Assembly: GCF_027214025.1 (NCBI RefSeq)
Contig: NZ_JAPWHB010000001.1
Location: 124,001 to 188,000 of the forward strand
Direction of reading: 5' to 3'
DNA from: Parahoeflea alexandrii
GTDB taxonomy: Bacteria; Pseudomonadota; Alphaproteobacteria; Rhizobiales; Rhizobiaceae
Length of the DNA stretch: 64,000 bases
Shown: positions 1 through 64,000 of the stretch, in pieces
How positions within the stretch are numbered: position 1 is the stretch's first letter
How the letters are laid out: each line of letters starts with the position of its first letter
Translations under genes and position numbers: made by a program
The notes under the pieces: generated by a model
Told to the model about the DNA's origin: nothing
Database searches by the model: none
What the model saw: only the letters and a program-made list of their open reading frames with translations

Positions 1-204
1 CACGCCGGAAGCCGGCGGATGGTCGGGCGCCAAGTGAGCCATCGCCGGGAATGCCGGGACGCGTTAGCGGAACGGCACTCCCGGGGTAGAGAGACTGGCA
101 GGCTTTCGTGATCGCGGGAGCCTGATTGTCCCGTTTCGGGAAGAAACAAAGGGAGAGATGGACCGTTCTTCATGTCCATCTGACAAACCACAGAGGAACA
201 TCGC
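1..204. other. Leader region upstream of the aromatic operon
   Basis: No gene is recognised here; the left part could be the end of a region whose gene lies outside the window. It holds a 6-bp inverted repeat, CAGGCT (99-104) with AGCCTG (119-124), and the perfect 8-bp repeat listed separately at 156-181. No clear -35/-10 pair was found. Confidence 0.4.
156..181. promoter_or_regulatory. Inverted repeat, candidate operator before the FAH gene
   Basis: AGATGGAC (156-163) and GTCCATCT (174-181) form a perfect 8-bp inverted repeat around a 10-nt spacer. It ends 23 bases before the start codon at 205. No T-run follows, so it is not a typical intrinsic terminator. It could be an operator for a regulator of the aromatic operon or an mRNA leader hairpin. 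The regulator gene is not in the window. Confidence 0.4.
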
Positions 205-1215
205 ATGAAACTAGCCACTCTTCGTGACGGCAGCCGGGACGGGCGTCTCGTCGTTGTCTCGCGTGATCTTACCCGCGCCTCGGGGGTGCCGCATATCGCG
301 CGGTCGCTGCAAGCGGCGCTGGATGACTGGAAGCACGTTGCGCCGCGGCTTCGGGATGTGGCCCAGATGCTGGAGAGCGGCGCGGAGCCGACCGAGCGGT
401 TTCACGAGCGCGATGCGCTGTCGCCGTTGCCGCGAGCCTATCAGTGGGCGGATGGCTCGGCCTATGTCAACCACGTCGAACTGGTGCGCAAGGCGCGCGG
501 CGCCGAGATGCCGGCGAGCTTCTGGGAAGAGCCGCTGATGTATCAGGGCGGGTCAGACAGTTTCCTGGCTCCGCGCGGTCCGATCCGCATGGCCGATGAA
601 GCCTGGGGGATCGATTGCGAGGGCGAAGTCGCGGTCATCGTCGGCGATGTGCCGATGGGTGCCGACATCGATACCTGCCGCGAGGCGATTGAACTCGTCA
701 TGCTGGTCAATGATGTCAGCCTGCGCGGGCTGATCCCGGCGGAACTCGCAAAGGGCTTCGGCTTCTTCCAGTCCAAGCCATCCTCCGCATTCTCGCCTGT
801 CACGGTGACGCCGGACGAATTGGGCGAAGCCTGGGACGGCGGCAAGCTTAGCCTGCCGCTGGAGGTTGATCTCAATGGTGAGGCTTTCGGGCGCGCCAAT
901 GCGGGGATCGACATGACGTTTGATTTTCCGCAGCTGATCGCGCACGCGGCAAAGACGCGGCCACTGTGCGCGGGAACCATCATCGGTTCGGGCACCGTGT
1001 CGAACAAGGGGCCGGACGGCGATCCCGGCAAGCCGGTAAGCGAAGGCGGCGCGGGCTATTCGTGCATCGCCGAGATCCGGATGATCGAGACGATCGCATC
1101 GGGCAAGCCGGTGACGCCATTCATGCGCTTCGGCGATACGGTGCGCATCGAGATGAAGGACGCCGATGGCCATTCGATCTTCGGCGCCATCGAGCAAACA
1201 GTTGAAAAAGCTTAG
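205..1215 (+). CDS. Fumarylacetoacetate hydrolase family protein
   Basis: A 336-residue protein of the FAH superfamily, cytoplasmic, likely to hydrolyse fumarylacetoacetate (or a close beta-diketo acid) to fumarate and acetoacetate. The metal-binding E-x-E pair is at E139 and E141 (DCEGEVAVIVGD) and a further conserved aspartate at D170 (NDVSLRG). The C-terminal barrel holds the GTIIGSGTVSN stretch typical of the family. The ATG is preceded by GAGGA at a normal distance. The MBL-fold gene follows after 9 bases and maleylacetoacetate isomerase closes the same operon, which supports the last step of homogentisate or gentisate breakdown. The protein is shorter than classical FAH (about 420-430 residues), so the exact substrate is inferred from context. 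Confidence 0.85.
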   Translation: MKLATLRDGSRDGRLVVVSRDLTRASGVPHIARSLQAALDDWKHVAPRLRDVAQMLESGAEPTERFHERDALSPLPRAYQWADGSAYVNHVELVRKARGAEMPASFWEEPLMYQGGSDSFLAPRGPIRMADEAWGIDCEGEVAVIVGDVPMGADIDTCREAIELVMLVNDVSLRGLIPAELAKGFGFFQSKPSSAFSPVTVTPDELGEAWDGGKLSLPLEVDLNGEAFGRANAGIDMTFDFPQLIAHAAKTRPLCAGTIIGSGTVSNKGPDGDPGKPVSEGGAGYSCIAEIRMIETIASGKPVTPFMRFGDTVRIEMKDADGHSIFGAIEQTVEKA

Positions 1216-1224
1216 GACAGATCA

Positions 1225-2175
1225 ATGAGCAAGAAATTCGCATCCGCCGGTGACATGACGGAAAAGAACATCTCCTTTACCGAGATCGGCCGGGACATCT
1301 GGGCTTTCACCGCCGAGGGCGATCCCAATTCCGGGGTGATCATCGGCGATGACAGCGTCATGGTGATCGAGGCGCAGGCGACCCCGCGGCTTGCCAACAA
1401 GGTGATCGAAAATATCCGGTCGGTTACCGACAAGCCGATCAGCCATCTGGTGATGACCCATTATCACGCCGTGCGCGTACTCGGGGCATCTGCCTACAAC
1501 GCGCCGACCGTGATCATGGGCGACGTGGCGCGGGCGATGGTCGAGGAACGCGGCGCGGAGGACTGGGCATCCGAGTTCGAACGCTTCCCGCGGTTGTTCC
1601 AGGGCCACGAGAGCATTCCCGGGCTGACCTATCCGACAACCACCTTCTCCGAGCGGATGACGGTCTATCTCGGCAAGCGCAAGGTCGACCTGATGCATCT
1701 CGGCCGTGCCCACACCGCCGGCGATATCGTCGCCTGGGTGCCGGACGAGGAAGTCATGTTCACCGGCGACATCGTCGAATACCACTCGGCGTGTTATTGC
1801 GGCGACGGCCATTTTGACGACTGGAGCGATACGCTCGACATGATCCGGATGTTCGATCCGCAGGCGATTGGTCCCGGACGCGGCGATGCGCTGGTCGGTC
1901 GCGAGATGGTCAATGCCGCCATCGAAAGCACCCGCGACTTCGTCGATTCCACCTACCGGCCGGTGGCCAGGGTGGTGGCGCGCGGCGGTACGCTGAAAGA
2001 GGCGTGGGACGCGGTACGGGCCGAATGCGATCCGAAATTCAAGGACTTCGCGATTTACGAGCACTGCCTGCCGTTCAACGTCGCCCGTGCCTATGACGAG
2101 GCTCGCGGCATCGATACGCCACGGATCTGGACCGCGGAACGCGATGCGGAAATGTGGGCGCAGTTGCAAGGATGA
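1225..2175 (+). CDS. MBL-fold metallo-hydrolase with altered metal motif
   Basis: A 316-residue metallo-beta-lactamase-fold protein of unknown substrate. The usual HxHxDH signature reads H79-Y-H81-A-V-R84, so the Asp and last His of the motif are absent. The later family elements are kept: H163 in GRAHTAGD and D182 in FTGD. This suggests a one-metal or remodelled active site rather than a dead protein. The start has AGGA upstream and lies 9 bases after the FAH stop, so it is in the aromatic operon. A hydrolase or thioesterase acting on an aromatic intermediate is possible but not shown. A GC-rich hairpin follows at 2181-2202. Confidence 0.75.
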   Translation: MSKKFASAGDMTEKNISFTEIGRDIWAFTAEGDPNSGVIIGDDSVMVIEAQATPRLANKVIENIRSVTDKPISHLVMTHYHAVRVLGASAYNAPTVIMGDVARAMVEERGAEDWASEFERFPRLFQGHESIPGLTYPTTTFSERMTVYLGKRKVDLMHLGRAHTAGDIVAWVPDEEVMFTGDIVEYHSACYCGDGHFDDWSDTLDMIRMFDPQAIGPGRGDALVGREMVNAAIESTRDFVDSTYRPVARVVARGGTLKEAWDAVRAECDPKFKDFAIYEHCLPFNVARAYDEARGIDTPRIWTAERDAEMWAQLQG

Positions 2176-2180
2176 GAAGG

Positions 2181-2202
2181 GCGGGCGGCGAAAGCCGCCC
2201 GC
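2181..2202 (+). terminator. GNRA-capped hairpin after the MBL gene
   Basis: GCGGGCGGC (2181-2189) pairs with GCCGCCCGC (2194-2202) around a GAAA tetraloop, 5 bases after the MBL-fold stop. No T-tract follows, so it may be a weak or factor-dependent terminator, or an mRNA-stabilising element dividing the operon. The next gene begins 212 bases further on. Confidence 0.5.
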
Positions 2203-2414
2203 TGCATTCGCCGCAACGCGATGAATTCCATCGGGAATTCGGACGTGCAGCATCCGCGATAGTCTTCCGGGATCGAGGTTCGCATGTGCCGTCCATCAAA
2301 AGGCATTTTACGGGTTGATAGTTACATCTGCAACTAATAATTTTGGTTCGAGGCGTGCGATGCCCAGGCCCGATCAGCTCAGGATCGGCCCGGTGATCGG
2401 CAGGAAGGGAGATC
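2203..2414. other. Intergenic region before the flavoprotein hydroxylase
   Basis: About 210 bases with no supported gene. It contains GATGAATTCCATCGGGAATTC, in which GAATTCC and GGAATTC form an inverted repeat (2222-2240). The middle is AT-richer (around 2325-2345) and could hold a promoter for the hydroxylase gene. No confident -35/-10 pair was identified. Confidence 0.3.
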
Positions 2415-4022
2415 ATGAGCAAGATATTTGAGGTTCCGCTTTATCCGTATCAGCGCTCTGCTGACCAGGATCAGGCAACGCCGGTGCGCCACAAGGTGGT
2501 TGTGGTGGGTGCCGGTCCGATCGGGCTGGCGGCTGCAATCGACCTGGCGATGCAGGATGTTCCGGTCGTCGTCGTCGACGAGAACGACAAGGTCAGCTGG
2601 GGCTCGCGGGCGATCTGTTTTGCCAAGCGGCCGCTCGAGATCCTCGACCGGCTGGGCTGCGGCGATCCGATGGTCGACAAGGGCGTGATCTGGAACCTCG
2701 GCAAGGTCTATTTCGACGAACGCCAGGTGTTCGGTTTCAACCTGCTGCCCGAACAGGGACACAAGCGTCCGGCCTTCATCAATCTGCAGCAGTATTATTT
2801 CGAGCAGTATCTGGTCGACCGGGTGCGCCAGTTGCAGGCTGCGGGCAAGCCGATCGAGCTGCGCGGCGGCAACAAGGTGCTGGAATTGTCCCAGGACGAG
2901 ACCGGCGCGGACCTGACCATCGGTACGCCGGACGGGCCGTACAGGCTGAAAGCCGATTGGGTGATCGCCTGCGACGGCGCCGCCTCGCCGATCCGCAACA
3001 TGATGGGACTCGATTTCGTCGGCCGGGTGTTCGAGGACAATTTCCTCATCGCCGACGTGGTGATGGAAGCGGAATTTCCGACCGAACGCTGGTTCTGGTT
3101 CGACCCGCCGTTCAACCGCGGCCAGTCGGCGCTCTTGCACAAGCAGCCCGACAATGTCTGGCGGATCGATTTCCAGCTTGGCTGGGACATCGACCGCGAG
3201 GAGGAACTGAAGCCGGAAAACATCGACCGGCGGCTGAAGGCGATGCTTGGCGAGGACATCAGCTACGAGCTTGAATGGAGCTCGATCTACACGTTCCAGT
3301 GCCGCCGTATGGACCGGTTCCACGAGGGCAGGGTGATCTTCGCCGGCGACGCCGCGCATCAGGTCTCGCCATTCGGCGCACGCGGCGCCAATTCGGGCCT
3401 GCAGGACACCGACAACCTCGCCTGGAAGCTGAAGCTGATCATCGACGGTAAGGCACCGGTTACACTTCTTGACTCTTATGATGCAGAACGGGTGCACGGC
3501 GCCGACGAGAACATTCTCAACTCGTCGCGCTCGACCGATTTCATCACGCCGAAATCGGAAATGAGCCGGATCTTCCGCGATGCCGTGCTCGATTTGTCCG
3601 AACGCTATGAAGCGACGCGGCCGATGGTCAATTCCGGGCGGCTGTCGGTGCCCTGCACCTATGACGGTTCACCGCTGAACGGGCCCGATTGCGAGGCAAT
3701 GCCGGAGCGTACCCGTCCGGGCTCGCCGCTGGTCGACGCGCCGGTGCCGGGGGGCTGGCTGCTCGACCGCACAGGCTTCGGCTTTGAGCTGATGACAATC
3801 GACGAAACTGCGCCTGACGTTGTCGATGTGGATGGGATCGAGATCAAGCGGCTGGCGCTGGCGTCCGCCGACGATGCCGATGGCTATCTCAAGCAGCGTT
3901 ATCTCGGCGATGCGAAATCGGCGGTCTATCTGATCCGGCCGGACCAGCATGTGGCCGCGCGCTGGGACCATTATGACGAGACGGCGGTGAAAGCGGCCGT
4001 GCTCAAAGCGATCGGGAGATAA
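2415..4022 (+). CDS. FAD-dependent aromatic hydroxylase (MhaA/MhpA-like)
   Basis: A 535-residue class A flavoprotein monooxygenase that should use NAD(P)H and O2 to hydroxylate a phenolic ring. The dinucleotide-binding motif VGAGPIG is at residues 31-37, and the second FAD motif GDAAHQVSPFGARGANSG lies about two thirds along. AAGGGAGATC precedes the ATG. Four bases downstream is a 64-residue DUF2783 gene. This large flavoprotein plus a roughly 7-kDa partner matches the two-component MhaAB 3-hydroxyphenylacetate 6-hydroxylase described in Pseudomonas putida, which makes homogentisate. With FAH and maleylacetoacetate isomerase in the same operon that role fits well, but 3-hydroxyphenylpropionate or another phenol cannot be excluded. 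Confidence 0.8.
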   Translation: MSKIFEVPLYPYQRSADQDQATPVRHKVVVVGAGPIGLAAAIDLAMQDVPVVVVDENDKVSWGSRAICFAKRPLEILDRLGCGDPMVDKGVIWNLGKVYFDERQVFGFNLLPEQGHKRPAFINLQQYYFEQYLVDRVRQLQAAGKPIELRGGNKVLELSQDETGADLTIGTPDGPYRLKADWVIACDGAASPIRNMMGLDFVGRVFEDNFLIADVVMEAEFPTERWFWFDPPFNRGQSALLHKQPDNVWRIDFQLGWDIDREEELKPENIDRRLKAMLGEDISYELEWSSIYTFQCRRMDRFHEGRVIFAGDAAHQVSPFGARGANSGLQDTDNLAWKLKLIIDGKAPVTLLDSYDAERVHGADENILNSSRSTDFITPKSEMSRIFRDAVLDLSERYEATRPMVNSGRLSVPCTYDGSPLNGPDCEAMPERTRPGSPLVDAPVPGGWLLDRTGFGFELMTIDETAPDVVDVDGIEIKRLALASADDADGYLKQRYLGDAKSAVYLIRPDQHVAARWDHYDETAVKAAVLKAIGR

Positions 4023-4025
4023 TCC

Positions 4026-4220
4026 ATGTCTGCGCTCAACACCCAGGCCAACATCAAGGGGCCCGATGAGTTCTACGCCGAGTTGCTCTCGGTACACGAG
4101 GGGCTGAGCAAGGCGGAGAGCGATGCGCTCAACGCGCGCCTTATCCTGCTTATGGCCAACCACATTGGCGACCGTGAGGTGCTTTCGCAAGCCCTGCGGG
4201 CCGCCGCCCTGAAAGATTGA
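4026..4220 (+). CDS. DUF2783 small protein, likely hydroxylase coupling partner (MhaB-like)
   Basis: A 64-residue soluble, mostly helical protein of the DUF2783 type (core GLSKAESDALNARLILLMAN). GGAG lies 7-8 bases before the ATG, and the gene starts 3 bases after the hydroxylase stop, so the two are probably translated together. In Pseudomonas, MhaB is a small coupling protein needed for hydroxylation by MhaA. The equal size and adjacency here suggest the same role. The match to DUF2783 is by recognition; the equivalence to MhaB is inference. Confidence 0.75.
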   Translation: MSALNTQANIKGPDEFYAELLSVHEGLSKAESDALNARLILLMANHIGDREVLSQALRAAALKD

Positions 4221-4236
4221 ACGGAGGAGCTTCGCT

Positions 4237-4779
4237 ATGAAAATCGAACAGATCCATCACGTGGCCTATCGCTGCAAGGACGCCAAGGAAACCGTCAACT
4301 GGTATGTCGACAATCTCAACATGGATTTCGTGCTCGCCATTGCCGAGGACAAGGTTCCCTCGACTCACGAGCCTGATCCCTACATGCATGTGTTCCTCGA
4401 TGCCGGCCATGGCAATGTGCTGGCCTTCTTCGAGTTGCCGACGAAGCCGGAGATGGGGCGCGACGAGAACACCCCGATCTGGGTTCAGCACATTGCCTTC
4501 AAGGTGAAGGATCGCGATACGCTGGTTGCCTTCAAGGAAAAGCTCGAGGCCAACGGCATCGATGTTCTCGGGGTGACCGATCACTCGATTTTCCATTCGA
4601 TCTACTTCTTCGATCCGAATGGCCACCGCGTCGAACTGGCCTGCCCGGACCCGGACGAAGAGGCGATGATCAAGCGGCTGGACGCGGTCAAGTGGGATAT
4701 GCTTGAAGAATGGTCGAAGACCAAGCGCGCGCCCAAGCATGCCGACTGGCTGCACGCCAAGGAACTGTCGAAGGCATGA
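4237..4779 (+). CDS. VOC family protein (glyoxalase/extradiol dioxygenase fold)
   Basis: A 180-residue vicinal-oxygen-chelate protein with paired beta-alpha-beta-beta-beta modules. A plausible metal triad is H8 (QIHHVAYRC), H85 (WVQHIAFKV) and E133 (GHRVELACP), the arrangement seen in glyoxalases and type I extradiol dioxygenases. GGAGGAG lies before the ATG. It sits between the hydroxylase pair and maleylacetoacetate isomerase, so it probably isomerises or cleaves a ring intermediate of the same route. No homogentisate dioxygenase is visible in the window, so a ring-cleavage role is possible though unproven. Confidence 0.75.
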   Translation: MKIEQIHHVAYRCKDAKETVNWYVDNLNMDFVLAIAEDKVPSTHEPDPYMHVFLDAGHGNVLAFFELPTKPEMGRDENTPIWVQHIAFKVKDRDTLVAFKEKLEANGIDVLGVTDHSIFHSIYFFDPNGHRVELACPDPDEEAMIKRLDAVKWDMLEEWSKTKRAPKHADWLHAKELSKA

Positions 4780-4789
4780 GGACCGTTTG

Positions 4790-5431
4790 ATGGACATGCC
4801 CGTTCTCTATGATTACTGGCGCTCGTCGGCGAGCTACCGGGTGCGCATCGCGCTCAATCTCGCCGGCGTCGACTACAAGCCGGTGGTGGTGGACCTGTTG
4901 TGCAAGGCGCACAGGAGCGCCGAGCATCTCAAGCGCAACCCGCAAGGGCTGGTTCCGGCGCTCGAAATCGACGGGCTGATGCTGACCCAGTCGCTGGCGA
5001 TCATCGAGTACATCATCGAGACACGCGGTGTTTCGCTGTTGCCGGACGATGCGGCCGGACGGGTGCGGGTGCGGGCGCTGGCGCATTCGATTGCCATGGA
5101 CATTCACCCGGTGTGCAATCTCTCGGTGGTCAGCCATGTTCTCGAACTGGCGGGTGGTGACGACGCCATGCGGGTGGGCTGGATGCGCAAGTTCATCAGC
5201 CAGGGCCTGGAAGCATTCGAAACGCTTCTGGACCATCCGGCTACCGGCAGGTTCTGCCACGGCGATGCGCCGGGCCTGGCAGACATCTGCCTGATTCCGC
5301 AGATCTACAATGCCGAGCGCTGGGGCGCCGACATTTCCGGGCTGAAACGCATCCAGGCTGTGCGGAAGGCCTGCGACGCGCTGCCGGGCTTCGCCCGGGC
5401 GCACCCCGACCAGAACAATTTCAAGCCTTGA
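4790..5431 (+). CDS. maiA: Maleylacetoacetate isomerase (zeta-class GST)
   Basis: A 213-residue zeta-class glutathione transferase that isomerises maleylacetoacetate (or maleylpyruvate) to the fumaryl form using glutathione. The N-terminal thioredoxin-like domain has the catalytic-loop signature RSSASYRVRIAL (family form SSCSWRVRIAL), then NPQGLVPALEIDG, and a helical C-terminal domain ending in PGFARAHPDQ. The start at 4790 gives the expected N-terminus (MDMPVLYDYWRSS) and lies 10 bases after the VOC stop; the frame is open further upstream, but that would add unrelated residues. The product feeds the FAH-family enzyme at 205. The stop lies one base from the stop of the converging gene. Confidence 0.9.
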   Translation: MDMPVLYDYWRSSASYRVRIALNLAGVDYKPVVVDLLCKAHRSAEHLKRNPQGLVPALEIDGLMLTQSLAIIEYIIETRGVSLLPDDAAGRVRVRALAHSIAMDIHPVCNLSVVSHVLELAGGDDAMRVGWMRKFISQGLEAFETLLDHPATGRFCHGDAPGLADICLIPQIYNAERWGADISGLKRIQAVRKACDALPGFARAHPDQNNFKP

Positions 5432-5432
5432 T

Positions 5433-6020
5433 TCAGATCCTGGCCAGGCGCTTCTCCACCCTGGCCAGATATCGGGCCCGGCTTTCCGGCGTTGATTTGT
5501 CCATCAGGTAATGCGCCATGAAAAGGCGGCGGCAACTTTTGCCGCAGAGCGCGCGCATGCCGCGCAGGATGGTGCGCTTGCCGGGGTGAGCCACGACATA
5601 GGACCACCAGCGCGGCGCACCGCAGGTGGTGATCACGCCCAGCAGATTGATATGCGTCATCAAGGGTTCGATCGGCCCGGGGCCGTCGGGGATGCGGAAT
5701 GTCAGGTCCGGGGTCCAGACCCGGTCGAGCCAGCCCTTGAGCATCGCCGGAAGCCCGTACCACCAGGTCGGATAGACAAACAGCAGGCCCTCTGCGGCCC
5801 GGAGCCGTTCGGCATGGCCGGGGAACGGGTGATCGGCCAGCTTCATTTCGTTGTAGTGGCGGCGCTCATCGGCCGGCATCACCGGATCGAAACCTTCGGC
5901 ATAGAGATCGAGCAGATCCACCTGGTGACCGTTCTTCTCGAGTGCGCGCAAGGCCGTATCGCGGATACTGGCGCAGAAGCTTTCGGGAACCGGGTGGCAG
6001 TAGACCAGAAGAATACGCAT
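5433..6020 (-). CDS. NAD(P)H-dependent oxidoreductase, flavodoxin-like (copy 2)
   Basis: A 195-residue protein of the NQO1/MdaB flavodoxin-like fold, binding FMN or FAD and reducing quinones or other electrophiles with NAD(P)H. The start RILLVYCHPVPESFCAS is the phosphate-binding loop, and FVYPTWWYGLPAMLKGWLDR is the characteristic flavin-binding stretch. It overlaps the preceding gene in a TGATG arrangement at 6018-6022 and is the last gene of the minus-strand operon that begins with the ABC importer. It is clearly related to its neighbour, so the pair arose by duplication. The substrate is unknown; the context suggests reduction of an N-heterocycle intermediate. Confidence 0.85.
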   Translation of the reverse strand: MRILLVYCHPVPESFCASIRDTALRALEKNGHQVDLLDLYAEGFDPVMPADERRHYNEMKLADHPFPGHAERLRAAEGLLFVYPTWWYGLPAMLKGWLDRVWTPDLTFRIPDGPGPIEPLMTHINLLGVITTCGAPRWWSYVVAHPGKRTILRGMRALCGKSCRRLFMAHYLMDKSTPESRARYLARVEKRLARI

Positions 6021-6601
6021 CAGATGCTGTCCAGGGTACGTTCCACCTTCGACATGAACGCGTGCCGCGTCTTGTTGGTGGAGAGGTTCATTTCATAATG
6101 GGCAAGGTAGTTGACCGGCGCGCCGGGTTTCACTGTTGCGCGCAGCATCCTGTTGGCGATCTTGCGCGGCGGATCGCCCATCAGCCAGGTACGAAACCGC
6201 GATCCGCCATAGGAGGTGACGACAACGATCCTGGCGATGTTGTGCAATGTCGGCCGCACCTTACCATTGACCAGTCCGAAGGACACGCCGGGGAGGAACA
6301 CGCGGTCGATCCATCCCTTGAGAATGGCGGGAAAGCCGTAATTCCAGACCGGGTAGACCAGCACCAGCGCCTCGGCTTTGAGCAGGCGCTTTACATAGTC
6401 ATCGACCGGCTGCCGGTTGGTTTCGAGGTCATGGTAGTTCAGCCGCTCGGCCTCGCTCATCACCGGATTGAAGCCGTCCGCGTAGAGGTCGATGGCGTCG
6501 ACGGCGTGGCCGTTTTTCCTCAACCGCGCGATAGTCATGCGAAACAGGCTTGCGTTGAAGCTTGAGGCAACAGGATGGGCATGGACAACGAGTACGCGCA
6601 T
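6020..6601 (-). CDS. NAD(P)H-dependent oxidoreductase, flavodoxin-like (copy 1)
   Basis: A 193-residue paralogue of the next gene in the operon, with the same architecture: RVLVVHAHPVASSFNAS at the N-terminus and VYPVWNYGFPAILKGWIDRVF at the flavin site. It starts 10 bases after the stop of the FAD oxidoreductase (6612) and overlaps the second copy by one base. The two copies may form a heterodimer, since NQO1-type enzymes work as dimers with the active site at the interface, or they may act on different intermediates. Neither is shown by the sequence. Confidence 0.85.
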   Translation of the reverse strand: MRVLVVHAHPVASSFNASLFRMTIARLRKNGHAVDAIDLYADGFNPVMSEAERLNYHDLETNRQPVDDYVKRLLKAEALVLVYPVWNYGFPAILKGWIDRVFLPGVSFGLVNGKVRPTLHNIARIVVVTSYGGSRFRTWLMGDPPRKIANRMLRATVKPGAPVNYLAHYEMNLSTNKTRHAFMSKVERTLDSI

Positions 6602-6611
6602 TCGGAAGGCC

Positions 6612-8009
6612 TCAGCTTGCCTGTTTCAAGCCTTTGAACAGCCACGTCTTTCCAGCGCCAAAGTCATAGTCCGGGTCGTCCCAGGCGATCATCTTGCCCG
6701 GGTTGAGCAGGCCCTTGGGATCGGCTTCGTGTTTGAAGGCGAGCTGGATCTCGTCGGTCTGCTTCATGCCGCCTTCCTCGAGCGTGTAGCGGTGCGGATT
6801 GAAGATCGGGCAGCCGTTCTCATTGTGCAGGTCCATGATCTCCTCGAGCCGCTCCTCGGTGGTGAAGCGGATCAACGGCAGGCCGAAGCAGGTGATGTCG
6901 CCGTCGAAGCGGACGAATTCGAGGTGCGAGATCAGTTCGCCGGGGAACATCCGGTCCATCTTCGAGGCGAGCTCGAGCTGGTTGGGGAACGGGTAAAGCA
7001 CCTGCAGGTAGGTCCAGGCCGGATCGACCCGGAGCGCGCGCAGGGTGGTGTGGTTCCAGGCCAGTTCGAATACCGGCGGCAGCCCCTTGAGGTCGCCTGC
7101 CGTGGTGGCGTCAAAGACGATCTCGCCCGCATTTCGCGCGGTAAAGGCCTTGAAGGCGTCGTGGCTGTGCGGCGCGACCATGACCAGAACCACGCTCTGG
7201 CCTTCGGTCAGGAATTTCTGGTGACGCTTGAAGTAGTCGAACGGGCAGGGGGCGGCGACAACCGATATCAGCTTGGTCAGGATGCCGTCCTGGCGTGCAA
7301 GTGCGTTGGCATAGCTTGCCGCCGCATCGAAGCTGTCGAAGCCGACGATGGCGTCGACCCAGTCATAGGCCGGCGCCAGCGGCATTTCGATCTCGGTTAT
7401 GATTCCGTTGGTGCCGTAGGCATGGGTGACCTTGTGCAGGTCCTCGCCGATCAGTTCCAGTACCTGCGGCTCTTCCTCCATGGTCACCACGCGCAGGCGG
7501 ATGATGTTGCCGAAATCGCGCAATCCGCCCCAGGAGATCGAACCGACGCCGCCGGAGCCGCCGGCAATGAAGCCGCCCACGGTGGCGGTGTGGGTGGTGG
7601 AGGGATGCATGCGCAATTCCTGCCCGGAAGCGGCGCGCACCGCCTTGTCGAGATCGGAACAGATGACGCCGGGGCCGCAGATCACCCGGCCCGGAGCGAT
7701 TTCCCTGATCTCGTTCATGTCGGCGAGGCTGAGCACGAGGCCGCCGGACAGGGGCATGGCCTGGCCGTAATTTCCGGTGCCGGTGCCGCGCGGGGTGACC
7801 GGCACATCATGACGGTAGCAGGCCTTGAGAATGCGGATCAACTCGTCCTCGTTGCGCGGCGAAGCGACCAGATCCGCGGTGACATGATCGAGCTGGCGCT
7901 TGAGCACCGGCGAGTACCAGTAGAAATCCCGGCTCTTCTGCAGAACGATCTTGTCGTTCTGCTCGATGCGGATGCCGTCCAGATCGGCGATCAGTGCGGT
8001 CATGTCCAT
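6612..8009 (-). CDS. FAD-binding oxidoreductase, GlcD/PCMH type
   Basis: A 465-residue flavoenzyme of the FAD_binding_4 (PCMH) superfamily, which includes the GlcD subunit of glycolate oxidase and D-lactate dehydrogenases. The FAD-binding domain shows VTPRGTGTGNYGQ and then HPSTTHTATVGGFIAGGSGG. The C-terminus LLNPGKMIAWDD resembles the family ending (NPGK). No iron-sulfur cysteine motif is present. It starts 3 bases after the cytosine-deaminase-like gene stops, so it is tightly within the operon and probably oxidises a hydroxylated or reduced intermediate. It is a single-subunit enzyme; no GlcE or GlcF partner is nearby. Confidence 0.8.
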   Translation of the reverse strand: MDMTALIADLDGIRIEQNDKIVLQKSRDFYWYSPVLKRQLDHVTADLVASPRNEDELIRILKACYRHDVPVTPRGTGTGNYGQAMPLSGGLVLSLADMNEIREIAPGRVICGPGVICSDLDKAVRAASGQELRMHPSTTHTATVGGFIAGGSGGVGSISWGGLRDFGNIIRLRVVTMEEEPQVLELIGEDLHKVTHAYGTNGIITEIEMPLAPAYDWVDAIVGFDSFDAAASYANALARQDGILTKLISVVAAPCPFDYFKRHQKFLTEGQSVVLVMVAPHSHDAFKAFTARNAGEIVFDATTAGDLKGLPPVFELAWNHTTLRALRVDPAWTYLQVLYPFPNQLELASKMDRMFPGELISHLEFVRFDGDITCFGLPLIRFTTEERLEEIMDLHNENGCPIFNPHRYTLEEGGMKQTDEIQLAFKHEADPKGLLNPGKMIAWDDPDYDFGAGKTWLFKGLKQAS

Positions 8010-8012
8010 GGC

Positions 8013-9335
8013 TCAGGGCTCCATCAAATCATCAAGGTCGGAATAATCGGGCAGAGTGGCGTCAATCGCCCTGCCGTCGCGGATCACGGTTCTGTCGCTT
8101 TCGGGACGGGACAGAAGCTCGGTCAGGCTGCGGCCGCGGAATAGCACCAGGTCGGCCTTGCGGCCGGCAGCCAGCAATCCGGCGTCATCGAGCCGCATGG
8201 CGCGGGCCGGGTTTGCCGCCACGGTCGCCGGCCAGTCGCCGACGGGATGGTCGAAATGTACGATGCGGGTGGCTTCGCGGTAGACCTCGAGCACATCGAG
8301 GTCGCCATAGGCATAGAACGGATCACGGGTGTTGTCGGAGGCGACCGCGACATTGATGCCGCGCGCCGCCATTTCATGCAGCAGGGTGACACCCCGCCAG
8401 CGCGGTGTGGTGGCATCCGGACGGCGGTCCTGCAAGTACATGTTGCACATCGGCAGCGAGACCACAGAAAGGCCTGCGCGGGCGACCTTGTCGAGCGTCG
8501 CCTTTACCCTGTCATCGGGCTGGCGGGCCAGCGAGCAGCAATGGCCGACCATGATTCTGCCTTCAAAGCCATGCCGCAGGGCGGCATCGGCGATGCGGTC
8601 AAGCGAGATGGCGTTGGTATCGTCGGTCTCGTCGGCATGGAAATCGAGATCAAGCCCGAGATCGATGGCTTTTGCGAACATGCGATCCAGCAACATGTCG
8701 AGATCGGGCACCATGTAGGTGACGGCGCCAAGAATGCCCCGATGGCGTGCGATCGTGTCGGCCAGGCGATTGAACCAGCTTTCGTCCAGCGCCTGGTCGA
8801 TGCCGAACAGGCAAGCGCCTTGCAACTCGATGCGGCCTTTCCAGCGCTCCCGCACGGTATCGAAGACAGGCCAGGAGATGTCCTCCTGCGGCGGCACGGA
8901 ATCGATGTGGGTGCGCAACGCGCCGGTGCCGTGGGCATAGGCACAGGCGAGGGAGAACTCCATCCGCCGCTCGACGTCATCGGCAGTCCAGCGCGCGGCA
9001 CGGTCTTCGCCCACGGCGTCCAGCGCCCCGGGGAAACTGCCGTCCGGGTTGGGCTTGCGGGCCCAGATGTGGCCTTTGTCGATATGGGTATGGCAATCGA
9101 CAAAGACCGGGAATGCGATACCGCCACGGCAATCGACTGCTTCGGCAGCAGCGGGTGCGCCTTCGGCGGGGTGGATGGCTTTGATCTCTCCCCGGGAGAT
9201 ATCAACGGCTGCCAGCGCAAAGCCGTCAGTATCGAAGGCAAAGCCCCCGGCGCTTGCCAGATGCGACCGGTGCAACCGGATATTGCCCAGGGTGTAGGTG
9301 CTTGCGGCGGGCAGGGAGATGCTGCGCGGTGTCAC
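8013..9335 (-). CDS. Cytosine-deaminase-like amidohydrolase
   Basis: A 440-residue amidohydrolase-superfamily enzyme closest in layout to cytosine deaminase CodA and related heterocycle deaminases. The metal and catalytic residues are visible in order: H82 and H84 (DCHTHIDKGH), H233 and E236 (FHADETDD), H265 (MVGHCC) and D334 (ASDNTRDPF). It begins directly after the permease stop. Such enzymes remove an exocyclic amine from a ring, for example cytosine, creatinine or isoguanine. The neighbouring importer, RidA and creatininase-family genes suggest an N-heterocycle, but the exact ring cannot be read from the sequence. Confidence 0.8.
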   Translation of the reverse strand: MTPRSISLPAASTYTLGNIRLHRSHLASAGGFAFDTDGFALAAVDISRGEIKAIHPAEGAPAAAEAVDCRGGIAFPVFVDCHTHIDKGHIWARKPNPDGSFPGALDAVGEDRAARWTADDVERRMEFSLACAYAHGTGALRTHIDSVPPQEDISWPVFDTVRERWKGRIELQGACLFGIDQALDESWFNRLADTIARHRGILGAVTYMVPDLDMLLDRMFAKAIDLGLDLDFHADETDDTNAISLDRIADAALRHGFEGRIMVGHCCSLARQPDDRVKATLDKVARAGLSVVSLPMCNMYLQDRRPDATTPRWRGVTLLHEMAARGINVAVASDNTRDPFYAYGDLDVLEVYREATRIVHFDHPVGDWPATVAANPARAMRLDDAGLLAAGRKADLVLFRGRSLTELLSRPESDRTVIRDGRAIDATLPDYSDLDDLMEP

Positions 9336-10187
9336 TCATTGCTCCTGTTTCAGTGCACTCTCGTGCCAGCGATGCAGCACGAGGTGGGAGATCCATGACA
9401 GGGCGAGGAAGATGACGATGCCGGTCAGGGAAATGAGGATCAGGGCGGCGAACAGCCGTGGCGCGTTGAGCCTGTAGCCGGCTTCGATGATGCGCGAGGC
9501 AAGCCCCGAGGACTGTCCGGCGGTGCCCGCGACGAACTCGGCAACCACGGCGCCGATCAGCGCAAGACCGCCGGCGATCTTCAGGCCGCCAAGGAAGTAG
9601 GGCATAGCGGCGGGCAGGCGGAGATGCCACAGGGTCTGCCAGCGGCTGGCGCCGTTGAGCTTGAAATAGTCGATCAGGTTGCGGTCGACGGAATTCAACC
9701 CCAGCGTGGTGTTGGACAGGATCGGGAAGAAGGCGACGATCCAGGCGCAAAGCAAGAGTTTCGTGGTCTGGTCGTCGACATAGATGTTGATCAGCGGAAA
9801 GATCGCCACGATCGGTGTGACCTGCAAGACGATGGCAAACGGAAACAGGCTCATTTCGATCCAGCGGGACTGGGTGAAGAGAACCGACAGCCCGACGCCG
9901 CCGACAACGGCCAGCGCCAGCGACAGCATGGTTATCCGCAAGGTGACCAGCAGCGACGCAAACAGCAGGCCGGCATCCTCGATCAGCGTGTTGAGCACAA
10001 CACCGGGGCGCGGCAGGATGTATTGCGGGATCTCGTTCCAGACGCAGACACGATCCCAGAAGCAGATCGCCGCTGCCATGATGATCAGCGGCAGCAGCCA
10101 GCGGCCGGTACGCTCGAGCTTGCGGCTGCGCTCGCGTCGGGCTTCTTCGGCGTCAATGACGGGCGGGGCTGTTTCAATGGACGACAT
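9336..10187 (-). CDS. ABC transporter permease (NitT/TauT/SsuC type)
   Basis: A 283-residue inner-membrane permease of the BPD_transp_1 class with about six hydrophobic segments. The EAA-type coupling loop is FKLNGASRWQTLWHLRLPAAMP. The frame is open to 10295, but the start at 10187 (MSSIETAPPV) gives the normal N-terminus and a 14-base overlap with the ATPase gene, so I chose it. It is fused in an operon with the ATPase upstream and the cytosine-deaminase-like gene downstream. The family moves nitrate, taurine, alkanesulfonates, and thiamine-precursor pyrimidines. Confidence 0.85.
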   Translation of the reverse strand: MSSIETAPPVIDAEEARRERSRKLERTGRWLLPLIIMAAAICFWDRVCVWNEIPQYILPRPGVVLNTLIEDAGLLFASLLVTLRITMLSLALAVVGGVGLSVLFTQSRWIEMSLFPFAIVLQVTPIVAIFPLINIYVDDQTTKLLLCAWIVAFFPILSNTTLGLNSVDRNLIDYFKLNGASRWQTLWHLRLPAAMPYFLGGLKIAGGLALIGAVVAEFVAGTAGQSSGLASRIIEAGYRLNAPRLFAALILISLTGIVIFLALSWISHLVLHRWHESALKQEQ

Positions 10188-10959
10188 CTGCGGCCTCCAT
10201 GCCCATGGCGCGCGACAGGGTGTCGGACGTATTGCGGCAAAGCTCGGCATAGTGCGCCGATGTCCTGAATGCCGCGTCGCGCGGGTAGGGCGCATTGATC
10301 GTCAGTTCTTCGAACACGCGGCCAGGATGGGCGGCCATGACGGTGATGCGGTTTGACAGGAACACGCTTTCGAAAACCGAATGGGTAACGAACAGCACGG
10401 TGAAGCGGCGTTCCTGCCAGAGTTCGAGCAGATCATTGTTGAGCTTGAACCGGGTGATCTCGTCGAGGGCCGCGAAAGGCTCGTCCATCAGCAGCATGCG
10501 CGGGCGCGTCACCAGTCCGCGGGCGATGGAAACCCGCATCTTCATCCCGCCCGACAACTCCCTTGGCACGGCGGTCTCGAAGCCCGTGAGATGCACCCGT
10601 TCGAGCACCTCGGCAATCTGCGGTTCGGCATCCTTGCGCGAGACGCCGCGCAACCGCAACGGCAGCCAGACATTGTCATAGACGCTGGCCCAGGGCAGCA
10701 GGGTTGGCTCCTGGAAGACGAAGCCGATGTCGTTCTGCTGAAGCGTCGGGCCGCGCCAGTCGACCACGCCGGAGGTGGGTGAGGACAGGCCGGCGATGAT
10801 CCGCAAGGCGGTCGACTTGCCACAGCCCGACGGGCCGAGAAGGCTCATGAAGTCGCCCTCGTTGACGGTCAGGTTGACCCGCTCCAGCGCGGTGACGCCG
10901 GATGCGAATGTCTTGCCAATGGATTGCAGGATCAGGAAAGGATTTGTCCGGTCGGGCAT
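10174..10959 (-). CDS. ABC transporter ATP-binding protein (NitT/TauT/SsuB type)
   Basis: A 261-residue ATPase with Walker A GPSGCGKST, Q-loop region GFVFQEPTLLPWASV, signature LSGGMKMRVSIARGL and Walker B MLLMDEPFAALDE, followed by the switch histidine in FVTHSVFE. The LPWASVYDN stretch is typical of the SsuB/TauB subfamily. It energises the permease encoded next. It is separated from the binding-protein gene by a strong hairpin at 10994-11024, so the binding protein can be made in excess. Confidence 0.9.
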   Translation of the reverse strand: MPDRTNPFLILQSIGKTFASGVTALERVNLTVNEGDFMSLLGPSGCGKSTALRIIAGLSSPTSGVVDWRGPTLQQNDIGFVFQEPTLLPWASVYDNVWLPLRLRGVSRKDAEPQIAEVLERVHLTGFETAVPRELSGGMKMRVSIARGLVTRPRMLLMDEPFAALDEITRFKLNNDLLELWQERRFTVLFVTHSVFESVFLSNRITVMAAHPGRVFEELTINAPYPRDAAFRTSAHYAELCRNTSDTLSRAMGMEAADVVH

Positions 10960-10993
10960 GGGTGTCCAGAGGATCGTCTTGCAGGATCAGAAG

Positions 10994-11024
10994 ACCCGCC
11001 CGGACGCGTGCGATCCGGGCGGGT
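10994..11024 (-). terminator. Hairpin between binding-protein and ATPase genes
   Basis: ACCCGCCCGGA (10994-11004) and TCCGGGCGGGT (11014-11024) form a perfect 11-bp stem with a 9-nt loop, placed just after the binding-protein stop. On the minus strand no strong T-run follows, so it is more likely an attenuating or 3'-end-protecting hairpin than a full terminator. Such elements usually raise binding-protein levels relative to the membrane parts. Confidence 0.6.
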
Positions 11025-11031
11025 GGATGTC

Positions 11032-12033
11032 TTACTTCTTCAGGTCGAGCCCGACACCTTTGTTGACATAGTCGAGTGTGTAGGAGGCCTTGATGTCGAG
11101 GCCGTCCTTGACCACGCCGGCCTTGACCATCTTGGCATAGAAGCTCTCGACGCGCGCATCGGTCATGGCGCCGATACCCATTGTTTCGGTGTCGCCGGAA
11201 TCTACGATACCGTATTCCTTCAACTCTTTGATCGAGAAGGCGATCTGTTCGTCCGTCATATCCGGATTGTCCTTCTGGATCAGGGCATTGGCGGCAGCGT
11301 TGTCGCCATAGAGATAGTTGTACCAGCCCTTGATCGAGCCTTCGACAAAGCATTTGACGGCTTCCGGCTTGCTGTCGATGGTTGCCTGCATCACCTCGAT
11401 TGTGGTCGAGTAGGTGTCAAAGCCGTAATCGGCGACAAGGAACAGGTTGGGAATGAAGCCGCCTTCACGCTGAACGGCGTACGGCTCGGAGGTGATGTAT
11501 CCCTGCTGCGCCGATTTCGGGTTGGCGATGAACGGAGCAGGATTGAAGGTGTAGGGCACCCGCTTGGAGGCATCAAAGCCGAATTCGGTGATCATCCACT
11601 GATAGTAGCTCTGGAAGCCCTGATCGCCGAGAATGAACTGTTCGGCATTCTTGAGGTCTTCCCAGGTGTCGAGGCCTTGACCGGGATGGGTCATCAGCAC
11701 TTGCGGTTCCTTCTGAAACGATGCCGCGACGACCTTGACTGGAATGTTCTGCTCAACGGCCGAGAAGGCCTCAAGCAGGTTGCCGCCCATGTGGAACTCG
11801 ATCTTGCCGGCGAGCAGCAGCGCGCGGTTGTTCACCTGCGGGCCGCCCTGGGCGATGGTCACATCGAGGCCGCAGGCGGCGTAGGTGCCGTCGGCGACGG
11901 ATTGATAGAAGCCGCCATGTTCGGGCTGGGCAAGCCAGTTTGTTCCGAACGTGACCTTCTCGGCGGCAGAAGCCTGAGCGCCCATGGCCAGAACGACCGC
12001 CAGAGCGGCCGAGGAACGAAGAAGAAGCGTCAT
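11032..12033 (-). CDS. ABC transporter substrate-binding protein (NMT1/THI5-like)
   Basis: A 333-residue periplasmic binding protein. A Sec signal peptide (TLLLRSSAALAVVLAMG, cleavage after AQASA) precedes the mature start AEKVTFGTNWLAQPEHGGFY, which is typical of the NMT1/THI5-like group that binds pyrimidines and related small molecules. ATG 12033 is chosen because AAGGG lies 9 bases before it; ATG 12042 is an in-frame alternative. It heads the minus-strand operon. The cognate ligand is probably the heterocycle later processed by the deaminase, FAD oxidoreductase and divergent amidohydrolase. A thiamine-pyrimidine precursor is an alternative. Confidence 0.85.
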   Translation of the reverse strand: MTLLLRSSAALAVVLAMGAQASAAEKVTFGTNWLAQPEHGGFYQSVADGTYAACGLDVTIAQGGPQVNNRALLLAGKIEFHMGGNLLEAFSAVEQNIPVKVVAASFQKEPQVLMTHPGQGLDTWEDLKNAEQFILGDQGFQSYYQWMITEFGFDASKRVPYTFNPAPFIANPKSAQQGYITSEPYAVQREGGFIPNLFLVADYGFDTYSTTIEVMQATIDSKPEAVKCFVEGSIKGWYNYLYGDNAAANALIQKDNPDMTDEQIAFSIKELKEYGIVDSGDTETMGIGAMTDARVESFYAKMVKAGVVKDGLDIKASYTLDYVNKGVGLDLKK

Positions 12034-12326
12034 GTACACCATCCCTTGGTTTTGGTCGGGGATGCGAATCATCCCTCGTAATTTTACCAACATTCCTACC
12101 TTGCAAGCGTCATGCCATGACAAGCCGCGCAGGTCTTGCCACGGGTTTCCGGCGCCTGCTGCTTGCGCTTTTTGGGAAACTGCCTTCGGAATAATCCGGT
12201 TGCCCAAAAAAAAGCCCGAAAACGAAAACACTTTGCAGAGTGAACCATTCCAGTCCTGTTTGGAATAGACTGACAAAACTTTGTCGGGTTAATGAACACC
12301 GATCTTGTCTGCCGGGGATTGCCGCC
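12034..12326. promoter_or_regulatory. Divergent control region with two inverted repeats
   Basis: This 293-base region separates the importer operon (minus) from the RidA gene (plus). Two perfect short inverted repeats sit together: ATTCCA (12247-12252) with TGGAAT (12261-12266), and GACAAA (12272-12277) with TTTGTC (12280-12285). They are good candidates for the operator of a shared regulator. No known riboswitch core, including TPP, was recognised on either strand. No convincing promoter pair could be fixed. Confidence 0.45.
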
Positions 12327-12713
12327 GTGAAGCACCATACACCAGAAACGATAAAGGCGCCGTTCGCCCGCTACAGCCACGGGGTGGAAGTCCCGCCGGG
12401 ATATCGGCTGATGCTTTGTTCCGGGCAGCTGTCGATCAGCGTCGACGGCGACATTCCGGAAACGGCGGAGGCGCAGACGGAACTGTGCTTCCAGAATGTC
12501 GGCGCGATCCTGGAAGCGGCCGGAATGTCTCTGAAGGATATCGTGCGGATCAACGCCTACGTCACGGATCGGGCACATTTGCCCGGCTACATGAAAGTGC
12601 GGGACCGCCTGTTTGCCGATCCGGCGCCGGCCTCGACACTGATGATCGTCTCGGGCTTTGCGCGCGAGGCCTTCAAGGTGGAAATCGAGGTTATTGCCGC
12701 TGCGCCGGAATGA
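12327..12713 (+). CDS. RidA family protein (YjgF/YER057c/UK114)
   Basis: A 128-residue RidA-family protein, normally a trimer that hydrolyses reactive enamines or imines to ketones and ammonia. The frame is open to 12240, but the GTG at 12327 has CGGGG 8 bases upstream and gives the right length. Visible family features are LMLCSGQLSISVDGDIPETAEAQ and the C-terminal EVEIEVIAAAPE-like end (read here as KVEIEVIAAAPE). The canonical active-site arginine region is replaced by PASTLMIVSGFA, so it may belong to a non-canonical Rid subgroup. It is followed after 13 bases by the creatininase-family gene and is divergent from the importer operon. Confidence 0.8.
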   Translation: MKHHTPETIKAPFARYSHGVEVPPGYRLMLCSGQLSISVDGDIPETAEAQTELCFQNVGAILEAAGMSLKDIVRINAYVTDRAHLPGYMKVRDRLFADPAPASTLMIVSGFAREAFKVEIEVIAAAPE

Positions 12714-12726
12714 AAGTTGAGGGAAC

Positions 12727-13527
12727 ATGATGATGAAGCGGAAAATCTGGTGGGGCGATTTCACCACACGCGAGTTCGAGGGGCTTGATCCGGAGACGAC
12801 GATCGCGGTGTTGCCCGTGGCAGCCATTGAACAGCACGGGCCGCATCTGCCGGTGTCGACCGACAGTTCGATCATGCAGGGCATGCTCGAGACGGTGATC
12901 GACCGGGTGCCAGAAGATCTCGATATCCGGATCCTTCCTATCCAGTGTGTCGGCAAATCCAACGAGCATCAGCATGCGGCGGGCACGCTAACGATCCCGG
13001 TGACGACGCTGATCGAGCACTGGATCGAACTGGGTCACTCGATCGCCCGCGCCGGCATCCGCAAGGTGGTGCTGGTCAATTCGCATGGCGGCAACGAAGA
13101 GGTGATGGGCATTGTCGCCCGCGAGTTGCGGGTCCGGGCAAGGATGCTGGCGGTCAAGACCTCGTGGATGCGGTTCGGCCTGCCGGCGGGAATGTACAGT
13201 GCGACAGAGACGTCCTACGGCATCCACGGCGGCGACGTCGAAACATCCCTGATGCTGCATTTCCGTCCGGATCTTGTCGTCTTCGACAAGGCGGAGAATT
13301 TCGTCTCGGCGGTGACGCGCGCCGAAGGCGAGTTCGAACTGCTGCGCCATACCGGCACCCATGCCTTTGCCTGGATCGCCAGCGACCTCAACCCTTCGGG
13401 AGCGGTCGGCGAGGCCGCCCTGGCAACAGCTGAAAAGGGCGAGGCGACGGCCCGGCATCAGGCCGAAGGATTTATCCGGCTGATGAACGATGTAAGATCC
13501 GCCAAGCTCGACGACTGGCTCGCCTGA
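12727..13527 (+). CDS. Creatininase family amidohydrolase
   Basis: A 266-residue metal-dependent amidohydrolase of the creatininase family. The N-terminal metal motif is E35-Q-H37-G-P-H40-L-P with D46 (STDSS), followed by NSHGGNEE and the HGGDVETSLML segment, all expected ligands. Family members open creatinine, deformylate riboflavin/F420 intermediates, or trim peptide tails, so creatinine is not a safe substrate call. It is co-transcribed with RidA and divergent from a deaminase/importer operon, which suggests hydrolysis of a cyclic or acyclic amide made downstream of deamination. Confidence 0.85.
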   Translation: MMMKRKIWWGDFTTREFEGLDPETTIAVLPVAAIEQHGPHLPVSTDSSIMQGMLETVIDRVPEDLDIRILPIQCVGKSNEHQHAAGTLTIPVTTLIEHWIELGHSIARAGIRKVVLVNSHGGNEEVMGIVARELRVRARMLAVKTSWMRFGLPAGMYSATETSYGIHGGDVETSLMLHFRPDLVVFDKAENFVSAVTRAEGEFELLRHTGTHAFAWIASDLNPSGAVGEAALATAEKGEATARHQAEGFIRLMNDVRSAKLDDWLA

Positions 13528-13548
13528 CAACGCCGGACCTTGTCTGCG

Positions 13549-13917
13549 TCAGGGCTTGGGTATGGTTTTGATACGGCCGACCATTTCCACGATGTCGACC
13601 TTGAGAAGTTTCGAAAACTTGACGTTGATGGTGAATTTGCCCTGCGATCTTGCCTTGCCGCGGACCTGGTCGATGATACCGGGAATGGTCAGGCGCACGT
13701 CATCAATCCTGCGGGGAAAATAGTCGGAGGTCAGCAGGCAGCCATCCTCGCACAGATTGACCATCCAGCAGGGCACCGAAATTTCCTCTTCGCGTCCACG
13801 CTGACGGACACGGGCGATCACCGGGCAGTTTGCGTCGCGACGCGGAAAGACGCGCCGCTCATCCTTGATCTCGTCAAGGGACTGGGTGATCAGGTAATTT
13901 TTCGGCTTCATGGACAA
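13549..13917 (-). CDS. PilZ domain protein
   Basis: A 122-residue single-domain PilZ-type protein, probably a cyclic-di-GMP receptor. The arginine motif is RRVFPRRD near residue 21-28, and the second motif appears as NLCEDGCLL (consensus D/N-x-S-x-x-G), with Cys in place of the Ser. That change could weaken c-di-GMP binding. It stands alone, converging with the creatininase gene and following the heme operon. A 6-bp inverted repeat lies just upstream of its start (13925-13944). Confidence 0.75.
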   Translation of the reverse strand: MSMKPKNYLITQSLDEIKDERRVFPRRDANCPVIARVRQRGREEEISVPCWMVNLCEDGCLLTSDYFPRRIDDVRLTIPGIIDQVRGKARSQGKFTINVKFSKLLKVDIVEMVGRIKTIPKP

Positions 13918-13924
13918 ACCCTCA

Positions 13925-13944
13925 CTTAGCCGCAGACAGCTAAG
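13925..13944. promoter_or_regulatory. Inverted repeat in the PilZ gene leader
   Basis: CTTAGC (13925-13930) and GCTAAG (13939-13944) are perfect complements around an 8-nt spacer, starting 8 bases before the PilZ start codon. The hairpin would lie at or next to the ribosome-binding site, so it may control translation; an operator is the alternative. Confidence 0.35.
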
Positions 13945-14063
13945 CGCAGAGCTTGCCGCACGGAAGCTAATTAAGGGTTTATTTATTTGCTCGATAGTGA
14001 GGGGTTATTCGACTTTGCCGGTCGAAGCCAGGATCGCCATTGCCCGACTGTGCTCTGCCCATG

Positions 14064-14099
14064 GCATTGGATGGCCGGGCTGCTGCGCCCGGCCAATGC
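14064..14099 (-). terminator. Hairpin at the end of the hmuQ operon
   Basis: GGCCGGG (14073-14079) pairs with CCCGGCC (14088-14094), extended by GCATT/AATGC arms (14064-14068 and 14095-14099) with a small bulge. It lies 30 bases after the hmuQ stop on the minus strand. No U-run follows in that direction, so it may be a 3'-stabilising hairpin or a factor-assisted terminator. Confidence 0.45.
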
Positions 14100-14128
14100 T
14101 TGTCATTGCCAGTACCGCCCATGCGGTT

Positions 14129-14443
14129 TCAGGCGTCGAGAACGGCCTCGAAGCCTTCGAAATTCGGGTGGCCGGCATACATTCCCTTGTTGTTGCCCGC
14201 ATTCTTGTGGGCGTTGCGGAAATTCTCCGAATGGGTCCAGTCGATGAAGTTCTCATGCGACTGCCAGACCGTGTGGGATGCATACAGCGTTTGCCCGGTC
14301 GTGTCGTTTTTCGGGCCCTTGAGCAGGTGAAACGTCTTGAAGCCGGGAACCTCGGACAGGCTGGAGTCGCGATTGCGCCAGACATTTTCGAAAGCTTCCT
14401 CATGGCCTTCATTGATGATGAATCGGTTCATTGCGATAAACAT
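14129..14443 (-). CDS. hmuQ: Heme-degrading monooxygenase (ABM/IsdG-like, HmuQ)
   Basis: A 104-residue antibiotic-biosynthesis-monooxygenase-fold protein. It has the features of IsdG-type heme oxygenases as found in rhizobia (HmuQ/HmuD): a short start FIAMNRFIINEGHEEAFENVW, the PGFKTFHLLKG strand, then SHTVWQSHENFIDWTHSENF with candidate heme-ligand histidines. AAAGGAG precedes the ATG at a good distance. It is the last gene of the hmuR-exbB-exbD-exbD-tonB operon and should release iron from imported heme in the cytoplasm. An upstream small ORF overlaps its start by 16 bases. Confidence 0.85.
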   Translation of the reverse strand: MFIAMNRFIINEGHEEAFENVWRNRDSSLSEVPGFKTFHLLKGPKNDTTGQTLYASHTVWQSHENFIDWTHSENFRNAHKNAGNNKGMYAGHPNFEGFEAVLDA

Positions 14444-14676
14444 GCGGTCTTCTCCTTTGTGTGGTGTTGAACTGGTGAATTTGATTCCAGGGACAACCCT
14501 GAGTCCCGTGAAATGTGGTTGATTGCTGCTTTTGCCTTGAGTTCTTCTGATCCTCCGACCGAATCTTGATCAAGCTGCGCTAGAGTGAGCAGATCGATAA
14601 ATCCCGCTTCACCGGGCATCTGTTCGCTGGCGGACTTGTGCAGGTGCAATCGGCAAAGGGTCTGGAAACGGTGCAT
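14428..14676 (-). CDS. Possible small protein between tonB and hmuQ
   Basis: An 82-codon frame beginning 4 bases after the tonB stop. GGAGA in the last tonB codons is well placed as its ribosome-binding site, and the frame runs 16 bases into hmuQ. This is the layout of a translationally coupled gene. The protein (start MHRFQTLCRLHLHKSASEQM) has no membrane segment and no family I recognise. The first 30-40 codons have the local codon bias; the second half does so less well, so it may be a shorter peptide, a degenerate gene or a chance frame. No function is proposed beyond its place in the heme operon. Confidence 0.45.
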   Translation of the reverse strand: MHRFQTLCRLHLHKSASEQMPGEAGFIDLLTLAQLDQDSVGGSEELKAKAAINHISRDSGLSLESNSPVQHHTKEKTACLSQ

Positions 14677-14680
14677 CTGA

Positions 14681-15700
14681 TTATCTCCGGAACTCGATCG
14701 GAATGACAAAGCGGGTCCGCGCGCCCACCGGTGGCGCAGCGAAAGGGGCTGCACGCCTGACGTGGTCGATTGCAGCCTTGTCAACCCTGGCGTTGCCGGA
14801 GCTTCTCGACACGGTGACACTGACTGCCTGGCCGCTGGCGGTGACGTGGAAACTGACATGAGCCACACCCTTGCCGCCGGCGTTCCTCTGCCTCGTTCTT
14901 GCAATCTTTGTATAGACCTTGCCCGGATAGTTGGCCGCTGCGGCATTGCCCGAATTGGCCGATGTCGGCTTCGATTTGCTCTTGCCGCTGGAGGTGGCGC
15001 TGGCCGAGGACTTGCCGTCCCGGGATCCGGCCTTGTTGTTGACCTGTGATCTCGAGGTCTCGCTCCCGGCGCTGGATTTGGTGCGTGGTTTGTCCTGCTT
15101 TGGCGATTTCTGCGCCGGTTTGGGCTTGGGCAGCGGCACCGCGACGGGCTTTGGTTCTTCTACCGGGGTGATGGTTTCCGCCGGCTTGAGCGGTTTGATC
15201 TGGTCCGGCTCGCGCGGTTCGGTTTTCGTGGGCGTGATGCGGTGCGGCTGTTCACGTCTCGGCTCAGCCGCGGGCGTTTCCGGAACGACGGCTTCCAGCC
15301 TTTTGGCTGCGGATGGCGCGACAGGCCCATCATCCTGCGTGGGTTCCAGCTTGTACAGGCTCGGTGACGGAGCATTCGGCACCGGCACGGTAGCCGGCAC
15401 GGTGGCTTGCGGAGGGGATGCGACCGGTTGAGTGACCGGCGTACGAGGTGTTGGCGGTGTGACAGGTGGCGGGCTCGCGATCGCCGTTGCTTCCGGCTCG
15501 ACCGGATCGAGCCTGTCGCCAGCCTTGATCAGGTCGGCAAAATCGCTGCCCAGGACTGCCTCGGTCTCGCCATCGCCTCCCTCGACCAGGGTCTCCTGAC
15601 CGAATTCCGGCGATATTGCCATGGCCGCGACATGCAGCAGGGACGAAGCCAGCAATGCAACGAGCGCCGCCAGACGCAATCTGGAGGGGCGGGAGATCAT
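14681..15700 (-). CDS. tonB: TonB energy transducer
   Basis: A 339-residue TonB-family protein that spans the periplasm and passes proton-motive force to the heme receptor. An N-terminal membrane anchor (LAALVALLASSLLHVAAMA) is followed by a long Pro/Lys/Glu-rich linker (about residues 70-240). The C-terminal TonB domain has YPGKVYTKIARTRQRNAGGKG and VSRSSGNARVDKAAIDHV, ending in RFVIPIEFRR. The start overlaps the exbD stop by 4 bases. The linker is longer than in E. coli TonB (239 residues in total). Confidence 0.9.
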   Translation of the reverse strand: MISRPSRLRLAALVALLASSLLHVAAMAISPEFGQETLVEGGDGETEAVLGSDFADLIKAGDRLDPVEPEATAIASPPPVTPPTPRTPVTQPVASPPQATVPATVPVPNAPSPSLYKLEPTQDDGPVAPSAAKRLEAVVPETPAAEPRREQPHRITPTKTEPREPDQIKPLKPAETITPVEEPKPVAVPLPKPKPAQKSPKQDKPRTKSSAGSETSRSQVNNKAGSRDGKSSASATSSGKSKSKPTSANSGNAAAANYPGKVYTKIARTRQRNAGGKGVAHVSFHVTASGQAVSVTVSRSSGNARVDKAAIDHVRRAAPFAAPPVGARTRFVIPIEFRR

Positions 15701-16101
15701 CGGCTTACGCCCTGTTCTGTGACGAGCATGATCCTGCCTGCGCCGAGGCCGCGCAACTGCCTGCCGATGTCGATGAGCCTGGCGGCGGGAAGCTCGCGGT
15801 CGGGGACCAGCCGTATCTCCTTGAGATCGTCAGGTGTCGTTTCCTGCTTGATGGTGACATAATGGGCCGGCGTGACGAGCGCGCCACGGTACTTCATCAA
15901 CCCGTCCGGCATGATCACCAGCGCATCCGGCGGCTCCCGGTTTTCGAGGTCAGCGGTCGAGACAAGCCTGACCTCTCTGTCAAGCGGCGGGGCAATCTGG
16001 GCAGCAACGATGAAGAAGATCAGCATCAGGAAAACGATGTTGATCAGGGCGATCGTCGGCTCAGGTCTTGCCCGCCCGGATTTGTCTGGAGCCACTCGCA
16101 T
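15697..16101 (-). CDS. exbD: ExbD/TolR family biopolymer transport protein (second copy)
   Basis: A 134-residue ExbD-type protein with one N-terminal membrane helix (PTIALINIVFLMLIFFIVAAQ) and a periplasmic domain. An acidic residue is not present in the usual place within the helix; the equivalent region reads ALINIVFLML, with Asn where the proton-path Asp is expected. It follows the first exbD gene by 8 bases and overlaps tonB. It probably works with ExbB and the other ExbD in the TonB motor. Confidence 0.85.
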   Translation of the reverse strand: MRVAPDKSGRARPEPTIALINIVFLMLIFFIVAAQIAPPLDREVRLVSTADLENREPPDALVIMPDGLMKYRGALVTPAHYVTIKQETTPDDLKEIRLVPDRELPAARLIDIGRQLRGLGAGRIMLVTEQGVSR

Positions 16102-16109
16102 GGATAATC

Positions 16110-16496
16110 CTACCGCACGATCTGCAAGCTGATGCCGGTTGCCCGCCTGAGAACCAGCAAGGTGTCGACCAGTTGCTGCGAGCTCGCGGTTTCATCAACC
16201 GACAGGATTACGGCATTGACACCGGACTCGGACTTCAGCCGCTCGATCTCGCCGGCAACCGTCTCACTGGTCATTTCCGATCCGTTCAGCAGCAGGCGCT
16301 CAGCGGTGAGCTTGATAAAGGCCGGGACGCTCGCTTGCTGCGCCGGATTGCCACCGCCGGATGCGCCGAGCTCGACATCGGCAAACCGGGAAAAGGTCGA
16401 ACTGAGCATGAAGAACAGCAACAACAGGAAGATGATGTCGATGAGCGAGGTCATCGAAATCTGGCGTCGTCTGTATCCGGAAGCTTCAAGCCGCAT
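16110..16496 (-). CDS. exbD: ExbD/TolR family biopolymer transport protein (first copy)
   Basis: A 128-residue ExbD protein. Its membrane helix (TSLIDIIFLLLLFFMLSS) keeps the conserved Asp of the D-I-I-F-L-L motif needed for proton transfer. The periplasmic part ends in LRRATGISLQIVR. It overlaps the exbB stop by 11 bases. Together with exbB, the second exbD and tonB it should energise heme uptake through the receptor encoded upstream. Confidence 0.9.
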   Translation of the reverse strand: MRLEASGYRRRQISMTSLIDIIFLLLLFFMLSSTFSRFADVELGASGGGNPAQQASVPAFIKLTAERLLLNGSEMTSETVAGEIERLKSESGVNAVILSVDETASSQQLVDTLLVLRRATGISLQIVR

Positions 16497-17127
16497 CGGC
16501 GGGAACAGGCCATCCGCCTGCCAATGAAGCCGATGAACGCGGATCGTCGAACGACTGATGCGCCACCGGGTTGAGAATGCGCGTCACCGCCATCTCGATG
16601 GCCAGTTGATGACGTTCGACACGGCTTTCGAAATAGGTGAGCACAATGCTCGTCGGCATGGCGACGGCAAGTCCCACGGCAGTGGTCAGCAGCGCCACCC
16701 AGATGCCGCCGGCCAGGATTGAGGGATCGACGCTGTTGCCCGATTGCTGCAGGGCCTGGAAGGCGGTGATCATTCCCAGCACCGTGCCGAACAGGCCGAT
16801 CAGCGGGGAGATCTGCGCGATGGTGTCGAGAACCCGGAAACCACGCTGGAGGGTCTTGATCTGCGCGTTGGCGTTGACCGCCAGCACATCCTCGATATCG
16901 GCGCGGGAGAGCTTGTTGTCGGCTGACTGGCGCTTGAGGCGGACCGCCATCATCTCGATGCTGTGGACGCCCTTTCTGGTGCCGAGTCTCAGGGATCCGA
17001 ACTGCCAGAACTTGTAGAGCGCCATGGCAACAGCGATCACCGAGAGCAACAGCAGCACAACAACGACCGGACCACCGACCGCGATGAGTTGAGCGATCCG
17101 GGCGATTGGGTTTTCGAGAAGGCTCAT
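16486..17127 (-). CDS. exbB: ExbB/TolQ/MotA proton channel protein
   Basis: A 213-residue protein with three membrane segments: an N-terminal one (VGGPVVVVLLLLSVIAVAMAL) and two C-terminal ones around IAQISPLIGLFGTVLGMITAF and ILAGGIWVALLTTAVGLAVAMP. The ISPLIGLFGTVLGM stretch is the ExbB/TolQ family signature. It overlaps the preceding small gene by 4 bases (ATGA). It forms the channel of the TonB motor with the ExbD proteins. Confidence 0.92.
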   Translation of the reverse strand: MSLLENPIARIAQLIAVGGPVVVVLLLLSVIAVAMALYKFWQFGSLRLGTRKGVHSIEMMAVRLKRQSADNKLSRADIEDVLAVNANAQIKTLQRGFRVLDTIAQISPLIGLFGTVLGMITAFQALQQSGNSVDPSILAGGIWVALLTTAVGLAVAMPTSIVLTYFESRVERHQLAIEMAVTRILNPVAHQSFDDPRSSASLAGGWPVPADAA

Positions 17128-17579
17128 CCGACAATCTCCGTCTTGGAGGAACTCTTAAGCTCAAGAAGATCCACACATTCCGGGCCCTTGAGCGACTGGC
17201 CATTGAGCGATTGCCCCTTGCAGGAAGCAGCCCCGTTGATCAGAACCCGACCGATATCGCCGCAACTGATATCCGGCAGATCGAACTGCCGAACCCGCGT
17301 CTTGCCGTAAGGCAGGGCCTGGAAGTCGAACAGCGCGAAGCGGTCGACGGTTCCACTCGAGTTGAACAGAACGGTCTCCAGGGACAGCTCATCAATCGCG
17401 GCGCCGGTCTTGTTGGTTGCCACGAAGACCAGGCGGCAGGCGGGGCCGACCTGTTGGAGTGCGTTGAGATCAATGGACAGCGACGGCTGGGCTTGCTCCT
17501 GCGACCGCACAGGCGTTGCGGCAACCGCAAGCCCCAGGACGAGCGTCAGGATTGCCGGTTTGGGGATTGCGATTGCCAT
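17124..17579 (-). CDS. Exported protein of unknown function in the tonB operon
   Basis: A 151-residue protein with a Sec signal peptide (ILTLVLGLAVAATPVRS, cleavage probably near residue 26) and four cysteines in the mature part (C48, C106, C120, C135), enough for two disulfides. No family is recognised with certainty. It lies 18 bases after hmuR and overlaps exbB by 4, so it is co-expressed with the heme receptor and the TonB motor. A periplasmic accessory role in heme handling or motor assembly is an inference from position only. Confidence 0.75.
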   Translation of the reverse strand: MAIAIPKPAILTLVLGLAVAATPVRSQEQAQPSLSIDLNALQQVGPACRLVFVATNKTGAAIDELSLETVLFNSSGTVDRFALFDFQALPYGKTRVRQFDLPDISCGDIGRVLINGAASCKGQSLNGQSLKGPECVDLLELKSSSKTEIVG

Positions 17580-17597
17580 TTCCAGTCTCCTTGGGTG

Positions 17598-19724
17598 TTA
17601 CCAGCCGAACTGCTTGGCAAGGCTGACCTTGAAGGTCCGGCCCTTGCCATTGTCGTTGGACAGGAAGTCGCGGTACTTGGCGTCGAAGACATTCTCGACC
17701 CGGAAGGACGCTTCCCATCCGTTGAACTGGCTTTCCTGGTCAGGGCGCCAGTTGACATAGACATCGTGGGTGTTGAACGACGCCCGGCGCAGGGCCTCGG
17801 CGGCAACATCCGTCGTTGCTGCGGTCGGGACCGGAACCCGTGTCTCTGCGAACACGAAGCGGCCTTCCCAGCCGAAACTCAGACCGCGATCCGGCAGACG
17901 GTAGCCGGCGCCGATGTTGATTTCCGCGGGGGCAACTTCGGTGAGCGCCGTGTTGTTGGTCAGATCCGTTCCCACAGTCAGGCCCAGTGCCGCGTCGGCA
18001 AAGAAGTTGTCGCTCTCGTAGCCTGCCTCGAATTCGACGCCGTAGATTTCCGCGCGGCCGACATTGACATATTGCGGATACATGTTGCGCTGGCGGACGA
18101 TGAGATCATCGATCTTGTTGTAAAAACCGGTGGTCTTGAAATCGAAGGCGTCACCGGCCTGGATCAGGTCGGTTGTCGACACGACAAAGCCCATTTCGTA
18201 GTTGTTGGACTTTTCCTTCTTCAGGCCAAGGCTGTAATTGGGCCTGACGCCCGCGCCGTAGTCATTGGAGTAGATCTCGTCGATCGACGGAAACCGCTCG
18301 GTATGGGCGTAGGAGCCGAAGACCGAGAAATTGTCGGTGAACTTGTAAAGAGCCGCGATCTTCGGAGAAAAGGCCGTGTCGGTCTTGTCTTTGGGAACCG
18401 CTGCGCCTGCGAGCCTGCCAACGGAATCGCCGCCGCTCAGCCTCTGGTAATCGAACCGGACACCGGGGATGAGGGTCAGCCTGTCGTTCCAGATGAATTC
18501 GTTCTGTACGAAGACGCCGGTCTGGAAGTCGGTGCCTTCCGGATGGTGGCCGAGGGCAGTGGCCGTGCCGGTGGTGCGGTTCTGGCGGATAATCTGGCCG
18601 CCGACGGTGAGATAGTTCTCATAGCTGTCGCCGGTCCATTCGAATGTGTTCTGGCCGAGAAACTGGTAGCTCTCATAGCCATAGGTCGAATCCTGGCCGA
18701 TGTTGCTAGCCGCACCGAGCGAGGCGTTGGTCTGCTCGTTGGTGATGTTGTTGTAAGACAAAGACAGCTTCAGATCGAGCCAGGGATTGTCAGTCGCCGC
18801 ATCCTCGTAGGAAATCTGTGCCTGCCGGTTGTTGACCACGCGGTCGACCGTGCCGAAGGCGCCGGTTGGCTGCAGCTGCGAATAGGCCTGGTTGTTCTGG
18901 TCGCTGGTAAACTGGCTGTAGCTGACCTGAACTTTGCGCTCCCTCGATTCGTCGAGATAGAAAGTTCCCTTGGCCAGGCCATTCGGCGTGGTGAACTCGG
19001 AGCCCTGGACCGCGACGCCATCGCCGTCCTTGAATTGGTCGGCCTTGCGGTAGTTGCCGGTCAGCAGCACCTCGGCATAGTCGCTGAGGCGAAGTGCCAG
19101 AATGGCGCTCGTCAGATAGCCGTTCGGGTTGGAATCGTAGCTGCCCTTGAGCTTGAGGGCGCCGGTCTGGCCTTCGGCGAGAAAGTCGGATGCGTCCTTG
19201 GTGGTGAAATTGACGACACCGCCAAGCGCGCCGGAGCCGTAGAGTGTGGAGGAGGCCGGTCCGCGTAGAACTTCAACCCGCTTGAACAGTTCGGGATCGT
19301 TGAAGAAGCCGCCCATTCGGTACTGTTCGAAGAACTGCGGGACGCCGTCGACATTGACAAGAATCCGGCCTTCATCGGAGGCGGCTTCGCCCTTGCCGAT
19401 GCCGCGGATATTGAAGGACTGACCCAAAGCGCGGTTGGTGCCGCCAATCACGCTGACATTGGGGATGTCCTTGAGCAGGTCGGTGACCGTCGAGGCCTGC
19501 TTTTCATCGATGTCTGTCTGCTCAAGGGCGGTAACCGCCTGAGGCGTTTCGGTGGCGACCTTGGCGCGTCCGGCGCCAAGGACAAGCCGCTGCAAAAGCG
19601 TAAAGCCGTTCTGCGGCTTGGCTTCCTCCTGTGCGTGGGCAGACGGCACTGCCGTGAGTGCGGTTGTCGTGCACAGTGCCAATGTCACTGCGGTGCGAGT
19701 TAGGTTTGTTCTGATAGCAGTCAT
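17598..19724 (-). CDS. hmuR: TonB-dependent heme/hemoglobin receptor
   Basis: A 708-residue outer-membrane receptor. The signal peptide (RTAVTLALCTTTALTAVPSAHA) is followed by a plug domain (about residues 60-170; NIRGIGKG and LRGPASSTLYGSGALGGVVNF) and a 22-strand barrel ending in the usual aromatic C-terminus (LAKQFGW). In heme receptors the barrel normally carries FRAP and NPNL motifs flanking a heme-ligand His. Here the region near residue 476 reads TERFPSIDEIYSND and later NYSLGLKKEKSNNYE, so both motifs are diverged. It heads the operon with exbB, two exbD genes, tonB and hmuQ and is divergent from hmuPSTUV. Confidence 0.9.
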   Translation of the reverse strand: MTAIRTNLTRTAVTLALCTTTALTAVPSAHAQEEAKPQNGFTLLQRLVLGAGRAKVATETPQAVTALEQTDIDEKQASTVTDLLKDIPNVSVIGGTNRALGQSFNIRGIGKGEAASDEGRILVNVDGVPQFFEQYRMGGFFNDPELFKRVEVLRGPASSTLYGSGALGGVVNFTTKDASDFLAEGQTGALKLKGSYDSNPNGYLTSAILALRLSDYAEVLLTGNYRKADQFKDGDGVAVQGSEFTTPNGLAKGTFYLDESRERKVQVSYSQFTSDQNNQAYSQLQPTGAFGTVDRVVNNRQAQISYEDAATDNPWLDLKLSLSYNNITNEQTNASLGAASNIGQDSTYGYESYQFLGQNTFEWTGDSYENYLTVGGQIIRQNRTTGTATALGHHPEGTDFQTGVFVQNEFIWNDRLTLIPGVRFDYQRLSGGDSVGRLAGAAVPKDKTDTAFSPKIAALYKFTDNFSVFGSYAHTERFPSIDEIYSNDYGAGVRPNYSLGLKKEKSNNYEMGFVVSTTDLIQAGDAFDFKTTGFYNKIDDLIVRQRNMYPQYVNVGRAEIYGVEFEAGYESDNFFADAALGLTVGTDLTNNTALTEVAPAEINIGAGYRLPDRGLSFGWEGRFVFAETRVPVPTAATTDVAAEALRRASFNTHDVYVNWRPDQESQFNGWEASFRVENVFDAKYRDFLSNDNGKGRTFKVSLAKQFGW

Positions 19725-19948
19725 AGCGCCCTTACCTGATCCATTTTATTGAATAGCTGGCTGGCGGTACGCTTGCTCGCTCGCTGTCGGCTTCCTCAAA
19801 TTGACTGCAACATCAAACTTGACAATTCCAATCAGCTTATGCGAGACACCGATTACTAAAACATGAGCGCATTAGTCAAGATATAAACGCGCAATTAATT
19901 TCGCCAAGCCAGCTTGCAGCCAGCCAGGCCAACACACGGATGTTGACC
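19725..19948. promoter_or_regulatory. Divergent hmuR/hmuP control region
   Basis: The 224-base region is AT-richer than its surroundings and must hold promoters for both heme operons. On the minus strand TTGACT (19874-19879 complement) is followed 16 bases later by AGTAAT, a fair promoter for hmuR. ACTAA (19855-19859) and TTAGT (19872-19876) form an inverted repeat over that promoter. In rhizobia such regions bind the iron regulators RirA or Irr; I do not see a textbook box, so the operator assignment is tentative. Confidence 0.4.
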
Positions 19949-20140
19949 ATGGACAAAAACACCCCCGGAAACAGCGCCGCGGATCGCCGGTTCGAGCCTT
20001 TGCAGGCCGACCGGTCGGCCGACAGGATCATCGAATCCCGGGCACTGTTCGGAGAGCGCAAGGAGATCGCCATCGAGCATGATGGCGCGATCTACCGCTT
20101 GAAAATCACCAAGCAAGGCAAATTGATACTCAACAAGTGA
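19949..20140 (+). CDS. hmuP: Hemin uptake protein HmuP (HemP family)
   Basis: A 63-residue protein of the HemP/HmuP family, ending in the conserved EIAIEHDGAIYRLKITKQGK stretch. ATG 19949 is preferred over the in-frame ATG at 19940 because of its spacing from GGA. In Bradyrhizobium, HmuP is reported to act with Irr as a co-activator of hmuR transcription, so this gene may itself regulate the divergent operon. It is the first gene of hmuPSTUV. Confidence 0.88.
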   Translation: MDKNTPGNSAADRRFEPLQADRSADRIIESRALFGERKEIAIEHDGAIYRLKITKQGKLILNK

Positions 20141-20148
20141 GCTGGCAA

Positions 20149-21222
20149 ATGAACACGATATCCCTACCCGACACCGCCGCCATCAAAGAGGCGCGACGCA
20201 ACAATCCAAAGATGCGAGAACGCGATCTCGCCAGCCAGCTCGGAATCTCCGAAGCCGAGTTTCTCGACGCTTTTGTCGGAGACCATGTCGAACGAATCGA
20301 ACCCGATCTCGATGTGTTCTTCCCGATGCTGAATGCGGCCGGAGAAGTCATGGCGCTGTCGCGCAACGTCAACGCCGTCCACGAGAAAACCGGGATTTAC
20401 GAGAAGTTCTCGGCCGGCAAGCATGCGTCGATGGTGCTTGGCAAGGACATCGACCTCCGCATCTTCCCCAAGCACTGGCAGCACGCCTATCATGTCGCCA
20501 AGCCGCTGGATGACGGGTCCATGCAGCGCAGTTTCCAGTTCTTCGATGCACACGGCGACGCGGTCCACAAGGTTTTCGCCCGCGAGTCCACTGACATTGA
20601 AAAATGGAACCTGATCCGGGAGCGGTTGCACAAGGATGACGCAGCGCCAGCCATCAAGGCGGCGGCAGCTGCAAAGCCCGCAGAAAAGCCGACCGATCAA
20701 GCAATCGCCACGCTGCGGGAAACCTGGGCTGGGATGGAAGACACCCACCAGTTCCAGGCGATGCTTCGCAAGACCAAGATTGCCCGCCACGATGCAATCC
20801 GTCTCATCGGCGAGGATTATGCCGAACGGCTGACCGATGATGCGCTCGATATCCTGTTCGACCGGCTGTCTGCGGAACAAGTGCCGATCATGGCCTTTGT
20901 CCGCAATCCGGGGATCCTGCAGATCCATTCCGGGCCGGTGCGGAACATCAAGCAGGTCGGCCCCTGGCTGAACGTTCTCGACAGCGGGTTTCATCTGCAT
21001 CTGCGCAAGGACCAGTTCGCAGCGATATGGATCGTCCGCAAACCGACGAAAAGTGGTGACATCTATTCGATCGAGGTTTTCGACGACCGGGACGAGCAGG
21101 TAATCCTGATCAATGGCGACCGCCGCGGCGGCGATGTCAACGAACGCGTTTCGTATTGGGATGCGATGGTCGGTGCCTTGCCGCGGGCAAGGGAGCTGGA
21201 AGAGATGGAGGTGGCGCAATGA
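20149..21222 (+). CDS. hmuS: Heme-degrading/heme-trafficking factor HmuS
   Basis: A 357-residue cytoplasmic protein of the HemS/ChuS/HmuS family, built of two similar halves. The N-half has VMALSRNVNAVHEKTGIYE and the C-half IMAFVRNPGILQIHSGPVRNI, followed by WLNVLDSGFHLHLR, the typical family stretch. It binds heme delivered by HmuTUV and passes it on or degrades it. The start is ATG 20149; a GTG at 20137 overlapping the hmuP stop is an alternative. It overlaps hmuT by 4 bases (ATGA). Confidence 0.92.
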   Translation: MNTISLPDTAAIKEARRNNPKMRERDLASQLGISEAEFLDAFVGDHVERIEPDLDVFFPMLNAAGEVMALSRNVNAVHEKTGIYEKFSAGKHASMVLGKDIDLRIFPKHWQHAYHVAKPLDDGSMQRSFQFFDAHGDAVHKVFARESTDIEKWNLIRERLHKDDAAPAIKAAAAAKPAEKPTDQAIATLRETWAGMEDTHQFQAMLRKTKIARHDAIRLIGEDYAERLTDDALDILFDRLSAEQVPIMAFVRNPGILQIHSGPVRNIKQVGPWLNVLDSGFHLHLRKDQFAAIWIVRKPTKSGDIYSIEVFDDRDEQVILINGDRRGGDVNERVSYWDAMVGALPRARELEEMEVAQ

Positions 21223-22136
21223 GCCGCCTGAATCCGGCAAAGAAGCGGGTTTTCACGCGCCGCAGAGCGCTTCTGGCCGGGTTCGGCTGCGCTGTTATCT
21301 CAGCATTGCCGTTCATCTCCGGGGCGGCACTGGCCGAAGACGTCAAGGCGCAACGGGTCCTCGCCATCGGCGGCGCGGTGACCGAGATTGTCTATGCGCT
21401 GGGTGAACAGGACCGGCTGGTCGGTCGCGATTCGACCTCGACCTATCCGCCGGAAGCGACCGCCTTGCCGGATGTCGGCTATATCCGCGCGCTCTCGCCC
21501 GAAGGCGTGCTGTCGGTGAAGCCGGACCTTATTCTCGCCCGCGAGAATAACGGCCCGCGCGAAGCGGTCGAGGTTCTCAAGAGCACCGGTGTTCGCTGGG
21601 TCGATGTGCCGGACGAGTTCACGCTGGAAGGCATTGACGAGAACATCACCATCATCGCCCGGGAACTCGGCGTTGCGGACAAGGGCGAGGCCCTCAAGGC
21701 CAAGGTTGCGGCCGACATCGCAGAGGCCCGCGAGCATCTTGCGACTGTCGACGAGAAGCTCAGGGTCATGTTCGTGCTGGCGCTGACCGATAACAAGGTC
21801 AATACGTCCGGCATCAACACCGCGGCGAGCCACATCATCGAACTGGCAGGGGCGGAGAATGTCATCTCGGAATTCGAGGGCTACAAACAGATCAGCAACG
21901 AGGCGGTGATCGATGCCGCGCCGGACGTCATCCTGATGATGAACGGGCGCGGTGCAACCGCCGACCATGCGGCGATGAATGCCCTGATCGAGGCCCATCC
22001 GGCGCTTTCCACCACGCCGGCGGTGAAGAATGGCAGGATCATCAGGATGGACGGGCTGCTCATGCTCGGGTTTGGCCCGCGCACGGGCGAGGCGATCACA
22101 CAGCTGGCGAAGGCGCTTTACGGCCATGAGCATTAG
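21219..22136 (+). CDS. hmuT: Heme ABC transporter, periplasmic binding protein HmuT
   Basis: A 305-residue class III binding protein of the BtuF/HmuT type. The start overlaps the hmuS stop, and the N-terminus has twin arginines (FTRRRALLAGFGCAVIS), suggesting Tat export, with cleavage after GAALA. The mature part begins with KAQRVLAIGGAVTEIVYALG, the common opening of heme-binding HmuT proteins. It carries heme from the outer-membrane receptor to HmuUV. Confidence 0.92.
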   Translation: MSRLNPAKKRVFTRRRALLAGFGCAVISALPFISGAALAEDVKAQRVLAIGGAVTEIVYALGEQDRLVGRDSTSTYPPEATALPDVGYIRALSPEGVLSVKPDLILARENNGPREAVEVLKSTGVRWVDVPDEFTLEGIDENITIIARELGVADKGEALKAKVAADIAEAREHLATVDEKLRVMFVLALTDNKVNTSGINTAASHIIELAGAENVISEFEGYKQISNEAVIDAAPDVILMMNGRGATADHAAMNALIEAHPALSTTPAVKNGRIIRMDGLLMLGFGPRTGEAITQLAKALYGHEH

Positions 22137-23217
22137 TGTTGATACCCGCCTGAGCCCGGTTGTCGGCGAATATGCCGGCGACCGGACGGTGTTTGCACGA
22201 AGGATACTGCTCGCGCTGGCGGTCGTCCTGTTCCTGACGGCAATGTTCAGCGTTGCCTCCGGAGCCACCGATACGTCGGTGGTTTCGGTGGCCTGGGCGC
22301 TTCTGTCCGGGCAGGATGATCTGATCAGCGCCGTCGAGCGGGTGGTAATCCTCGATATCCGCGTGCCCCGCACGTTGCTGGGCATGCTGATCGGCGCTGC
22401 GCTGGCAGTTTCGGGGGCGACCATGCAGGGTCTGTTCCGCAACCCGCTTGCCGATCCGGGCATTGTCGGTGTCTCGGCCGGCGCGAGCCTGGGTGCGGTG
22501 ACATTCATCGTGCTTGGGGCGGGAGCGCTTGCGCCCGTGGCCACCATTCTCGGCATGTACCATGTCCCGTTCGCAGCCTTTGTCGGCGGTCTGCTGTTCA
22601 CCATGGCGCTTTACCGGATATCGACGCGCAACGGCAGGACGTCGGTCGCGACCATGCTGCTTGCAGGCATTGCACTTGGCTCCATGGCTGGCGCCTTCAC
22701 CGGGCTCCTGGTTTTCTGGGCCGATGACGAGCAGTTGCGGGATCTGACCTTCTGGGGCTTGGGTTCAATTGCCGGCGCCACCTGGCTCAAGGTCATGGCC
22801 GTCGCCCCGATCATCATCCCCATCCTGATATTTTCGCCTTTCATGGCGCGGGGCCTGAATGCCATGACGCTGGGGGAAGCGACGGCGCAGCATCTGGGCA
22901 TCAATGTCCAGGTCTTCAAGCGCGTGGCGATCGTCATGGTTGCAGCCGCCACCGGTGCCTGCGTCGCCGTGTCGGGCGGCATCGGCTTTGTCGGCATCGT
23001 CGTGCCGCATCTTCTACGGCTGCTGATCGGACCGGATCACAAGTTCCTGCTGCCGGCCTCTGCACTGCTCGGGGCGGTCATGCTGCTGTTTGCCGACGCC
23101 ATCGCGCGGCAGATCGTGGCGCCGGCCGAGCTACCGATCGGCATCGTCACCGCGGCCATCGGAGCGCCGTTCTTTCTCTGGATCCTGCTGCGCAGGCGTG
23201 GACTGATGGATATCTGA
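22126..23217 (+). CDS. hmuU: Heme ABC transporter permease HmuU
   Basis: A 363-residue FecCD/BtuC-type permease with about nine to ten membrane helices. The start at 22126 overlaps hmuT by 11 bases; the frame is open to 22030 but that would add a charged, unrelated N-terminus. The conserved RVPRTLLGMLIGAALAVSGA and QGLFRNPLADPGIVGVSAGA stretches are present, and GGIGFVGIVVPHLLRLLIG is the ATPase-coupling loop. It forms the membrane channel of the heme importer. Confidence 0.92.
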   Translation: MSISVDTRLSPVVGEYAGDRTVFARRILLALAVVLFLTAMFSVASGATDTSVVSVAWALLSGQDDLISAVERVVILDIRVPRTLLGMLIGAALAVSGATMQGLFRNPLADPGIVGVSAGASLGAVTFIVLGAGALAPVATILGMYHVPFAAFVGGLLFTMALYRISTRNGRTSVATMLLAGIALGSMAGAFTGLLVFWADDEQLRDLTFWGLGSIAGATWLKVMAVAPIIIPILIFSPFMARGLNAMTLGEATAQHLGINVQVFKRVAIVMVAAATGACVAVSGGIGFVGIVVPHLLRLLIGPDHKFLLPASALLGAVMLLFADAIARQIVAPAELPIGIVTAAIGAPFFLWILLRRRGLMDI

Positions 23218-23218
23218 C

Positions 23219-24013
23219 ATGCTCACAGCGCGAAACATTCATGTCCGCCTGGGCAAGACGGCGATCCTGCACGGCATCGACATGCAGGCTGCAAAGGACC
23301 AGTTCACCGTGATCATCGGACCGAACGGCTCTGGCAAGACCACCTTGCTGCGCGCGCTGACCGGAGAGATCGGTTTCACCGGAGAAGTGCGCCTCAACGG
23401 CGTCGACATCGCCAGTGCCCGTGCGCCCGATCTTGCCAGCATGCGCGGGGTCTTGCCGCAATCGGCCAATCTCTCGTTTCCCTTCACCGTGCACGAGGTG
23501 GTGCGACTGGGTTTGACGACGGGCGTTCAGTCAGGCGTCGATGCGGGCGCCCGGATCGAGCAAGCCCTTGCCGCGGTCGACATGGACGGGTTCGGCGGCC
23601 GCTTCTACCAGGAACTCTCCGGCGGCGAGCAGCAGCGGGTGCAACTGGCGAGGGTTCTTACCCAGGTCTGGGAGCCGGTGTTCGACGGCAAGCCGCGATG
23701 CCTGTTCCTGGACGAGCCGATCTCCAGTCTCGACATCAGGCACCAGCTGCAAATCATGCAGATCGCCCGGCGCTATGCCGAGGCCGGCGGCGGTGTCATC
23801 GCCATCCTGCACGATCTCAACCTGACCGCCCATTTCGCCGATCATGTGGTGCTGATGAACCGGGGCAGGGTGCATGCCAGCGGAGATCCGCAGATGGTGC
23901 TGACCCCGTCAAACCTGGAAACCGTCTACGGATGTCCGATGGCGGTTGGCCAGGTGCCTGCGGGAATGAACTTCTTCGTGTTGCCGCTGATCGGTCCGGG
24001 CCAATCGGCCTGA
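23219..24013 (+). CDS. hmuV: Heme ABC transporter ATP-binding protein HmuV
   Basis: A 264-residue ATPase with Walker A GPNGSGKTT, signature LSGGEQQRVQLARVL, Walker B CLFLDEPISSLD and the switch histidine in AILHDLNLTAHF. The insertion VWEPVFDGKPR before Walker B is typical of HmuV. It begins one base after hmuU and ends the hmuPSTUV operon. It powers heme import. Confidence 0.93.
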   Translation: MLTARNIHVRLGKTAILHGIDMQAAKDQFTVIIGPNGSGKTTLLRALTGEIGFTGEVRLNGVDIASARAPDLASMRGVLPQSANLSFPFTVHEVVRLGLTTGVQSGVDAGARIEQALAAVDMDGFGGRFYQELSGGEQQRVQLARVLTQVWEPVFDGKPRCLFLDEPISSLDIRHQLQIMQIARRYAEAGGGVIAILHDLNLTAHFADHVVLMNRGRVHASGDPQMVLTPSNLETVYGCPMAVGQVPAGMNFFVLPLIGPGQSA

Positions 24014-24256
24014 TCCGCAACAGGCGGCCGGACCGATTCAGCGCTTCCTGTTTGCAAGTTACGGTTCGATGTCCCCCATGCATCGGGCCGGCAAGGTGCG
24101 GGCGGCTCGATGTGCGGCCGCCTGCATCAAGTCAGGGGAGATATTTAGGTTCACCTGTCCGTCCGGGCCGGCAGGTTTGTTGAAATCGGGCCGCGGTCGA
24201 TTGCCTCTGGCTGACCCACGCGATAGCGTCTGGCGAAAATCACGCAAGGAATTCCG
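24014..24256. other. Intergenic region between hmuV and the OYE gene
   Basis: About 240 bases with no supported gene. GCGGGCGGC (24098-24106) and GCGGCCGC repeats allow some GC-rich pairing but no T-tract follows. AAGGA before 24257 is the ribosome-binding site of the next gene. No promoter could be fixed. Confidence 0.3.
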
Positions 24257-25405
24257 ATGACTGCAACACCGCATCTGTTTCAACCACTGACATTGCGCGG
24301 GATCACAGCCCGCAACAGGGTCGTGATCTCACCGATGTGCCAGTATTCTGCGCATGACGGTCACATGGATGACTGGCACCTGACCCATCTTGGCCGTTTT
24401 GCCATTGGTGGCGCCGGGATCGTTTTCACCGAGGCCACGGCGGTCCAGAAACGTGGCCGGATCACCCATGGTTGCCCCGGGCTTTGGACCGACAGCCAGA
24501 TACCCGGTCATGCGCGGGTCGCCCAGTTTGCGCTACGCAATGGTTCCATCCCCGCCATCCAGCTCGGCCATGCCGGCCGCAAGGGCGGCATGCAGCGGCC
24601 CTGGTTCGGCAACGGCCCGCTTAATGACGCGGATTTTGAACGCGGCGACATGCCCTGGACTCCCGTCGGTCCGTCCGAATTTCCGGTTGCCGAGGGTTGG
24701 CCGGTGCCGCATGCGCTGACGGTCGAGGAAATCGGCGAACTGATCGACGACTATGAAGCCGCCGCACGCCGTGCGCTGGCAGCCGGCTACAAGATTGCTG
24801 AAATCCATGGTGCGCATGGTTATCTGGTGCACAGTTTTCTCTCGCCGCTTTCGAACAAGCGGACCGACGGTTATGGCGGAAGCCTCAAGGGACGCATGCG
24901 GCTGGCGCTCGAAATCGCCGAAAGGGTGCGCGCGGTGTGGCCGGAGGATCTGCCGCTGTTCTTCCGCACCTCCGCCGTCGACGGGGGGCCGGAAGGCTGG
25001 ACGCTTGACGATACGGTGGTGCTGGCGGGTGAACTCAAGCGGATCGGCGTCGACGTGATGGATTGCTCGTCAAGCGGCATCGCGGGTGCCGCGACCGCTG
25101 GCGGCGGCCAGAAGCGACAGCCCGGTTTCCAGGTCGGTTACGCGGAGCGCGTGAAAAAGGACGTCGGCATGACCACCATGGCGGTGGGCCTGATCACCCA
25201 CCCGCAACAGGCCGAGGCCATTCTCGCCGAGGGCCGCGCCGATCTCATTGCCATTGGACGCGAGGCGCTGGTCGATCCGAACTGGGCGCTGCATGCGGCG
25301 CGCGCGCTTGGCCATGATACGCTGTTTGAAACTTGGCCGGAACAATCGGGCTGGTGGCTCGCCGGTCGCCAGAAGACCTCGGATTTCTACCAGCCAAAGA
25401 CCTGA
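24257..25405 (+). CDS. NADH:flavin oxidoreductase, Old Yellow Enzyme (YqjM type)
   Basis: A 382-residue FMN-dependent ene-reductase. The N-terminal VISPMCQYSAHDGHMDDWH carries the Cys that marks YqjM-like thermophilic-type OYEs. The FMN/substrate region IQLGHAGRKG and the signature EIHGAHGYLVHSFLSPLSNKR follow. These enzymes reduce activated C=C bonds in unsaturated aldehydes, ketones and nitro compounds, often in detoxification. The ATG has AAGGA upstream. A PhzS-like hydroxylase follows 103 bases later on the same strand. Confidence 0.9.
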   Translation: MTATPHLFQPLTLRGITARNRVVISPMCQYSAHDGHMDDWHLTHLGRFAIGGAGIVFTEATAVQKRGRITHGCPGLWTDSQIPGHARVAQFALRNGSIPAIQLGHAGRKGGMQRPWFGNGPLNDADFERGDMPWTPVGPSEFPVAEGWPVPHALTVEEIGELIDDYEAAARRALAAGYKIAEIHGAHGYLVHSFLSPLSNKRTDGYGGSLKGRMRLALEIAERVRAVWPEDLPLFFRTSAVDGGPEGWTLDDTVVLAGELKRIGVDVMDCSSSGIAGAATAGGGQKRQPGFQVGYAERVKKDVGMTTMAVGLITHPQQAEAILAEGRADLIAIGREALVDPNWALHAARALGHDTLFETWPEQSGWWLAGRQKTSDFYQPKT

Positions 25406-25508
25406 CAGATCGCCTCACTTGCCCACATCGCGGTCGACATGGCGGTTTGATGTGGTAAGGGGGCGTGGCACAGGGGTGCGGAGAAGAGCGGGGCGGAGTT
25501 TCGGGATT

Positions 25509-26792
25509 ATGGACGAAAACAGGGTGATCATCGCCGGTGGCGGCATCGGCGGTCTGACGCTGGCGCTGACTTTGCATCAGATCGGCGTCGAGTGCGTGGT
25601 GTTTGAAGCGGTCAACGAGCTCAAGCCGCTGGGCGTCGGCATCAACCTTCAGCCGAACGCCGTGCGCGAACTTTTCGACCTCGGCTTTGCCGCAGAAGAC
25701 CTCGATCGCTTCGGCGTTCCGGCCCGCGAATGGGCGCTGGTCGGCATGAAGGGCCAGGACATCTATTCCGAGCCGCGCGGGCTCGATGCGGGTTACAACT
25801 GGCCGCAATATGCCGTGCATCGCGGCGAGTTTCACATGGCGCTCTACCGCCGGTTCACCGAACTTGCCGGTTCCAATGCCGTTCGGCTAGGCTGCCGGGC
25901 GACCGGCTATGCCGTCAACCCGGATGGCGGCGTGACCGTGACGCTCCAGACCAGATCCGGCGAGATCCGGGAAACCGGCCGGCTGCTGATCGGCGCCGAC
26001 GGGATCCATTCGGCGATCCGGGCACAGATGCACCCGACCCAGCCGCCGATCCACTGGGGCGGCGCCGTGATGTGGCGCGGCACGTCGCTGGCAAAACCGG
26101 TGCGCACCGGATCCTCCTTCATGGGGCTGGGGACGCACAAGCACCGGATGGTGATCTATCCGATTTCGGCTGCCGATCCCGAAACCGGGCTGGCGCTGAT
26201 CAACTGGATCGCCGAAGTCACTTATGACGACCCGTCCGCCCACGAGACCATGGGATGGTTCCGTCCGGTTGGCATCGACGATTTCATCCACCATTTCGAG
26301 AACTGGACCTATGACTGGCTCGATGTTCCGGCGCTGATCCGCGGCGCCGATATCGCCTTCGAAAACCCGATGATCGACCGCGATCCGGTCCCCACCTGGG
26401 TCGATGGTCCGGTCGCGCTGATGGGCGACGCGGCGCACGCGATGTATCCGACCGGGTCGAACGGCGCCAGCCAGGCAATCATCGACGCGCGCATCCTGGG
26501 CACCAAATTCCTGGCCAACGGCGTGGGCGCAGACGCACTCGCGGACTACAATGCCGACCTTTGTGGACCGGTTTCAGCACTTATCCTGCGCAATCGCGGG
26601 GCAGGGCCGTTCGGGCTGCTGAACATGGTCAACGACCGCTGCGGTGGTGAATTCGACAATATCGAAGACGTGATTCCGGCAGCCGAACGGGCCGAATTCA
26701 TGGCCAAGTACAAGGCCGCTGCCGGTTTTGCCCGCGACACGCTGAACGCCGCACCGCCGACGATCGCGCCCGGGGCGCGGGTGGGCGCCTGA
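25509..26792 (+). CDS. Flavin-dependent hydroxylase (PhzS-like)
   Basis: A 427-residue class A flavoprotein hydroxylase. The FAD-binding motif GGGIGGL is at residues 10-16 and the second motif is GDAAHAMYPTGSNGASQAI. The layout, with HRGEFHMALYRRF and ALMGDAAHAMYP, resembles flavin-dependent oxidoreductases related to PhzS of phenazine metabolism. The start at 25509 gives a correct N-terminus (MDENRVIIAGGG) with GGAG upstream; the frame is open to 25248. No phenazine genes are nearby, so the aromatic substrate is unknown. Confidence 0.8.
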   Translation: MDENRVIIAGGGIGGLTLALTLHQIGVECVVFEAVNELKPLGVGINLQPNAVRELFDLGFAAEDLDRFGVPAREWALVGMKGQDIYSEPRGLDAGYNWPQYAVHRGEFHMALYRRFTELAGSNAVRLGCRATGYAVNPDGGVTVTLQTRSGEIRETGRLLIGADGIHSAIRAQMHPTQPPIHWGGAVMWRGTSLAKPVRTGSSFMGLGTHKHRMVIYPISAADPETGLALINWIAEVTYDDPSAHETMGWFRPVGIDDFIHHFENWTYDWLDVPALIRGADIAFENPMIDRDPVPTWVDGPVALMGDAAHAMYPTGSNGASQAIIDARILGTKFLANGVGADALADYNADLCGPVSALILRNRGAGPFGLLNMVNDRCGGEFDNIEDVIPAAERAEFMAKYKAAAGFARDTLNAAPPTIAPGARVGA

Positions 26793-27042
26793 CGGGCAAA
26801 CATTGCCGGCTCGAGACGTCTGAACGGGCACACAATCCGCGTCATGTCCGCATGGATGAAAACCCGCGATTTCCTGCCGGGGCAGGGGACCTGTCGTTCA
26901 ACGCCCACACCCGACTTGAACAGTTTGCCTATTTTCGCCGAATCGAGGCAGTTTCAACATCTGGATTTCACTCGGATCGATCAGGCGGACTAATCTATTG
27001 AAGGACATTGGCTCACGACCTGCGAGAAACGAGACGATTGCA
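26793..27042. other. Intergenic junction where base composition drops
   Basis: About 250 bases with no supported gene. GC content falls from about 65 percent on the left to about 50 percent on the right, marking the edge of the FkbM/PhyH segment. A TTG at 26998 opens the FkbM frame upstream of the chosen ATG. No repeat or integrase remnant was seen. Confidence 0.4.
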
Positions 27043-28146
27043 ATGTTTGAAGATCTGAGAGGGATCTCGAACAAGATCGATGAATTTCTGGACAGCGCCA
27101 GTCAAAATCCGGGTATCGTGCTTTACGGCGCGGGATTTGCAATGCCTGCGATACTCGACAAGCTTCAAAGATACGGTTTTTCCGTCGTTGCGATCTGTGA
27201 TTCAAACACCAGCAAACATGGCAAGAAATTTCGCGACATTTATCCGGTCATGTCCGTCGAACAGGCGAAAACCGACTTTCCCGATGCGCGTTTCCTGATA
27301 TCCAGCCCCGAATATTTTGACGAAATCAGCGAGTTTCTTGGCGGGATTCTTGACGCGCACCAATTGTGTGATGTTGACCTTGAGTGTGCGCATTACTTTG
27401 AAAAAGGCGTGTTTCACGGCTTTTTCAACTCCGATTTCGAGCGATTTTGCAAAGTGCATGACTGGCTCGATGACGATGCATCCAAAGAGACCTACTTCAA
27501 AGTCGTCAAGGCGCATATGAGTGGGCAAAGGAAGGACTTTGAAGCCGCCTTTACCGGGAATGATGACTGGTATCTGTTTCAAAGCCTCCTGAAACCAGCA
27601 GCCGATACCGTGTATGTCGATTGCGGCGCCTATGACGGTGACACAATCGGGCTGTTTCTGCGTGCTGCCGATCAAGGGTACCGCAAGATTGTTGCATTGG
27701 AGCCAGACCCGGCAATGCTGCCGCGCCTGCAGGCGATTTCCGAAGAGCAAGGCGGGAAAGTCGAGATTGTTCCCAAAGGTGCGTCGAGCCAGGATGGTGT
27801 TCTCAGCTTCAGGGCGAACGGGGTGTATTCGGCGATCGTCGAAAATGACGCCGAGGACGATGACCTGATTTCCATTTCCACGACAAAGCTGGATTCGCTT
27901 CTCAAGGATGAGCGTATATCGATCATCAAAATGGATATCGAAGGCGGTGAATTCGACGCCCTGAAGGGGGCTGCCGATACAATAGCAGATCGCAAGCCAC
28001 GGCTTGCAATCTGTCTCTACCACAAGGTCGAGGATTTCGTTCGTATCGCCGAGTTGCTGCGACAGTTGGTGCCCGAATACAGGTTGAGTTTGCGGCACCA
28101 GACCAGGAGTTGCACCGACACAATCCTGTTTGCAAGTTTGGATTAG
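27043..28146 (+). CDS. FkbM family methyltransferase
   Basis: A 367-residue protein. The N-terminal part (about residues 25-110) has a nucleotide-binding-like fold with VLYGAGFAMPAIL. The C-terminal part (about 190-360) is a SAM-dependent FkbM methyltransferase with motif I YVDCGAYDGDT and the later IIKMDIEGGEFDAL. Such enzymes O-methylate sugars or polyketides and often decorate surface glycans. ATG 27043 is chosen; TTG 26998 (15 codons upstream) has a better-placed GCGGA and is possible. GC is near 50 percent, well below the flanks. It is followed 12 bases later by the PhyH gene. Confidence 0.8.
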   Translation: MFEDLRGISNKIDEFLDSASQNPGIVLYGAGFAMPAILDKLQRYGFSVVAICDSNTSKHGKKFRDIYPVMSVEQAKTDFPDARFLISSPEYFDEISEFLGGILDAHQLCDVDLECAHYFEKGVFHGFFNSDFERFCKVHDWLDDDASKETYFKVVKAHMSGQRKDFEAAFTGNDDWYLFQSLLKPAADTVYVDCGAYDGDTIGLFLRAADQGYRKIVALEPDPAMLPRLQAISEEQGGKVEIVPKGASSQDGVLSFRANGVYSAIVENDAEDDDLISISTTKLDSLLKDERISIIKMDIEGGEFDALKGAADTIADRKPRLAICLYHKVEDFVRIAELLRQLVPEYRLSLRHQTRSCTDTILFASLD

Positions 28147-28158
28147 AAGGATCTTCGA

Positions 28159-29055
28159 ATGCTTGGGCCCGGACTTTCGACTGATTTCGACGAGAAGGGA
28201 TTTTCCGTTGTCCGGGGACTGCTTTCCGAAGATGACATCAAGCTCATGGAAAGCGATCTCGCCCGAAGGATCGACGAGCTTGCCGACTATCTGAAAGTTG
28301 TTTTTTCCGACCCGACCGCGTCACTCGATACCAAGATGCTGGAACTGGAGCGAAACTCTCCCGGGGCTTCGTTGATTTTCACCCATTCCAACATCATCGG
28401 TCCCGGATTGTTCAGCATATGGTCGTCAGAAAAGATGCTGAACGTCGTTCAATCCGTTCTCGGGAAAGACGTCGACGGACATCCGTTTTTTGCGGTTCGA
28501 CCGAAGCCGCCCGAGGTGGATCTGTTTGTGGTTCCCTGGCATCAGGACAGTTCCTATCTTGCCGATGGTGCGCAGACGGCGCCGCAGGTTACATGCTGGA
28601 TGCCGTTGATGGACGCAAAAATCGAAAACGGATGCATGGAAGTCGCGGTGGGCGAACATTTCGGCGGCGAAAAGCGGCATGTGGCGCAAGAGTACGAGGA
28701 GCTTGGCAATACGTCGTGGTACCTGGAAATCGACCCTGATCTGGTCAGCGCCTTCAAGACCGAGATTTGTGAAGTCCAACGGGGCGATGTCATTGTTTTT
28801 ACGCATCTGACGCCTCACCGTTCTCTGCCGAACCTGTCCCGTAACTGTCGATGGAGTATCGATATGCGGTATATTCAGGCCGGGCATTTTTCCGGCGCAT
28901 CTCAGCCATCCATTCCCTTCCGGCGGGCCGATACGGACCAGGACGAGTTTGTCGCAAGTTCAAAACGCGAATTCCTGCGGGGACAAGACGCAAGGGACCG
29001 GAATCTCTGGCGCCACAAAATTGAACGCTCGGTTTGGCGGGACCGGTGGAATTAG
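28159..29055 (+). CDS. Phytanoyl-CoA dioxygenase (PhyH) family protein
   Basis: A 298-residue Fe(II)/2-oxoglutarate dioxygenase of the PhyH family. The metal motif is H128-x-D130 (VPWHQDSSYL) with a distal His at 220 (THLTPHRSLPN), and R231 could bind 2-oxoglutarate. AAGGA precedes the ATG. It shares the low GC of the upstream FkbM gene and is 12 bases from it, so the two form a unit. Hydroxylation of a lipid, sugar or small metabolite is likely; the substrate is unknown. Confidence 0.82.
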   Translation: MLGPGLSTDFDEKGFSVVRGLLSEDDIKLMESDLARRIDELADYLKVVFSDPTASLDTKMLELERNSPGASLIFTHSNIIGPGLFSIWSSEKMLNVVQSVLGKDVDGHPFFAVRPKPPEVDLFVVPWHQDSSYLADGAQTAPQVTCWMPLMDAKIENGCMEVAVGEHFGGEKRHVAQEYEELGNTSWYLEIDPDLVSAFKTEICEVQRGDVIVFTHLTPHRSLPNLSRNCRWSIDMRYIQAGHFSGASQPSIPFRRADTDQDEFVASSKREFLRGQDARDRNLWRHKIERSVWRDRWN

Positions 29056-29246
29056 CGGTAGGCCCGACGCCCTGATCGCGCTCCGATTGGCGGGTTGCGT
29101 CTGGCCTTGACGTCAGTATCCTTGCCGGTGCCGGGAGTGCCGACGCTTTCCGGAGAACCAATCGGCTTGTCTCTGTTCAAGCTGCGGGACGGATCTCCAG
29201 CCAATGAATGGCCGGATCGCGATACTGGATGGCGACTGTCTGGTTT

Positions 29247-29322
29247 TGGTGAGAGCGCAGGGATTCGAACCCTGGACCTACTGATTAAAAGTCAGTTGCT
29301 CTACCAACTGAGCTACGCTCTC
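29247..29322 (-). tRNA. tRNA-Lys (TTT)
   Basis: A 76-nt cloverleaf on the minus strand. The acceptor stem is GAGAGCG/CGCTCTC, the D-arm GCTC-AGTTGGTA-GAGC, the anticodon stem ACTGA/TCAGT with loop CTTTTAA (anticodon TTT), and the T-arm CAGGG-TTCGAAT-CCCTG. The 3' CCA is encoded (29247-29249). All stems pair perfectly. It borders the low-GC FkbM/PhyH segment on its 3' side. Confidence 0.97.
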
Positions 29323-29642
29323 CCAGAGCCCGGGTCGCGCGTCGGCGGCGTCGGGCTCGATTGGCGCGGAACATAGGCAGGCATCTGTCCATGGTCAACT
29401 GCAAAAACCGCCGTACGCCCGTGTTTTTTCAGGGGGCTTGCAAAGCCTGCAAATCGCGCGGCCAGGGCGCCGCTGCAGGCCTTTGAAACCGGGAGCCATG
29501 GCTACCAGCGGGCGTCAATATATCACGGGTTCCGCTCGAAAACGTGACTGGCGAAGCCCGGGACTGGCGGTTAGATAGGGCCTTGCGGACGGCCCGGCCG
29601 GTTGCTGTCCACTCCATGACCCGACAAAGGGATCCTGATTTC
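29323..29642. other. Intergenic region between tRNA-Lys and ccdA
   Basis: About 320 bases. Apart from the tRNA promoter at 29370-29398 no gene is supported. The ccdA frame is open from 29544, so part of it could be coding if an upstream start is used. GCTTGCAAAGCCTGCAAA near 29436-29455 is a small imperfect repeat. Confidence 0.4.
29370..29398 (-). promoter_or_regulatory. Promoter of tRNA-Lys
   Basis: On the minus strand TTGACC (29393-29398) and TATGTT (29370-29375) are separated by exactly 17 bases, a good sigma-70-type promoter. Transcription would start about 40 bases before the tRNA. Confidence 0.6.
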
Positions 29643-30392
29643 GTGATCATCGCCGATATTTCACTGTTCACCGTCATCCTGGCCGGGGCACTGTCGTTCC
29701 TGTCGCCCTGTGTGCTGCCGCTGGTACCGCCCTACCTGTGCTACATGGCCGGGGTGTCGGTCGAGGATTTCCGCGGCAGCGGTGCTGCGGCGAGAGCCAG
29801 GGACACGAGGCGGGCGGTGTTTTTCGCCTCGCTGTTCTTCACGCTCGGCTTCGCCACGGTCTTTGTGGCGCTTGGCGCCGGAGCGTCGAGCATCGGATCT
29901 GCGCTGCGCCAGCACATGGATCTGCTGGCCAAGCTCGGCGGTCTCGTCATCATTGCGATGGGGCTTCACTTCCTCGGGGTGTTCCGGATCGGGCTGCTGG
30001 CGCGGGAAGCGCGGTTCGCGGGCGGCGGCAAGCCGGCCACCCTGTCCGGGGCCTATCTGATGGGGCTGGCGTTTGCCTTTGGCTGGACGCCCTGCATCGG
30101 ACCGGTGCTCGGCGCCGTGCTCGGCGTTGCGGCAGGCCGGGAGACCGTCAGCGCCGGTGCGCTTCTGCTCGCGGCCTATTCTCTCGGCCTTGCGGTGCCA
30201 TTCTGGATCGCGGCCCTGTTCTCGGAACGCTTCATGCGGTTCTCGCAGAAATTCCGCAGGCATCTGGGAACGATCGAGAAGATCACCGGGGCGCTGCTGG
30301 TTCTGACCGGCATCCTGTTCCTGACCGGCGGCATGGCCACCATGGCCTACTGGCTGCTCGAGACATTCCCGGCGCTGGGCAACATCGGCTGA
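29643..30392 (+). CDS. ccdA: Cytochrome c biogenesis protein CcdA
   Basis: A 249-residue inner-membrane protein with six predicted helices. It moves reducing equivalents from cytoplasmic thioredoxin to periplasmic thiol proteins in cytochrome c maturation. The two redox cysteines lie in SFLSPCVLPLVPPYLCYMAG and FGWTPCIGPVLGAVLG. The GTG at 29643 follows AAGGGA by about 10 bases and gives the normal length; ATG 29616 is an alternative. No other cytochrome c maturation genes are adjacent. Confidence 0.88.
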   Translation: MIIADISLFTVILAGALSFLSPCVLPLVPPYLCYMAGVSVEDFRGSGAAARARDTRRAVFFASLFFTLGFATVFVALGAGASSIGSALRQHMDLLAKLGGLVIIAMGLHFLGVFRIGLLAREARFAGGGKPATLSGAYLMGLAFAFGWTPCIGPVLGAVLGVAAGRETVSAGALLLAAYSLGLAVPFWIAALFSERFMRFSQKFRRHLGTIEKITGALLVLTGILFLTGGMATMAYWLLETFPALGNIG

Positions 30393-30426
30393 ACCGGCCG
30401 TTCCGCTTGTCAGATCATGGCTTCCG

Positions 30427-31356
30427 TCAGCGTTTCAGGCCGGGCGCCGTCGCGAGGACCAGGCCGGCAAGCACGGTGATGATGCCGATGGCGTGATGCA
30501 TCTCGAAAGGCTCGCCCAGCACCAGTACGGCAAGACCGACGCCATAGGGCGGCAGCAGGTACATGAAGACACTGGCCGTCGAGGCGCCCAGCCGCGCGAC
30601 GCCATACTGGTAACCGGAAAAGGCCAATAGCGAGGAAAACACGACGATACCGGCAATGCCACCCCAGGCGGTCAGGGTCTGCGGCATCATTGCGCCGGTG
30701 AGGAATTCCCAGAGCGCGAACGGCGCCAGCAGCAGCGATCCGGACAGCGTGACCACTGCAAACAGTGCGGACACCGGTAATCCGGCCGTGCGCCTGCCCT
30801 TGAGCAGGACCGAATAGCCGGCCCAGGACAGGGCTGCGAAAATGAACATCAGATCGCCTATATTGAAGGACGTGCCGGCAAATCCGGTTAAGTTGCCCTT
30901 GAGCACGATGATCGCCACGCCAAGAAAGCCGATCAGGATGCCGGCGATCTCCCGCCAGCTGGTCGGACGACCGAAGAACAGCCGTTCGAGGATGATGATC
31001 ATCAGCGGCGACGTGGTGTAGATCAGGGTGCCATTGGTCGCCGTGGTGAACCGGAGCGCGTAGTAGACACCGGCGCCGCAGATCCACATTCCGAGAAAGC
31101 CGAGAAGCAGCCAGTGCAGCGGATATCCGCTCACATAGGCCCTGACGCGGTCGCGCGCCATCCACAGAAACGGCGTAAGAATGAGCGCCGATGCGGTCCA
31201 GCGCAGGAAGGCCAGCGTGAACGGCGCCACCTCGGGGATGGTCGAGCGGCCGAAAATCAGGTTCGACGAGAAGAACAGGGGGGTCAGCAGCATGACGGCC
31301 AGAGGCAGAAAGCGCGCGAGAGCGGGTTTCGCGGCAGGTGAGGCGGCGGCAGTCAT
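30427..31356 (-). CDS. DMT family transporter (EamA domains)
   Basis: A 309-residue permease with ten predicted helices in two EamA repeats (about residues 15-150 and 160-300), of the drug/metabolite transporter superfamily. Each repeat ends with the usual helix, for example WLLLGFLGMWICGAGVYYALRF. ATG 31356 has GGAAG 7 bases upstream; ATG 31368 is an in-frame alternative. Substrate unknown; members export amino acids and other small metabolites. It is divergent from glmU. Confidence 0.85.
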   Translation of the reverse strand: MTAAASPAAKPALARFLPLAVMLLTPLFFSSNLIFGRSTIPEVAPFTLAFLRWTASALILTPFLWMARDRVRAYVSGYPLHWLLLGFLGMWICGAGVYYALRFTTATNGTLIYTTSPLMIIILERLFFGRPTSWREIAGILIGFLGVAIIVLKGNLTGFAGTSFNIGDLMFIFAALSWAGYSVLLKGRRTAGLPVSALFAVVTLSGSLLLAPFALWEFLTGAMMPQTLTAWGGIAGIVVFSSLLAFSGYQYGVARLGASTASVFMYLLPPYGVGLAVLVLGEPFEMHHAIGIITVLAGLVLATAPGLKR

Positions 31357-31407
31357 GGGGGCTTCCATATCGAGGCAATGTTTGCTTGAAGGAGAATGAT
31401 TGAGGTT

Positions 31408-31432
31408 CCGGTGCTATAGCGTCCGGCACCGG
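31408..31432. other. Inverted repeat in the glmU leader
   Basis: CCGGTGC (31408-31414) and GCACCGG (31426-31432) are perfect 7-bp complements around 11 bases that include TATAGC. It lies 32 bases before the glmU start in the divergent region with the DMT gene. It could be an operator or leader hairpin. Confidence 0.3.
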
Positions 31433-31463
31433 TAAACAAGCGATTCGATCAAGAGGTGAGGGA

Positions 31464-32843
31464 ATGGCGCGAACTTGTCTGGCTGTCGTGCTTGCGGCGG
31501 GCGATGCGACACGAATGAAGTCGTCGAAATCCAAGGTGCTGCATACGGTCGGCAACCTGCCGCTGATCGCGCATGTCACGGCCGCGGCGGCGGCGGCGGG
31601 CGTCAGCAAGGTGGCGCTGGTGGTGGGCAGGGATGCCGAACTGGTTTCGCAGGCGGCCAGCAGCGGGCTGGATGTTCCGGTGGCGACTGTTGAACAGACC
31701 GAGCGCAAGGGCACCGGTCACGCCGTGCTGATGGCGCGCGAGATCATCAGTGAGGGATTTGACGATATCGTGGTGCTCTACGGCGACGCGCCGCTGATCG
31801 ATCCGGCGAGCCTGACGGCTGCGACCGCCGAGCGGGCAAAGGGCGCCGATGTGGTGGTTCTCGGCTTCCGCGCCGCCGATCCGACCGGCTACGGCCGGCT
31901 TCTGGAGCGCGATGGCGAACTGATCGCGATCCGCGAACACAAGGAAGCGTCAAGCGAAGAGCTCAAGGTCGATTTCTGCAATGGCGGCATCATCACCTTT
32001 TCCGGCGCCGAAGCCGTCAGGCTGCTTGAAGCCATCGGCAACGACAACGCCAAGGGCGAATACTATCTGACCGACATTGTCGAGATCGCGCGCGGACGCG
32101 GGCTGAAATGCGTCGCCATCGAGGCTCCGGAAGAGGACATGATGGGCTGCAACACCCGCGCCGAGCTGGCCGAGATCGAGCAGGTATGGCAAACGCGCGC
32201 GCGTCATGCGGCGATGCTGTCGGGCGTCAGCATGATCGATCCATCGAGTGTCTTTCTCTCCCATGACACGGTGCTTGAAAACGATGTGATGATCGAGCCG
32301 AATGTCTGGTTTGGTCCCGGCGTCAGGGTCGGTCCGGGTGCGGTGATCCATGCTTTCAGCCATCTCGAGGGTGCGGATGTCGGGGCGAACGCCGCCATCG
32401 GGCCGTTTGCGCGGTTGCGGCCGGGAACCGAACTCGGCGAGAAGGCCAAGGTCGGCAATTTCTGCGAGATCAAGAAGGCAAAGGTCGGTGCCGGCGCCAA
32501 GGTCAATCACCTCAGCTATGTCGGCGACGCCATCGTCGGTGCCGGGGCCAATATCGGCGCGGGCACGATCACCTGCAATTATGATGGCCAGAACAAGCAC
32601 TTGACCCAGATCGGCGCCGGCGCCTTCATCGGTTCGAACTCGTCGCTTGTTGCCCCGGTCAGCATCGGCGACGGGGCCTATGTCGGCTCGGGAAGCGTCG
32701 TCACCATGGATGTTCCGGCCGACGCGCTGGCCATTGCCAGGGCAAAGCAGGAGACAAAACCCGGTCGGGCGCAGAGGCTGCGCGAGAAGATCGCGGCCAT
32801 CAAGGCGCTGAAGAAACAGGCGCAAAGTGAGCCGGGCACCTAG
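31464..32843 (+). CDS. glmU: Bifunctional GlcN-1-P acetyltransferase / GlcNAc-1-P uridyltransferase
   Basis: A 459-residue cytoplasmic enzyme making UDP-GlcNAc for peptidoglycan and lipopolysaccharide. The N-terminal uridyltransferase domain starts with the family motif [18 protein letters not shown] (commonly LAAGxGTRMxSxxPKVLH; the G is A-T here). The C-terminal left-handed beta-helix shows hexapeptide repeats such as [27 protein letters not shown] (abridged) and the acetyltransferase segment [21 protein letters not shown] precedes the ATG. glmS follows 111 bases later, giving a glmU-glmS order. Confidence 0.96.
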
Positions 32844-32954
32844 GCCCGGTTACGCGGTGTCACGAAAATTGAGCGGTCGCAATATGTTAGGACACTGGTC
32901 TAAACCGGCTTTGCTGGGTAAGAGCTTGGCCAACACAATACCCAGGAGAAACGC

Positions 32955-34781
32955 ATGTGCGGCATAGTCGGGATAGTTGGTAAGCGCGAAGTGGCTCCGC
33001 TGCTGGTGGATGCGCTCAAGCGGCTGGAATACCGCGGATATGATTCCGCCGGTGTCGCAACGGTGCATGACGGACATCTCGATCGCCGGCGGGCGGAAGG
33101 CAAGCTGGCCAACCTCGACCGCAGGCTGGGCCTGGAGCCGCTGGCTGGCCAGATCGGTATCGGCCACACGCGCTGGGCAACCCATGGCGCGCCGACCGAA
33201 AGCAATGCGCATCCTCATTTCTGCCACGGCGTGGCCGTTGTCCATAACGGCATCATCGAGAATTTCGCCCCACTGCGGGCTGAACTTACCGCGGGTGGCG
33301 CCAGCTTTTACAGCCAGACGGACACGGAAGTGGTGGCGCAATTGCTCGCCGCCTACCGGCAGCAGGGACTGGCGCCGCGCCAGGCCATGCAGAAGGCGCT
33401 TGGCCGGCTGGAAGGCGCCTATGCGCTCGCCGTGCTGTTTGAAGACCAGCCGGACATGATCCTTGGCGCGCGCTCCGGGCCGCCGCTGGCGGTCGGCCAT
33501 GGCGAAGGCGAGATGTTCCTGGGCTCGGATGCGATCGCGCTGGCGCCGTTCACCGACGAGATCACCTATCTCGACGATGGCGACTGGGTCGTCATCACCC
33601 GCGACACGCTTGAGATCTACGACGCGAGCGGAACGCTGGTCGAACGCAGGAAGCAGAAATCGCAGGGTGCTGCCTATGTCGTCGACAAGGGCAATCACCG
33701 CCATTTCATGGAAAAGGAAATCTATGAGCAGCCGGAAGTGGTCTCCCACACGCTGAGCCACTACATCGATTTTGCCGAGGGACGGGTGAAGCTCGACAGC
33801 GCAAAGATCGACTTCGCCAATTTAGACCGGCTCGCCATGTCCGCCTGCGGCACGGCCTATTACGCAGGGCTTATCGGCAAGTACTGGTTCGAGCGGTTTG
33901 CGCGGCTGCCGGTGGAAATCGATGTCGCCTCGGAATTCCGCTACCGCGAAATGCCGCTGACCGGCAGGATGGCGGCCCTGTTCATCTCGCAGTCCGGGGA
34001 AACGGCCGATACGCTGGCCTCGCTGCGGTATTGCCGCGACCACGAACTGACCATCGGCGCCGTGGTCAATGTGCGCGAATCGACCATCGCGCGCGAGTCC
34101 GACGCGGTGTTCCCGACGCTTGCCGGACCGGAAATCGGCGTGGCGTCGACGAAAGCTTTCACCTGCCAGCTCTCGGTGCTTGCCGCGTTGGCGATGATCG
34201 CCGGGCGTGCGCGCGGCACCTTGTCGGCCGAGGACGAAACGACAATGGTGCAGGCGCTGGTGGGCGCTCCGCGACTGTTCAACGAGGTGCTGCAATCGAT
34301 CCAGCCGCAGATCGAGACCCTGTCGCGTGAGCTTTCGCGCTTCAAGGACGTGCTCTACCTCGGCCGCGGCACCAGTTTTCCACTGGCGCTGGAAGGCGCG
34401 CTCAAGCTCAAGGAAATTTCCTACATCCACGCCGAGGGATATGCCGCCGGCGAGCTCAAGCACGGTCCGATCGCGCTGATTGACGAGAACATGCCGGTGA
34501 TCGTGATCGCGCCGCATGACCGGCATTTCGAGAAAACCGTCTCCAACATGCAGGAAGTGGCGGCACGCGGCGGGCAGATCATCCTGATCACCGACGAAAA
34601 GGGCGCCGCCGCGACCACGCTCCAAACCATGGCGACCATCGTCATGCCCGAGGTCAACGAGATCGTGGCCCCGATCCTCTATGCGCTGCCGGTGCAGCTG
34701 ATCGCCTACCACACGGCGGTGTTCATGGGCACCGATGTCGACCAGCCGCGCAACCTCGCCAAGTCGGTGACTGTCGAGTAG
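32955..34781 (+). CDS. glmS: Glutamine-fructose-6-phosphate aminotransferase (isomerizing)
   Basis: A 608-residue enzyme converting fructose-6-phosphate and glutamine to glucosamine-6-phosphate, the first step toward UDP-GlcNAc. The N-terminal glutaminase has the catalytic Cys right after Met (MCGIVGIVG) and the GHTRWATHGAPTESNAHPH motif. Two SIS sugar-binding domains follow (FISQSGETADTLASLRY and LGRGTSFPLALEGALKLKE). The C-terminus ends in DQPRNLAKSVTVE, as in the family. CAGGAG precedes the ATG. No glmS ribozyme was recognised, as expected for this group. Confidence 0.97.
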   Translation: MCGIVGIVGKREVAPLLVDALKRLEYRGYDSAGVATVHDGHLDRRRAEGKLANLDRRLGLEPLAGQIGIGHTRWATHGAPTESNAHPHFCHGVAVVHNGIIENFAPLRAELTAGGASFYSQTDTEVVAQLLAAYRQQGLAPRQAMQKALGRLEGAYALAVLFEDQPDMILGARSGPPLAVGHGEGEMFLGSDAIALAPFTDEITYLDDGDWVVITRDTLEIYDASGTLVERRKQKSQGAAYVVDKGNHRHFMEKEIYEQPEVVSHTLSHYIDFAEGRVKLDSAKIDFANLDRLAMSACGTAYYAGLIGKYWFERFARLPVEIDVASEFRYREMPLTGRMAALFISQSGETADTLASLRYCRDHELTIGAVVNVRESTIARESDAVFPTLAGPEIGVASTKAFTCQLSVLAALAMIAGRARGTLSAEDETTMVQALVGAPRLFNEVLQSIQPQIETLSRELSRFKDVLYLGRGTSFPLALEGALKLKEISYIHAEGYAAGELKHGPIALIDENMPVIVIAPHDRHFEKTVSNMQEVAARGGQIILITDEKGAAATTLQTMATIVMPEVNEIVAPILYALPVQLIAYHTAVFMGTDVDQPRNLAKSVTVE

Positions 34782-34801
34782 GAGATACATCGGCAGTGAA
34801 C

Positions 34802-34831
34802 TTGTCTTCGCCTTTGCGCGTTCCCTATATA
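34802..34831 (+). promoter_or_regulatory. Candidate promoter of the DUF502 gene
   Basis: TTGTCT (34802-34807) and TATATA (34826-34831) are spaced by 18 bases, about 50 bases before the next start codon. It fits a sigma-70-type promoter between glmS and the DUF502 gene. Confidence 0.45.
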
Positions 34832-34880
34832 GGAGAACGGCGAGACGATCCGTCTTGCGCGCCATGAGGCAGGGTGAAGA

Positions 34881-35573
34881 ATGACCGAGAAAGCGAAACG
34901 GATTGGGGCGGGGCGTCGTCTTAGGAACTATTTCCTTACAGGTCTGATCATCGTCGCGCCGCTGGCCATCACTGCCTACCTGACCTGGACCTTCATCGGA
35001 TGGGTCGACAGCTGGGTCAAACCCTATATTCCGGCGATCTACAATCCCGACTACTACCTGCCGTTTGCTGTTCCCGGCTTCGGTCTGGTCACGGCATTGT
35101 TCCTGATCACGATGATCGGGTTCCTGACAGCAAACCTTGTCGGCCGTTCGATCATCTCCTTCGGGGAGTCGCTGCTGGACCGGATGCCGCTGGTGCGCAG
35201 CCTCTACAAGGGCCTCAAGCAGATTTTCCAGACGGTGCTCGCCGAGCAGAGCGGGTCGTTCAAGCAGGCCGCGCTGATCGAGTATCCGCGCCGCGGATTG
35301 TGGTCGATCGTCTTCATCGCCACGGAAACCAAGGGCGAGGTCAATGTGCGGCTGCCCGAGGAAGATTCAATCTCGGTGTTCCTGCCGACGACACCCAATC
35401 CGACTTCGGGCTTCCTGCTGTTCGTGCCGCGCAAGGATGTCATCGTGTTGGACATGAGCGTCGAGGAGGCCGCCAAGATGGTGATCTCCGCCGGTCTCGT
35501 GTCTCCGGACTACCCGAAGATCCTGCCGGTCCAGACAAAGCCCAGATCAAAGCAAAAACCAGCGGCCGAATGA
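34881..35573 (+). CDS. DUF502 family membrane protein
   Basis: A 230-residue protein with two N-terminal membrane helices (NYFLTGLIIVAPLAITAYLT and FGLVTALFLITMIGFLTANL) and a soluble C-terminal domain containing SLYKGLKQIFQTV and LPTTPNPTSGFLLFVP, both typical of DUF502. Function is unknown in bacteria; homologues in plants (COV1) are linked to vesicle traffic, which does not transfer directly. The location between glmS and recG is conserved in rhizobia as far as I recall. The stop lies 5 bases from the converging recG stop. Confidence 0.88.
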   Translation: MTEKAKRIGAGRRLRNYFLTGLIIVAPLAITAYLTWTFIGWVDSWVKPYIPAIYNPDYYLPFAVPGFGLVTALFLITMIGFLTANLVGRSIISFGESLLDRMPLVRSLYKGLKQIFQTVLAEQSGSFKQAALIEYPRRGLWSIVFIATETKGEVNVRLPEEDSISVFLPTTPNPTSGFLLFVPRKDVIVLDMSVEEAAKMVISAGLVSPDYPKILPVQTKPRSKQKPAAE

Positions 35574-35578
35574 TCGGC

Positions 35579-37696
35579 TCAGCCGGCCCTGAGGAACCTG
35601 ATCGCCTCGTCACGCCGCATCAGGTAAAGCAACATCCTCAGTGCCTCGCCGCGCGCTGAGGCGAGGGCGGGGTCGGTCTCCAGCACGTTGCGGGCGTCGC
35701 TGCGGGCTATTTCCAGAAGATCGGCATGGGCGCTCAGATTGGCCAGCCTGAACCCGGGCATTCCAGATTGCCGTGTGCCCAGCACCTCGCCTTCGCCGCG
35801 CAGCTTGAGATCTTCCTCGGCGATGCGAAATCCATCCTCGGTCTCGCGTAGCACCTGCAGCCGCGCGCCGGCGGTTTCGCCCAGTGGGCCGTGGTAGAGC
35901 AGGATGCAGCTTGAAGCGCCTTCGCCGCGGCCGACGCGGCCTCTGAGCTGATGCAATTGCGCCAGGCCGAAACGTTCGGCGTGCTCGATTACCATGATGG
36001 TCGCGTCGGGAACGTCGACACCGACCTCGATGACGGTCGTTGCAACGAGCAGCCGGGTCTGGCCGTTCTTGAAGGCAGCCATCGCCTGGTCTTTTTCATC
36101 CGACGTCATGCGGCCGTGAACCAGCGCGACCTGCGGCGCCAGCTCCTTGCCGAAAGCCTTGGCGAGGCTGGCATGGCGGCTTTCCACCGACATCAGCTCG
36201 CTCTGATCGGAATCCTCGACCAGCGGGCAGATCCAGTAGGCCTTCTTGCCGTCATCGAGCGCCTTCTTCAGCCGCTCGACGATTTCGCCAAGGCGCTCGT
36301 CCGGGATGGTCACCGTGGCGATCGGCTGGCGGCCGGCCGGTTTTTCGGTGAGCTTGGAGACGTCCATGTCGCCGAAGGCGGCAAGCACAAGCGTCCTGGG
36401 TATCGGCGTGGCGGTCATCACCAGCATGTGCGGCGCGGTTCCCTTGGCCGTCAGCCGAAGCCGCTGGTGCACCCCGAACCGGTGCTGTTCGTCGACCACC
36501 GCGAGCGTCAGATTGTTGTAGACGACCGATTCCTGGAACAGCGCATGGGTGCCGATGACGATCTGCGCCTCGCCATTGGCGATGCGTTCGAGCAGGTCGG
36601 TGCGTTCGCGGCCCTTGGCGCGGGCGGTCAGCACCACAACCTCGATGCCGGCGGCCTCCGCCATCTTCCTGATCGTGGCGTGATGCTGGCGGGCGAGGAT
36701 CTCGGTCGGGGCCATCAGCACCGCCTGTCCGCCGGCTTCCACCGCATCGGCCATGGCCAGCATCGCCACCGCGGTCTTGCCGGAGCCGACATCGCCCTGC
36801 AGCAGCCTGAGCATCCTGTCCTTGCCGGCCATGTCGGCAAGGATCTCCTCGACAGCCGTCGTCTGGCTGCCGGTCAGCGAAAAGGGCAGCGCCTCAAGGA
36901 TCGCCCGGCGCAGACGGCCTTCGGCGACCACCGGATGGCCGGGCAGTTTGCGCAGGGTCTGACGCACCAGCGCCAGCGACAGCTGGCCTGCCAGCAACTC
37001 GTCATAGGCCAGCCTGCGGCGCGCCGGTGTCTGCGGTTCGATGTCGATCGCGGATTCGGGACGATGCAGTTCGCGGACAGCCTCGGCGAAGGACGGGAAA
37101 CTGTTCTTGCGAACCAGGTGCGGGTCCGACCATTCGGGAAGCTCCGGCAGCAGCTCGAGCGCCGATTCGATTGATCTCCGCAGCACTTTTGGCGAAAGGC
37201 CGGCGGTCAGCGGATAGACCGGTTCGATCAGCGGGAAGCTCGCGGCGTCGGCTTCCAGCGCAATATGGTCGGGATGGACCATCGACGGCCTACCGTTGAA
37301 CCATTCGACCTTGCCGCTGACCAGAACGGTTTCGCCCACCGGTAGGATCTTCTCGAGCCATGGCTGCTTGGAGTGGAAAAAGGTCAAAGCCAGTTCGCCA
37401 GTGTCGTCATGGACAAACACCCGGTAGGGCGCGCTTCTGCGGCCCGGAGGCGAGGGCTGGTGGCGGTCAACCCTGACCTTCAGGGTGGCGATGGTGCCTT
37501 CCGGCGCTTCGGTGATGCCCGAACGCATTGTCCGGTCGATCAGGCCGTGCGGCGGCAGCAACAGCAGATCGAGGGCGCGGGTGTCTTCGGGGCCATCGCG
37601 GCCGGTCACCCGGGCCAGCGCCTCGGCAAGCTTGGGTCCGATCCCGGGCAGGCTTTCAACGGGCTTGAACAGGGGATCGAGTTGAGGTGGTCGCAT
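35579..37696 (-). CDS. recG: ATP-dependent DNA helicase RecG
   Basis: A 705-residue superfamily 2 helicase that remodels stalled replication forks and Holliday junctions. The N-terminal wedge domain includes a helix-hairpin-helix-like ESLPGIGPKLAEALARVTG and an OB fold. The helicase core shows Walker A GDVGSGKTAVA, DEQH box VVDEQHRFGVHQR, motif III MTATPIPRTL and motif VI QLRGRVGRGEG. The start at 37696 (MRPPQLDPLF) is preferred over the open frame to 37777. It is divergent from sdhE. Confidence 0.95.
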   Translation of the reverse strand: MRPPQLDPLFKPVESLPGIGPKLAEALARVTGRDGPEDTRALDLLLLPPHGLIDRTMRSGITEAPEGTIATLKVRVDRHQPSPPGRRSAPYRVFVHDDTGELALTFFHSKQPWLEKILPVGETVLVSGKVEWFNGRPSMVHPDHIALEADAASFPLIEPVYPLTAGLSPKVLRRSIESALELLPELPEWSDPHLVRKNSFPSFAEAVRELHRPESAIDIEPQTPARRRLAYDELLAGQLSLALVRQTLRKLPGHPVVAEGRLRRAILEALPFSLTGSQTTAVEEILADMAGKDRMLRLLQGDVGSGKTAVAMLAMADAVEAGGQAVLMAPTEILARQHHATIRKMAEAAGIEVVVLTARAKGRERTDLLERIANGEAQIVIGTHALFQESVVYNNLTLAVVDEQHRFGVHQRLRLTAKGTAPHMLVMTATPIPRTLVLAAFGDMDVSKLTEKPAGRQPIATVTIPDERLGEIVERLKKALDDGKKAYWICPLVEDSDQSELMSVESRHASLAKAFGKELAPQVALVHGRMTSDEKDQAMAAFKNGQTRLLVATTVIEVGVDVPDATIMVIEHAERFGLAQLHQLRGRVGRGEGASSCILLYHGPLGETAGARLQVLRETEDGFRIAEEDLKLRGEGEVLGTRQSGMPGFRLANLSAHADLLEIARSDARNVLETDPALASARGEALRMLLYLMRRDEAIRFLRAG

Positions 37697-37789
37697 GAAA
37701 CCAGAAGAACGGCAATTTTGAGCCAAAGGCAAGGCTGACATTTGCGCGGCGACAGGATAAGGAAACCGTCCAACCAAAAAAGGCCCGTC

Positions 37790-38113
37790 ATGACCGGAAC
37801 AACACGATCAAGCGCCGACCTCGATCCGCGCCGCCGTCGCATTCTTGTGCGGGCGTGGCGACGCGGCATCCGGGAAATGGATCTGGTGATCGGCGGATTT
37901 GCCGATGCGGAGATCGCCGGGCTCAGTGACGCCGAGCTCGACCAGCTCGAAGAGCTGATGGCCGAAGAGGATGCCGACATCTTCCGGTGGGTGACGGGCG
38001 AGGCCGAGACACCGGAGCGCTTCCGAACCGCGCTGTTTGACCGGATGCGCGCCTATGTGCCTGATTTTGATCCGCGGGAACCCGCGCCGGAAGGGCAGGC
38101 GACAAAGCCATGA
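37790..38113 (+). CDS. sdhE: Succinate dehydrogenase assembly factor SdhE
   Basis: A 107-residue SdhE/SDHAF2 protein (formerly DUF339) that promotes covalent attachment of FAD to succinate dehydrogenase and fumarate reductase flavoprotein subunits. The conserved RGxxE motif is visible in RAWRRGIREMDLVIGGFAD, followed by LDQLEELMAEEDADIFRWVTG. AAGG precedes ATG 37790. The stop overlaps the mfd start by 4 bases (ATGA). The sdhE-mfd order is familiar in Rhizobiales. Confidence 0.93.
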   Translation: MTGTTRSSADLDPRRRRILVRAWRRGIREMDLVIGGFADAEIAGLSDAELDQLEELMAEEDADIFRWVTGEAETPERFRTALFDRMRAYVPDFDPREPAPEGQATKP

Positions 38114-41100
38114 AGTCCGTCATCCCGGTTGCCAGGATCTCCGGTGCAGTGACGCCGGTCACATTGGCCGGTGTGCCGCAAGGCATGGAGGCGCTGGCGC
38201 TGGCCGAAATGGCGCGGTCGGCGGGACCGCTCGCCCATATCATTTCCGATGGCCAGCGGATGGCCGATCTAGAACAGAATCTGGCGTTCTTCGCCCCCGA
38301 CATCCCGGTCCTGACCTTGCCCGGATGGGATTGTCTTCCCTATGACCGGGTCTCTCCCGGAGCCGATGTCTCGGCACGGCGGCTCGCCGCACTCTCGTCG
38401 CTGGCGCAGTTTTCGGACAATCCGCATCCTGCGATCCTGCTCGTGACCGTCAACGCCATGCTGCAGCGGGTTCCGTCGCGATCGGTGGTGTCTGATCTTG
38501 GCTTTTCGGCCCGATCCGGCAACCGGCTGAAGATGGAGGATCTTTCGGGACGGCTTGCCAAGAACGGCTTCGAACGGGTCGATACGGTACGTGAAGTGGG
38601 CGAGTACGCCGTGCGTGGCGGCATTCTCGATGTCTTCGTACCGGGCGCCGAAGAACCGGTGCGGCTCGATTTCTTCGGCGACACGCTGGAAAGCGTGCGG
38701 CATTTCGATCCGGCTTCGCAGCGCACTACCGGGCAAGCCCGCGAACTGGCGCTCAACGCGATGAGCGAAGTCACGCTGGAGCCCGAAACCATCAGCCGGT
38801 TCCGTACCAACTATCTATCGATGTTCGGGGCGGCGACCCGCGACGATGCGCTCTATGTCGCCGTCAGCGAAGGCCGGCGCTATCCCGGCATGGAACACTG
38901 GCTGCCGCTGTTTCATGACGAGATGCAGACGGTGTTCGATTATCTCGGCGGCTTTCGCCTCAGCGGCGACCACATGCTCGCCGAAGCCGCAAGCGAGCGC
39001 CGGGCCCAGATTGTCGACCATTACGAGGCGCGGCAGGCGGCGCAGAGCATCGAGAAGGGGCGCGGCGTCCAGACCACGCCCTACAAGGCAATTGAGCCGG
39101 ACCTGCTCTATCTCGACGCGCCGGAACTGCTGGAACGGCTCGACAGGCTCAACGCCATCCGGCTGTCGCCGTTTCACCAGCCGGAGACGTCCTCGCGGAT
39201 GGTCATCGATCTTCCGACAAAGACCGGGCCGCGCTGGGCGGCGGACGCGGAAGCAGACAAATCCGAAGACGCCGGGCGAACCAACCTGTTTGAGAAGCTG
39301 GTAGCCCATGTCGGTGCCAGGCGCGCCGAAGGACGCAAGGTGCTGATCACGGCCTGGACCGAAGGCTCGCTCGACCGGCTGCTGCAGGTAACCGACGAGC
39401 ACGGTCTCAAGCGGGTGGTGCGGATCAACAGCCATTCCGAACTCGACACGCTCAAGCCCGGCGAGGCTGCTGCCGCCGTGCTGGCCATCGAAGGCGGCTT
39501 CGAGATCGATGACCTCGTCGTCATCGGTGAGCAGGACGTGCTGGGCGACAGGCTGGTGCGGCGCGCCAAGCGCAAGCGCCGCGGTGCCGACTATATTTCC
39601 GAGGTCTCGGGGCTCGACGAGGGCAATTACGTCGTTCACGCCGAGCACGGCATCGGGCAGTTCATCGGCCTGCGCACGATCGAGGCCGCCGGCGCCCCGC
39701 ATGCCTGTCTCGAACTGCACTATGCCGGCGATGCCAAGCTGTTCCTGCCGGTCGAGAACATCGAGCTTCTGACCCGCTACGGCTCCGACAGCGCCGAGGT
39801 GCAGCTCGACAAGCTGGGCGGGGTCGCCTGGCAATCGCGCAAGGCGAAGCTGAAAAAGCGGCTGCTCGACATGGCCGAGGGTTTGATCCGGATCGCCGCC
39901 GAACGTCACATGCGTTCTGCGCCTGCGCTTGCGGCGCCCGAGGGGCTCTACGACGAATTCTCCGCCCGTTTCCCTTACGACGAGACCGAGGACCAGATGG
40001 CGGCGATCGAGCGGGTGCGCGACGATCTGGCGGCGGGACAGCCGATGGACCGTCTGGTCTGCGGCGATGTCGGCTTCGGCAAGACCGAGGTTGCGCTGCG
40101 CGCGGCCTTCATCGCCGCGATGAACGGGGTGCAGGTGGCGGTGGTGGTGCCGACGACGCTCTTGGCGCGGCAGCATTTCAAGACCTTCACCGAGCGCTTG
40201 CGCGGCTATCCGGTCCGCATCGCGCAGGCCTCGCGTCTCGTGGGCGCCAAGGAACTGGCGCTGACCAAGGCGGAACTCGCTTCAGGCAAGACCGATATCG
40301 TTGTCGGGACCCACGCGCTGCTTGGCTCATCGATCCAGTTTGCCAATCTGGGTCTGCTGATCATCGACGAGGAGCAGCATTTCGGGGTCAAGCACAAGGA
40401 GCGGCTCAAGGAGCTCAAGAGCGACGTGCATGTGCTGACGCTTTCGGCGACGCCGATCCCGCGCACATTGCAGCTGGCGATGACCGGGGTGCGCGAACTG
40501 TCGCTGATCACCACGCCGCCGGTCGACCGGATGGCGGTGCGCACGTTCATTTCGCCGTTCGATCCGGTAACCGTGCGCGAAACGCTGATGCGCGAACATT
40601 ACCGCGGCGGGCAGAGTTTTTATGTCTGTCCGCGGCTGGCCGATCTCGAGGACGTGGCGGCCTTCCTGCGCTCGGACGTGCCGGAACTGAAATTCGCCAT
40701 CGCCCATGGCCAGATGGGGGCAGGCGAACTCGACGACATCATGAACGCGTTCTACGACGGTCAATATGACGTGCTCTTGTCGACGACGATCGTTGAATCG
40801 GGCCTCGACGTGCCGACGGCCAATACCCTGATCGTCCACCGGGCCGACATGTTCGGCCTGGCCCAGCTCTACCAGCTACGCGGCCGAGTCGGACGATCCA
40901 AGGTGCGGGCCTTTGCGCTGTTCACGCTGCCGGTCAACAAGATGCTGACGGCGACAGCAGACAAGCGGCTCAAGGTGCTGCAGTCGCTCGACACGCTTGG
41001 CGCCGGCTTCCAGCTGGCCAGCCACGATCTAGACATCCGTGGCGCCGGCAACCTGCTGGGCGAGGAGCAATCGGGCCACATCAAGGAAGTCGGTTTCGAG

Positions 41101-41616
41101 CTCTACCAGCACATGCTGGAGGAGGCGGTCGCCGAGGTGCGCGGCGAGGAAGAGGTGATCGATACCGGCTGGTCGCCGCAGATCACGGTGGGAACGCCGG
41201 TGATGATCCCCGAGGATTATGTGCCGGATCTGCACCTTCGGCTGGGGCTCTACCGCCGGCTGGGCGAGATCACCGACATCTCCGACATCGACGGCTTCGG
41301 TGCCGAAATGATCGACCGCTTCGGTCCGCTGCCGACAGAAGTTCAGCATCTCTTGAAGATTGTCTTCATCAAGGCGCTGTGCCGCAAGGCCAATGTCGAA
41401 AAGCTCGATGCCGGGCCGAAGGGCGTGGTGGTGCAGTTCCGCAACAAGGAATTCCCCAACCCGGCCGGGCTGGTGGGCCACATTTCCAAGCAGGGCAATA
41501 TGGCCAAGATCCGGCCCGACCAGAGCGTGGTGTTCATCCGCGACCTGCCAACGCCGGACAAGCGGCTTAACGGCGCGGCCGTGGTGATGACGCATCTGGC
41601 GGAACTGGCCGGGTAA
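38110..41616 (+). CDS. mfd: Transcription-repair coupling factor
   Basis: A 1168-residue DNA translocase that displaces RNA polymerase stalled at lesions and recruits UvrA. The N-terminal UvrB-like module (to about residue 350) contains LPGWDCLPYDRVSP. The CarD-like RNA polymerase-binding domain follows (YVVHAEHGIGQFIGL). The translocase core shows Walker A GDVGFGKTEVALRAAF, DEEQHFGVKHKE and LRGRVGRSKVRAFA. The C-terminal TRCF domain has LRLGLYRRLGEI. Full length for the family. Confidence 0.96.
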   Translation: MKSVIPVARISGAVTPVTLAGVPQGMEALALAEMARSAGPLAHIISDGQRMADLEQNLAFFAPDIPVLTLPGWDCLPYDRVSPGADVSARRLAALSSLAQFSDNPHPAILLVTVNAMLQRVPSRSVVSDLGFSARSGNRLKMEDLSGRLAKNGFERVDTVREVGEYAVRGGILDVFVPGAEEPVRLDFFGDTLESVRHFDPASQRTTGQARELALNAMSEVTLEPETISRFRTNYLSMFGAATRDDALYVAVSEGRRYPGMEHWLPLFHDEMQTVFDYLGGFRLSGDHMLAEAASERRAQIVDHYEARQAAQSIEKGRGVQTTPYKAIEPDLLYLDAPELLERLDRLNAIRLSPFHQPETSSRMVIDLPTKTGPRWAADAEADKSEDAGRTNLFEKLVAHVGARRAEGRKVLITAWTEGSLDRLLQVTDEHGLKRVVRINSHSELDTLKPGEAAAAVLAIEGGFEIDDLVVIGEQDVLGDRLVRRAKRKRRGADYISEVSGLDEGNYVVHAEHGIGQFIGLRTIEAAGAPHACLELHYAGDAKLFLPVENIELLTRYGSDSAEVQLDKLGGVAWQSRKAKLKKRLLDMAEGLIRIAAERHMRSAPALAAPEGLYDEFSARFPYDETEDQMAAIERVRDDLAAGQPMDRLVCGDVGFGKTEVALRAAFIAAMNGVQVAVVVPTTLLARQHFKTFTERLRGYPVRIAQASRLVGAKELALTKAELASGKTDIVVGTHALLGSSIQFANLGLLIIDEEQHFGVKHKERLKELKSDVHVLTLSATPIPRTLQLAMTGVRELSLITTPPVDRMAVRTFISPFDPVTVRETLMREHYRGGQSFYVCPRLADLEDVAAFLRSDVPELKFAIAHGQMGAGELDDIMNAFYDGQYDVLLSTTIVESGLDVPTANTLIVHRADMFGLAQLYQLRGRVGRSKVRAFALFTLPVNKMLTATADKRLKVLQSLDTLGAGFQLASHDLDIRGAGNLLGEEQSGHIKEVGFELYQHMLEEAVAEVRGEEEVIDTGWSPQITVGTPVMIPEDYVPDLHLRLGLYRRLGEITDISDIDGFGAEMIDRFGPLPTEVQHLLKIVFIKALCRKANVEKLDAGPKGVVVQFRNKEFPNPAGLVGHISKQGNMAKIRPDQSVVFIRDLPTPDKRLNGAAVVMTHLAELAG

Positions 41617-41806
41617 GCGCGTGAGGGTGGCATTCAGCGCAGACCTCCCTATCTGACTGGAGACAGGCGTCTTTGCCGGCTAGGTCAAGCGGGAGCCTGC
41701 CAGGACCAGCATCGGTGCTACCGAGGAAATGGCGGTTCCGGTCCTGCATGGTTCCTTCGCGTTCCCCCGGACCGCGGAGCCTCTCAAGTCACCAAAGGCG
41801 CATTTG
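41617..41806. other. Intergenic region after mfd
   Basis: About 190 bases with no independent gene. The metallophosphoesterase frame is open from 41729, so the right part could be coding if an upstream start were used. No clear terminator for mfd was seen. Confidence 0.3.
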
Positions 41807-42925
41807 ATGTTTCATGTCGTTACCGGACTTCCCTGGCTGATCGTTCTTGTCCGCTTCATTCTGCCGCTGCCCTGGCCATGGACGCTCAAGGCGGTCCTGG
41901 CGGTGGTGCTGCTGATTGCCTCACAGTACCACTACATCAGCCGGCTTTCGTCCGGCTCGGTGTTCGCGCCCGAGTTTCCCAGGCCACTGGTCATAGCATT
42001 CAATGTCCTGTTTGGCGCGATCGTGCTTCTGGCGGTGTTCCAGATTGCGCTTGATGTGGGGGCGATCGTTGTCCTTGTGTTCACAGGCCATTTTTCAGAA
42101 CCTGCCCCGGAGGTGAGATATGCGGCAGGAATTGCCGCGCTTGCCCTGTCGTCCTACGGGGTCAACCGCGCCATCATTGTCCCGCCGCTCAAGGATATCG
42201 AGATTTCCATTCCGGGCCTTGCGGCGGCGTTCGACGGATACCGGGTCGTGCAACTGACCGACCTGCACATCAGCCGGCTGTTTCCAGCGGCCTGGACAGG
42301 CTCGATGGTGGCAAAGGCCAACGCGCTTGATGCCGACCTGATCGTCATCACCGGTGACTTCATCGATGGAAGCCTTGAGCACCGGCGCGCCGACGTGGAG
42401 CCGCTTCGCGGACTATCGGCGCGTGACGGCATTTACGCGATCTCGGGAAACCACGAGTATTTCTTCGACGCGGGCGCGTTCATGGCGCATTTTGCGGCCA
42501 TGGACATGCGGCTTCTCTCCAACAGCCATGCGGTCATCGATCGCGGCAGTGACAAGCTGGTGATCGCAGGCGTGCCCGACCGGTCGTCCGGGCGGAACGG
42601 CTTTCCGGCTCCCGATCTCGAGGCGGCGCTTCAGGGTGCACCGGACGCGGCGCCGGTCATCCTGCTCGACCATCAACCTATGATGGCCCATCAGGCGGCG
42701 GCTTCAGGCGTGGCACTGCAACTCTCGGGACACACCCATGGCGGAATGATCCGGGGGATGGACCGGCTGCTCGCCCGGGCCAACAACGGCTTCGTCTCCG
42801 GCCTCTACCAGGTCGGTTCGATGCAGCTTTACGTCAACAACGGCACCGCGCTCTGGCCCGGTTTCGCGCTGCGGCTCGGGCGGCCGGCCGAACTCACGCG
42901 AATTACACTGCGGCAGTCGAGATAG
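41807..42925 (+). CDS. Membrane-anchored metallophosphoesterase (YaeI/YkuE-like)
   Basis: A 372-residue protein with about four N-terminal membrane helices (residues 1-130) and a calcineurin-like phosphoesterase domain. The metal ligands are in order: QLTDLHIS, VITGDFID, ISGNHEYF, and SGHTHGG near the C-terminus. Relatives hydrolyse phosphodiester or lipid pyrophosphate substrates such as UDP-diacylglucosamine. The start at 41807 has AAGGCG upstream; the frame is open to 41729. The next gene lies on the same strand but 139 bases away. Confidence 0.85.
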   Translation: MFHVVTGLPWLIVLVRFILPLPWPWTLKAVLAVVLLIASQYHYISRLSSGSVFAPEFPRPLVIAFNVLFGAIVLLAVFQIALDVGAIVVLVFTGHFSEPAPEVRYAAGIAALALSSYGVNRAIIVPPLKDIEISIPGLAAAFDGYRVVQLTDLHISRLFPAAWTGSMVAKANALDADLIVITGDFIDGSLEHRRADVEPLRGLSARDGIYAISGNHEYFFDAGAFMAHFAAMDMRLLSNSHAVIDRGSDKLVIAGVPDRSSGRNGFPAPDLEAALQGAPDAAPVILLDHQPMMAHQAAASGVALQLSGHTHGGMIRGMDRLLARANNGFVSGLYQVGSMQLYVNNGTALWPGFALRLGRPAELTRITLRQSR

Positions 42926-43064
42926 AGCTGTCCCGGCGGACGGCTTGCTGCGCTTGTGGCGCCAGCATGGCGTTGTCATGTGTCCGACATGACGCTGAAT
43001 ATTTCCGGTCGCGTCTGGCGCAATCGGGGTGACGCTTGTATCGCTGGTGCGACCGAAAGATGAA

Positions 43065-44453
43065 ATGATCGCAATGCCCACGCCAACTCATCCCACCCAG
43101 GACGACGACGGATTGCCCACGCCACGGCGCCACTTCGCTATCGGCGTGCTGTTGCTGTCGCTGGTTCTTGTCGTGCTCGACGGCGCCATCGCCAACGTGG
43201 CTCTGCCCTCGATTGCGATTTCCCTGGGGGCGCATCCCAGTGACACGGTGTGGGTCGTCTCTGGCTACCAGCTTGCAGTGCTTGTGGCCCTGCTTCCCTG
43301 TGGTGCGCTCGGCGAGATTTATGGTCCGAGACGGGTCTTTCTCATGGGCGTAGCAGTGTTCACGCTGGCTTCGACGGCTTGCGTGCTAGCGGGGAGCCTG
43401 CCCGTGCTGGTGGCCGCTCGCTTCCTACAGGGGTTGGGGGCCGGCGCGATCATGGGGCTCGCCTCGATGAACCTGAGGGCTGCGGTTCCGCAACGCATGC
43501 TGGGAACGATCATCGGCTTCAACTCGATGGCCATCGCCATTTCGGCTGCTGCGGGTCCCGCGGTGGCCGGGGCCATCCTTTCGGTCGCCAGCTGGCCCTG
43601 GCTGTTTGCGATCAACATACCGCTCGGCGCGGTCGTGCTTCTCAGTGGCCGGCTGCTCGGACACATGGAGGGGATGCGGCGGCGGCTCAATCTGCCGGCG
43701 CTTCTTGCCAGCACGGCGATGTTCATCCTGTTCTTCGCCGGAGCGGAGCAGATTGCGACCGCGCCCCTGATCGGAGCCGTCCTGATCGCTTGCTCCATCC
43801 TGTGCCTGCTGTCCGTGCTGCGGCTCGAGCGGAACACGCGGACGCCCATCGTTCCGACCGACCTGCTGGCGGACGCGAGCTTTCGCGTGGCGGTGATCGC
43901 GTCTGTTGCCTGCTTCACCGGGCAGATGCTGGCCTATGTGGCTTTGCCGTTCTACCTGCACCACACAATGGGAATGACGCCAGCACTGACCGGCCTCTAC
44001 ATGATGCCATGGCCCATCGCGACCATCATCATGGCGCCGATCGCGGGCCGGCTCGCCGATCGGATCAAGACGGCATGGCTGTGCGCGTCCGGCGGCGGCC
44101 TTCTGGCCGTGGGTTTGCTGATTGTCGGGCTGTTTCCCCCCGACGCCAACGGAATCGCATTCCTGGTCGGGGCAACGCTCGCCGGGGCCGGATTCGGCCT
44201 GTTCCAGACGCCGAGCAACCGCGTGCTGCTGTTGTCCGCGCCGAAGGCCCGCAGCGGTGCTGCGGGCGCCATGCAGGGCACCGCTCGACTGTTGGGGCAG
44301 ACAACGGGCGCCATATCTATGTCGATCATCTTCGCGCTTGCAGGGGTGGATCATGCCCCCAAGATTGCGCTGGTGATCGCCGGAGTGTGTGCGGCCGTCT
44401 CGGCAATCGTCAGTCTCAGCCGCGCACGCTTCGAGACTGTAAACAGTCGATAG
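43065..44453 (+). CDS. MFS transporter, DHA2-like
   Basis: A 462-residue major facilitator with an estimated 13-14 membrane helices, of the drug:H+ antiporter-2 (EmrB/QacA) type. The first helices contain LVLVVLDGAIANVALPSIA, and the motif-A-like loop is YGPRRVFLMG; motif C is seen in IGFNSMAIAISAAAGPAVAGAI. ATG 43065 is chosen, with 43074 and an upstream GTG as alternatives. Export of drugs or aromatic compounds is likely. No regulator is adjacent. Confidence 0.85.
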   Translation: MIAMPTPTHPTQDDDGLPTPRRHFAIGVLLLSLVLVVLDGAIANVALPSIAISLGAHPSDTVWVVSGYQLAVLVALLPCGALGEIYGPRRVFLMGVAVFTLASTACVLAGSLPVLVAARFLQGLGAGAIMGLASMNLRAAVPQRMLGTIIGFNSMAIAISAAAGPAVAGAILSVASWPWLFAINIPLGAVVLLSGRLLGHMEGMRRRLNLPALLASTAMFILFFAGAEQIATAPLIGAVLIACSILCLLSVLRLERNTRTPIVPTDLLADASFRVAVIASVACFTGQMLAYVALPFYLHHTMGMTPALTGLYMMPWPIATIIMAPIAGRLADRIKTAWLCASGGGLLAVGLLIVGLFPPDANGIAFLVGATLAGAGFGLFQTPSNRVLLLSAPKARSGAAGAMQGTARLLGQTTGAISMSIIFALAGVDHAPKIALVIAGVCAAVSAIVSLSRARFETVNSR

Positions 44454-44526
44454 ACCGATCCAGTCGAACAGCGAACTTGCAAAGCACGCGAAAACCGCCG
44501 CGCGCGGCCAGGCGTTGGACCGCGCT

Positions 44527-45210
44527 TCAGCCGTTGTCGTTCCCCGCTGCCTGATTGCTGCGAGTGGCAACGATCTTTCGCATGGCATCGGCCAGCGCCT
44601 CGGCCGACTGGGCGCCGACGACCGCGTACTGCATGTCCATGATGAAGCAGGGCACACCGGTGACACCCATCTGCCGCGCCTGGTCGATCTCGGCGGCGAC
44701 GGTATCGCGGTCGGCGTCGCCGGCCAGCAAGCGTTCAACCACCGGGATTTCAAGTCCGACCTGTTCGGCCGCCTCGATCAGCACCGCGTCGTCGCCGAGG
44801 CTCTTGCCGTCCTCGAAATAGGCCTTGAACAGCAATTCCACCATCTGGTGCTGGGCCGGCAGGCCTAGCGAACTGGCCCAGCGGATCAGCCGGTGAGCGT
44901 CAAGCGTGTTGGCGGAGACCTTTATCTTGTCGAACGCAAAGGGAATCTCCTCCTCGGCGCCGGCGGCGCGAACGGCGGCATAGGCCTGTTCGGCGCCCGC
45001 CGCACCTCCGAACTTGTCCTCGAGATACTGCTTCCGGTCCTTGCCTTCCTTGGGCAAGGTCGGATCCAGCTGGTAGGGCCGCCAGCGCACTTCCACATCG
45101 AACTCGTTGCGGACTTCCGCCAGCGCATCCTCGAGCCGGCGCTTGCCGATATAGCACCAGGGGCACATGACGTCGGAAACGACATCGATGGTCAATGCGG
45201 GAGCAGTCAT
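44527..45210 (-). CDS. DsbA family oxidoreductase, FrnE-like
   Basis: A 227-residue cytoplasmic thioredoxin-fold protein with the CPWC motif near the N-terminus (SDVMCPWCYIGKRRLE) and a helical insertion. It matches FrnE-type 2-hydroxychromene-2-carboxylate isomerase-like disulfide enzymes, reported to act in oxidative stress in Deinococcus and in polyketide tailoring in Streptomyces. The start at 45210 follows AAGGTGATCTC; the frame is open to 45270. It starts 35 bases after the YejA-like gene and is probably co-transcribed with it. Confidence 0.85.
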   Translation of the reverse strand: MTAPALTIDVVSDVMCPWCYIGKRRLEDALAEVRNEFDVEVRWRPYQLDPTLPKEGKDRKQYLEDKFGGAAGAEQAYAAVRAAGAEEEIPFAFDKIKVSANTLDAHRLIRWASSLGLPAQHQMVELLFKAYFEDGKSLGDDAVLIEAAEQVGLEIPVVERLLAGDADRDTVAAEIDQARQMGVTGVPCFIMDMQYAVVGAQSAEALADAMRKIVATRSNQAAGNDNG

Positions 45211-45245
45211 GAGATCACCTTCCGGGTGTTTTCCAGGTCCATATG

Positions 45246-47069
45246 TCAGCGGGCAGCAGTCTTGTCCCACCAGGCCGGCAGGTAATAGCCGTAAAGCGGC
45301 GGTCCGGCCTCGGGTTCGACGATCCGGCTGCGGTGCGCCACCCAGGACTTCCCGAGGTGGAAGGCCGGGATCACATAATGGCCGGAGAGCAGGACACGGT
45401 CAAATGCGCGCACCGACGAACGGAAGTCACCGGCGGTGCGGGCGTTGAGCATCGCGTCGATTGCGGCGTCGATCGCCGGGCTGGCGGCGCCGGCGAAATT
45501 GAACGAACCCTGGACATCGCGGGAGGCCGATCCCCAGCGGTTCAGCTGTTCCGCGCCCGGCGACAGCGACGACGAAAACGCCTTCATGATCATGTCGTAG
45601 TCGAAGGTCTGCGAGCGTTGCTGGTACTGCGCGTCGTCGACCGTGCGGATCGACATTTCGATGCCCAGCGCCGCCAGCGAGCGCTGGAAGGCGATCGCCA
45701 GTTTTTCCTGTCCTTCGTTCTGGGTCATCAGGTCAAAAGCGAAGTGCGTTCCGTTGGCGTCAAGGAGCTTGCCGTCCTTGATGCCGTATCCGGCCTCCTG
45801 CAGCAGCGTCAGCGCCGCGCGCTGCACCTTTCGGTCGCGGCCCGAACCGTCGGTGACCGGAAGGACCCAGGTTCCGTCCAGAATGTCGGCGGACACCGCG
45901 TCGGCGAAGGGGGCCAGGATCTCGCGTTCGCGCGCATCGGCGGGCCTGCCGTAGCTTGAGAGGTCCGAGCCATCCCAGTATGAATGGGTGCGCTTGTAGG
46001 TGTTGTCATAAAGGCTGCGATTGGCCCACTCGAAGTCGAAGAGCATTGTCAACGCTCGTCTAACCCGGACATCCTCGAACAGCGGCCTGCGGGTGTTGAA
46101 GACAAACCCGTACATGCCGGACGGGGTCCGGCTTTCATATTCCTTGCGGACGATCTCGCCTGACGTGACGGCCGGAAAATCATAGCCGCGTGACCAGTTG
46201 GTGGCGCTGCCGTCCGGATAGACGTCGAAAACGCCCTTCTTGAAGGCCTCGAACTGGGCTGTTTCGGAAAGGAAATATTCGATGGCGATGGTGTCGTAAT
46301 TGTCGATGCCGCGCTTGATCGGCAGGTCCCTGGCCCAATAGTCGTCGCGGCGCGTGTAGGTAATGCGCTCACCGGGTTTTACTTCGCTGACCAGATAGGG
46401 CCCGGAGCCGATGCCGGGCGTCAGCGTCGACTGGTCAAAGCTCTCCACGTCGGTTGCGTGCTTGGGCAGCACCGGCGAGAGCGACAGGATCAGCGGGAAC
46501 TCCCGGTTGGAACTCTCGTTGAAGGTGAAACGGACGGAGAGGGGGCCGACCTTCTCCATACTGGCCACCCGGTTCAGCCGGGTGGAGTAGGGCGGCCGCC
46601 CCTTGTCCCTGAGCAGTTCCATGGTGAAGATCACATCGTCGGCGGTGACCGGCTCGCCATCCGACCAGCGTGCGGCGGGATTGATGTTGTACTGGATGAA
46701 GCTGCGCTCATCATCCCATTCCACCGTCTCGGCAAGCAGTCCGTAGAGGGTGAAGGGCTCGTCCTGGGAGCGCTGCATCAGGGTCTCGTAGACGAGATTG
46801 CCGAAGACCGGATCGGCAAGCCCGCGGGCTGTCGTGCGCATGCTCTTGACGATGAAGGGGCGCATGCTGTCGAACGTGCCGACGACCCCATAGGTCACCT
46901 TTCCGCCCTTGGGCGCATCCGGATTGACGTAGGGAAGATGGGAGAAACCGGCCGGCAATGCGGGTTCACCATGCATGGCGATGGCGTGAACGGGTTCGGC
47001 GCGAGCCCCCGCCATGGCGCCGATCATGGCGCCCGCAACGACAGCCAGTGCCGCCAGCAATTGTCTCAT
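45246..47069 (-). CDS. Peptide ABC transporter substrate-binding protein (YejA-like)
   Basis: A 607-residue periplasmic protein of the SBP_bac_5 family. The signal peptide is RQLLAALAVVAGAMIGAMAG, cleaved after ARA. The mature start EPVHAIAMHGEPALPAGF and then LPYVNPDAPKGGKV are typical of YejA, the binding part of the YejABEF importer of microcin C-like and other oligopeptides. ATG 47069 has GGGAG 8 bases upstream. No permease or ATPase gene (yejBEF) is adjacent in the window, so it is an orphan binding protein or uses subunits encoded elsewhere. The FrnE-like gene follows. Confidence 0.88.
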   Translation of the reverse strand: MRQLLAALAVVAGAMIGAMAGARAEPVHAIAMHGEPALPAGFSHLPYVNPDAPKGGKVTYGVVGTFDSMRPFIVKSMRTTARGLADPVFGNLVYETLMQRSQDEPFTLYGLLAETVEWDDERSFIQYNINPAARWSDGEPVTADDVIFTMELLRDKGRPPYSTRLNRVASMEKVGPLSVRFTFNESSNREFPLILSLSPVLPKHATDVESFDQSTLTPGIGSGPYLVSEVKPGERITYTRRDDYWARDLPIKRGIDNYDTIAIEYFLSETAQFEAFKKGVFDVYPDGSATNWSRGYDFPAVTSGEIVRKEYESRTPSGMYGFVFNTRRPLFEDVRVRRALTMLFDFEWANRSLYDNTYKRTHSYWDGSDLSSYGRPADAREREILAPFADAVSADILDGTWVLPVTDGSGRDRKVQRAALTLLQEAGYGIKDGKLLDANGTHFAFDLMTQNEGQEKLAIAFQRSLAALGIEMSIRTVDDAQYQQRSQTFDYDMIMKAFSSSLSPGAEQLNRWGSASRDVQGSFNFAGAASPAIDAAIDAMLNARTAGDFRSSVRAFDRVLLSGHYVIPAFHLGKSWVAHRSRIVEPEAGPPLYGYYLPAWWDKTAAR

Positions 47070-47078
47070 CGTTGACAC

Positions 47079-47371
47079 TCCCAGGTCCTGATGCGCGGCG
47101 GCGTTGCCAGAGACTGCGCCGCCGAATCCCGTCCGGAGGATATACGGGCCGGTTCTCGCAGACCACCATGGACCGGACAGGAGGCGATTTTTTTAGGCCC
47201 AACCACGTCGCCGGGCTGGATATTGGCGCCTCCACGCGTTAACAGGAACGCGAAACAAGCCTTGCTGTTGCCGCATTTTCAATCGAGAAGGCGCGCTATA
47301 TACATGAGGGCGCAGAGTATGCGCGAACCCTACGCTGCCCCGGGGCCGCATTTCAGGAGTAATGGAAACAA
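47079..47371. promoter_or_regulatory. Divergent region between yejA-like and ialB-like genes
   Basis: About 300 bases with promoters for both directions. TATATA at 47297-47302 is a plausible -10 for the ialB-like gene, but no clear -35 at the right spacing was found. AGGAG at 47357-47361 is its ribosome-binding site, slightly far (12 bases) from the ATG. Confidence 0.35.
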
Positions 47372-47980
47372 ATGAACGCCATCACAAAGACCTTTTTCGC
47401 ATCTGTCATGTCGGTTGGCGTCGCCGCCGCATTCATGCCGGCGACCGCTTCCGCTCAGGGTGCAAACCAGGGCTGGTACAAGACCTGCACCAAACAGGAA
47501 GACAATGATGTCTGCATTGTGCAGAACATCGTCACAGCGCCAACGGGTCAGCTTCTGACGGCTGTCGGCCTGATCAAGGTCACCGGCAAGGTGAACCGGA
47601 TGATTCTCCAGGTTACGGTTCCGACCGCGCGGATGATCCAGCCGGGTATCAACATGCAGGTCGATGGCGGCCAGGCTCAGCGCCTCGAATATGCGATCTG
47701 CATGCCGGAAACCTGCGTCGCTGAAACCCTGCTGACCGACGCAATGGTCGCTTCGTTCAAGAAGGGCGGCGAACTGGTGCTGACTTCGGTCAACTATCAG
47801 CGCACGCCGAACCCGTTGAAAATCTCGCTGGAAGGCTTTACCCAGGGCTGGGACGGCGAGCCGGTGGCGCAGTCCGAACTCCAGGAACGTCAGCGCCTGC
47901 TGCAGGAAGAGATGGCCAAGAAGGCTGACGAAGCCCGCAAGAAGCTTGAAGACGCCCAGGCGGCCGCCAAGAAGAACTGA
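47372..47980 (+). CDS. Invasion-associated locus B (IalB) family protein
   Basis: A 202-residue exported protein. A signal peptide (FASVMSVGVAAAFMPATASA) precedes an IalB-type beta domain with WYKTCTKQEDNDVCIVQN and IQPGINMQVDGGQAQRLEYAICMPETC, in which the four cysteines probably form two disulfides. The C-terminus (from about residue 165) is a charged Ala/Lys/Glu-rich coiled coil. In Bartonella IalB is linked to erythrocyte entry, but homologues are common in free-living rhizobia, so a pathogenic role is not implied. It is followed by a strong terminator. Confidence 0.9.
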   Translation: MNAITKTFFASVMSVGVAAAFMPATASAQGANQGWYKTCTKQEDNDVCIVQNIVTAPTGQLLTAVGLIKVTGKVNRMILQVTVPTARMIQPGINMQVDGGQAQRLEYAICMPETCVAETLLTDAMVASFKKGGELVLTSVNYQRTPNPLKISLEGFTQGWDGEPVAQSELQERQRLLQEEMAKKADEARKKLEDAQAAAKKN

Positions 47981-47999
47981 TTGCCGCAGAGTCCAATCG

Positions 48000-48035
48000 A
48001 AAAGGCCCGGATGCGCCACCGCATCCGGGCCTTTT
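48000..48035 (+). terminator. Intrinsic terminator after the ialB-like gene
   Basis: A perfect 16-bp stem (48000-48015 with 48020-48035) around the 4-base loop CCAC. The left arm starts AAAA and the right arm ends TTTT, so it can end transcription from both directions. It serves the ialB-like gene on the left and may also end hspQ transcription on the right. Confidence 0.92.
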
Positions 48036-48075
48036 CTGTTTTGTGCGCGGCCTTGCCGATCCGCCGGATGCGGGA

Positions 48076-48405
48076 TCAGTGGCTCACCCGCTCCTTGGGC
48101 TTGTAGGTGCCATCCACCTGAGCGTCGAAGAACTCGGCCAGCTGCGGATGGCGGACCGGATTGTCATTGTCGTCGATCAACAGGTTCTGCTCGGACACAT
48201 AGGCCACGTATTCGGTCTCGTCGTTTTCGGCGAGCAGATGATAGAACGGCTGGTCCTTGCGGGGGCGCACCTGCTCGGGAATGGCATTCCACCATTCCTC
48301 GGTATTGGCATAGACTGGATCGACATCAAAGATGACGCCGCGGAACGGGAAAATCCGGTGCTTGACGACTTGTCCGATGTGAAACTTGGCTTGTTTGAGC
48401 TGCAT
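48076..48405 (-). CDS. hspQ: Heat shock protein HspQ
   Basis: A 109-residue protein of the HspQ (YccV-like) family, which binds hemimethylated DNA in E. coli and acts as a specificity factor and substrate of Lon. The core KFHIGQVVKHRIFPFRGVIFDVDP and PFYHLLAENDETEYVAYVSE are the family signature. GGAAG precedes the ATG. It converges with the ialB-like gene, sharing the terminator at 48000-48035. Confidence 0.93.
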   Translation of the reverse strand: MQLKQAKFHIGQVVKHRIFPFRGVIFDVDPVYANTEEWWNAIPEQVRPRKDQPFYHLLAENDETEYVAYVSEQNLLIDDNDNPVRHPQLAEFFDAQVDGTYKPKERVSH

Positions 48406-48540
48406 GTTTTTCTTCCTTTGGCCAAATACATGGGAAGTCCGCTCAGAAGTTCAATCGTTTGGTCTTGACGGATAAGCGTCGGGAACCTACCCCCTGCAAA
48501 GGCTGCAACATTGTATTAACAGCTCTCGCAGGGATCAAGC

Positions 48541-49506
48541 ATGGCTGAAATCACTGGTCTGGTGCTGCCGTTTTTCGGCCTGATCCTGCTTGGTTACGTC
48601 GCCGCCCGGATCACCAAGCAGCCGCACGAGGCGATGGGCTGGCTCAACACCTTCATCATCTATGTTTCGCTGCCCGCGCTGTTTTTCAAGCTGTTGTCGC
48701 GCACGCCGATCGAGCAGCTGGCGCGCTGGGACTACGTGCTGACCAGCATGGTGGTGACCTATACGGTGTTTGCGCTGGTGTTTGCGGCAGGCATCCTGAT
48801 CCGCCGCGTGCCGATCGGCGAAGCCACGGTTCAGGGGCTTGCGGGTGCCTACGGCAATATCGGCTACATGGGCCCGGGCATTGCCATCCTCGCATTCGGG
48901 GAACCGGCCGCCGTGCCGGTGGCGCTGATCTTCTGCTTCGAGAACATCATGCATTTCACCATCGCACCGATGATGATGGCGCTTGCCGGCGGCGATCACC
49001 GCAGCGCCGGCGCGCTGGCACTGGGGGTGACGCGCAAGATCGCCTTCCACCCCTTCATCCTCGCCACCATGGTGGGGGTAGCCGCTGCCTGGATCGAATT
49101 CGTACCGCCGCTGCCGGTCGGACGCCTGATCGATTATCTAGCCCAGGCGGCCGCGCCCTGCGCCCTGTTTGCCATGGGCGTGACCCTGGCGCTCCGGCCG
49201 CTCAAGCGGGTGCCGGTCGAACTGGGCTATATCGTGCCGATGAAACTGATCGCGCATCCGGTGATGATGTATCTCGGACTGAGCGCGATGGGCGATTTTG
49301 ATCCGGTATGGGTCTATACGGCGGTTCTGCTCGCCTCGCTGCCGACGGCCACCAATGTGTTCGTGATTGCGCAGCAGTACTCAACCTGGGTGGAGAGGGC
49401 CTCGGCCACCGTTCTCGTCACCACCGTGAGCAGCGTGCTGAGCGTGTCGGCGCTGCTCTGGCTGATCACCAGCGGAACCCTGCCGCCAGATCTGTTTCCG
49501 GGATGA
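48541..49506 (+). CDS. AEC family transporter (auxin efflux carrier type)
   Basis: A 321-residue membrane protein with about ten helices in two halves. The opening VLPFFGLILLGYVAARI, the segment LAGAYGNIGYMGPGIAI, and PCALFAMGVTLALRP are typical of bacterial AEC transporters, which move malonate, malate and similar small acids. AGGGA precedes the ATG. It is a single gene between hspQ (divergent) and the UbiH-like gene (convergent). Substrate unknown. Confidence 0.87.
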   Translation: MAEITGLVLPFFGLILLGYVAARITKQPHEAMGWLNTFIIYVSLPALFFKLLSRTPIEQLARWDYVLTSMVVTYTVFALVFAAGILIRRVPIGEATVQGLAGAYGNIGYMGPGIAILAFGEPAAVPVALIFCFENIMHFTIAPMMMALAGGDHRSAGALALGVTRKIAFHPFILATMVGVAAAWIEFVPPLPVGRLIDYLAQAAAPCALFAMGVTLALRPLKRVPVELGYIVPMKLIAHPVMMYLGLSAMGDFDPVWVYTAVLLASLPTATNVFVIAQQYSTWVERASATVLVTTVSSVLSVSALLWLITSGTLPPDLFPG

Positions 49507-49600
49507 ATTTGGTTCAAGCCGCCCAAATTTCGACTCAGCTAAACTAGATGCATACAATGTTGCATTTCAAAGCGTTGCGGAATTTCCTCAATGTTTCGCG

Positions 49601-50854
49601 TCAGGCGCGCGGTGCGGATGAGCCGGCGGTGCCGTTCCTGCGCCAGCCCGGTGTCATGCCTTCGCGCATGGCGAGAAGCCTCAGTGGCGGAATTGCCGAC
49701 AATGCGGCCAGTCCGCCGGCACGCAGAGCCTGCACCGGCAGGAACGAGCTCAGCAGGGCCCGGTTGAGCAGATCGACGCCGGCGGTCCGGCTGGTCACAT
49801 CGGCGCGACGCTTGCGATTGAAGCTGGCAACGGCCTGGGGCGCGTGTTCGGGTCCCCCTGCATCGACGATAGACTGAATCGCCTGCATGATGTCGCGCAG
49901 GCCAAGATTGAGACCCTGTGCGCCGATTGGCGGGAAGGCGTGCCCGGTTTCACCCACCAGCATCGTCCGTCCCTTGCCGAAGCTCTCGGCGATCAGGCTC
50001 GACAACGGCCAAGCCTGAACGTCGCCTTCGACCTCGACGGCGCCGAGGATGGAGCGCATCCGCGATTCCACCTCCGCGTTGAGCGCGTCGCGGGGCAGGG
50101 CGCGGATGGCGTCGACGTCCTCGGGCCTGACGGCCCAGACCAGACTGGAGCGGTTGCCGGGCAGCGGCACCTGGGTGAACGGGCCCCGCTCGGTATGGAA
50201 CTCCGTCGATGTATCTGCATGTCCGATGCGATGGGAAAAATTCATCACAAGCGCCGTTTGCGGATAGGACCAGGTCCTGACCTTGATGCCGACCGCCTCG
50301 CGCAGTTTCGAGCCGCGGCCGTCCGCGGCCAGAGCAGCAAGCGCCGTTACCTTCGTGCCATCCTCGAGGATCAGCGTGACGTCGTCTCCGGACTGCTCCG
50401 CCTCCACCATCGGGCTTTCGAAACGGTCGATCAGTTCCGATTGGCGCGTTGCGGCATGGAGCACATCGAACAAGGGCTGGTTGGGGATGTTGTAGCCAAA
50501 GGCATCGAGATCGATCTCGCTCGAGCGGAAGGAGACCGGGGGCGCGCGGAACAGCCGGCTGGTGCCATCGAGAATGCGCATGGTGCGCAAGGGCGCGGAC
50601 ACCGGCCTGACCTCTTCCCAGAGGCCGAGACGGGCCAGGAAATCGATCGATTCGGACAGGAGCGCGGTGGTCCGCCCGTCCTGGCGCGGCGGTGGCGGCG
50701 CAATGAAGGCGACGCGCCAGCCCTCCGCTGCTGCGGCAAGGGCTGCGACAGATCCGGCAAGGCCACCGCCAATGACCGCCACGTTATGAGGTCCAGACAC
50801 TCCGTTGCCCGTCTGCAATTTCTTGGCCTTTGCCAAAACGTCGCCCTTTGCCAA
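49601..50854 (-). CDS. UbiH/UbiF family FAD-dependent hydroxylase
   Basis: A 417-residue class A flavoprotein hydroxylase, probably acting on the ubiquinone ring. FAD-binding motif NVAVIGGGLAGSVAALAA and the second motif VGETGHAFPPIGAQGLNLGLRD are of the UbiH/COQ6 type. The start is unclear: TTG 50854, TTG 50836 (with AAAGGG 7 bases upstream) and GTG 50800 are in frame. A 13-bp direct repeat lies in this start region. Its stop converges with the AEC gene; its 5' end faces the DUF2182 gene. Confidence 0.87.
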   Translation of the reverse strand: MAKGDVLAKAKKLQTGNGVSGPHNVAVIGGGLAGSVAALAAAAEGWRVAFIAPPPPRQDGRTTALLSESIDFLARLGLWEEVRPVSAPLRTMRILDGTSRLFRAPPVSFRSSEIDLDAFGYNIPNQPLFDVLHAATRQSELIDRFESPMVEAEQSGDDVTLILEDGTKVTALAALAADGRGSKLREAVGIKVRTWSYPQTALVMNFSHRIGHADTSTEFHTERGPFTQVPLPGNRSSLVWAVRPEDVDAIRALPRDALNAEVESRMRSILGAVEVEGDVQAWPLSSLIAESFGKGRTMLVGETGHAFPPIGAQGLNLGLRDIMQAIQSIVDAGGPEHAPQAVASFNRKRRADVTSRTAGVDLLNRALLSSFLPVQALRAGGLAALSAIPPLRLLAMREGMTPGWRRNGTAGSSAPRA

Positions 50855-50857
50855 AAC
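50827..50857. repeat. 13-bp direct repeat at the ubiH-like start
   Basis: CCTTTGCCAAAAC occurs at 50827-50839 and 50845-50857, an 18-base period (six codons). On the minus strand the copies place two TTG codons, each followed by GCAAAG, at the start of the UbiH-like gene, giving L-A-K twice in the reading frame. It looks like a short in-frame duplication that creates two possible starts. Confidence 0.7.
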
Positions 50858-50946
50858 TTCACCCGTTCAGTGCGTTGCCGATTGCCTTGTTGCCCGTCCA
50901 TCCTTTACATCGCCAGACGAACGAACTCCATGGGATCATTTGGCGC

Positions 50947-51879
50947 ATGTTCACGCCCCGTGCAAACACAGATCCGCTTGAAGGCCGGTTCGATCAACTG
51001 GACCGGTCGGGGCGTACGATCGCCGGGTTGGCGCGCCGCCCGGTGTGGCCGGTGATGGCGATGGTGCTGCTGACCGCCGGACTTGCCTGGTGGTTCCTGC
51101 TGTCGATGGCCGGGGCGGTTATCGAACTCGAGGGATCAGCACGCCCTCTTGGACCTGGCATGTCGTTGATTTCCGGCTTTCTTGCGGTAGAGCCCGGATC
51201 CTGGGCCGCGATCATCGCCGATCTCTGCCTTTCGGGCGACGCAGGAATCGTGCTCACCACAGGAGCGTATGCCTCGGTGGCGCTGGCGCTCTTCGTCATG
51301 TGGCTTGCGATGTCGGTAGCTATGATGCTACCCACGGCCGCGCCGATGATCCGCACCTATTCCGAGATTGCCAACACGGCTGCCGAGCGCGGTGAGCCGG
51401 TGGTTCATCCCGCGGTTTTGGCTGCCGGCTATCTTTTGGTCTGGGCCCTGGCGGCTATCTGCTTCACGGTTGTCCAACTGGGTATCGCCGGGATCTCCGG
51501 CACATCGGCGACCAGCCCGGTGAAGGGCGTGATTGCCGGCGTCATTCTGCTGTGCGCGGGGCTTTACCAGTTCACGGCCTTGAAGGAGGCGTGCCTGACC
51601 AAGTGCCGCAACCCGTTCACAACCCTGTTTGCCCGCTGGAAGACAAGCGCCGGCGGGGTGTTCCGGCTGGGGATGGAACAAGGGCTGTGGTGCCTGGGCT
51701 GCTGCTGGGCGTTGATGCTGATCATGCTTGCCGTGGGCAGCATGAATGTGGTCTGGATGGCGGCGCTCACCCTGTTTACATTTCTGGAGAAAACCGGAGC
51801 AGGACGGGTGACAACGCAAGCCGGCGGCGCGATAGTGGGCCTATGGGGGGCTGCCCTGATTTGGGCCGCCTTGATATGA
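50947..51879 (+). CDS. DUF2182 integral membrane protein
   Basis: A 310-residue membrane protein with about seven helices. The stretch FVMWLAMSVAMMLPTAAPMI is the DUF2182 core with several methionines, and later TALKEACLTKCRNPF and EQGLWCLGCCWALMLIM contain Cys-rich motifs, consistent with predicted metal binding. The ATG at 50947 gives a proper cytoplasmic N-terminus; the frame is open to 50830. It is followed 30 bases later by a DUF1326 gene, a partnership known from other genomes but without an assigned function. Confidence 0.87.
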   Translation: MFTPRANTDPLEGRFDQLDRSGRTIAGLARRPVWPVMAMVLLTAGLAWWFLLSMAGAVIELEGSARPLGPGMSLISGFLAVEPGSWAAIIADLCLSGDAGIVLTTGAYASVALALFVMWLAMSVAMMLPTAAPMIRTYSEIANTAAERGEPVVHPAVLAAGYLLVWALAAICFTVVQLGIAGISGTSATSPVKGVIAGVILLCAGLYQFTALKEACLTKCRNPFTTLFARWKTSAGGVFRLGMEQGLWCLGCCWALMLIMLAVGSMNVVWMAALTLFTFLEKTGAGRVTTQAGGAIVGLWGAALIWAALI

Positions 51880-51909
51880 CAATCAAGAGACTTTTGGGAG
51901 CTGACCGGG

Positions 51910-52527
51910 ATGGCTGATGTTGAGTGGGCGTTGAAAGGAGAGCTGGTGCTTTCCTGCAATTGCACGGTTTTCTGCCCCTGCGTGATTTCTCTCGGCCAGC
52001 ACCCGCCCACGGAAGGCTACTGCCAGACCTGGGCCGGGTTCCGCATCGACAACGGCTATTACGGTGACACGGATCTCTCGGGGCTCAATCTCGGCCTGAT
52101 CATGGAGATTCCCGGCTACATGAGCCGCGGCAACTGGACCGCCGGCCTGTTTGTCGACAAGCGCGCCTCGATCTACGCCACCAAGGCCTTCACCAAGATC
52201 TTTACCGGCAAGGCCGGCGGCACGACGTCATTGCTGTCCATTCTGGTCGGAAACTTTCTCGGTGTTCAGCAGGAGCCGATCAGCTACGAGGTCGAGGACA
52301 AGCGACGCATCTTCAATATTCCAAAGATCATCGATGGCGTGGTTGCACCGATTCCGGGCAAGACCCATGGTGAAGACACCGTGATCTCCAACTCGGAATA
52401 CTGGATCGCACCGGAAATCATCGTGGCGAAATCCGAAAAGTCAAAGTTGCGCGCCTTTGGCCGCAACTGGAATTTTGCTGGCCGTTCGGCGGAGATCTGC
52501 GCCCTCGATTGGAGCGGCCCGAACTGA
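51910..52527 (+). CDS. DUF1326 domain protein
   Basis: A 205-residue soluble protein of the DUF1326 family. It has an N-terminal LSCNCTVFCPCVISLG with three cysteines in C-x-C-x4-C-x-C-like spacing, a likely metal- or cluster-binding site, and later GYCQTWAGFRIDNGYYGD. It is paired with the DUF2182 membrane protein. The two probably form a metal-handling membrane system, but that is inference. The pcs gene begins 25 bases after its stop. Confidence 0.87.
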   Translation: MADVEWALKGELVLSCNCTVFCPCVISLGQHPPTEGYCQTWAGFRIDNGYYGDTDLSGLNLGLIMEIPGYMSRGNWTAGLFVDKRASIYATKAFTKIFTGKAGGTTSLLSILVGNFLGVQQEPISYEVEDKRRIFNIPKIIDGVVAPIPGKTHGEDTVISNSEYWIAPEIIVAKSEKSKLRAFGRNWNFAGRSAEICALDWSGPN

Positions 52528-52552
52528 GATTGCGCTTGGAGGCGCAGGCGGC

Positions 52553-53281
52553 ATGAAGCTTCCGTTTAAATACCGCCGCGTTCCCTACGCGGAGATCAGG
52601 GCGTTTTCGGTCCATATCCTGACCGCCAGCGGCTCGTTCATGGCGTTTCTGGCGCTCGTGGCTGCAGCAGAGGACCGCTTTGTCGATCTCTGGTGGTGGC
52701 TTGCCGTCGCCATGCTGATCGACGGCATCGATGGCCCGATCGCGCGCAAACTCAACGTCAAGGAAGTGCTGCCGAACTGGTCCGGCGTCATGCTCGACAA
52801 CGTGATCGATTATGTCACCTATGTGCTGATTCCAGCCTTCGCGCTGTACCAGAGCGGGATGATTGGCGAACCCCTGTCGTTTGTGGCCGCCGGCCTGATT
52901 GTGGTCTCGAGCGCGATCTACTACGCGGACATGGGGATGAAGACGGACGAGAATTTCTTCTCCGGCTTTCCGGTGGTCTGGAACATGCTGGTGTTCACGC
53001 TGTTTGTGACCCACCCTTCGGAGATCGTTGCATTCGTCATCGTGCTGGCAGCGGTCTTCATGACATTCCTGCCAATCAATTTCCTGCACCCGGTTCGCGT
53101 GGTGCGGCTCAGGCCTGTCAATCTCACCATGTTCGTAATCTGGTCCGTGCTGTCGGGATATGCGCTGCTGCTGCATTTCGAAAGCCCGGACTGGCTGATG
53201 TGGGCGGTGATGCTGACCGGCGGATATCTGTTTGTCATCGGCGGTATCATGCAGATGTTTCCGGCGCTTGGGCGCCGGTAG
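52553..53281 (+). CDS. pcs: Phosphatidylcholine synthase
   Basis: A 242-residue membrane enzyme condensing choline with CDP-diacylglycerol to phosphatidylcholine, a pathway typical of rhizobia and other host-associated alphaproteobacteria. The CDP-alcohol phosphotransferase motif is seen in MLIDGIDGPIARKLNV and then GVMLDNVIDYVTYVLIP (DGxxAR...GxxxDxxxD form). About eight membrane helices are predicted. The start at 52553 fits the usual length of about 240; the frame is open to 52457. Choline would come from the environment or host. Confidence 0.93.
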   Translation: MKLPFKYRRVPYAEIRAFSVHILTASGSFMAFLALVAAAEDRFVDLWWWLAVAMLIDGIDGPIARKLNVKEVLPNWSGVMLDNVIDYVTYVLIPAFALYQSGMIGEPLSFVAAGLIVVSSAIYYADMGMKTDENFFSGFPVVWNMLVFTLFVTHPSEIVAFVIVLAAVFMTFLPINFLHPVRVVRLRPVNLTMFVIWSVLSGYALLLHFESPDWLMWAVMLTGGYLFVIGGIMQMFPALGRR

Positions 53282-53343
53282 AGCGTATCAACCGTTAGAC
53301 TTGTAGCCGGCTCATTGCCGAAGACTTTTTGGAGAAGACCGAC

Positions 53344-54318
53344 ATGAAGGCAATTCTCGTTTCACAACACGGCGGCCCGGAAGTGCTGGAGTGGCGCGAT
53401 CACGAAGCCGGCAATCCCGGGCCGGGGGAAGTGCGGATCCGTCAGGAAGCTGTCGGTCTCAATTTCATCGATGTCTATTTCCGCACCGGCCTCTACCCGG
53501 CGCCCAAGGGCCTGCCGCTGATTCCGGGTAACGAAGGCGCGGGCATCGTCACCGCGCTGGGCGAGGGCGTGAGCCAGTTCAACATCGGCGACCGCGTCGC
53601 CTATGTCGGTCCGCTCGGCGCCTATGCCGAAGAACGGCTGGTTCCGGCTGCGGTGCTGGTCAAGGTGCCAGACAGCGTCGGGCTGGATGTTGCCGCTGGC
53701 ATGATGCTCAAGGGCATGACTGCGGAATACCTGCTCTGCCGCACCTTTGAGGTGAAAGCCGGCGACACCATCCTGTTTCATGCCGCCGCCGGCGGTGTCG
53801 GTCTGATCGCCGGGCAATGGGCGAAGTCCATTGGCGCCACCGTCATCGGCACGGTTGGCTCCGAGGAAAAGGCGGAACTGGCCCGCAAGCATGGCTATGA
53901 CCATGTTATCAACTACCGCAGTGAGGATTTCGTCGCTCGCGTCAAGGATCTGACCGGCGGTCGTGGCGTCGACGTGGTCTATGATTCGGTCGGCAAGGAC
54001 ACTTATCCCGGCTCGCTCGACTGCCTGCGGCCGCGCGGATTGTGGGCCGCTTTCGGCCAATCGTCGGGTGCGATCGAGAATTTCAATCTCGGTCTGCTGG
54101 CGCAGAAGGGATCGCTCTACGCCACGCGGCCATCGATCTTTGTCTACAACGCCGCCCGGGCGGATCTCGAGAAATCCGCGGCGGCGCTGTTTGACAAGGT
54201 GGCGCGCGGCGATGTGCGCATCGATATCAATCAGCGTTATCCGCTTTCGGAAGCCGCGCGCGCGCACGCCGATCTTGAAGGGCGCAAGACAACCGGAACG
54301 ACCGTCATGCTGCCCTGA
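53344..54318 (+). CDS. NADPH:quinone reductase (zeta-crystallin type)
   Basis: A 324-residue zinc-independent medium-chain reductase. The N-terminal GroES-like part has GLNFIDVYFRTGLYPAPKGLP and IPGNEGAG. The Rossmann motif is FHAAAGGVGLIAGQWAKSIG, followed by DVVYDSVGKDTYPGSLDCL. It reduces quinones with NADPH. GGAG lies 9 bases before ATG 53344, which is chosen over the open frame to 53329. It stands alone between pcs and the nucleoside transporter. Confidence 0.92.
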   Translation: MKAILVSQHGGPEVLEWRDHEAGNPGPGEVRIRQEAVGLNFIDVYFRTGLYPAPKGLPLIPGNEGAGIVTALGEGVSQFNIGDRVAYVGPLGAYAEERLVPAAVLVKVPDSVGLDVAAGMMLKGMTAEYLLCRTFEVKAGDTILFHAAAGGVGLIAGQWAKSIGATVIGTVGSEEKAELARKHGYDHVINYRSEDFVARVKDLTGGRGVDVVYDSVGKDTYPGSLDCLRPRGLWAAFGQSSGAIENFNLGLLAQKGSLYATRPSIFVYNAARADLEKSAAALFDKVARGDVRIDINQRYPLSEAARAHADLEGRKTTGTTVMLP

Positions 54319-54618
54319 CCGACCGGAAAATCCGCCGGCGGGATCTGAAACACTGTTAGGATAAACTTGAGAAACGCCGGCAGTAAATGCAAATTGCGAA
54401 GGATCAAAAGTGCGGCGATTTGAAAATGCTTGTTGTTTTCAACGCGAACCTCTTGTGCGACGCACACTAATTGCGTTTGATGATCACCGGACGCAAAGAC
54501 CTTGTTGGATTTCTGTCCCTTGAATTTTGTGGCCACATGATGAAGCGTGTTTCTTGTGCTTCCGGAATTAATGCCTCGAAAGAAGGCAGATCCGGAATCG
54601 CGGATTTCAGGGGGTGAC
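54319..54618. other. Leader region of the BMP-type ABC operon
   Basis: About 300 bases, AT-richer than the flanks, probably holding the promoter of the nucleoside transporter operon. The ATPase frame is open from 54547, so an upstream start is possible. No purine riboswitch core or clear operator was recognised. Confidence 0.35.
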
Positions 54619-56199
54619 GTGCAAAACCAGCGAACCGAAACACCGCTTTTGGAAACAAGAGGGCTGACGAAGATATTCGGGAGCCTGAGGGCCTGCGACG
54701 GTATCGATCTTGCGATCGCACCGGGGGAGATACACGCGTTGCTGGGTGAAAATGGCGCCGGCAAATCGACCCTGGTCAAGATGCTGTTTGGCGTGCTGGA
54801 TCCGAGCGCAGGTGAAATCCTGTGGAAAGGCAAGCCGGTCAGGATCGGCAGCCCCGGAGAGGCGCGCGCCACCGGCGTGGGCATGGTTTTCCAGCATTTC
54901 TCGTTGTTCGAGGCACTGACCGTTGCCGAGAACATCGCTCTGGCGCTCGACGGAAAGGTCGCGATCGACCGGATCTCGGAAGAAGCCCGGCGGTTATCTC
55001 TCGAATACGGCCTGCCGCTCGATCCTTCCGCCCACGTTGCGGATCTTTCAGTGGGCGAGCGGCAGCGCATCGAGATTGTCCGTTCTCTGCTGCAGAACCC
55101 TGAACTGATCATCCTCGACGAGCCGACTTCGGTTCTGACGCCGCAGGAAGCCGACAAGCTGTTCGAGACGCTCGCCAAGCTGAAGGCGGAAGGGCGGTCG
55201 GTTCTCTATATTTCCCACCGTCTCGAAGAGGTTCAGCGGATCTGCGACCGGGCTACGGTGTTGCGTCACGGCAAGGTGACCGGGGCATGCGATCCGCGGC
55301 AGGAAACACCGTCTTCGCTGGCGCGGATGATGGTTGGCGGCGAGGTGGCGGAAATCTCCGGCGCGGGCCTCGGCGAACCGGGCGAGGTTCTGGTCGAGGT
55401 TCGCAAGCTCTCGGCACCGGCTCGCACGCCTTTTGCGGTCGCACTGCGCGATGTCGACCTGACCGTCAGGGCCGGCGAAGTGATTGCAATCGCTGGCGTT
55501 GCCGGCAACGGCCAGAGCGAACTGTTCGATGTGCTCTCGGGCGAGGTGACTGTTTCGGACGCCGACTCGCTGCGTATCGCTGATGTTCCCGCAGGACGGC
55601 TTGGCATTACCGCGCGCCGGCTGATGGGGTGCAGTTTCGTTCCCGAAGAACGGCATGGCCACGCGGCGGTGCCGAACATGAATTTGAGCGGCAACCTGGT
55701 GCTTTCGCGCTATGCGTCTGACCGCGAGGCGTTTCTGACGGGCGGCTGGCTGGGCCTGATCAGCTCCGGCCCCGTGGCGGCCGCCACCAAGCGGATCTCG
55801 GCAGCGATGGATGTGCGCAAGTCGCTGGAGGATCCTCCCGCGGGCTCTCTTTCTGGCGGAAACCTGCAGAAATTCATCGTCGGCCGCGAACTCGACCGGC
55901 AGCCGCGCGTGCTGGTGGTCAACCAGCCGACCTGGGGCGTGGACGCAGGCGCCGCCAGCCGTATTCGCCAGGCGCTGGTGGATCTGGCCAAGAGCGGCTC
56001 GGCGGTGATCGTCATCAGCCAGGATCTCGACGAGGTCTTCGAGATCGCAAGCAGTATCTCGGTGATCAACGAGGGGCAGCTCTCCAAACCGGAACCGGCA
56101 TCGGGCATGACACGCGAACGGATCGGCCTGCTGATGGGCGGCTTTCACGACGGGACCGGCCATGGCACAGAAACGGCGGAGGCGGCCCATGCGAATTGA
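54619..56199 (+). CDS. ABC transporter ATP-binding protein, BMP/nucleoside type (duplicated ATPase)
   Basis: A 526-residue protein with two ATPase halves. The first has Walker A GENGAGKST, signature LSVGERQRIEIVRSL and Walker B LIILDEPTSVL. The second has a diverged nucleotide site (AGVAGNGQSE) and signature LSGGNLQKFIVGREL. This is the RbsA/YufO-like layout of purine-nucleoside and sugar importers. GTG 54619 with AGGGGG is chosen; ATG 54571 and 54547 are alternatives. It overlaps the first permease by 11 bases. Confidence 0.9.
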   Translation: MQNQRTETPLLETRGLTKIFGSLRACDGIDLAIAPGEIHALLGENGAGKSTLVKMLFGVLDPSAGEILWKGKPVRIGSPGEARATGVGMVFQHFSLFEALTVAENIALALDGKVAIDRISEEARRLSLEYGLPLDPSAHVADLSVGERQRIEIVRSLLQNPELIILDEPTSVLTPQEADKLFETLAKLKAEGRSVLYISHRLEEVQRICDRATVLRHGKVTGACDPRQETPSSLARMMVGGEVAEISGAGLGEPGEVLVEVRKLSAPARTPFAVALRDVDLTVRAGEVIAIAGVAGNGQSELFDVLSGEVTVSDADSLRIADVPAGRLGITARRLMGCSFVPEERHGHAAVPNMNLSGNLVLSRYASDREAFLTGGWLGLISSGPVAAATKRISAAMDVRKSLEDPPAGSLSGGNLQKFIVGRELDRQPRVLVVNQPTWGVDAGAASRIRQALVDLAKSGSAVIVISQDLDEVFEIASSISVINEGQLSKPEPASGMTRERIGLLMGGFHDGTGHGTETAEAAHAN

Positions 56200-57283
56200 A
56201 CTGCAGAAACGTCCGACACCGTCCGCGCTCTACGCGGTGCTGTCGCCGTTCATCGCGCTTGGCCTGACGCTGATTGCCGGCGCGATCATGTTCACGATAC
56301 TCGGCAAGAATCCCCTCGACGCGCTCTATAGTTTCTTCATCGAGCCGCTGACCGAGGTGTGGTCGATCCATGAGCTGACAGTGAAGGCCGCGCCGCTGAT
56401 CCTGATCGCCGTCGGTCTTTCGGTCTGCTACCGCTCCAACAACTGGAATATCGGCGCCGAGGGCCAGTTCATCGTGGGCGGCATCCTGGGTTCGCTGGTG
56501 CCGATCCTGCTGCCCGGGTTCCAGAACTGGCTGACGCTGCCGCTGATGCTTGTGCTCGGCATGGCTGGCGGCGCTGCCTGGGGAGCGATCCCGGCCTTTC
56601 TCAAGACCCGCTTCAACACCAACGAGATCCTCGTGAGCCTGATGCTGGTCTATACAGCGCAGCTGTTTCTCGACTGGCTGGCCCGCGGCGTGTTGCGGGA
56701 TCCCAACGGCAACAATTTCCCCGGTTCCATTCGTTTCCCGAGTGCCGCGCAGTTGCCCGAGATCATGCCGTCGCAGGGCAGCGCCCATTACGGCATATTG
56801 TTGGCCATCATTGCAGCGGTCATTATCTGGTTCATGCTGCGGTTCACGCTCAACGGCTTCCAGGTCAGGGTGCTGGGCGCTAATCCGCGGGCAGGGCGCT
56901 TTGCCGGCTTCTCGCAGACACGGATGACCTTCTTCGCCTTCCTGCTCTCGGGCGGGCTGGCTGGTCTTGCCGGCATCGCGGAAGTGTCGGGCGCGATCGG
57001 CCAGCTGCGCGAGACGATTTCGCCCGGTTACGGATTTACCGCCATCATCGTTGCCTTCCTGGGACGGCTTAGTCCGCTTGGGGCGATTGCCGCGGGCTTC
57101 ATGCTGGCTCTGACATATCTCGGCGGCGAGGCGGCGCAGATGACGCTTGGCGTCTCCGACAAGGTCGGCCGGGTGTTCCAGGGATTGCTGCTGTTCTTCG
57201 TGCTCGGCTGCGACACGCTGATCAATTACCAGGTGCGGCTGGTGCTGCGCAAAGCGGCCCCGGCGGCCGGAGGCCAAGGCTGA
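56189..57283 (+). CDS. ABC transporter permease, BMP/nucleoside type (first)
   Basis: A 364-residue permease of the BPD_transp_2 family with eight to ten helices. NNWNIGAEGQFIVGGILGSL and the coupling region RVLGANPRAGRFAGFSQTR are typical. The start at 56189 has GGAGG 6 bases upstream. It overlaps the ATPase stop by 11 bases and the next permease by one base. It forms a channel heterodimer with the next product. Confidence 0.92.
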   Translation: MRIELQKRPTPSALYAVLSPFIALGLTLIAGAIMFTILGKNPLDALYSFFIEPLTEVWSIHELTVKAAPLILIAVGLSVCYRSNNWNIGAEGQFIVGGILGSLVPILLPGFQNWLTLPLMLVLGMAGGAAWGAIPAFLKTRFNTNEILVSLMLVYTAQLFLDWLARGVLRDPNGNNFPGSIRFPSAAQLPEIMPSQGSAHYGILLAIIAAVIIWFMLRFTLNGFQVRVLGANPRAGRFAGFSQTRMTFFAFLLSGGLAGLAGIAEVSGAIGQLRETISPGYGFTAIIVAFLGRLSPLGAIAAGFMLALTYLGGEAAQMTLGVSDKVGRVFQGLLLFFVLGCDTLINYQVRLVLRKAAPAAGGQG

Positions 57284-58203
57284 TGGACATTGCCCAGAAT
57301 ATTCTGCTGACGATCATGACGGCGGCGACGCCCCTGCTGATCGCCGCCATCGGCGAACTGGTGGTCGAACGCTCCGGCGTGCTCAACCTCGGTGTCGAGG
57401 GCATGATGGTGATCGGCGCGGTCTGCGGATTTGCAGCGACGATCCTCAGCGGCTCGCCCTGGATCGGCATGCTGGCGGCAATTGCCGCCGGCGCTGTCGC
57501 TTCGCTGCTGTTTGGCGTGCTGACCTTGTCTCTTGCCGCCAATCAGGTCGCCACCGGATTGTCGCTCACTTTGCTCGGCCTCGGTTTATCGGGGATGATC
57601 GGGGAGAGTTTCGTCGGCTCCGCCGGGATCAAGCTCGCAAGCCTCGACATTCCGGTGCTCAGCGACATTCCGTTGATCGGACGGCTGGTCTTCGGCCAAG
57701 ACCCGATCTTCTACATCTCACTGATCCTTACCGGCGGTGTCGCCTGGTTCCTGTTTCGGACGCGTGCCGGGCTGACCTTGCGCGCGATCGGCGACAATCA
57801 CGCCTCGGCCCATGCGCTGGGTATCAACGTGCTCAAGATCCGGTATCTGGCGGTGATGTTCGGCGGCGCCTGCGCCGGTCTCGCCGGTGCGCATCTGTCG
57901 CTGGTCTACACGCCGCAATGGGTCGAGAACATGACAGCCGGCCGCGGCTGGATCGCGCTGGCGCTGGTGGTGTTCGCATCGTGGCGGCCATGGCGCGTGC
58001 TCGGCGGCGCCTACCTGTTCGGCGCGGTATCGATCGGGCAGTTGCATGCCCAGGCGCTCGGCTTTGGGATTCCGTCGCAGTTTCTTTCGGCCTTGCCCTA
58101 TGTGGCCACCATCGTGGTCCTGGTCATCATATCGCGCGACCGGCGCTTGACACTGATGAACACTCCGGCTTCGCTGGGACAACCCTTTGTGCCTGACCGG
58201 TAG
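57283..58203 (+). CDS. ABC transporter permease, BMP/nucleoside type (second)
   Basis: A 306-residue permease of the same family. [20 protein letters not shown] marks the family, and [21 protein letters not shown] is the coupling loop. Its start shares one base with the first permease stop. It completes the membrane channel of the importer, and the binding protein follows after 78 bases. Confidence 0.92.
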
Positions 58204-58281
58204 GGCCCGGTCGCCAAGGCGCGAGACAACAAACCACATTCCATCCGGCGGAGCCGGAGGAGCAACAGAGAGGTGAACCAA

Positions 58282-59352
58282 ATGAGAAAGATTGTTTTTG
58301 CGCTGGCGGCGACGCTTGCAGTGACCGCGGTCACGAGCGCACTGGCTGAAGACAAGTACAAGGCCTGCTTCATCTATGTCGGCTCGAAGACCGACGGCGG
58401 CTGGACCCAGGCGCATGAAGTCGGCCGCGAATATGCCCAGGAGAAGCTCGGCGACAAGGTCGAGACCGTGGCGCTCGAGAACGTGCCGGAAGGTCCGGAC
58501 GCCGAACGCGCCATCGAGCGCTTCGCCCGTTCGGGCTGCGGCATCATCTTCACCACCTCGTTCGGCTTCATGGATCCGACGCTGGCCGTGGCCGCAAAGT
58601 TCCCGGACGTGAAGTTCGAGCATGCGACGGGCTACAAGACCGCCCCGAACGTGACCACCTACAACTCGCGCTTCTACGAAGGCCGCTACATCATCGGCCA
58701 GATCGCCGGCAAGATGTCCAAGACCGGCGTTGCCGGCTACATCGCCTCGTTCCCGATCCCGGAAGTGGTGATGGGCATCAACGGCTTCCTGCATGGCGCG
58801 CGTTCGGTGAATCCGGACTTCAAGCTCAAGGTCGTATGGGTCAACAGCTGGTTCGACGCCGGCAAGGAAGCCGATGCAGCCAAGGCGCTGATCGACCAGG
58901 GTGTCGACATCATCACCCAGCACACCGATTCCACCGGTCCGATGCAGGTTGCCGAAGAACGCGGCATCAAGGCCTTCGGCCAGGCATTCGACCAGATCAA
59001 GGCTGGCCCGACCGCACAGCTGACCGCCATCGAGGACACCTGGGGTCCCTATTACGAGAAGCAGATCAAGGCTGCGATGGACGGCACCTGGCAGGGCGGC
59101 CAGTCCTCCTGGGACGGGCTCAAGGACGGCATTCTGTCGATGGCGCCCTACACCAACATGCCTGACGACGTGAAGGCGATGGCGGAAGAGACCCAGGCCA
59201 AGATCGAATCGGGCGAACTGCATCCCTTCACCGGCCCGATCAACAAGCAGGACGGCAGCGTCTGGCTCAAGGAAGGCGAAGTCTCCGACGACGGCACGCT
59301 TCTGGGCATGAACTTCTACATCGAGGGCGTGGACGACAAGCTGCCGCAGTAA
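58282..59352 (+). CDS. BMP family substrate-binding protein (nucleoside importer)
   Basis: A 356-residue periplasmic protein of the basic membrane protein (BMP/PnrA/Med) family. The signal peptide is IVFALAATLAVTAVTSA, cleaved before EDKYKACFIYVGSKTDGGW, in which GSKTDGGW is the usual ligand-loop opening. FARSGCGIIFTTSFGFMDPT is also family-typical. Such proteins bind purine nucleosides. AGAGG precedes ATG 58282. Codon use is strongly biased, in line with high expression. A terminator follows at 59387-59409. Confidence 0.92.
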   Translation: MRKIVFALAATLAVTAVTSALAEDKYKACFIYVGSKTDGGWTQAHEVGREYAQEKLGDKVETVALENVPEGPDAERAIERFARSGCGIIFTTSFGFMDPTLAVAAKFPDVKFEHATGYKTAPNVTTYNSRFYEGRYIIGQIAGKMSKTGVAGYIASFPIPEVVMGINGFLHGARSVNPDFKLKVVWVNSWFDAGKEADAAKALIDQGVDIITQHTDSTGPMQVAEERGIKAFGQAFDQIKAGPTAQLTAIEDTWGPYYEKQIKAAMDGTWQGGQSSWDGLKDGILSMAPYTNMPDDVKAMAEETQAKIESGELHPFTGPINKQDGSVWLKEGEVSDDGTLLGMNFYIEGVDDKLPQ

Positions 59353-59386
59353 GCCGATCCCGGCTAACACGACACTCTCATGAGCG

Positions 59387-59409
59387 GGGGCGGCTACATA
59401 GGCCGCCCC
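59387..59409 (+). terminator. Terminator of the BMP importer operon
   Basis: GGGGCGGC (59387-59394) and GCCGCCCC (59402-59409) pair around a 7-base loop and are followed by TTCTTGTT. It is placed 35 bases after the binding-protein stop, a good intrinsic terminator. Confidence 0.8.
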
Positions 59410-59438
59410 TTCTTGTTAATCCCCGCGTCTTATCGCCC

Positions 59439-60557
59439 TTATTCGGCTGGCGCGGGGTATTGCCACGCGGTCCGGGGCAGGAACCGGCCGATCGGTGTGA
59501 ACAGCGCGCGGATCAGGACGCGCCCGGCTGGTTCGAGATACTTGTAGATCGCCAAGCTGAAAGCGAGCGACAGGGCCAGTGCCAGCGCAAACGCAGCCCA
59601 TTTGCCGATCATCGGTCCGGTTGCATTCATCAGGATATATCCGGCATTCTGATGGATGAGGTAGAACGGGTAGCTGATGCCGCCAAGCGCCAGCACCCAC
59701 GGGCTGGCCTTAATATGGCGGCCAACGACAGCGGCCAGCACGAACGCGGCGATGATGCCCGCGTTGGCCAGGGCCACGACCGGACCGCTCGAGGCTTCCT
59801 CAAGGCGGGCAATGACATCGAGCCGCTGCACCTCGGCTGCGTGAAAGGTCATGATCGTCGCCAACGCGGCAAGCAGCAGCCGCAAGGTGCTGCCGCCGAG
59901 CGACGAAATCCGCCAGACCATGATGCCGAGCGCGAAATAGCTGCCATATTCGGTCAGGAACAGGAGCTCCACCGGGCGCGATCCCAGCATGGTGTTGTTG
60001 ACCATGACAAGCATGATCCAGATTGCCACGGCGGCATCGGTGTGGCGGGGCAGAACGCCCGAGAACAGGCCGATCGCCACCCAGCCATAGAAGATGATCT
60101 CGATGACGATTGACCAGTAGGCTCCGTCCATGAAATCGGCACCGAACATCGGAGCGAGCATGGTGAGGTTTGCGAGCCATTGGAAAATATCGGTGGAATA
60201 GGGCGGCAGGCCCCACCAGGCCATCACCAGGAAGGTCAGGGTCATGGCCGCAAGATGCGCGGGATAGAGGCGCGCCAGGCGGTCGACGGAAAATCCATAC
60301 CAGTCGCGCCCGGAGGCGGACCAGATGATGACAAAACCGGAAATCATGAAGAACAGGTTGACGCCCAGGTAGCCGAGCGAAACCGAAACACCCGCCGCGC
60401 CGAAGCCGAAATCGAGATAGCCGCCTTCCCGGGCGCCACGGTAGAGGAAATGATAGACGGCAACCGTCAGCGCCGCGGCAAAGCGCAGCAGATCCAGCAA
60501 TCCGTTCCGCTGGGCGGCGGCCCCTCCGGGATGGACTGATGATGGATGAGCGCGCAT
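59439..60557 (-). CDS. Acyltransferase family membrane protein (OafA/YrhL type)
   Basis: A 372-residue acyltransferase-3 family protein with about ten membrane helices. The N-terminus NGLLDLLRFAAALTVAVYHF has the R-F-x-A-A and catalytic-type His region; LGYLGVNLFFMISGFVII is the second signature. There is no C-terminal SGNH domain. Such enzymes acetylate or succinylate surface polysaccharides. GGAG lies 7 bases before ATG 60557; the frame is open to 60599. It is convergent with the BMP operon and co-directional with the aminotransferase upstream of it (99 bases away). Confidence 0.87.
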   Translation of the reverse strand: MRAHPSSVHPGGAAAQRNGLLDLLRFAAALTVAVYHFLYRGAREGGYLDFGFGAAGVSVSLGYLGVNLFFMISGFVIIWSASGRDWYGFSVDRLARLYPAHLAAMTLTFLVMAWWGLPPYSTDIFQWLANLTMLAPMFGADFMDGAYWSIVIEIIFYGWVAIGLFSGVLPRHTDAAVAIWIMLVMVNNTMLGSRPVELLFLTEYGSYFALGIMVWRISSLGGSTLRLLLAALATIMTFHAAEVQRLDVIARLEEASSGPVVALANAGIIAAFVLAAVVGRHIKASPWVLALGGISYPFYLIHQNAGYILMNATGPMIGKWAAFALALALSLAFSLAIYKYLEPAGRVLIRALFTPIGRFLPRTAWQYPAPAE

Positions 60558-60656
60558 TCTGATCTCCTGTTCAGGACCGGGATCATAGCGCATATGCAAA
60601 CGCCGGGCTCGATAACCCGGCGTTAAGCTTAAGCGTAAAGGTTAAACTCCGCCGCT

Positions 60657-62051
60657 TCAGGCGCCGGCAAGACCCTGCTTGCGGACATCGTTCCACGCAT
60701 CATCGAGTGTCTTCCTGGCCGAAGCTATCAGCACATCAACCTCTTCCTCGGTGATGCTCAGCGGTGGCGAAATGATCAGCGAGTCGCGCACCGCACGCAT
60801 CACCAGTCCGTTGGCGAACGAATGATCGCGGGTGATGGTGCCGACCTTGCCGACATTGTCGAAGCGTTTCTTCAGGTCGTTTTCGTCGGGCACCAGTTCG
60901 AGCGCCCCGAACATGCCGACCATGCGGGCCTGACCAACCATCGGGTGGTCCTCCAATGCGGTCCAGCGCTGCTTGAAATAGGGCCCGATGTGGTCGCGGA
61001 CACGTTCGACCAGGCCTTCGCGTTTGATTATATTGAGGTTGGCGATCGCCGCAGCACAGCAGGCCGGGTGGCCGGAATAGGTGTAGCCGTGGAAGAACTC
61101 GACGCCTTCCCTGTGCAGGACTTCGGCGATCTCGTCGGAGACCAGCACGCCGCCCATCGGCAGGTAGCCGGAGGTAAGCCCCTTGGCGATTGCCATCAGG
61201 TCGGGCTTCATGTCGTAATAGCCGGAGCCGAACCATTCGCCGGTGCGCCCGAAGCCGCAGATGACTTCGTCGGAGACGAACAGGATGTCCCGGCTTTCGA
61301 GGATGCGCTTCACCTCGGGCCAGTAGGTGGCGGGCGGGACAATGACGCCGCCTGCGCCCTGGATCGGCTCGGCGATGAAAGCTGCCACGTTCTCTTCGCC
61401 GATTTCTTCAATGGCGCGCTCGAGTTCGCGTGCCGCCCAAAGCCCGAACTCGTCCTCGCTCATGCCGGTCATCATGCCTTCGCCAAACCAGTAAGGCTGG
61501 TCGATGTGGTGGATGTCGGGAATCGGCAGGCCGCCCTGGCTGTGCATGGCGCTCATGCCGCCAAGCGAGGCGCCGGCCATGGTCGAGCCGTGATAGGCGT
61601 TCTTGCGGCTGATTACCACTTTCTTGCTCGGCTGTCCCTTCAGCGCCCAGTAGGTGCGCACCAGGCGCAGCACCGTGTCGTTGGCCTCCGAGCCGGAACC
61701 GGCATAGAAGACCATGTTGATGTGTTCCGGCGCGAGATCGGCCAGCATCTGCGACAATTCGATCACCGGCGGGTGCGTGGTCTTGAAGAAGGTGTTGTAA
61801 TAGGACAGTTCGCTCATCTGGGCGCGAACCGCCTCGACGATCTCCTGGCGGCCGTGACCGACATTGACGCACCACAGTCCTGCCATGCCGTCCATGATGC
61901 GGTTGCCGTCGGTATCCCACAGCCAGACGCCATCCGCGCGGGAAATGACCCGCCGTTCGTCCACGCCAAGCGCGCCCTGCTCAGTGAAGGGATGAAGATG
62001 GTGCTTGTGATCGGAAACCTTGAGATCATGGGAAGACACATTGACGCGCAT
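60657..62051 (-). CDS. Class III aminotransferase (putrescine/polyamine type)
   Basis: A 464-residue PLP enzyme. The active-site lysine is in AIAKGLTSGYLPMGG, the PLP-binding aspartate in LFVSDEVICGFGRTGEWFG, and GVWLWDTDGNRIMDGMAGLW is the N-terminal family opening. It resembles SpuC-type putrescine:pyruvate aminotransferases and omega-amino acid transaminases. ATG 62051 is chosen; the frame stays open to 62228. It is divergent from a glutamine synthetase-like gene often linked to polyamine breakdown, which supports a polyamine substrate. Confidence 0.88.
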   Translation of the reverse strand: MRVNVSSHDLKVSDHKHHLHPFTEQGALGVDERRVISRADGVWLWDTDGNRIMDGMAGLWCVNVGHGRQEIVEAVRAQMSELSYYNTFFKTTHPPVIELSQMLADLAPEHINMVFYAGSGSEANDTVLRLVRTYWALKGQPSKKVVISRKNAYHGSTMAGASLGGMSAMHSQGGLPIPDIHHIDQPYWFGEGMMTGMSEDEFGLWAARELERAIEEIGEENVAAFIAEPIQGAGGVIVPPATYWPEVKRILESRDILFVSDEVICGFGRTGEWFGSGYYDMKPDLMAIAKGLTSGYLPMGGVLVSDEIAEVLHREGVEFFHGYTYSGHPACCAAAIANLNIIKREGLVERVRDHIGPYFKQRWTALEDHPMVGQARMVGMFGALELVPDENDLKKRFDNVGKVGTITRDHSFANGLVMRAVRDSLIISPPLSITEEEVDVLIASARKTLDDAWNDVRKQGLAGA

Positions 62052-62198
62052 TGTTTTATTCCTGATTGTTTTCAGAGAGGCCGCGATGAAATCGGTTTGA
62101 CCTTTATTTGAGTGTGTGCACAAAACTCCGGTGCGGACAAGCGCCGCAATAACCGCTTTGTGCGGGAACAGAAAGTCCTGAAGGGGCAAGGTGACATT
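62052..62198. promoter_or_regulatory. Divergent control region with a TGTGCACA palindrome
   Basis: This 147-base region lies between the aminotransferase (minus) and glutamine synthetase-like (plus) genes. The perfect palindrome TGTGCACA (62115-62122) sits near its middle, inside a longer imperfect repeat flanked by GAGT and ACTC. It is a good operator candidate for a shared regulator of polyamine use. AAGG before 62199 is the ribosome-binding site of the plus-strand gene. Confidence 0.45.
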
Positions 62199-63575
62199 AT
62201 GCGCGAGAGCGCCAGCACGGGAAAACAAGACGCAAGTCTTCCGACAAACGAGGAAGCCGAACGGTTCCTGGCCGACAATCCCGACATCGAATCGGTCGAT
62301 TTCCTGATCCCGGACATCAATGGCGTGATGCGCGGCAAGTGGGGCCCCACCGAGGCGCTGGCCAAGGCCTGTTATCCCGGCATCAACATGCCGCTGTCGA
62401 TTTTCGGTCTCGACATCTGGGGCAGGGAGGTCGAATCAACCGGCATCCACATCGAGACCGGAGATATCGACGGCTACTGCCGGGCTATTCCGGGCCGGAT
62501 CAACCGTGCACCGTGGGCGCCGCGGCCATCGGCGCAGGTGCTGATGTCGATGTACACCGAGGCGGGCGAGCCTTGCGAGTACGATCCGCGAAATGTACTG
62601 CAGCGCATCGTCGACCGGTTCACGGCCAAAGGCCTCCGGCCGGTCACTGCATTCGAACTCGAATTCTATCTGGTCGATCCGGCGGTGTTCCAGCGCTCCG
62701 GCCGAATGGGCAAGGACCATGGCCCTGGCCCCGATCAGCAGCAGATGTACTCGCTGTCCGAATTGCGCGGCCAGAGCGATCTCTTCGCCGAGATCCGCGC
62801 TGCCGCCGTTGCCCAGGGCCTGCCGATCGACACCATCATCAAGGAAGCCGCTCCGGGCCAGTTCGAGGTCAATCTCAAGCACCGCGCCGACGCCATGGCC
62901 GCTGCCGACGACACCGTGCTCTTGCGCCGCTTGATCACCGAATCGGCTCACAAGCACGGGCTTCGCGCCACCTTCATGGCCAAGCCGTTCCTCGAGTGGC
63001 CGGGCAACGGCATGCATGTGCATGCCAGCATTCTTGACCAGGATGGCAACAACATCTTTGCCGGCGAGGCGGGCGATCTGAAGCTTCAGCACGCTGCGGC
63101 GGGTCTGCTGGGAACGCTCAAGGACACCTTGCTGCTCTATATTCCCGGCTTCAACGGCTATCGCCGGCTGCAACCGGGATCCTACGCACCGACACGGATT
63201 GCCTGGGGCCGCAACAACCGGTCCGTGGTCGTGCGCGTGCCCGCATCCGACGACAAGGCGCGGCGGCTCGAACACCGCATGTCCGGCGCAGACGCCAATC
63301 CCTACTTCGTTCTGGCAGGGGTTCTGGGCGGGATGCTGGAAGGGATCGAGAACGCCAAACTGCCGCCGCCGCCGGTGGAGGGCAATGCCTACAATGTGCC
63401 CCTACCGCAATTGTCCGACGACATGGATGATGCGATCGAGGATTTCGAACGGTCCGACTTCATCCGCCGGCTGTTCGGCCCGGAACTGCGCAAGATCTTT
63501 GCAGAGATCAAGCGCGAGGAACTCAAGGCGTTCGACAACGAGATCACGCCGCTGGAGCGATCGACCTATCTGTAG
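62199..63575 (+). CDS. Glutamine synthetase family protein (gamma-glutamylpolyamine synthetase type)
   Basis: A 458-residue enzyme of the GS superfamily. Family blocks visible are DFLIPDINGVMRGKW, FELEFYLVDP, GQFEVNLKHRADAM, FMAKPFLEWPGNGMHVHAS (metal- and ATP-site region), and NRSVVVRVPASDDKARRLEHRMSGADANPY (abridged ends). The last corresponds to the Arg/Glu active-site segment. Close relatives PuuA and SpuI attach glutamate to putrescine, the first step of the gamma-glutamylated polyamine route. The start at 62199 follows AAGG; the frame is open to 62112. Substrate is inferred from the divergent aminotransferase. Confidence 0.87.
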   Translation: MRESASTGKQDASLPTNEEAERFLADNPDIESVDFLIPDINGVMRGKWGPTEALAKACYPGINMPLSIFGLDIWGREVESTGIHIETGDIDGYCRAIPGRINRAPWAPRPSAQVLMSMYTEAGEPCEYDPRNVLQRIVDRFTAKGLRPVTAFELEFYLVDPAVFQRSGRMGKDHGPGPDQQQMYSLSELRGQSDLFAEIRAAAVAQGLPIDTIIKEAAPGQFEVNLKHRADAMAAADDTVLLRRLITESAHKHGLRATFMAKPFLEWPGNGMHVHASILDQDGNNIFAGEAGDLKLQHAAAGLLGTLKDTLLLYIPGFNGYRRLQPGSYAPTRIAWGRNNRSVVVRVPASDDKARRLEHRMSGADANPYFVLAGVLGGMLEGIENAKLPPPPVEGNAYNVPLPQLSDDMDDAIEDFERSDFIRRLFGPELRKIFAEIKREELKAFDNEITPLERSTYL

Positions 63576-63773
63576 GGCAAACGGATGTTGCTTCGGGCTG
63601 TTAATCGTTCATTCAGTATACAGGCGTGTGATATGCGCGAGACGATTTGACATAGGACAAGGCAAGGCCGGTGCAGCCCGTGCGACTATTTGACTGTCTT
63701 CGAAAATCTGCTTTTCGGGTTGACGAAGTCGGCGATGTTTCGCATGTTGGAAGTGACACATAGGAATAATACC
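63576..63773. promoter_or_regulatory. Upstream region of hemA
   Basis: About 200 bases. CGAAAA (63701-63706) and TTTTCG (63712-63717) form a perfect 6-bp inverted repeat, 56 bases before the hemA start. TTGACA (63647-63652) and TTGACG (63720-63725) are possible -35 boxes but neither has a convincing -10. AGGA before 63774 is the ribosome-binding site. Confidence 0.4.
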
Positions 63774-64000
63774 ATGGATTTTGAAGCGTTCTTCGAGGAA
63801 AAGCTTGGTGGCCTGCACAAAGCTGGCAATTACCGGGTGTTTGCCGATATCGAGCGTCAGGCCGGTGGCTTTCCGCGGGCAACCCGCTATCGCGCGGACG
63901 GTTCCACGCAGGACGTAACTGTCTGGTGTTCCAATGACTATCTGGGCATGGGACAGAATCCGCTGGTCACAAACGCCATGAAGGAAGCCATCGACCGCTG
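63774..64000 (+). CDS. hemA: 5-aminolevulinate synthase, N-terminal part (cut by window end)
   Basis: The first 75 residues of ALA synthase, which condenses glycine and succinyl-CoA in the C4 heme route of alphaproteobacteria. The opening DFEAFFEEKLGGLHKAGNYR, RVFADIERQAGGFPRA and VWCSNDYLGMGQNPLV are typical of HemA. The ATG has AGGA 8 bases upstream. The frame is open to the end of the window, so the PLP-lysine region is not visible. Confidence 0.93.
   Translation, partial: MDFEAFFEEKLGGLHKAGNYRVFADIERQAGGFPRATRYRADGSTQDVTVWCSNDYLGMGQNPLVTNAMKEAIDR

Follow-up and report, generated by a model that had tools for sequence, protein, structure and literature searches.

Folates are found in almost every cell and break down to pterins, and the genes that dismantle the pterin ring are, to our knowledge, poorly known. 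Uracil is handled in Escherichia coli by the rut pathway, which assigns a flavin oxygenase, a flavin reductase, an amidohydrolase, a Rid protein and a transporter to one ring. A deaminase acting on pteridines is represented by PDB 2PAJ, which we take to be isoxanthopterin deaminase, an enzyme reportedly described by Hall et al. in 2010. A further entry, PDB 6V42, bears the title 'Crystal structure of the flavin oxygenase with cofactor bound involved in folate catabolism'. In Variovorax sp. F1, folic acid is degraded by carboxypeptidase G and a pterin deaminase; the main text of the 2022 study follows folate to deaminopteroic acid and leaves as a question whether and how the deaminated products decompose further (PMC9513972).

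Here we analysed a stretch of 64,000 nucleotides from Parahoeflea alexandrii (hereafter the window), in which nine genes probably form a locus for the uptake and breakdown of a pterin, i.e., a folate-derived pteridine. The key enzyme has already been assigned by others; what is new here is the gene set, its spread and the proposed roles of the other eight genes. Our literature searches, which had most subscription journals outside their coverage, found no paper on the gene set or on 6V42/6V43, and a primary paper may exist.

Gene content and layout

All nine ORFs of the original prediction were recovered by the Pfam search in the window, with the places, order and families proposed for them:

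5433..6020, minus strand: Flavodoxin_2 NAD(P)H-dependent oxidoreductase NQO1 (Pfam/NCBIfam); proposed electron supply to the flavin oxygenase
6020..6601, minus strand: Flavodoxin_2 oxidoreductase NQO2 (Pfam/NCBIfam); putatively the same kind of role
6612..8009, minus strand: FAD_binding_4 flavoprotein (FADox), orthologue of PDB 6V42/6V43 by sequence and neighbourhood
8013..9335, minus strand: CodA-type amidohydrolase (Amidohydro_3, NF005759); proposed pterin (2-amino-4-oxo ring) deaminase
9336..10295, minus strand: ABC permease (Pfam BPD_transp_1); the true start may be 10187
10174..10959, minus strand: ABC ATPase (Pfam ABC_tran)
10960..11031, minus strand: hairpin, by folding, in the gap just 3' of the binding-protein gene; putative role in expression
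11032..12033, minus strand: NMT1/THI5-type periplasmic binding protein (Pfam NMT1); proposed pterin receptor
12247..12266, no strand: inverted repeat ATTCCA-N8-TGGAAT between the arms; candidate operator
12327..12713, plus strand: Rid-family protein (PF01042), with Ser replacing the catalytic Arg in the alignment
12727..13527, plus strand: creatininase-family amidohydrolase (PF02633); proposed ring-opening amide hydrolase

There is a 1-nt overlap between the two reductase genes, and the next junctions have gaps of 10, 3 and 0 nt. Read as the longest ORF, the permease gene overlaps the ATPase gene by 122 nt; it may start at 10187, with GGAGG upstream, and the overlap would then be 14 nt only. 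The Rid gene probably starts at the GTG at 12327 rather than at 12240, as five relatives have an in-frame ATG at this point of the alignment and the RefSeq start of the Rhizobium johnstonii gene falls at the same aligned position.

The 72-nt gap between the ATPase and binding-protein genes does contain the hairpin originally reported for it, folding at -31.3 kcal/mol with a z-score of -2.6, a stability reached by 3 of 200 shuffles. By eye, the hairpin was seen in nine of ten aligned sequences, being imperfect in L009 and missing from L011, and paired changes occur in L021 and L197. It may tune transcript levels between the two genes that flank it. Between the arms, the inverted repeat is the sole match in the window at up to one mismatch, and 8 of 100 shuffles also had one. 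With two further bases included, the dyad has its sole exact place in the genome here, and a single further site carries it with one mismatch. Exact copies of the dyad were found in 7 of 197 loci, two of them belonging to the window's own genome. In 27 loci we scored how well the dyad is matched upstream of the binding-protein gene. Eight have 10-12 of the 12 arm bases at -231 to -246, which 0-4 of 200 shuffles match as well; in three the best match has nine arm bases (11-18 of 200 shuffles as good), and in the other 16 it has at most nine. Because high scores are found in these eight loci and at most nine arm bases elsewhere, we regard the dyad as a candidate operator limited to one clade and kept in Hoeflea. 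The original statement that the set in the window includes no regulator agrees with the Pfam families. In other genera LysR genes occur within the set or next to it, which suggests that regulation differs between clades.

Co-inheritance of the nine genes

With the FAD gene as bait, 34 loci were drawn from genomes of named species, and by our count all nine genes lie close together in 22. Among the 12 loci without the full set, five are short contigs, one stops at the FAD gene and six had no match for at least one of the nine genes. We also hand-picked 60 regions around FADox hits: 20 came from a search of the phylum, and the others from the family, in most cases with a single region for each genus. 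All eight gene classes, the two reductases being treated as one class, are present in 40 of them. The ATPase was found in 58 regions, a count that can take in unrelated ABC ATPases, the amidohydrolase in 58, the permease in 56, the creatininase and the binding protein in 54 each, Rid in 50 and the reductase in 49; FADox is present in all 60 by construction. Both arms co-occur in shuffled order: the creatininase gene lies upstream and divergent, upstream and co-directional, or downstream, and the Rid gene is sometimes at the opposite end of the set, the pair being usually retained all the same.

A test blind to linkage gave a consistent picture. Among 398 genomes of the phylum searched for FADox (E <= 1e-60) and the creatininase (E <= 1e-30), 32 carry the former and 71 the latter, and every one of the 32 genomes with FADox has the creatininase too (Fisher p about 1e-27 for presence, with kinship ignored). 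As the starts of the two genes are no more than 11 kb apart in 28 of the 32 genomes, the arms appear to be linked beyond chance. FADox is present in 14 of 18 genomes of the genus (E <= 1e-200). In the family, 394 genomes were sampled and 153 of them have it at E <= 1e-60, a count that takes in more distant paralogues. These neighbourhoods support the nine genes as one conserved, co-inherited set for one pathway, and the single-pathway proposal originally made for the locus is upheld.

The plus-strand operon at 205-5431 was left out of the set, because its genes accompany the set in Hoeflea loci only. Among the 34 loci, the isomerase gene of this operon adjoins the set in 10, each of them recorded as Hoeflea; the monooxygenase gene does so in five and the VOC gene in three, and none of these genes was found there outside Hoeflea. 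In the 153 flanking ORFs examined (80 + 73, of 278 listed), LysR regulators are the commonest family (14 of 80 and 4 of 73), and among the top 25 entries listed no additional enzyme family was conspicuous.

The FAD flavoprotein and folate catabolism

A fold search that used the AlphaFold model of FADox (mean pLDDT 83.7) led to the 6V42 title. The entry is the closest solved relative of FADox, with 89% identity over 464 columns, full length, at 982.8 bits. The 465 residues of the 6V42 chain as printed are identical (465/465) to a protein of a congener, and all nine genes surround that congener gene (locus L197) at 67-89% identity, in the order and relative strands of the window. From this identical protein and its nine-gene neighbourhood, the enzyme that its depositors assigned to folate catabolism is, on sequence grounds, from the same kind of cluster. 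The substrate of the locus had originally been called unknown, a description overtaken by this deposited orthologue. The folate assignment of the FAD enzyme itself comes from a single outside source, the PDB title. Of the family names first given to the locus, 'cytosine-deaminase-like' stands for the amidohydrolase, which passes NF005759 (640 vs 403 bits), and 'GlcD-like' falls for the FAD protein, which is far below the NCBIfam cut-off for the glycolate oxidase subunit (96.7 vs 567.9 bits). We propose FADox as an oxygenase of pterin or lumazine.

A proposed pathway for the pterin ring

Starting from the observed gene content, co-inheritance, metal ligands and the orthology that ties the locus to the crystallised enzyme and to its cluster, we infer a form of the substrate, the individual reactions and an order of steps. 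The NMT1-type protein would bind a free pterin from folate decay and hand it to the ABC transporter for import. Inside the cell, the pterin would lose the 2-amino group of its 2-amino-4-oxo pyrimidine edge to the CodA-like amidohydrolase and become a lumazine, and the FAD flavoprotein would oxygenate the ring, drawing on NAD(P)H electrons that the two flavodoxin-like reductases pass on. Oxygenation would make a ring amide labile, for the creatininase-family metalloenzyme to hydrolyse, and the Rid-like protein may act on a later intermediate, other than by classical Arg-dependent imine hydrolysis.

The proposed receptor meets the Pfam gathering score for NMT1 (71.3 vs 20.5). In fold, its AlphaFold model (pLDDT 88.3) comes closest to a thiamin-bound protein, to THI5 and to a protein that binds FAMP, with identities of 14-20%. 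In this search taurine/sulfonate binders occupy ranks 25-26, and the sulfonate ligand that the original prediction had named as fatal to it finds no favour at the fold level. We propose, from the modelled fold, that the protein is a pterin receptor.

In the amidohydrolase, aligned to 1k6w, six residues that we take to be metal ligands (H82, H84, H233, E236, H265 and D334) are invariant in 23 of 23 aligned sequences. NF005759 is the one curated cut-off that the protein passes, the other 24 models listed, of 31 matched, scoring below their own. We rejected it as a true cytosine deaminase: Gln156 and Asp314 of E. coli CodA, presumably the residues that recognise cytosine, are not kept, the former being aligned with a residue other than Gln and the latter with Asn335. 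Pterin deamination by a CodA-like enzyme is plausible because pterin and isocytosine present the same 2-amino-4-oxo edge. The enzyme is not close to any protein with a checkable pterin deaminase activity.

The reductases fit a role in feeding electrons, as a PDR/VanB-type reductase replaces or joins them in four loci (L060, L061, L150 and L152), of which L150 also keeps an NQO-like gene. The protein at 12727-13527 belongs to the wider family PF02633 and was rejected as a true creatininase (TIGR04448, 82 vs 235 bits). The Rid protein of the window has Ser at the position equivalent to Arg105, as do all eight of the other sequences aligned; the four PDB chains listed, of 19 matched, have Arg there. 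This Arg is reported to be required for imine hydrolysis by RidA (PMC4433059, PMC8113886), and about 10% of RidA proteins have Ser instead (PMC4433059). With the key Arg replaced by Ser, the 'enamine clean-up' first suggested for this protein becomes doubtful, and we rejected a classical RidA imine deaminase role.

Deaminases of the 2PAJ type lend the pterin reading support from another side. On a Klebsiella plasmid (L060), a diverged set comprising a PDR/VanB-type reductase, a CodA-like amidohydrolase, Rid, creatininase, binding protein, ATPase, permease and FAD oxidoreductase is divergent from an adjoining block of binding protein, amidohydrolase and 2OG oxygenase. The amidohydrolase of this second block scores 822 bits with NF009059 and 673 bits with 2PAJ. 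Across the phylum, 2PAJ-type deaminases were found in 10 of 398 genomes (E <= 1e-100), three of which also carry FADox (Fisher p 0.038), at distances of 6.1, 11.0 and 189 kb. Regions around the gene were taken from nine of the ten genomes. In six, it lies near transporter or binding-protein genes of the set's type, with weak transporter matches (26-44%) in one of them and binding-protein genes alone in another; no transporter of this type was found close to it in the other three. In two loci (L148 and L176) the 2PAJ-type gene lies within the cluster, and no CodA-like gene was found there. The window's own genome gave only weak matches to such a deaminase, at most 46.6 bits.

In favour of a pterin substrate we count the 6V42 title, linkage kept through rearrangement, the 2PAJ-type neighbours, the Klebsiella blocks, the fold of the binding protein and the invariant metal ligands. 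Against it we count the folate link by title only, the distance of the CodA-like enzyme from any checkable pterin deaminase, the Arg-less Rid protein, the co-occurrence of 2PAJ-type genes with FADox in just three of 398 genomes (one pair being 189 kb apart), the three 2PAJ-type regions with no such transporter close by, the weak matches in a fourth, and the lack, by Pfam family, of a folate hydrolase among the nine genes. An Aminobacter region also counts against it, with a 59% relative of the amidohydrolase and no FADox match in its 24-kb stretch, at whose edge an FAD-binding oxidoreductase is cut, as do transporters apart from the set: in Shinella, a 44% binding protein with ATPase and permease lies beside a different amidohydrolase, and in Ensifer a 48% binding protein and permease have none of the set's enzymes annotated nearby.

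Other substrates

A different reading is that the set is a general module for N-heterocycles whose substrate depends on the clade, the Hoeflea copy acting on pterins and the enterobacterial, Rhodobacterales and paralogous Rhizobiaceae copies on other rings. We consider it unlikely. The distant members fit it in several respects: FADox identity there is about 40-54%, the reductase is swapped as described, a 2OG oxygenase is present in some, and the NMT1-like protein has no match in two regions and a weak 23% match in a third. However, the genes of the transporter and of the deaminase, creatininase, Rid and FAD proteins mostly remain neighbours across these groups, three loci, among others, lacking one or more of them, and this suggests similar chemistry.

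A single-ring pyrimidine, either the thiamin pyrimidine (HMP/FAMP) or a cytosine analogue, strikes us as improbable. It would suit the thiamin-, FAMP- and THI5-type folds nearest to the binding protein and the place of the amidohydrolase in the cytosine deaminase group, but the identity to those binders is only 14-20%, the two CodA positions are altered and the 6V42 title names folate. The rings first put forward (a pyrimidine, a creatinine-like ring or HMP) did not include pterin, a compound with a pyrimidine ring of that kind.

We hold it very improbable that the substrate is an oxidised purine or a hydantoin, such as 8-oxoguanine or a urate-like compound. Creatininase acts on a five-membered cyclic amide, and the linked Klebsiella amidohydrolase resembles 8-oxoguanine deaminase (PRK08203, 375 bits, cut-off 532); it fits 2PAJ far better, however, at 673 vs 236 bits for the 8-oxoguanine deaminase entry 7ww2, and folate is again what the 6V42 title names. 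That the two arms are unrelated neighbours, as their divergent transcription and the lack of a joining regulator in the window might suggest, can hardly be true and is already contradicted by the proximity of creatininase and FADox in 28 of 32 genomes with varied orders and strands.

Comparison with known systems

The pterin reading remains the preferred one, and the defined nine-gene set makes decomposition of the pterin ring directly testable. In its widest form, the proposal is a full pterin-ring route, Rut-like and non-homologous to Rut, common in Rhizobiaceae and reaching Rhodobacterales and enterobacteria, with a pterin importer, deaminase, creatininase and Rid roles; we offer this form tentatively, as nearly as likely to be right as wrong. 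If it is correct, the NMT1-type importer would carry pterins, the proteins that NF005759 labels 'cytosine deaminase' at such loci would deaminate pterins, and two further proteins, one of the creatininase family and the other a Rid protein lacking the Arg, would acquire roles on the pterin ring. The names 'cytosine deaminase' and 'RidA' at these loci would then need correction.

Like the rut system, the set has the same functional parts for one ring. The enzymes differ: by Pfam the oxygenase is FAD_binding_4 and the amidohydrolase Creatininase, not RutA- or RutB-type. Membership in the Rut pathway was rejected, there being no enzyme of those two types among the nine genes. RutC has the catalytic Arg, unlike the Rid protein here. 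The 2PAJ-type deaminase has genes of this transporter family as neighbours in other bacteria but belongs to a different amidohydrolase group. The degradation of folate in Variovorax sp. F1 likewise includes pterin deamination, and the words creatininase, ABC transporter and gene cluster are absent from the main text of that report (PMC9513972). The nearest known counterpart is the 6V42/6V43 enzyme, from which no difference was found at this level: FADox resembles it at 89% identity over its full length and shares with it the same nine-gene neighbourhood.

Conserved elements in the nine-gene set

Two non-coding elements were recognised in the set of nine genes proposed for pterin uptake and breakdown:
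10960-11031, hairpin directly 3' of the gene for the NMT1-like binding protein
12247-12266, inverted repeat ATTCCA-N8-TGGAAT between the two divergent arms

By eye, we judged the hairpin to be present in nine of ten aligned sequences, and the alignment displayed paired changes in two loci (L021 and L197). Locus comparison found the inverted repeat kept in Hoeflea loci; it is almost unique genome-wide, with a second site, matching with one mismatch, at G000:C10:535732.

Related sets and neighbouring genes

Some Rhizobiaceae carry a paralogous version of the set (L072, L126 and L132), in which the FAD_binding_4 flavoprotein shares 52-54% identity. A creatininase and a CodA-like gene precede it, and the ABC genes that lie downstream are diverged. 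The L072 and L126 regions gave no match to the NMT1-like protein, and L132 has a 23% match only. A relative of the CodA-like protein (59%) is encoded on an Aminobacter plasmid (L039), adjoined by Rid, GntR, amidase, isochorismatase, hydantoinase-like and opine-dehydrogenase-like genes. The L039 stretch contains no match to the flavoprotein, albeit an FAD-binding oxidoreductase is truncated at its edge, and these genes perhaps belong to a different ring-degradation pathway.

A DIOX_N-type 2OG-Fe(II) oxygenase gene recurs within or close to the set (L026, L063, L068, L132, L141, L143 and L149; family assignment checked in L026 and L068). Side-chain removal is one possible role.

Neighbouring genes in the window are:
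205-5431, plus strand, FAH-like, MBL-fold, FAD_binding_3 monooxygenase, VOC and maleylacetoacetate isomerase genes (FAH, MBL and VOC assigned by eye)
14681-17127, TonB-like gene, then an ExbD-like pair and one ExbB-like gene (translations judged by eye)

The former run converges on the set, which it adjoins only in Hoeflea among the 34 loci surveyed. Its isomerase matches the TIGR01262 profile (243.6 bits), and the run looks like a gentisate/homogentisate-type aromatic route.
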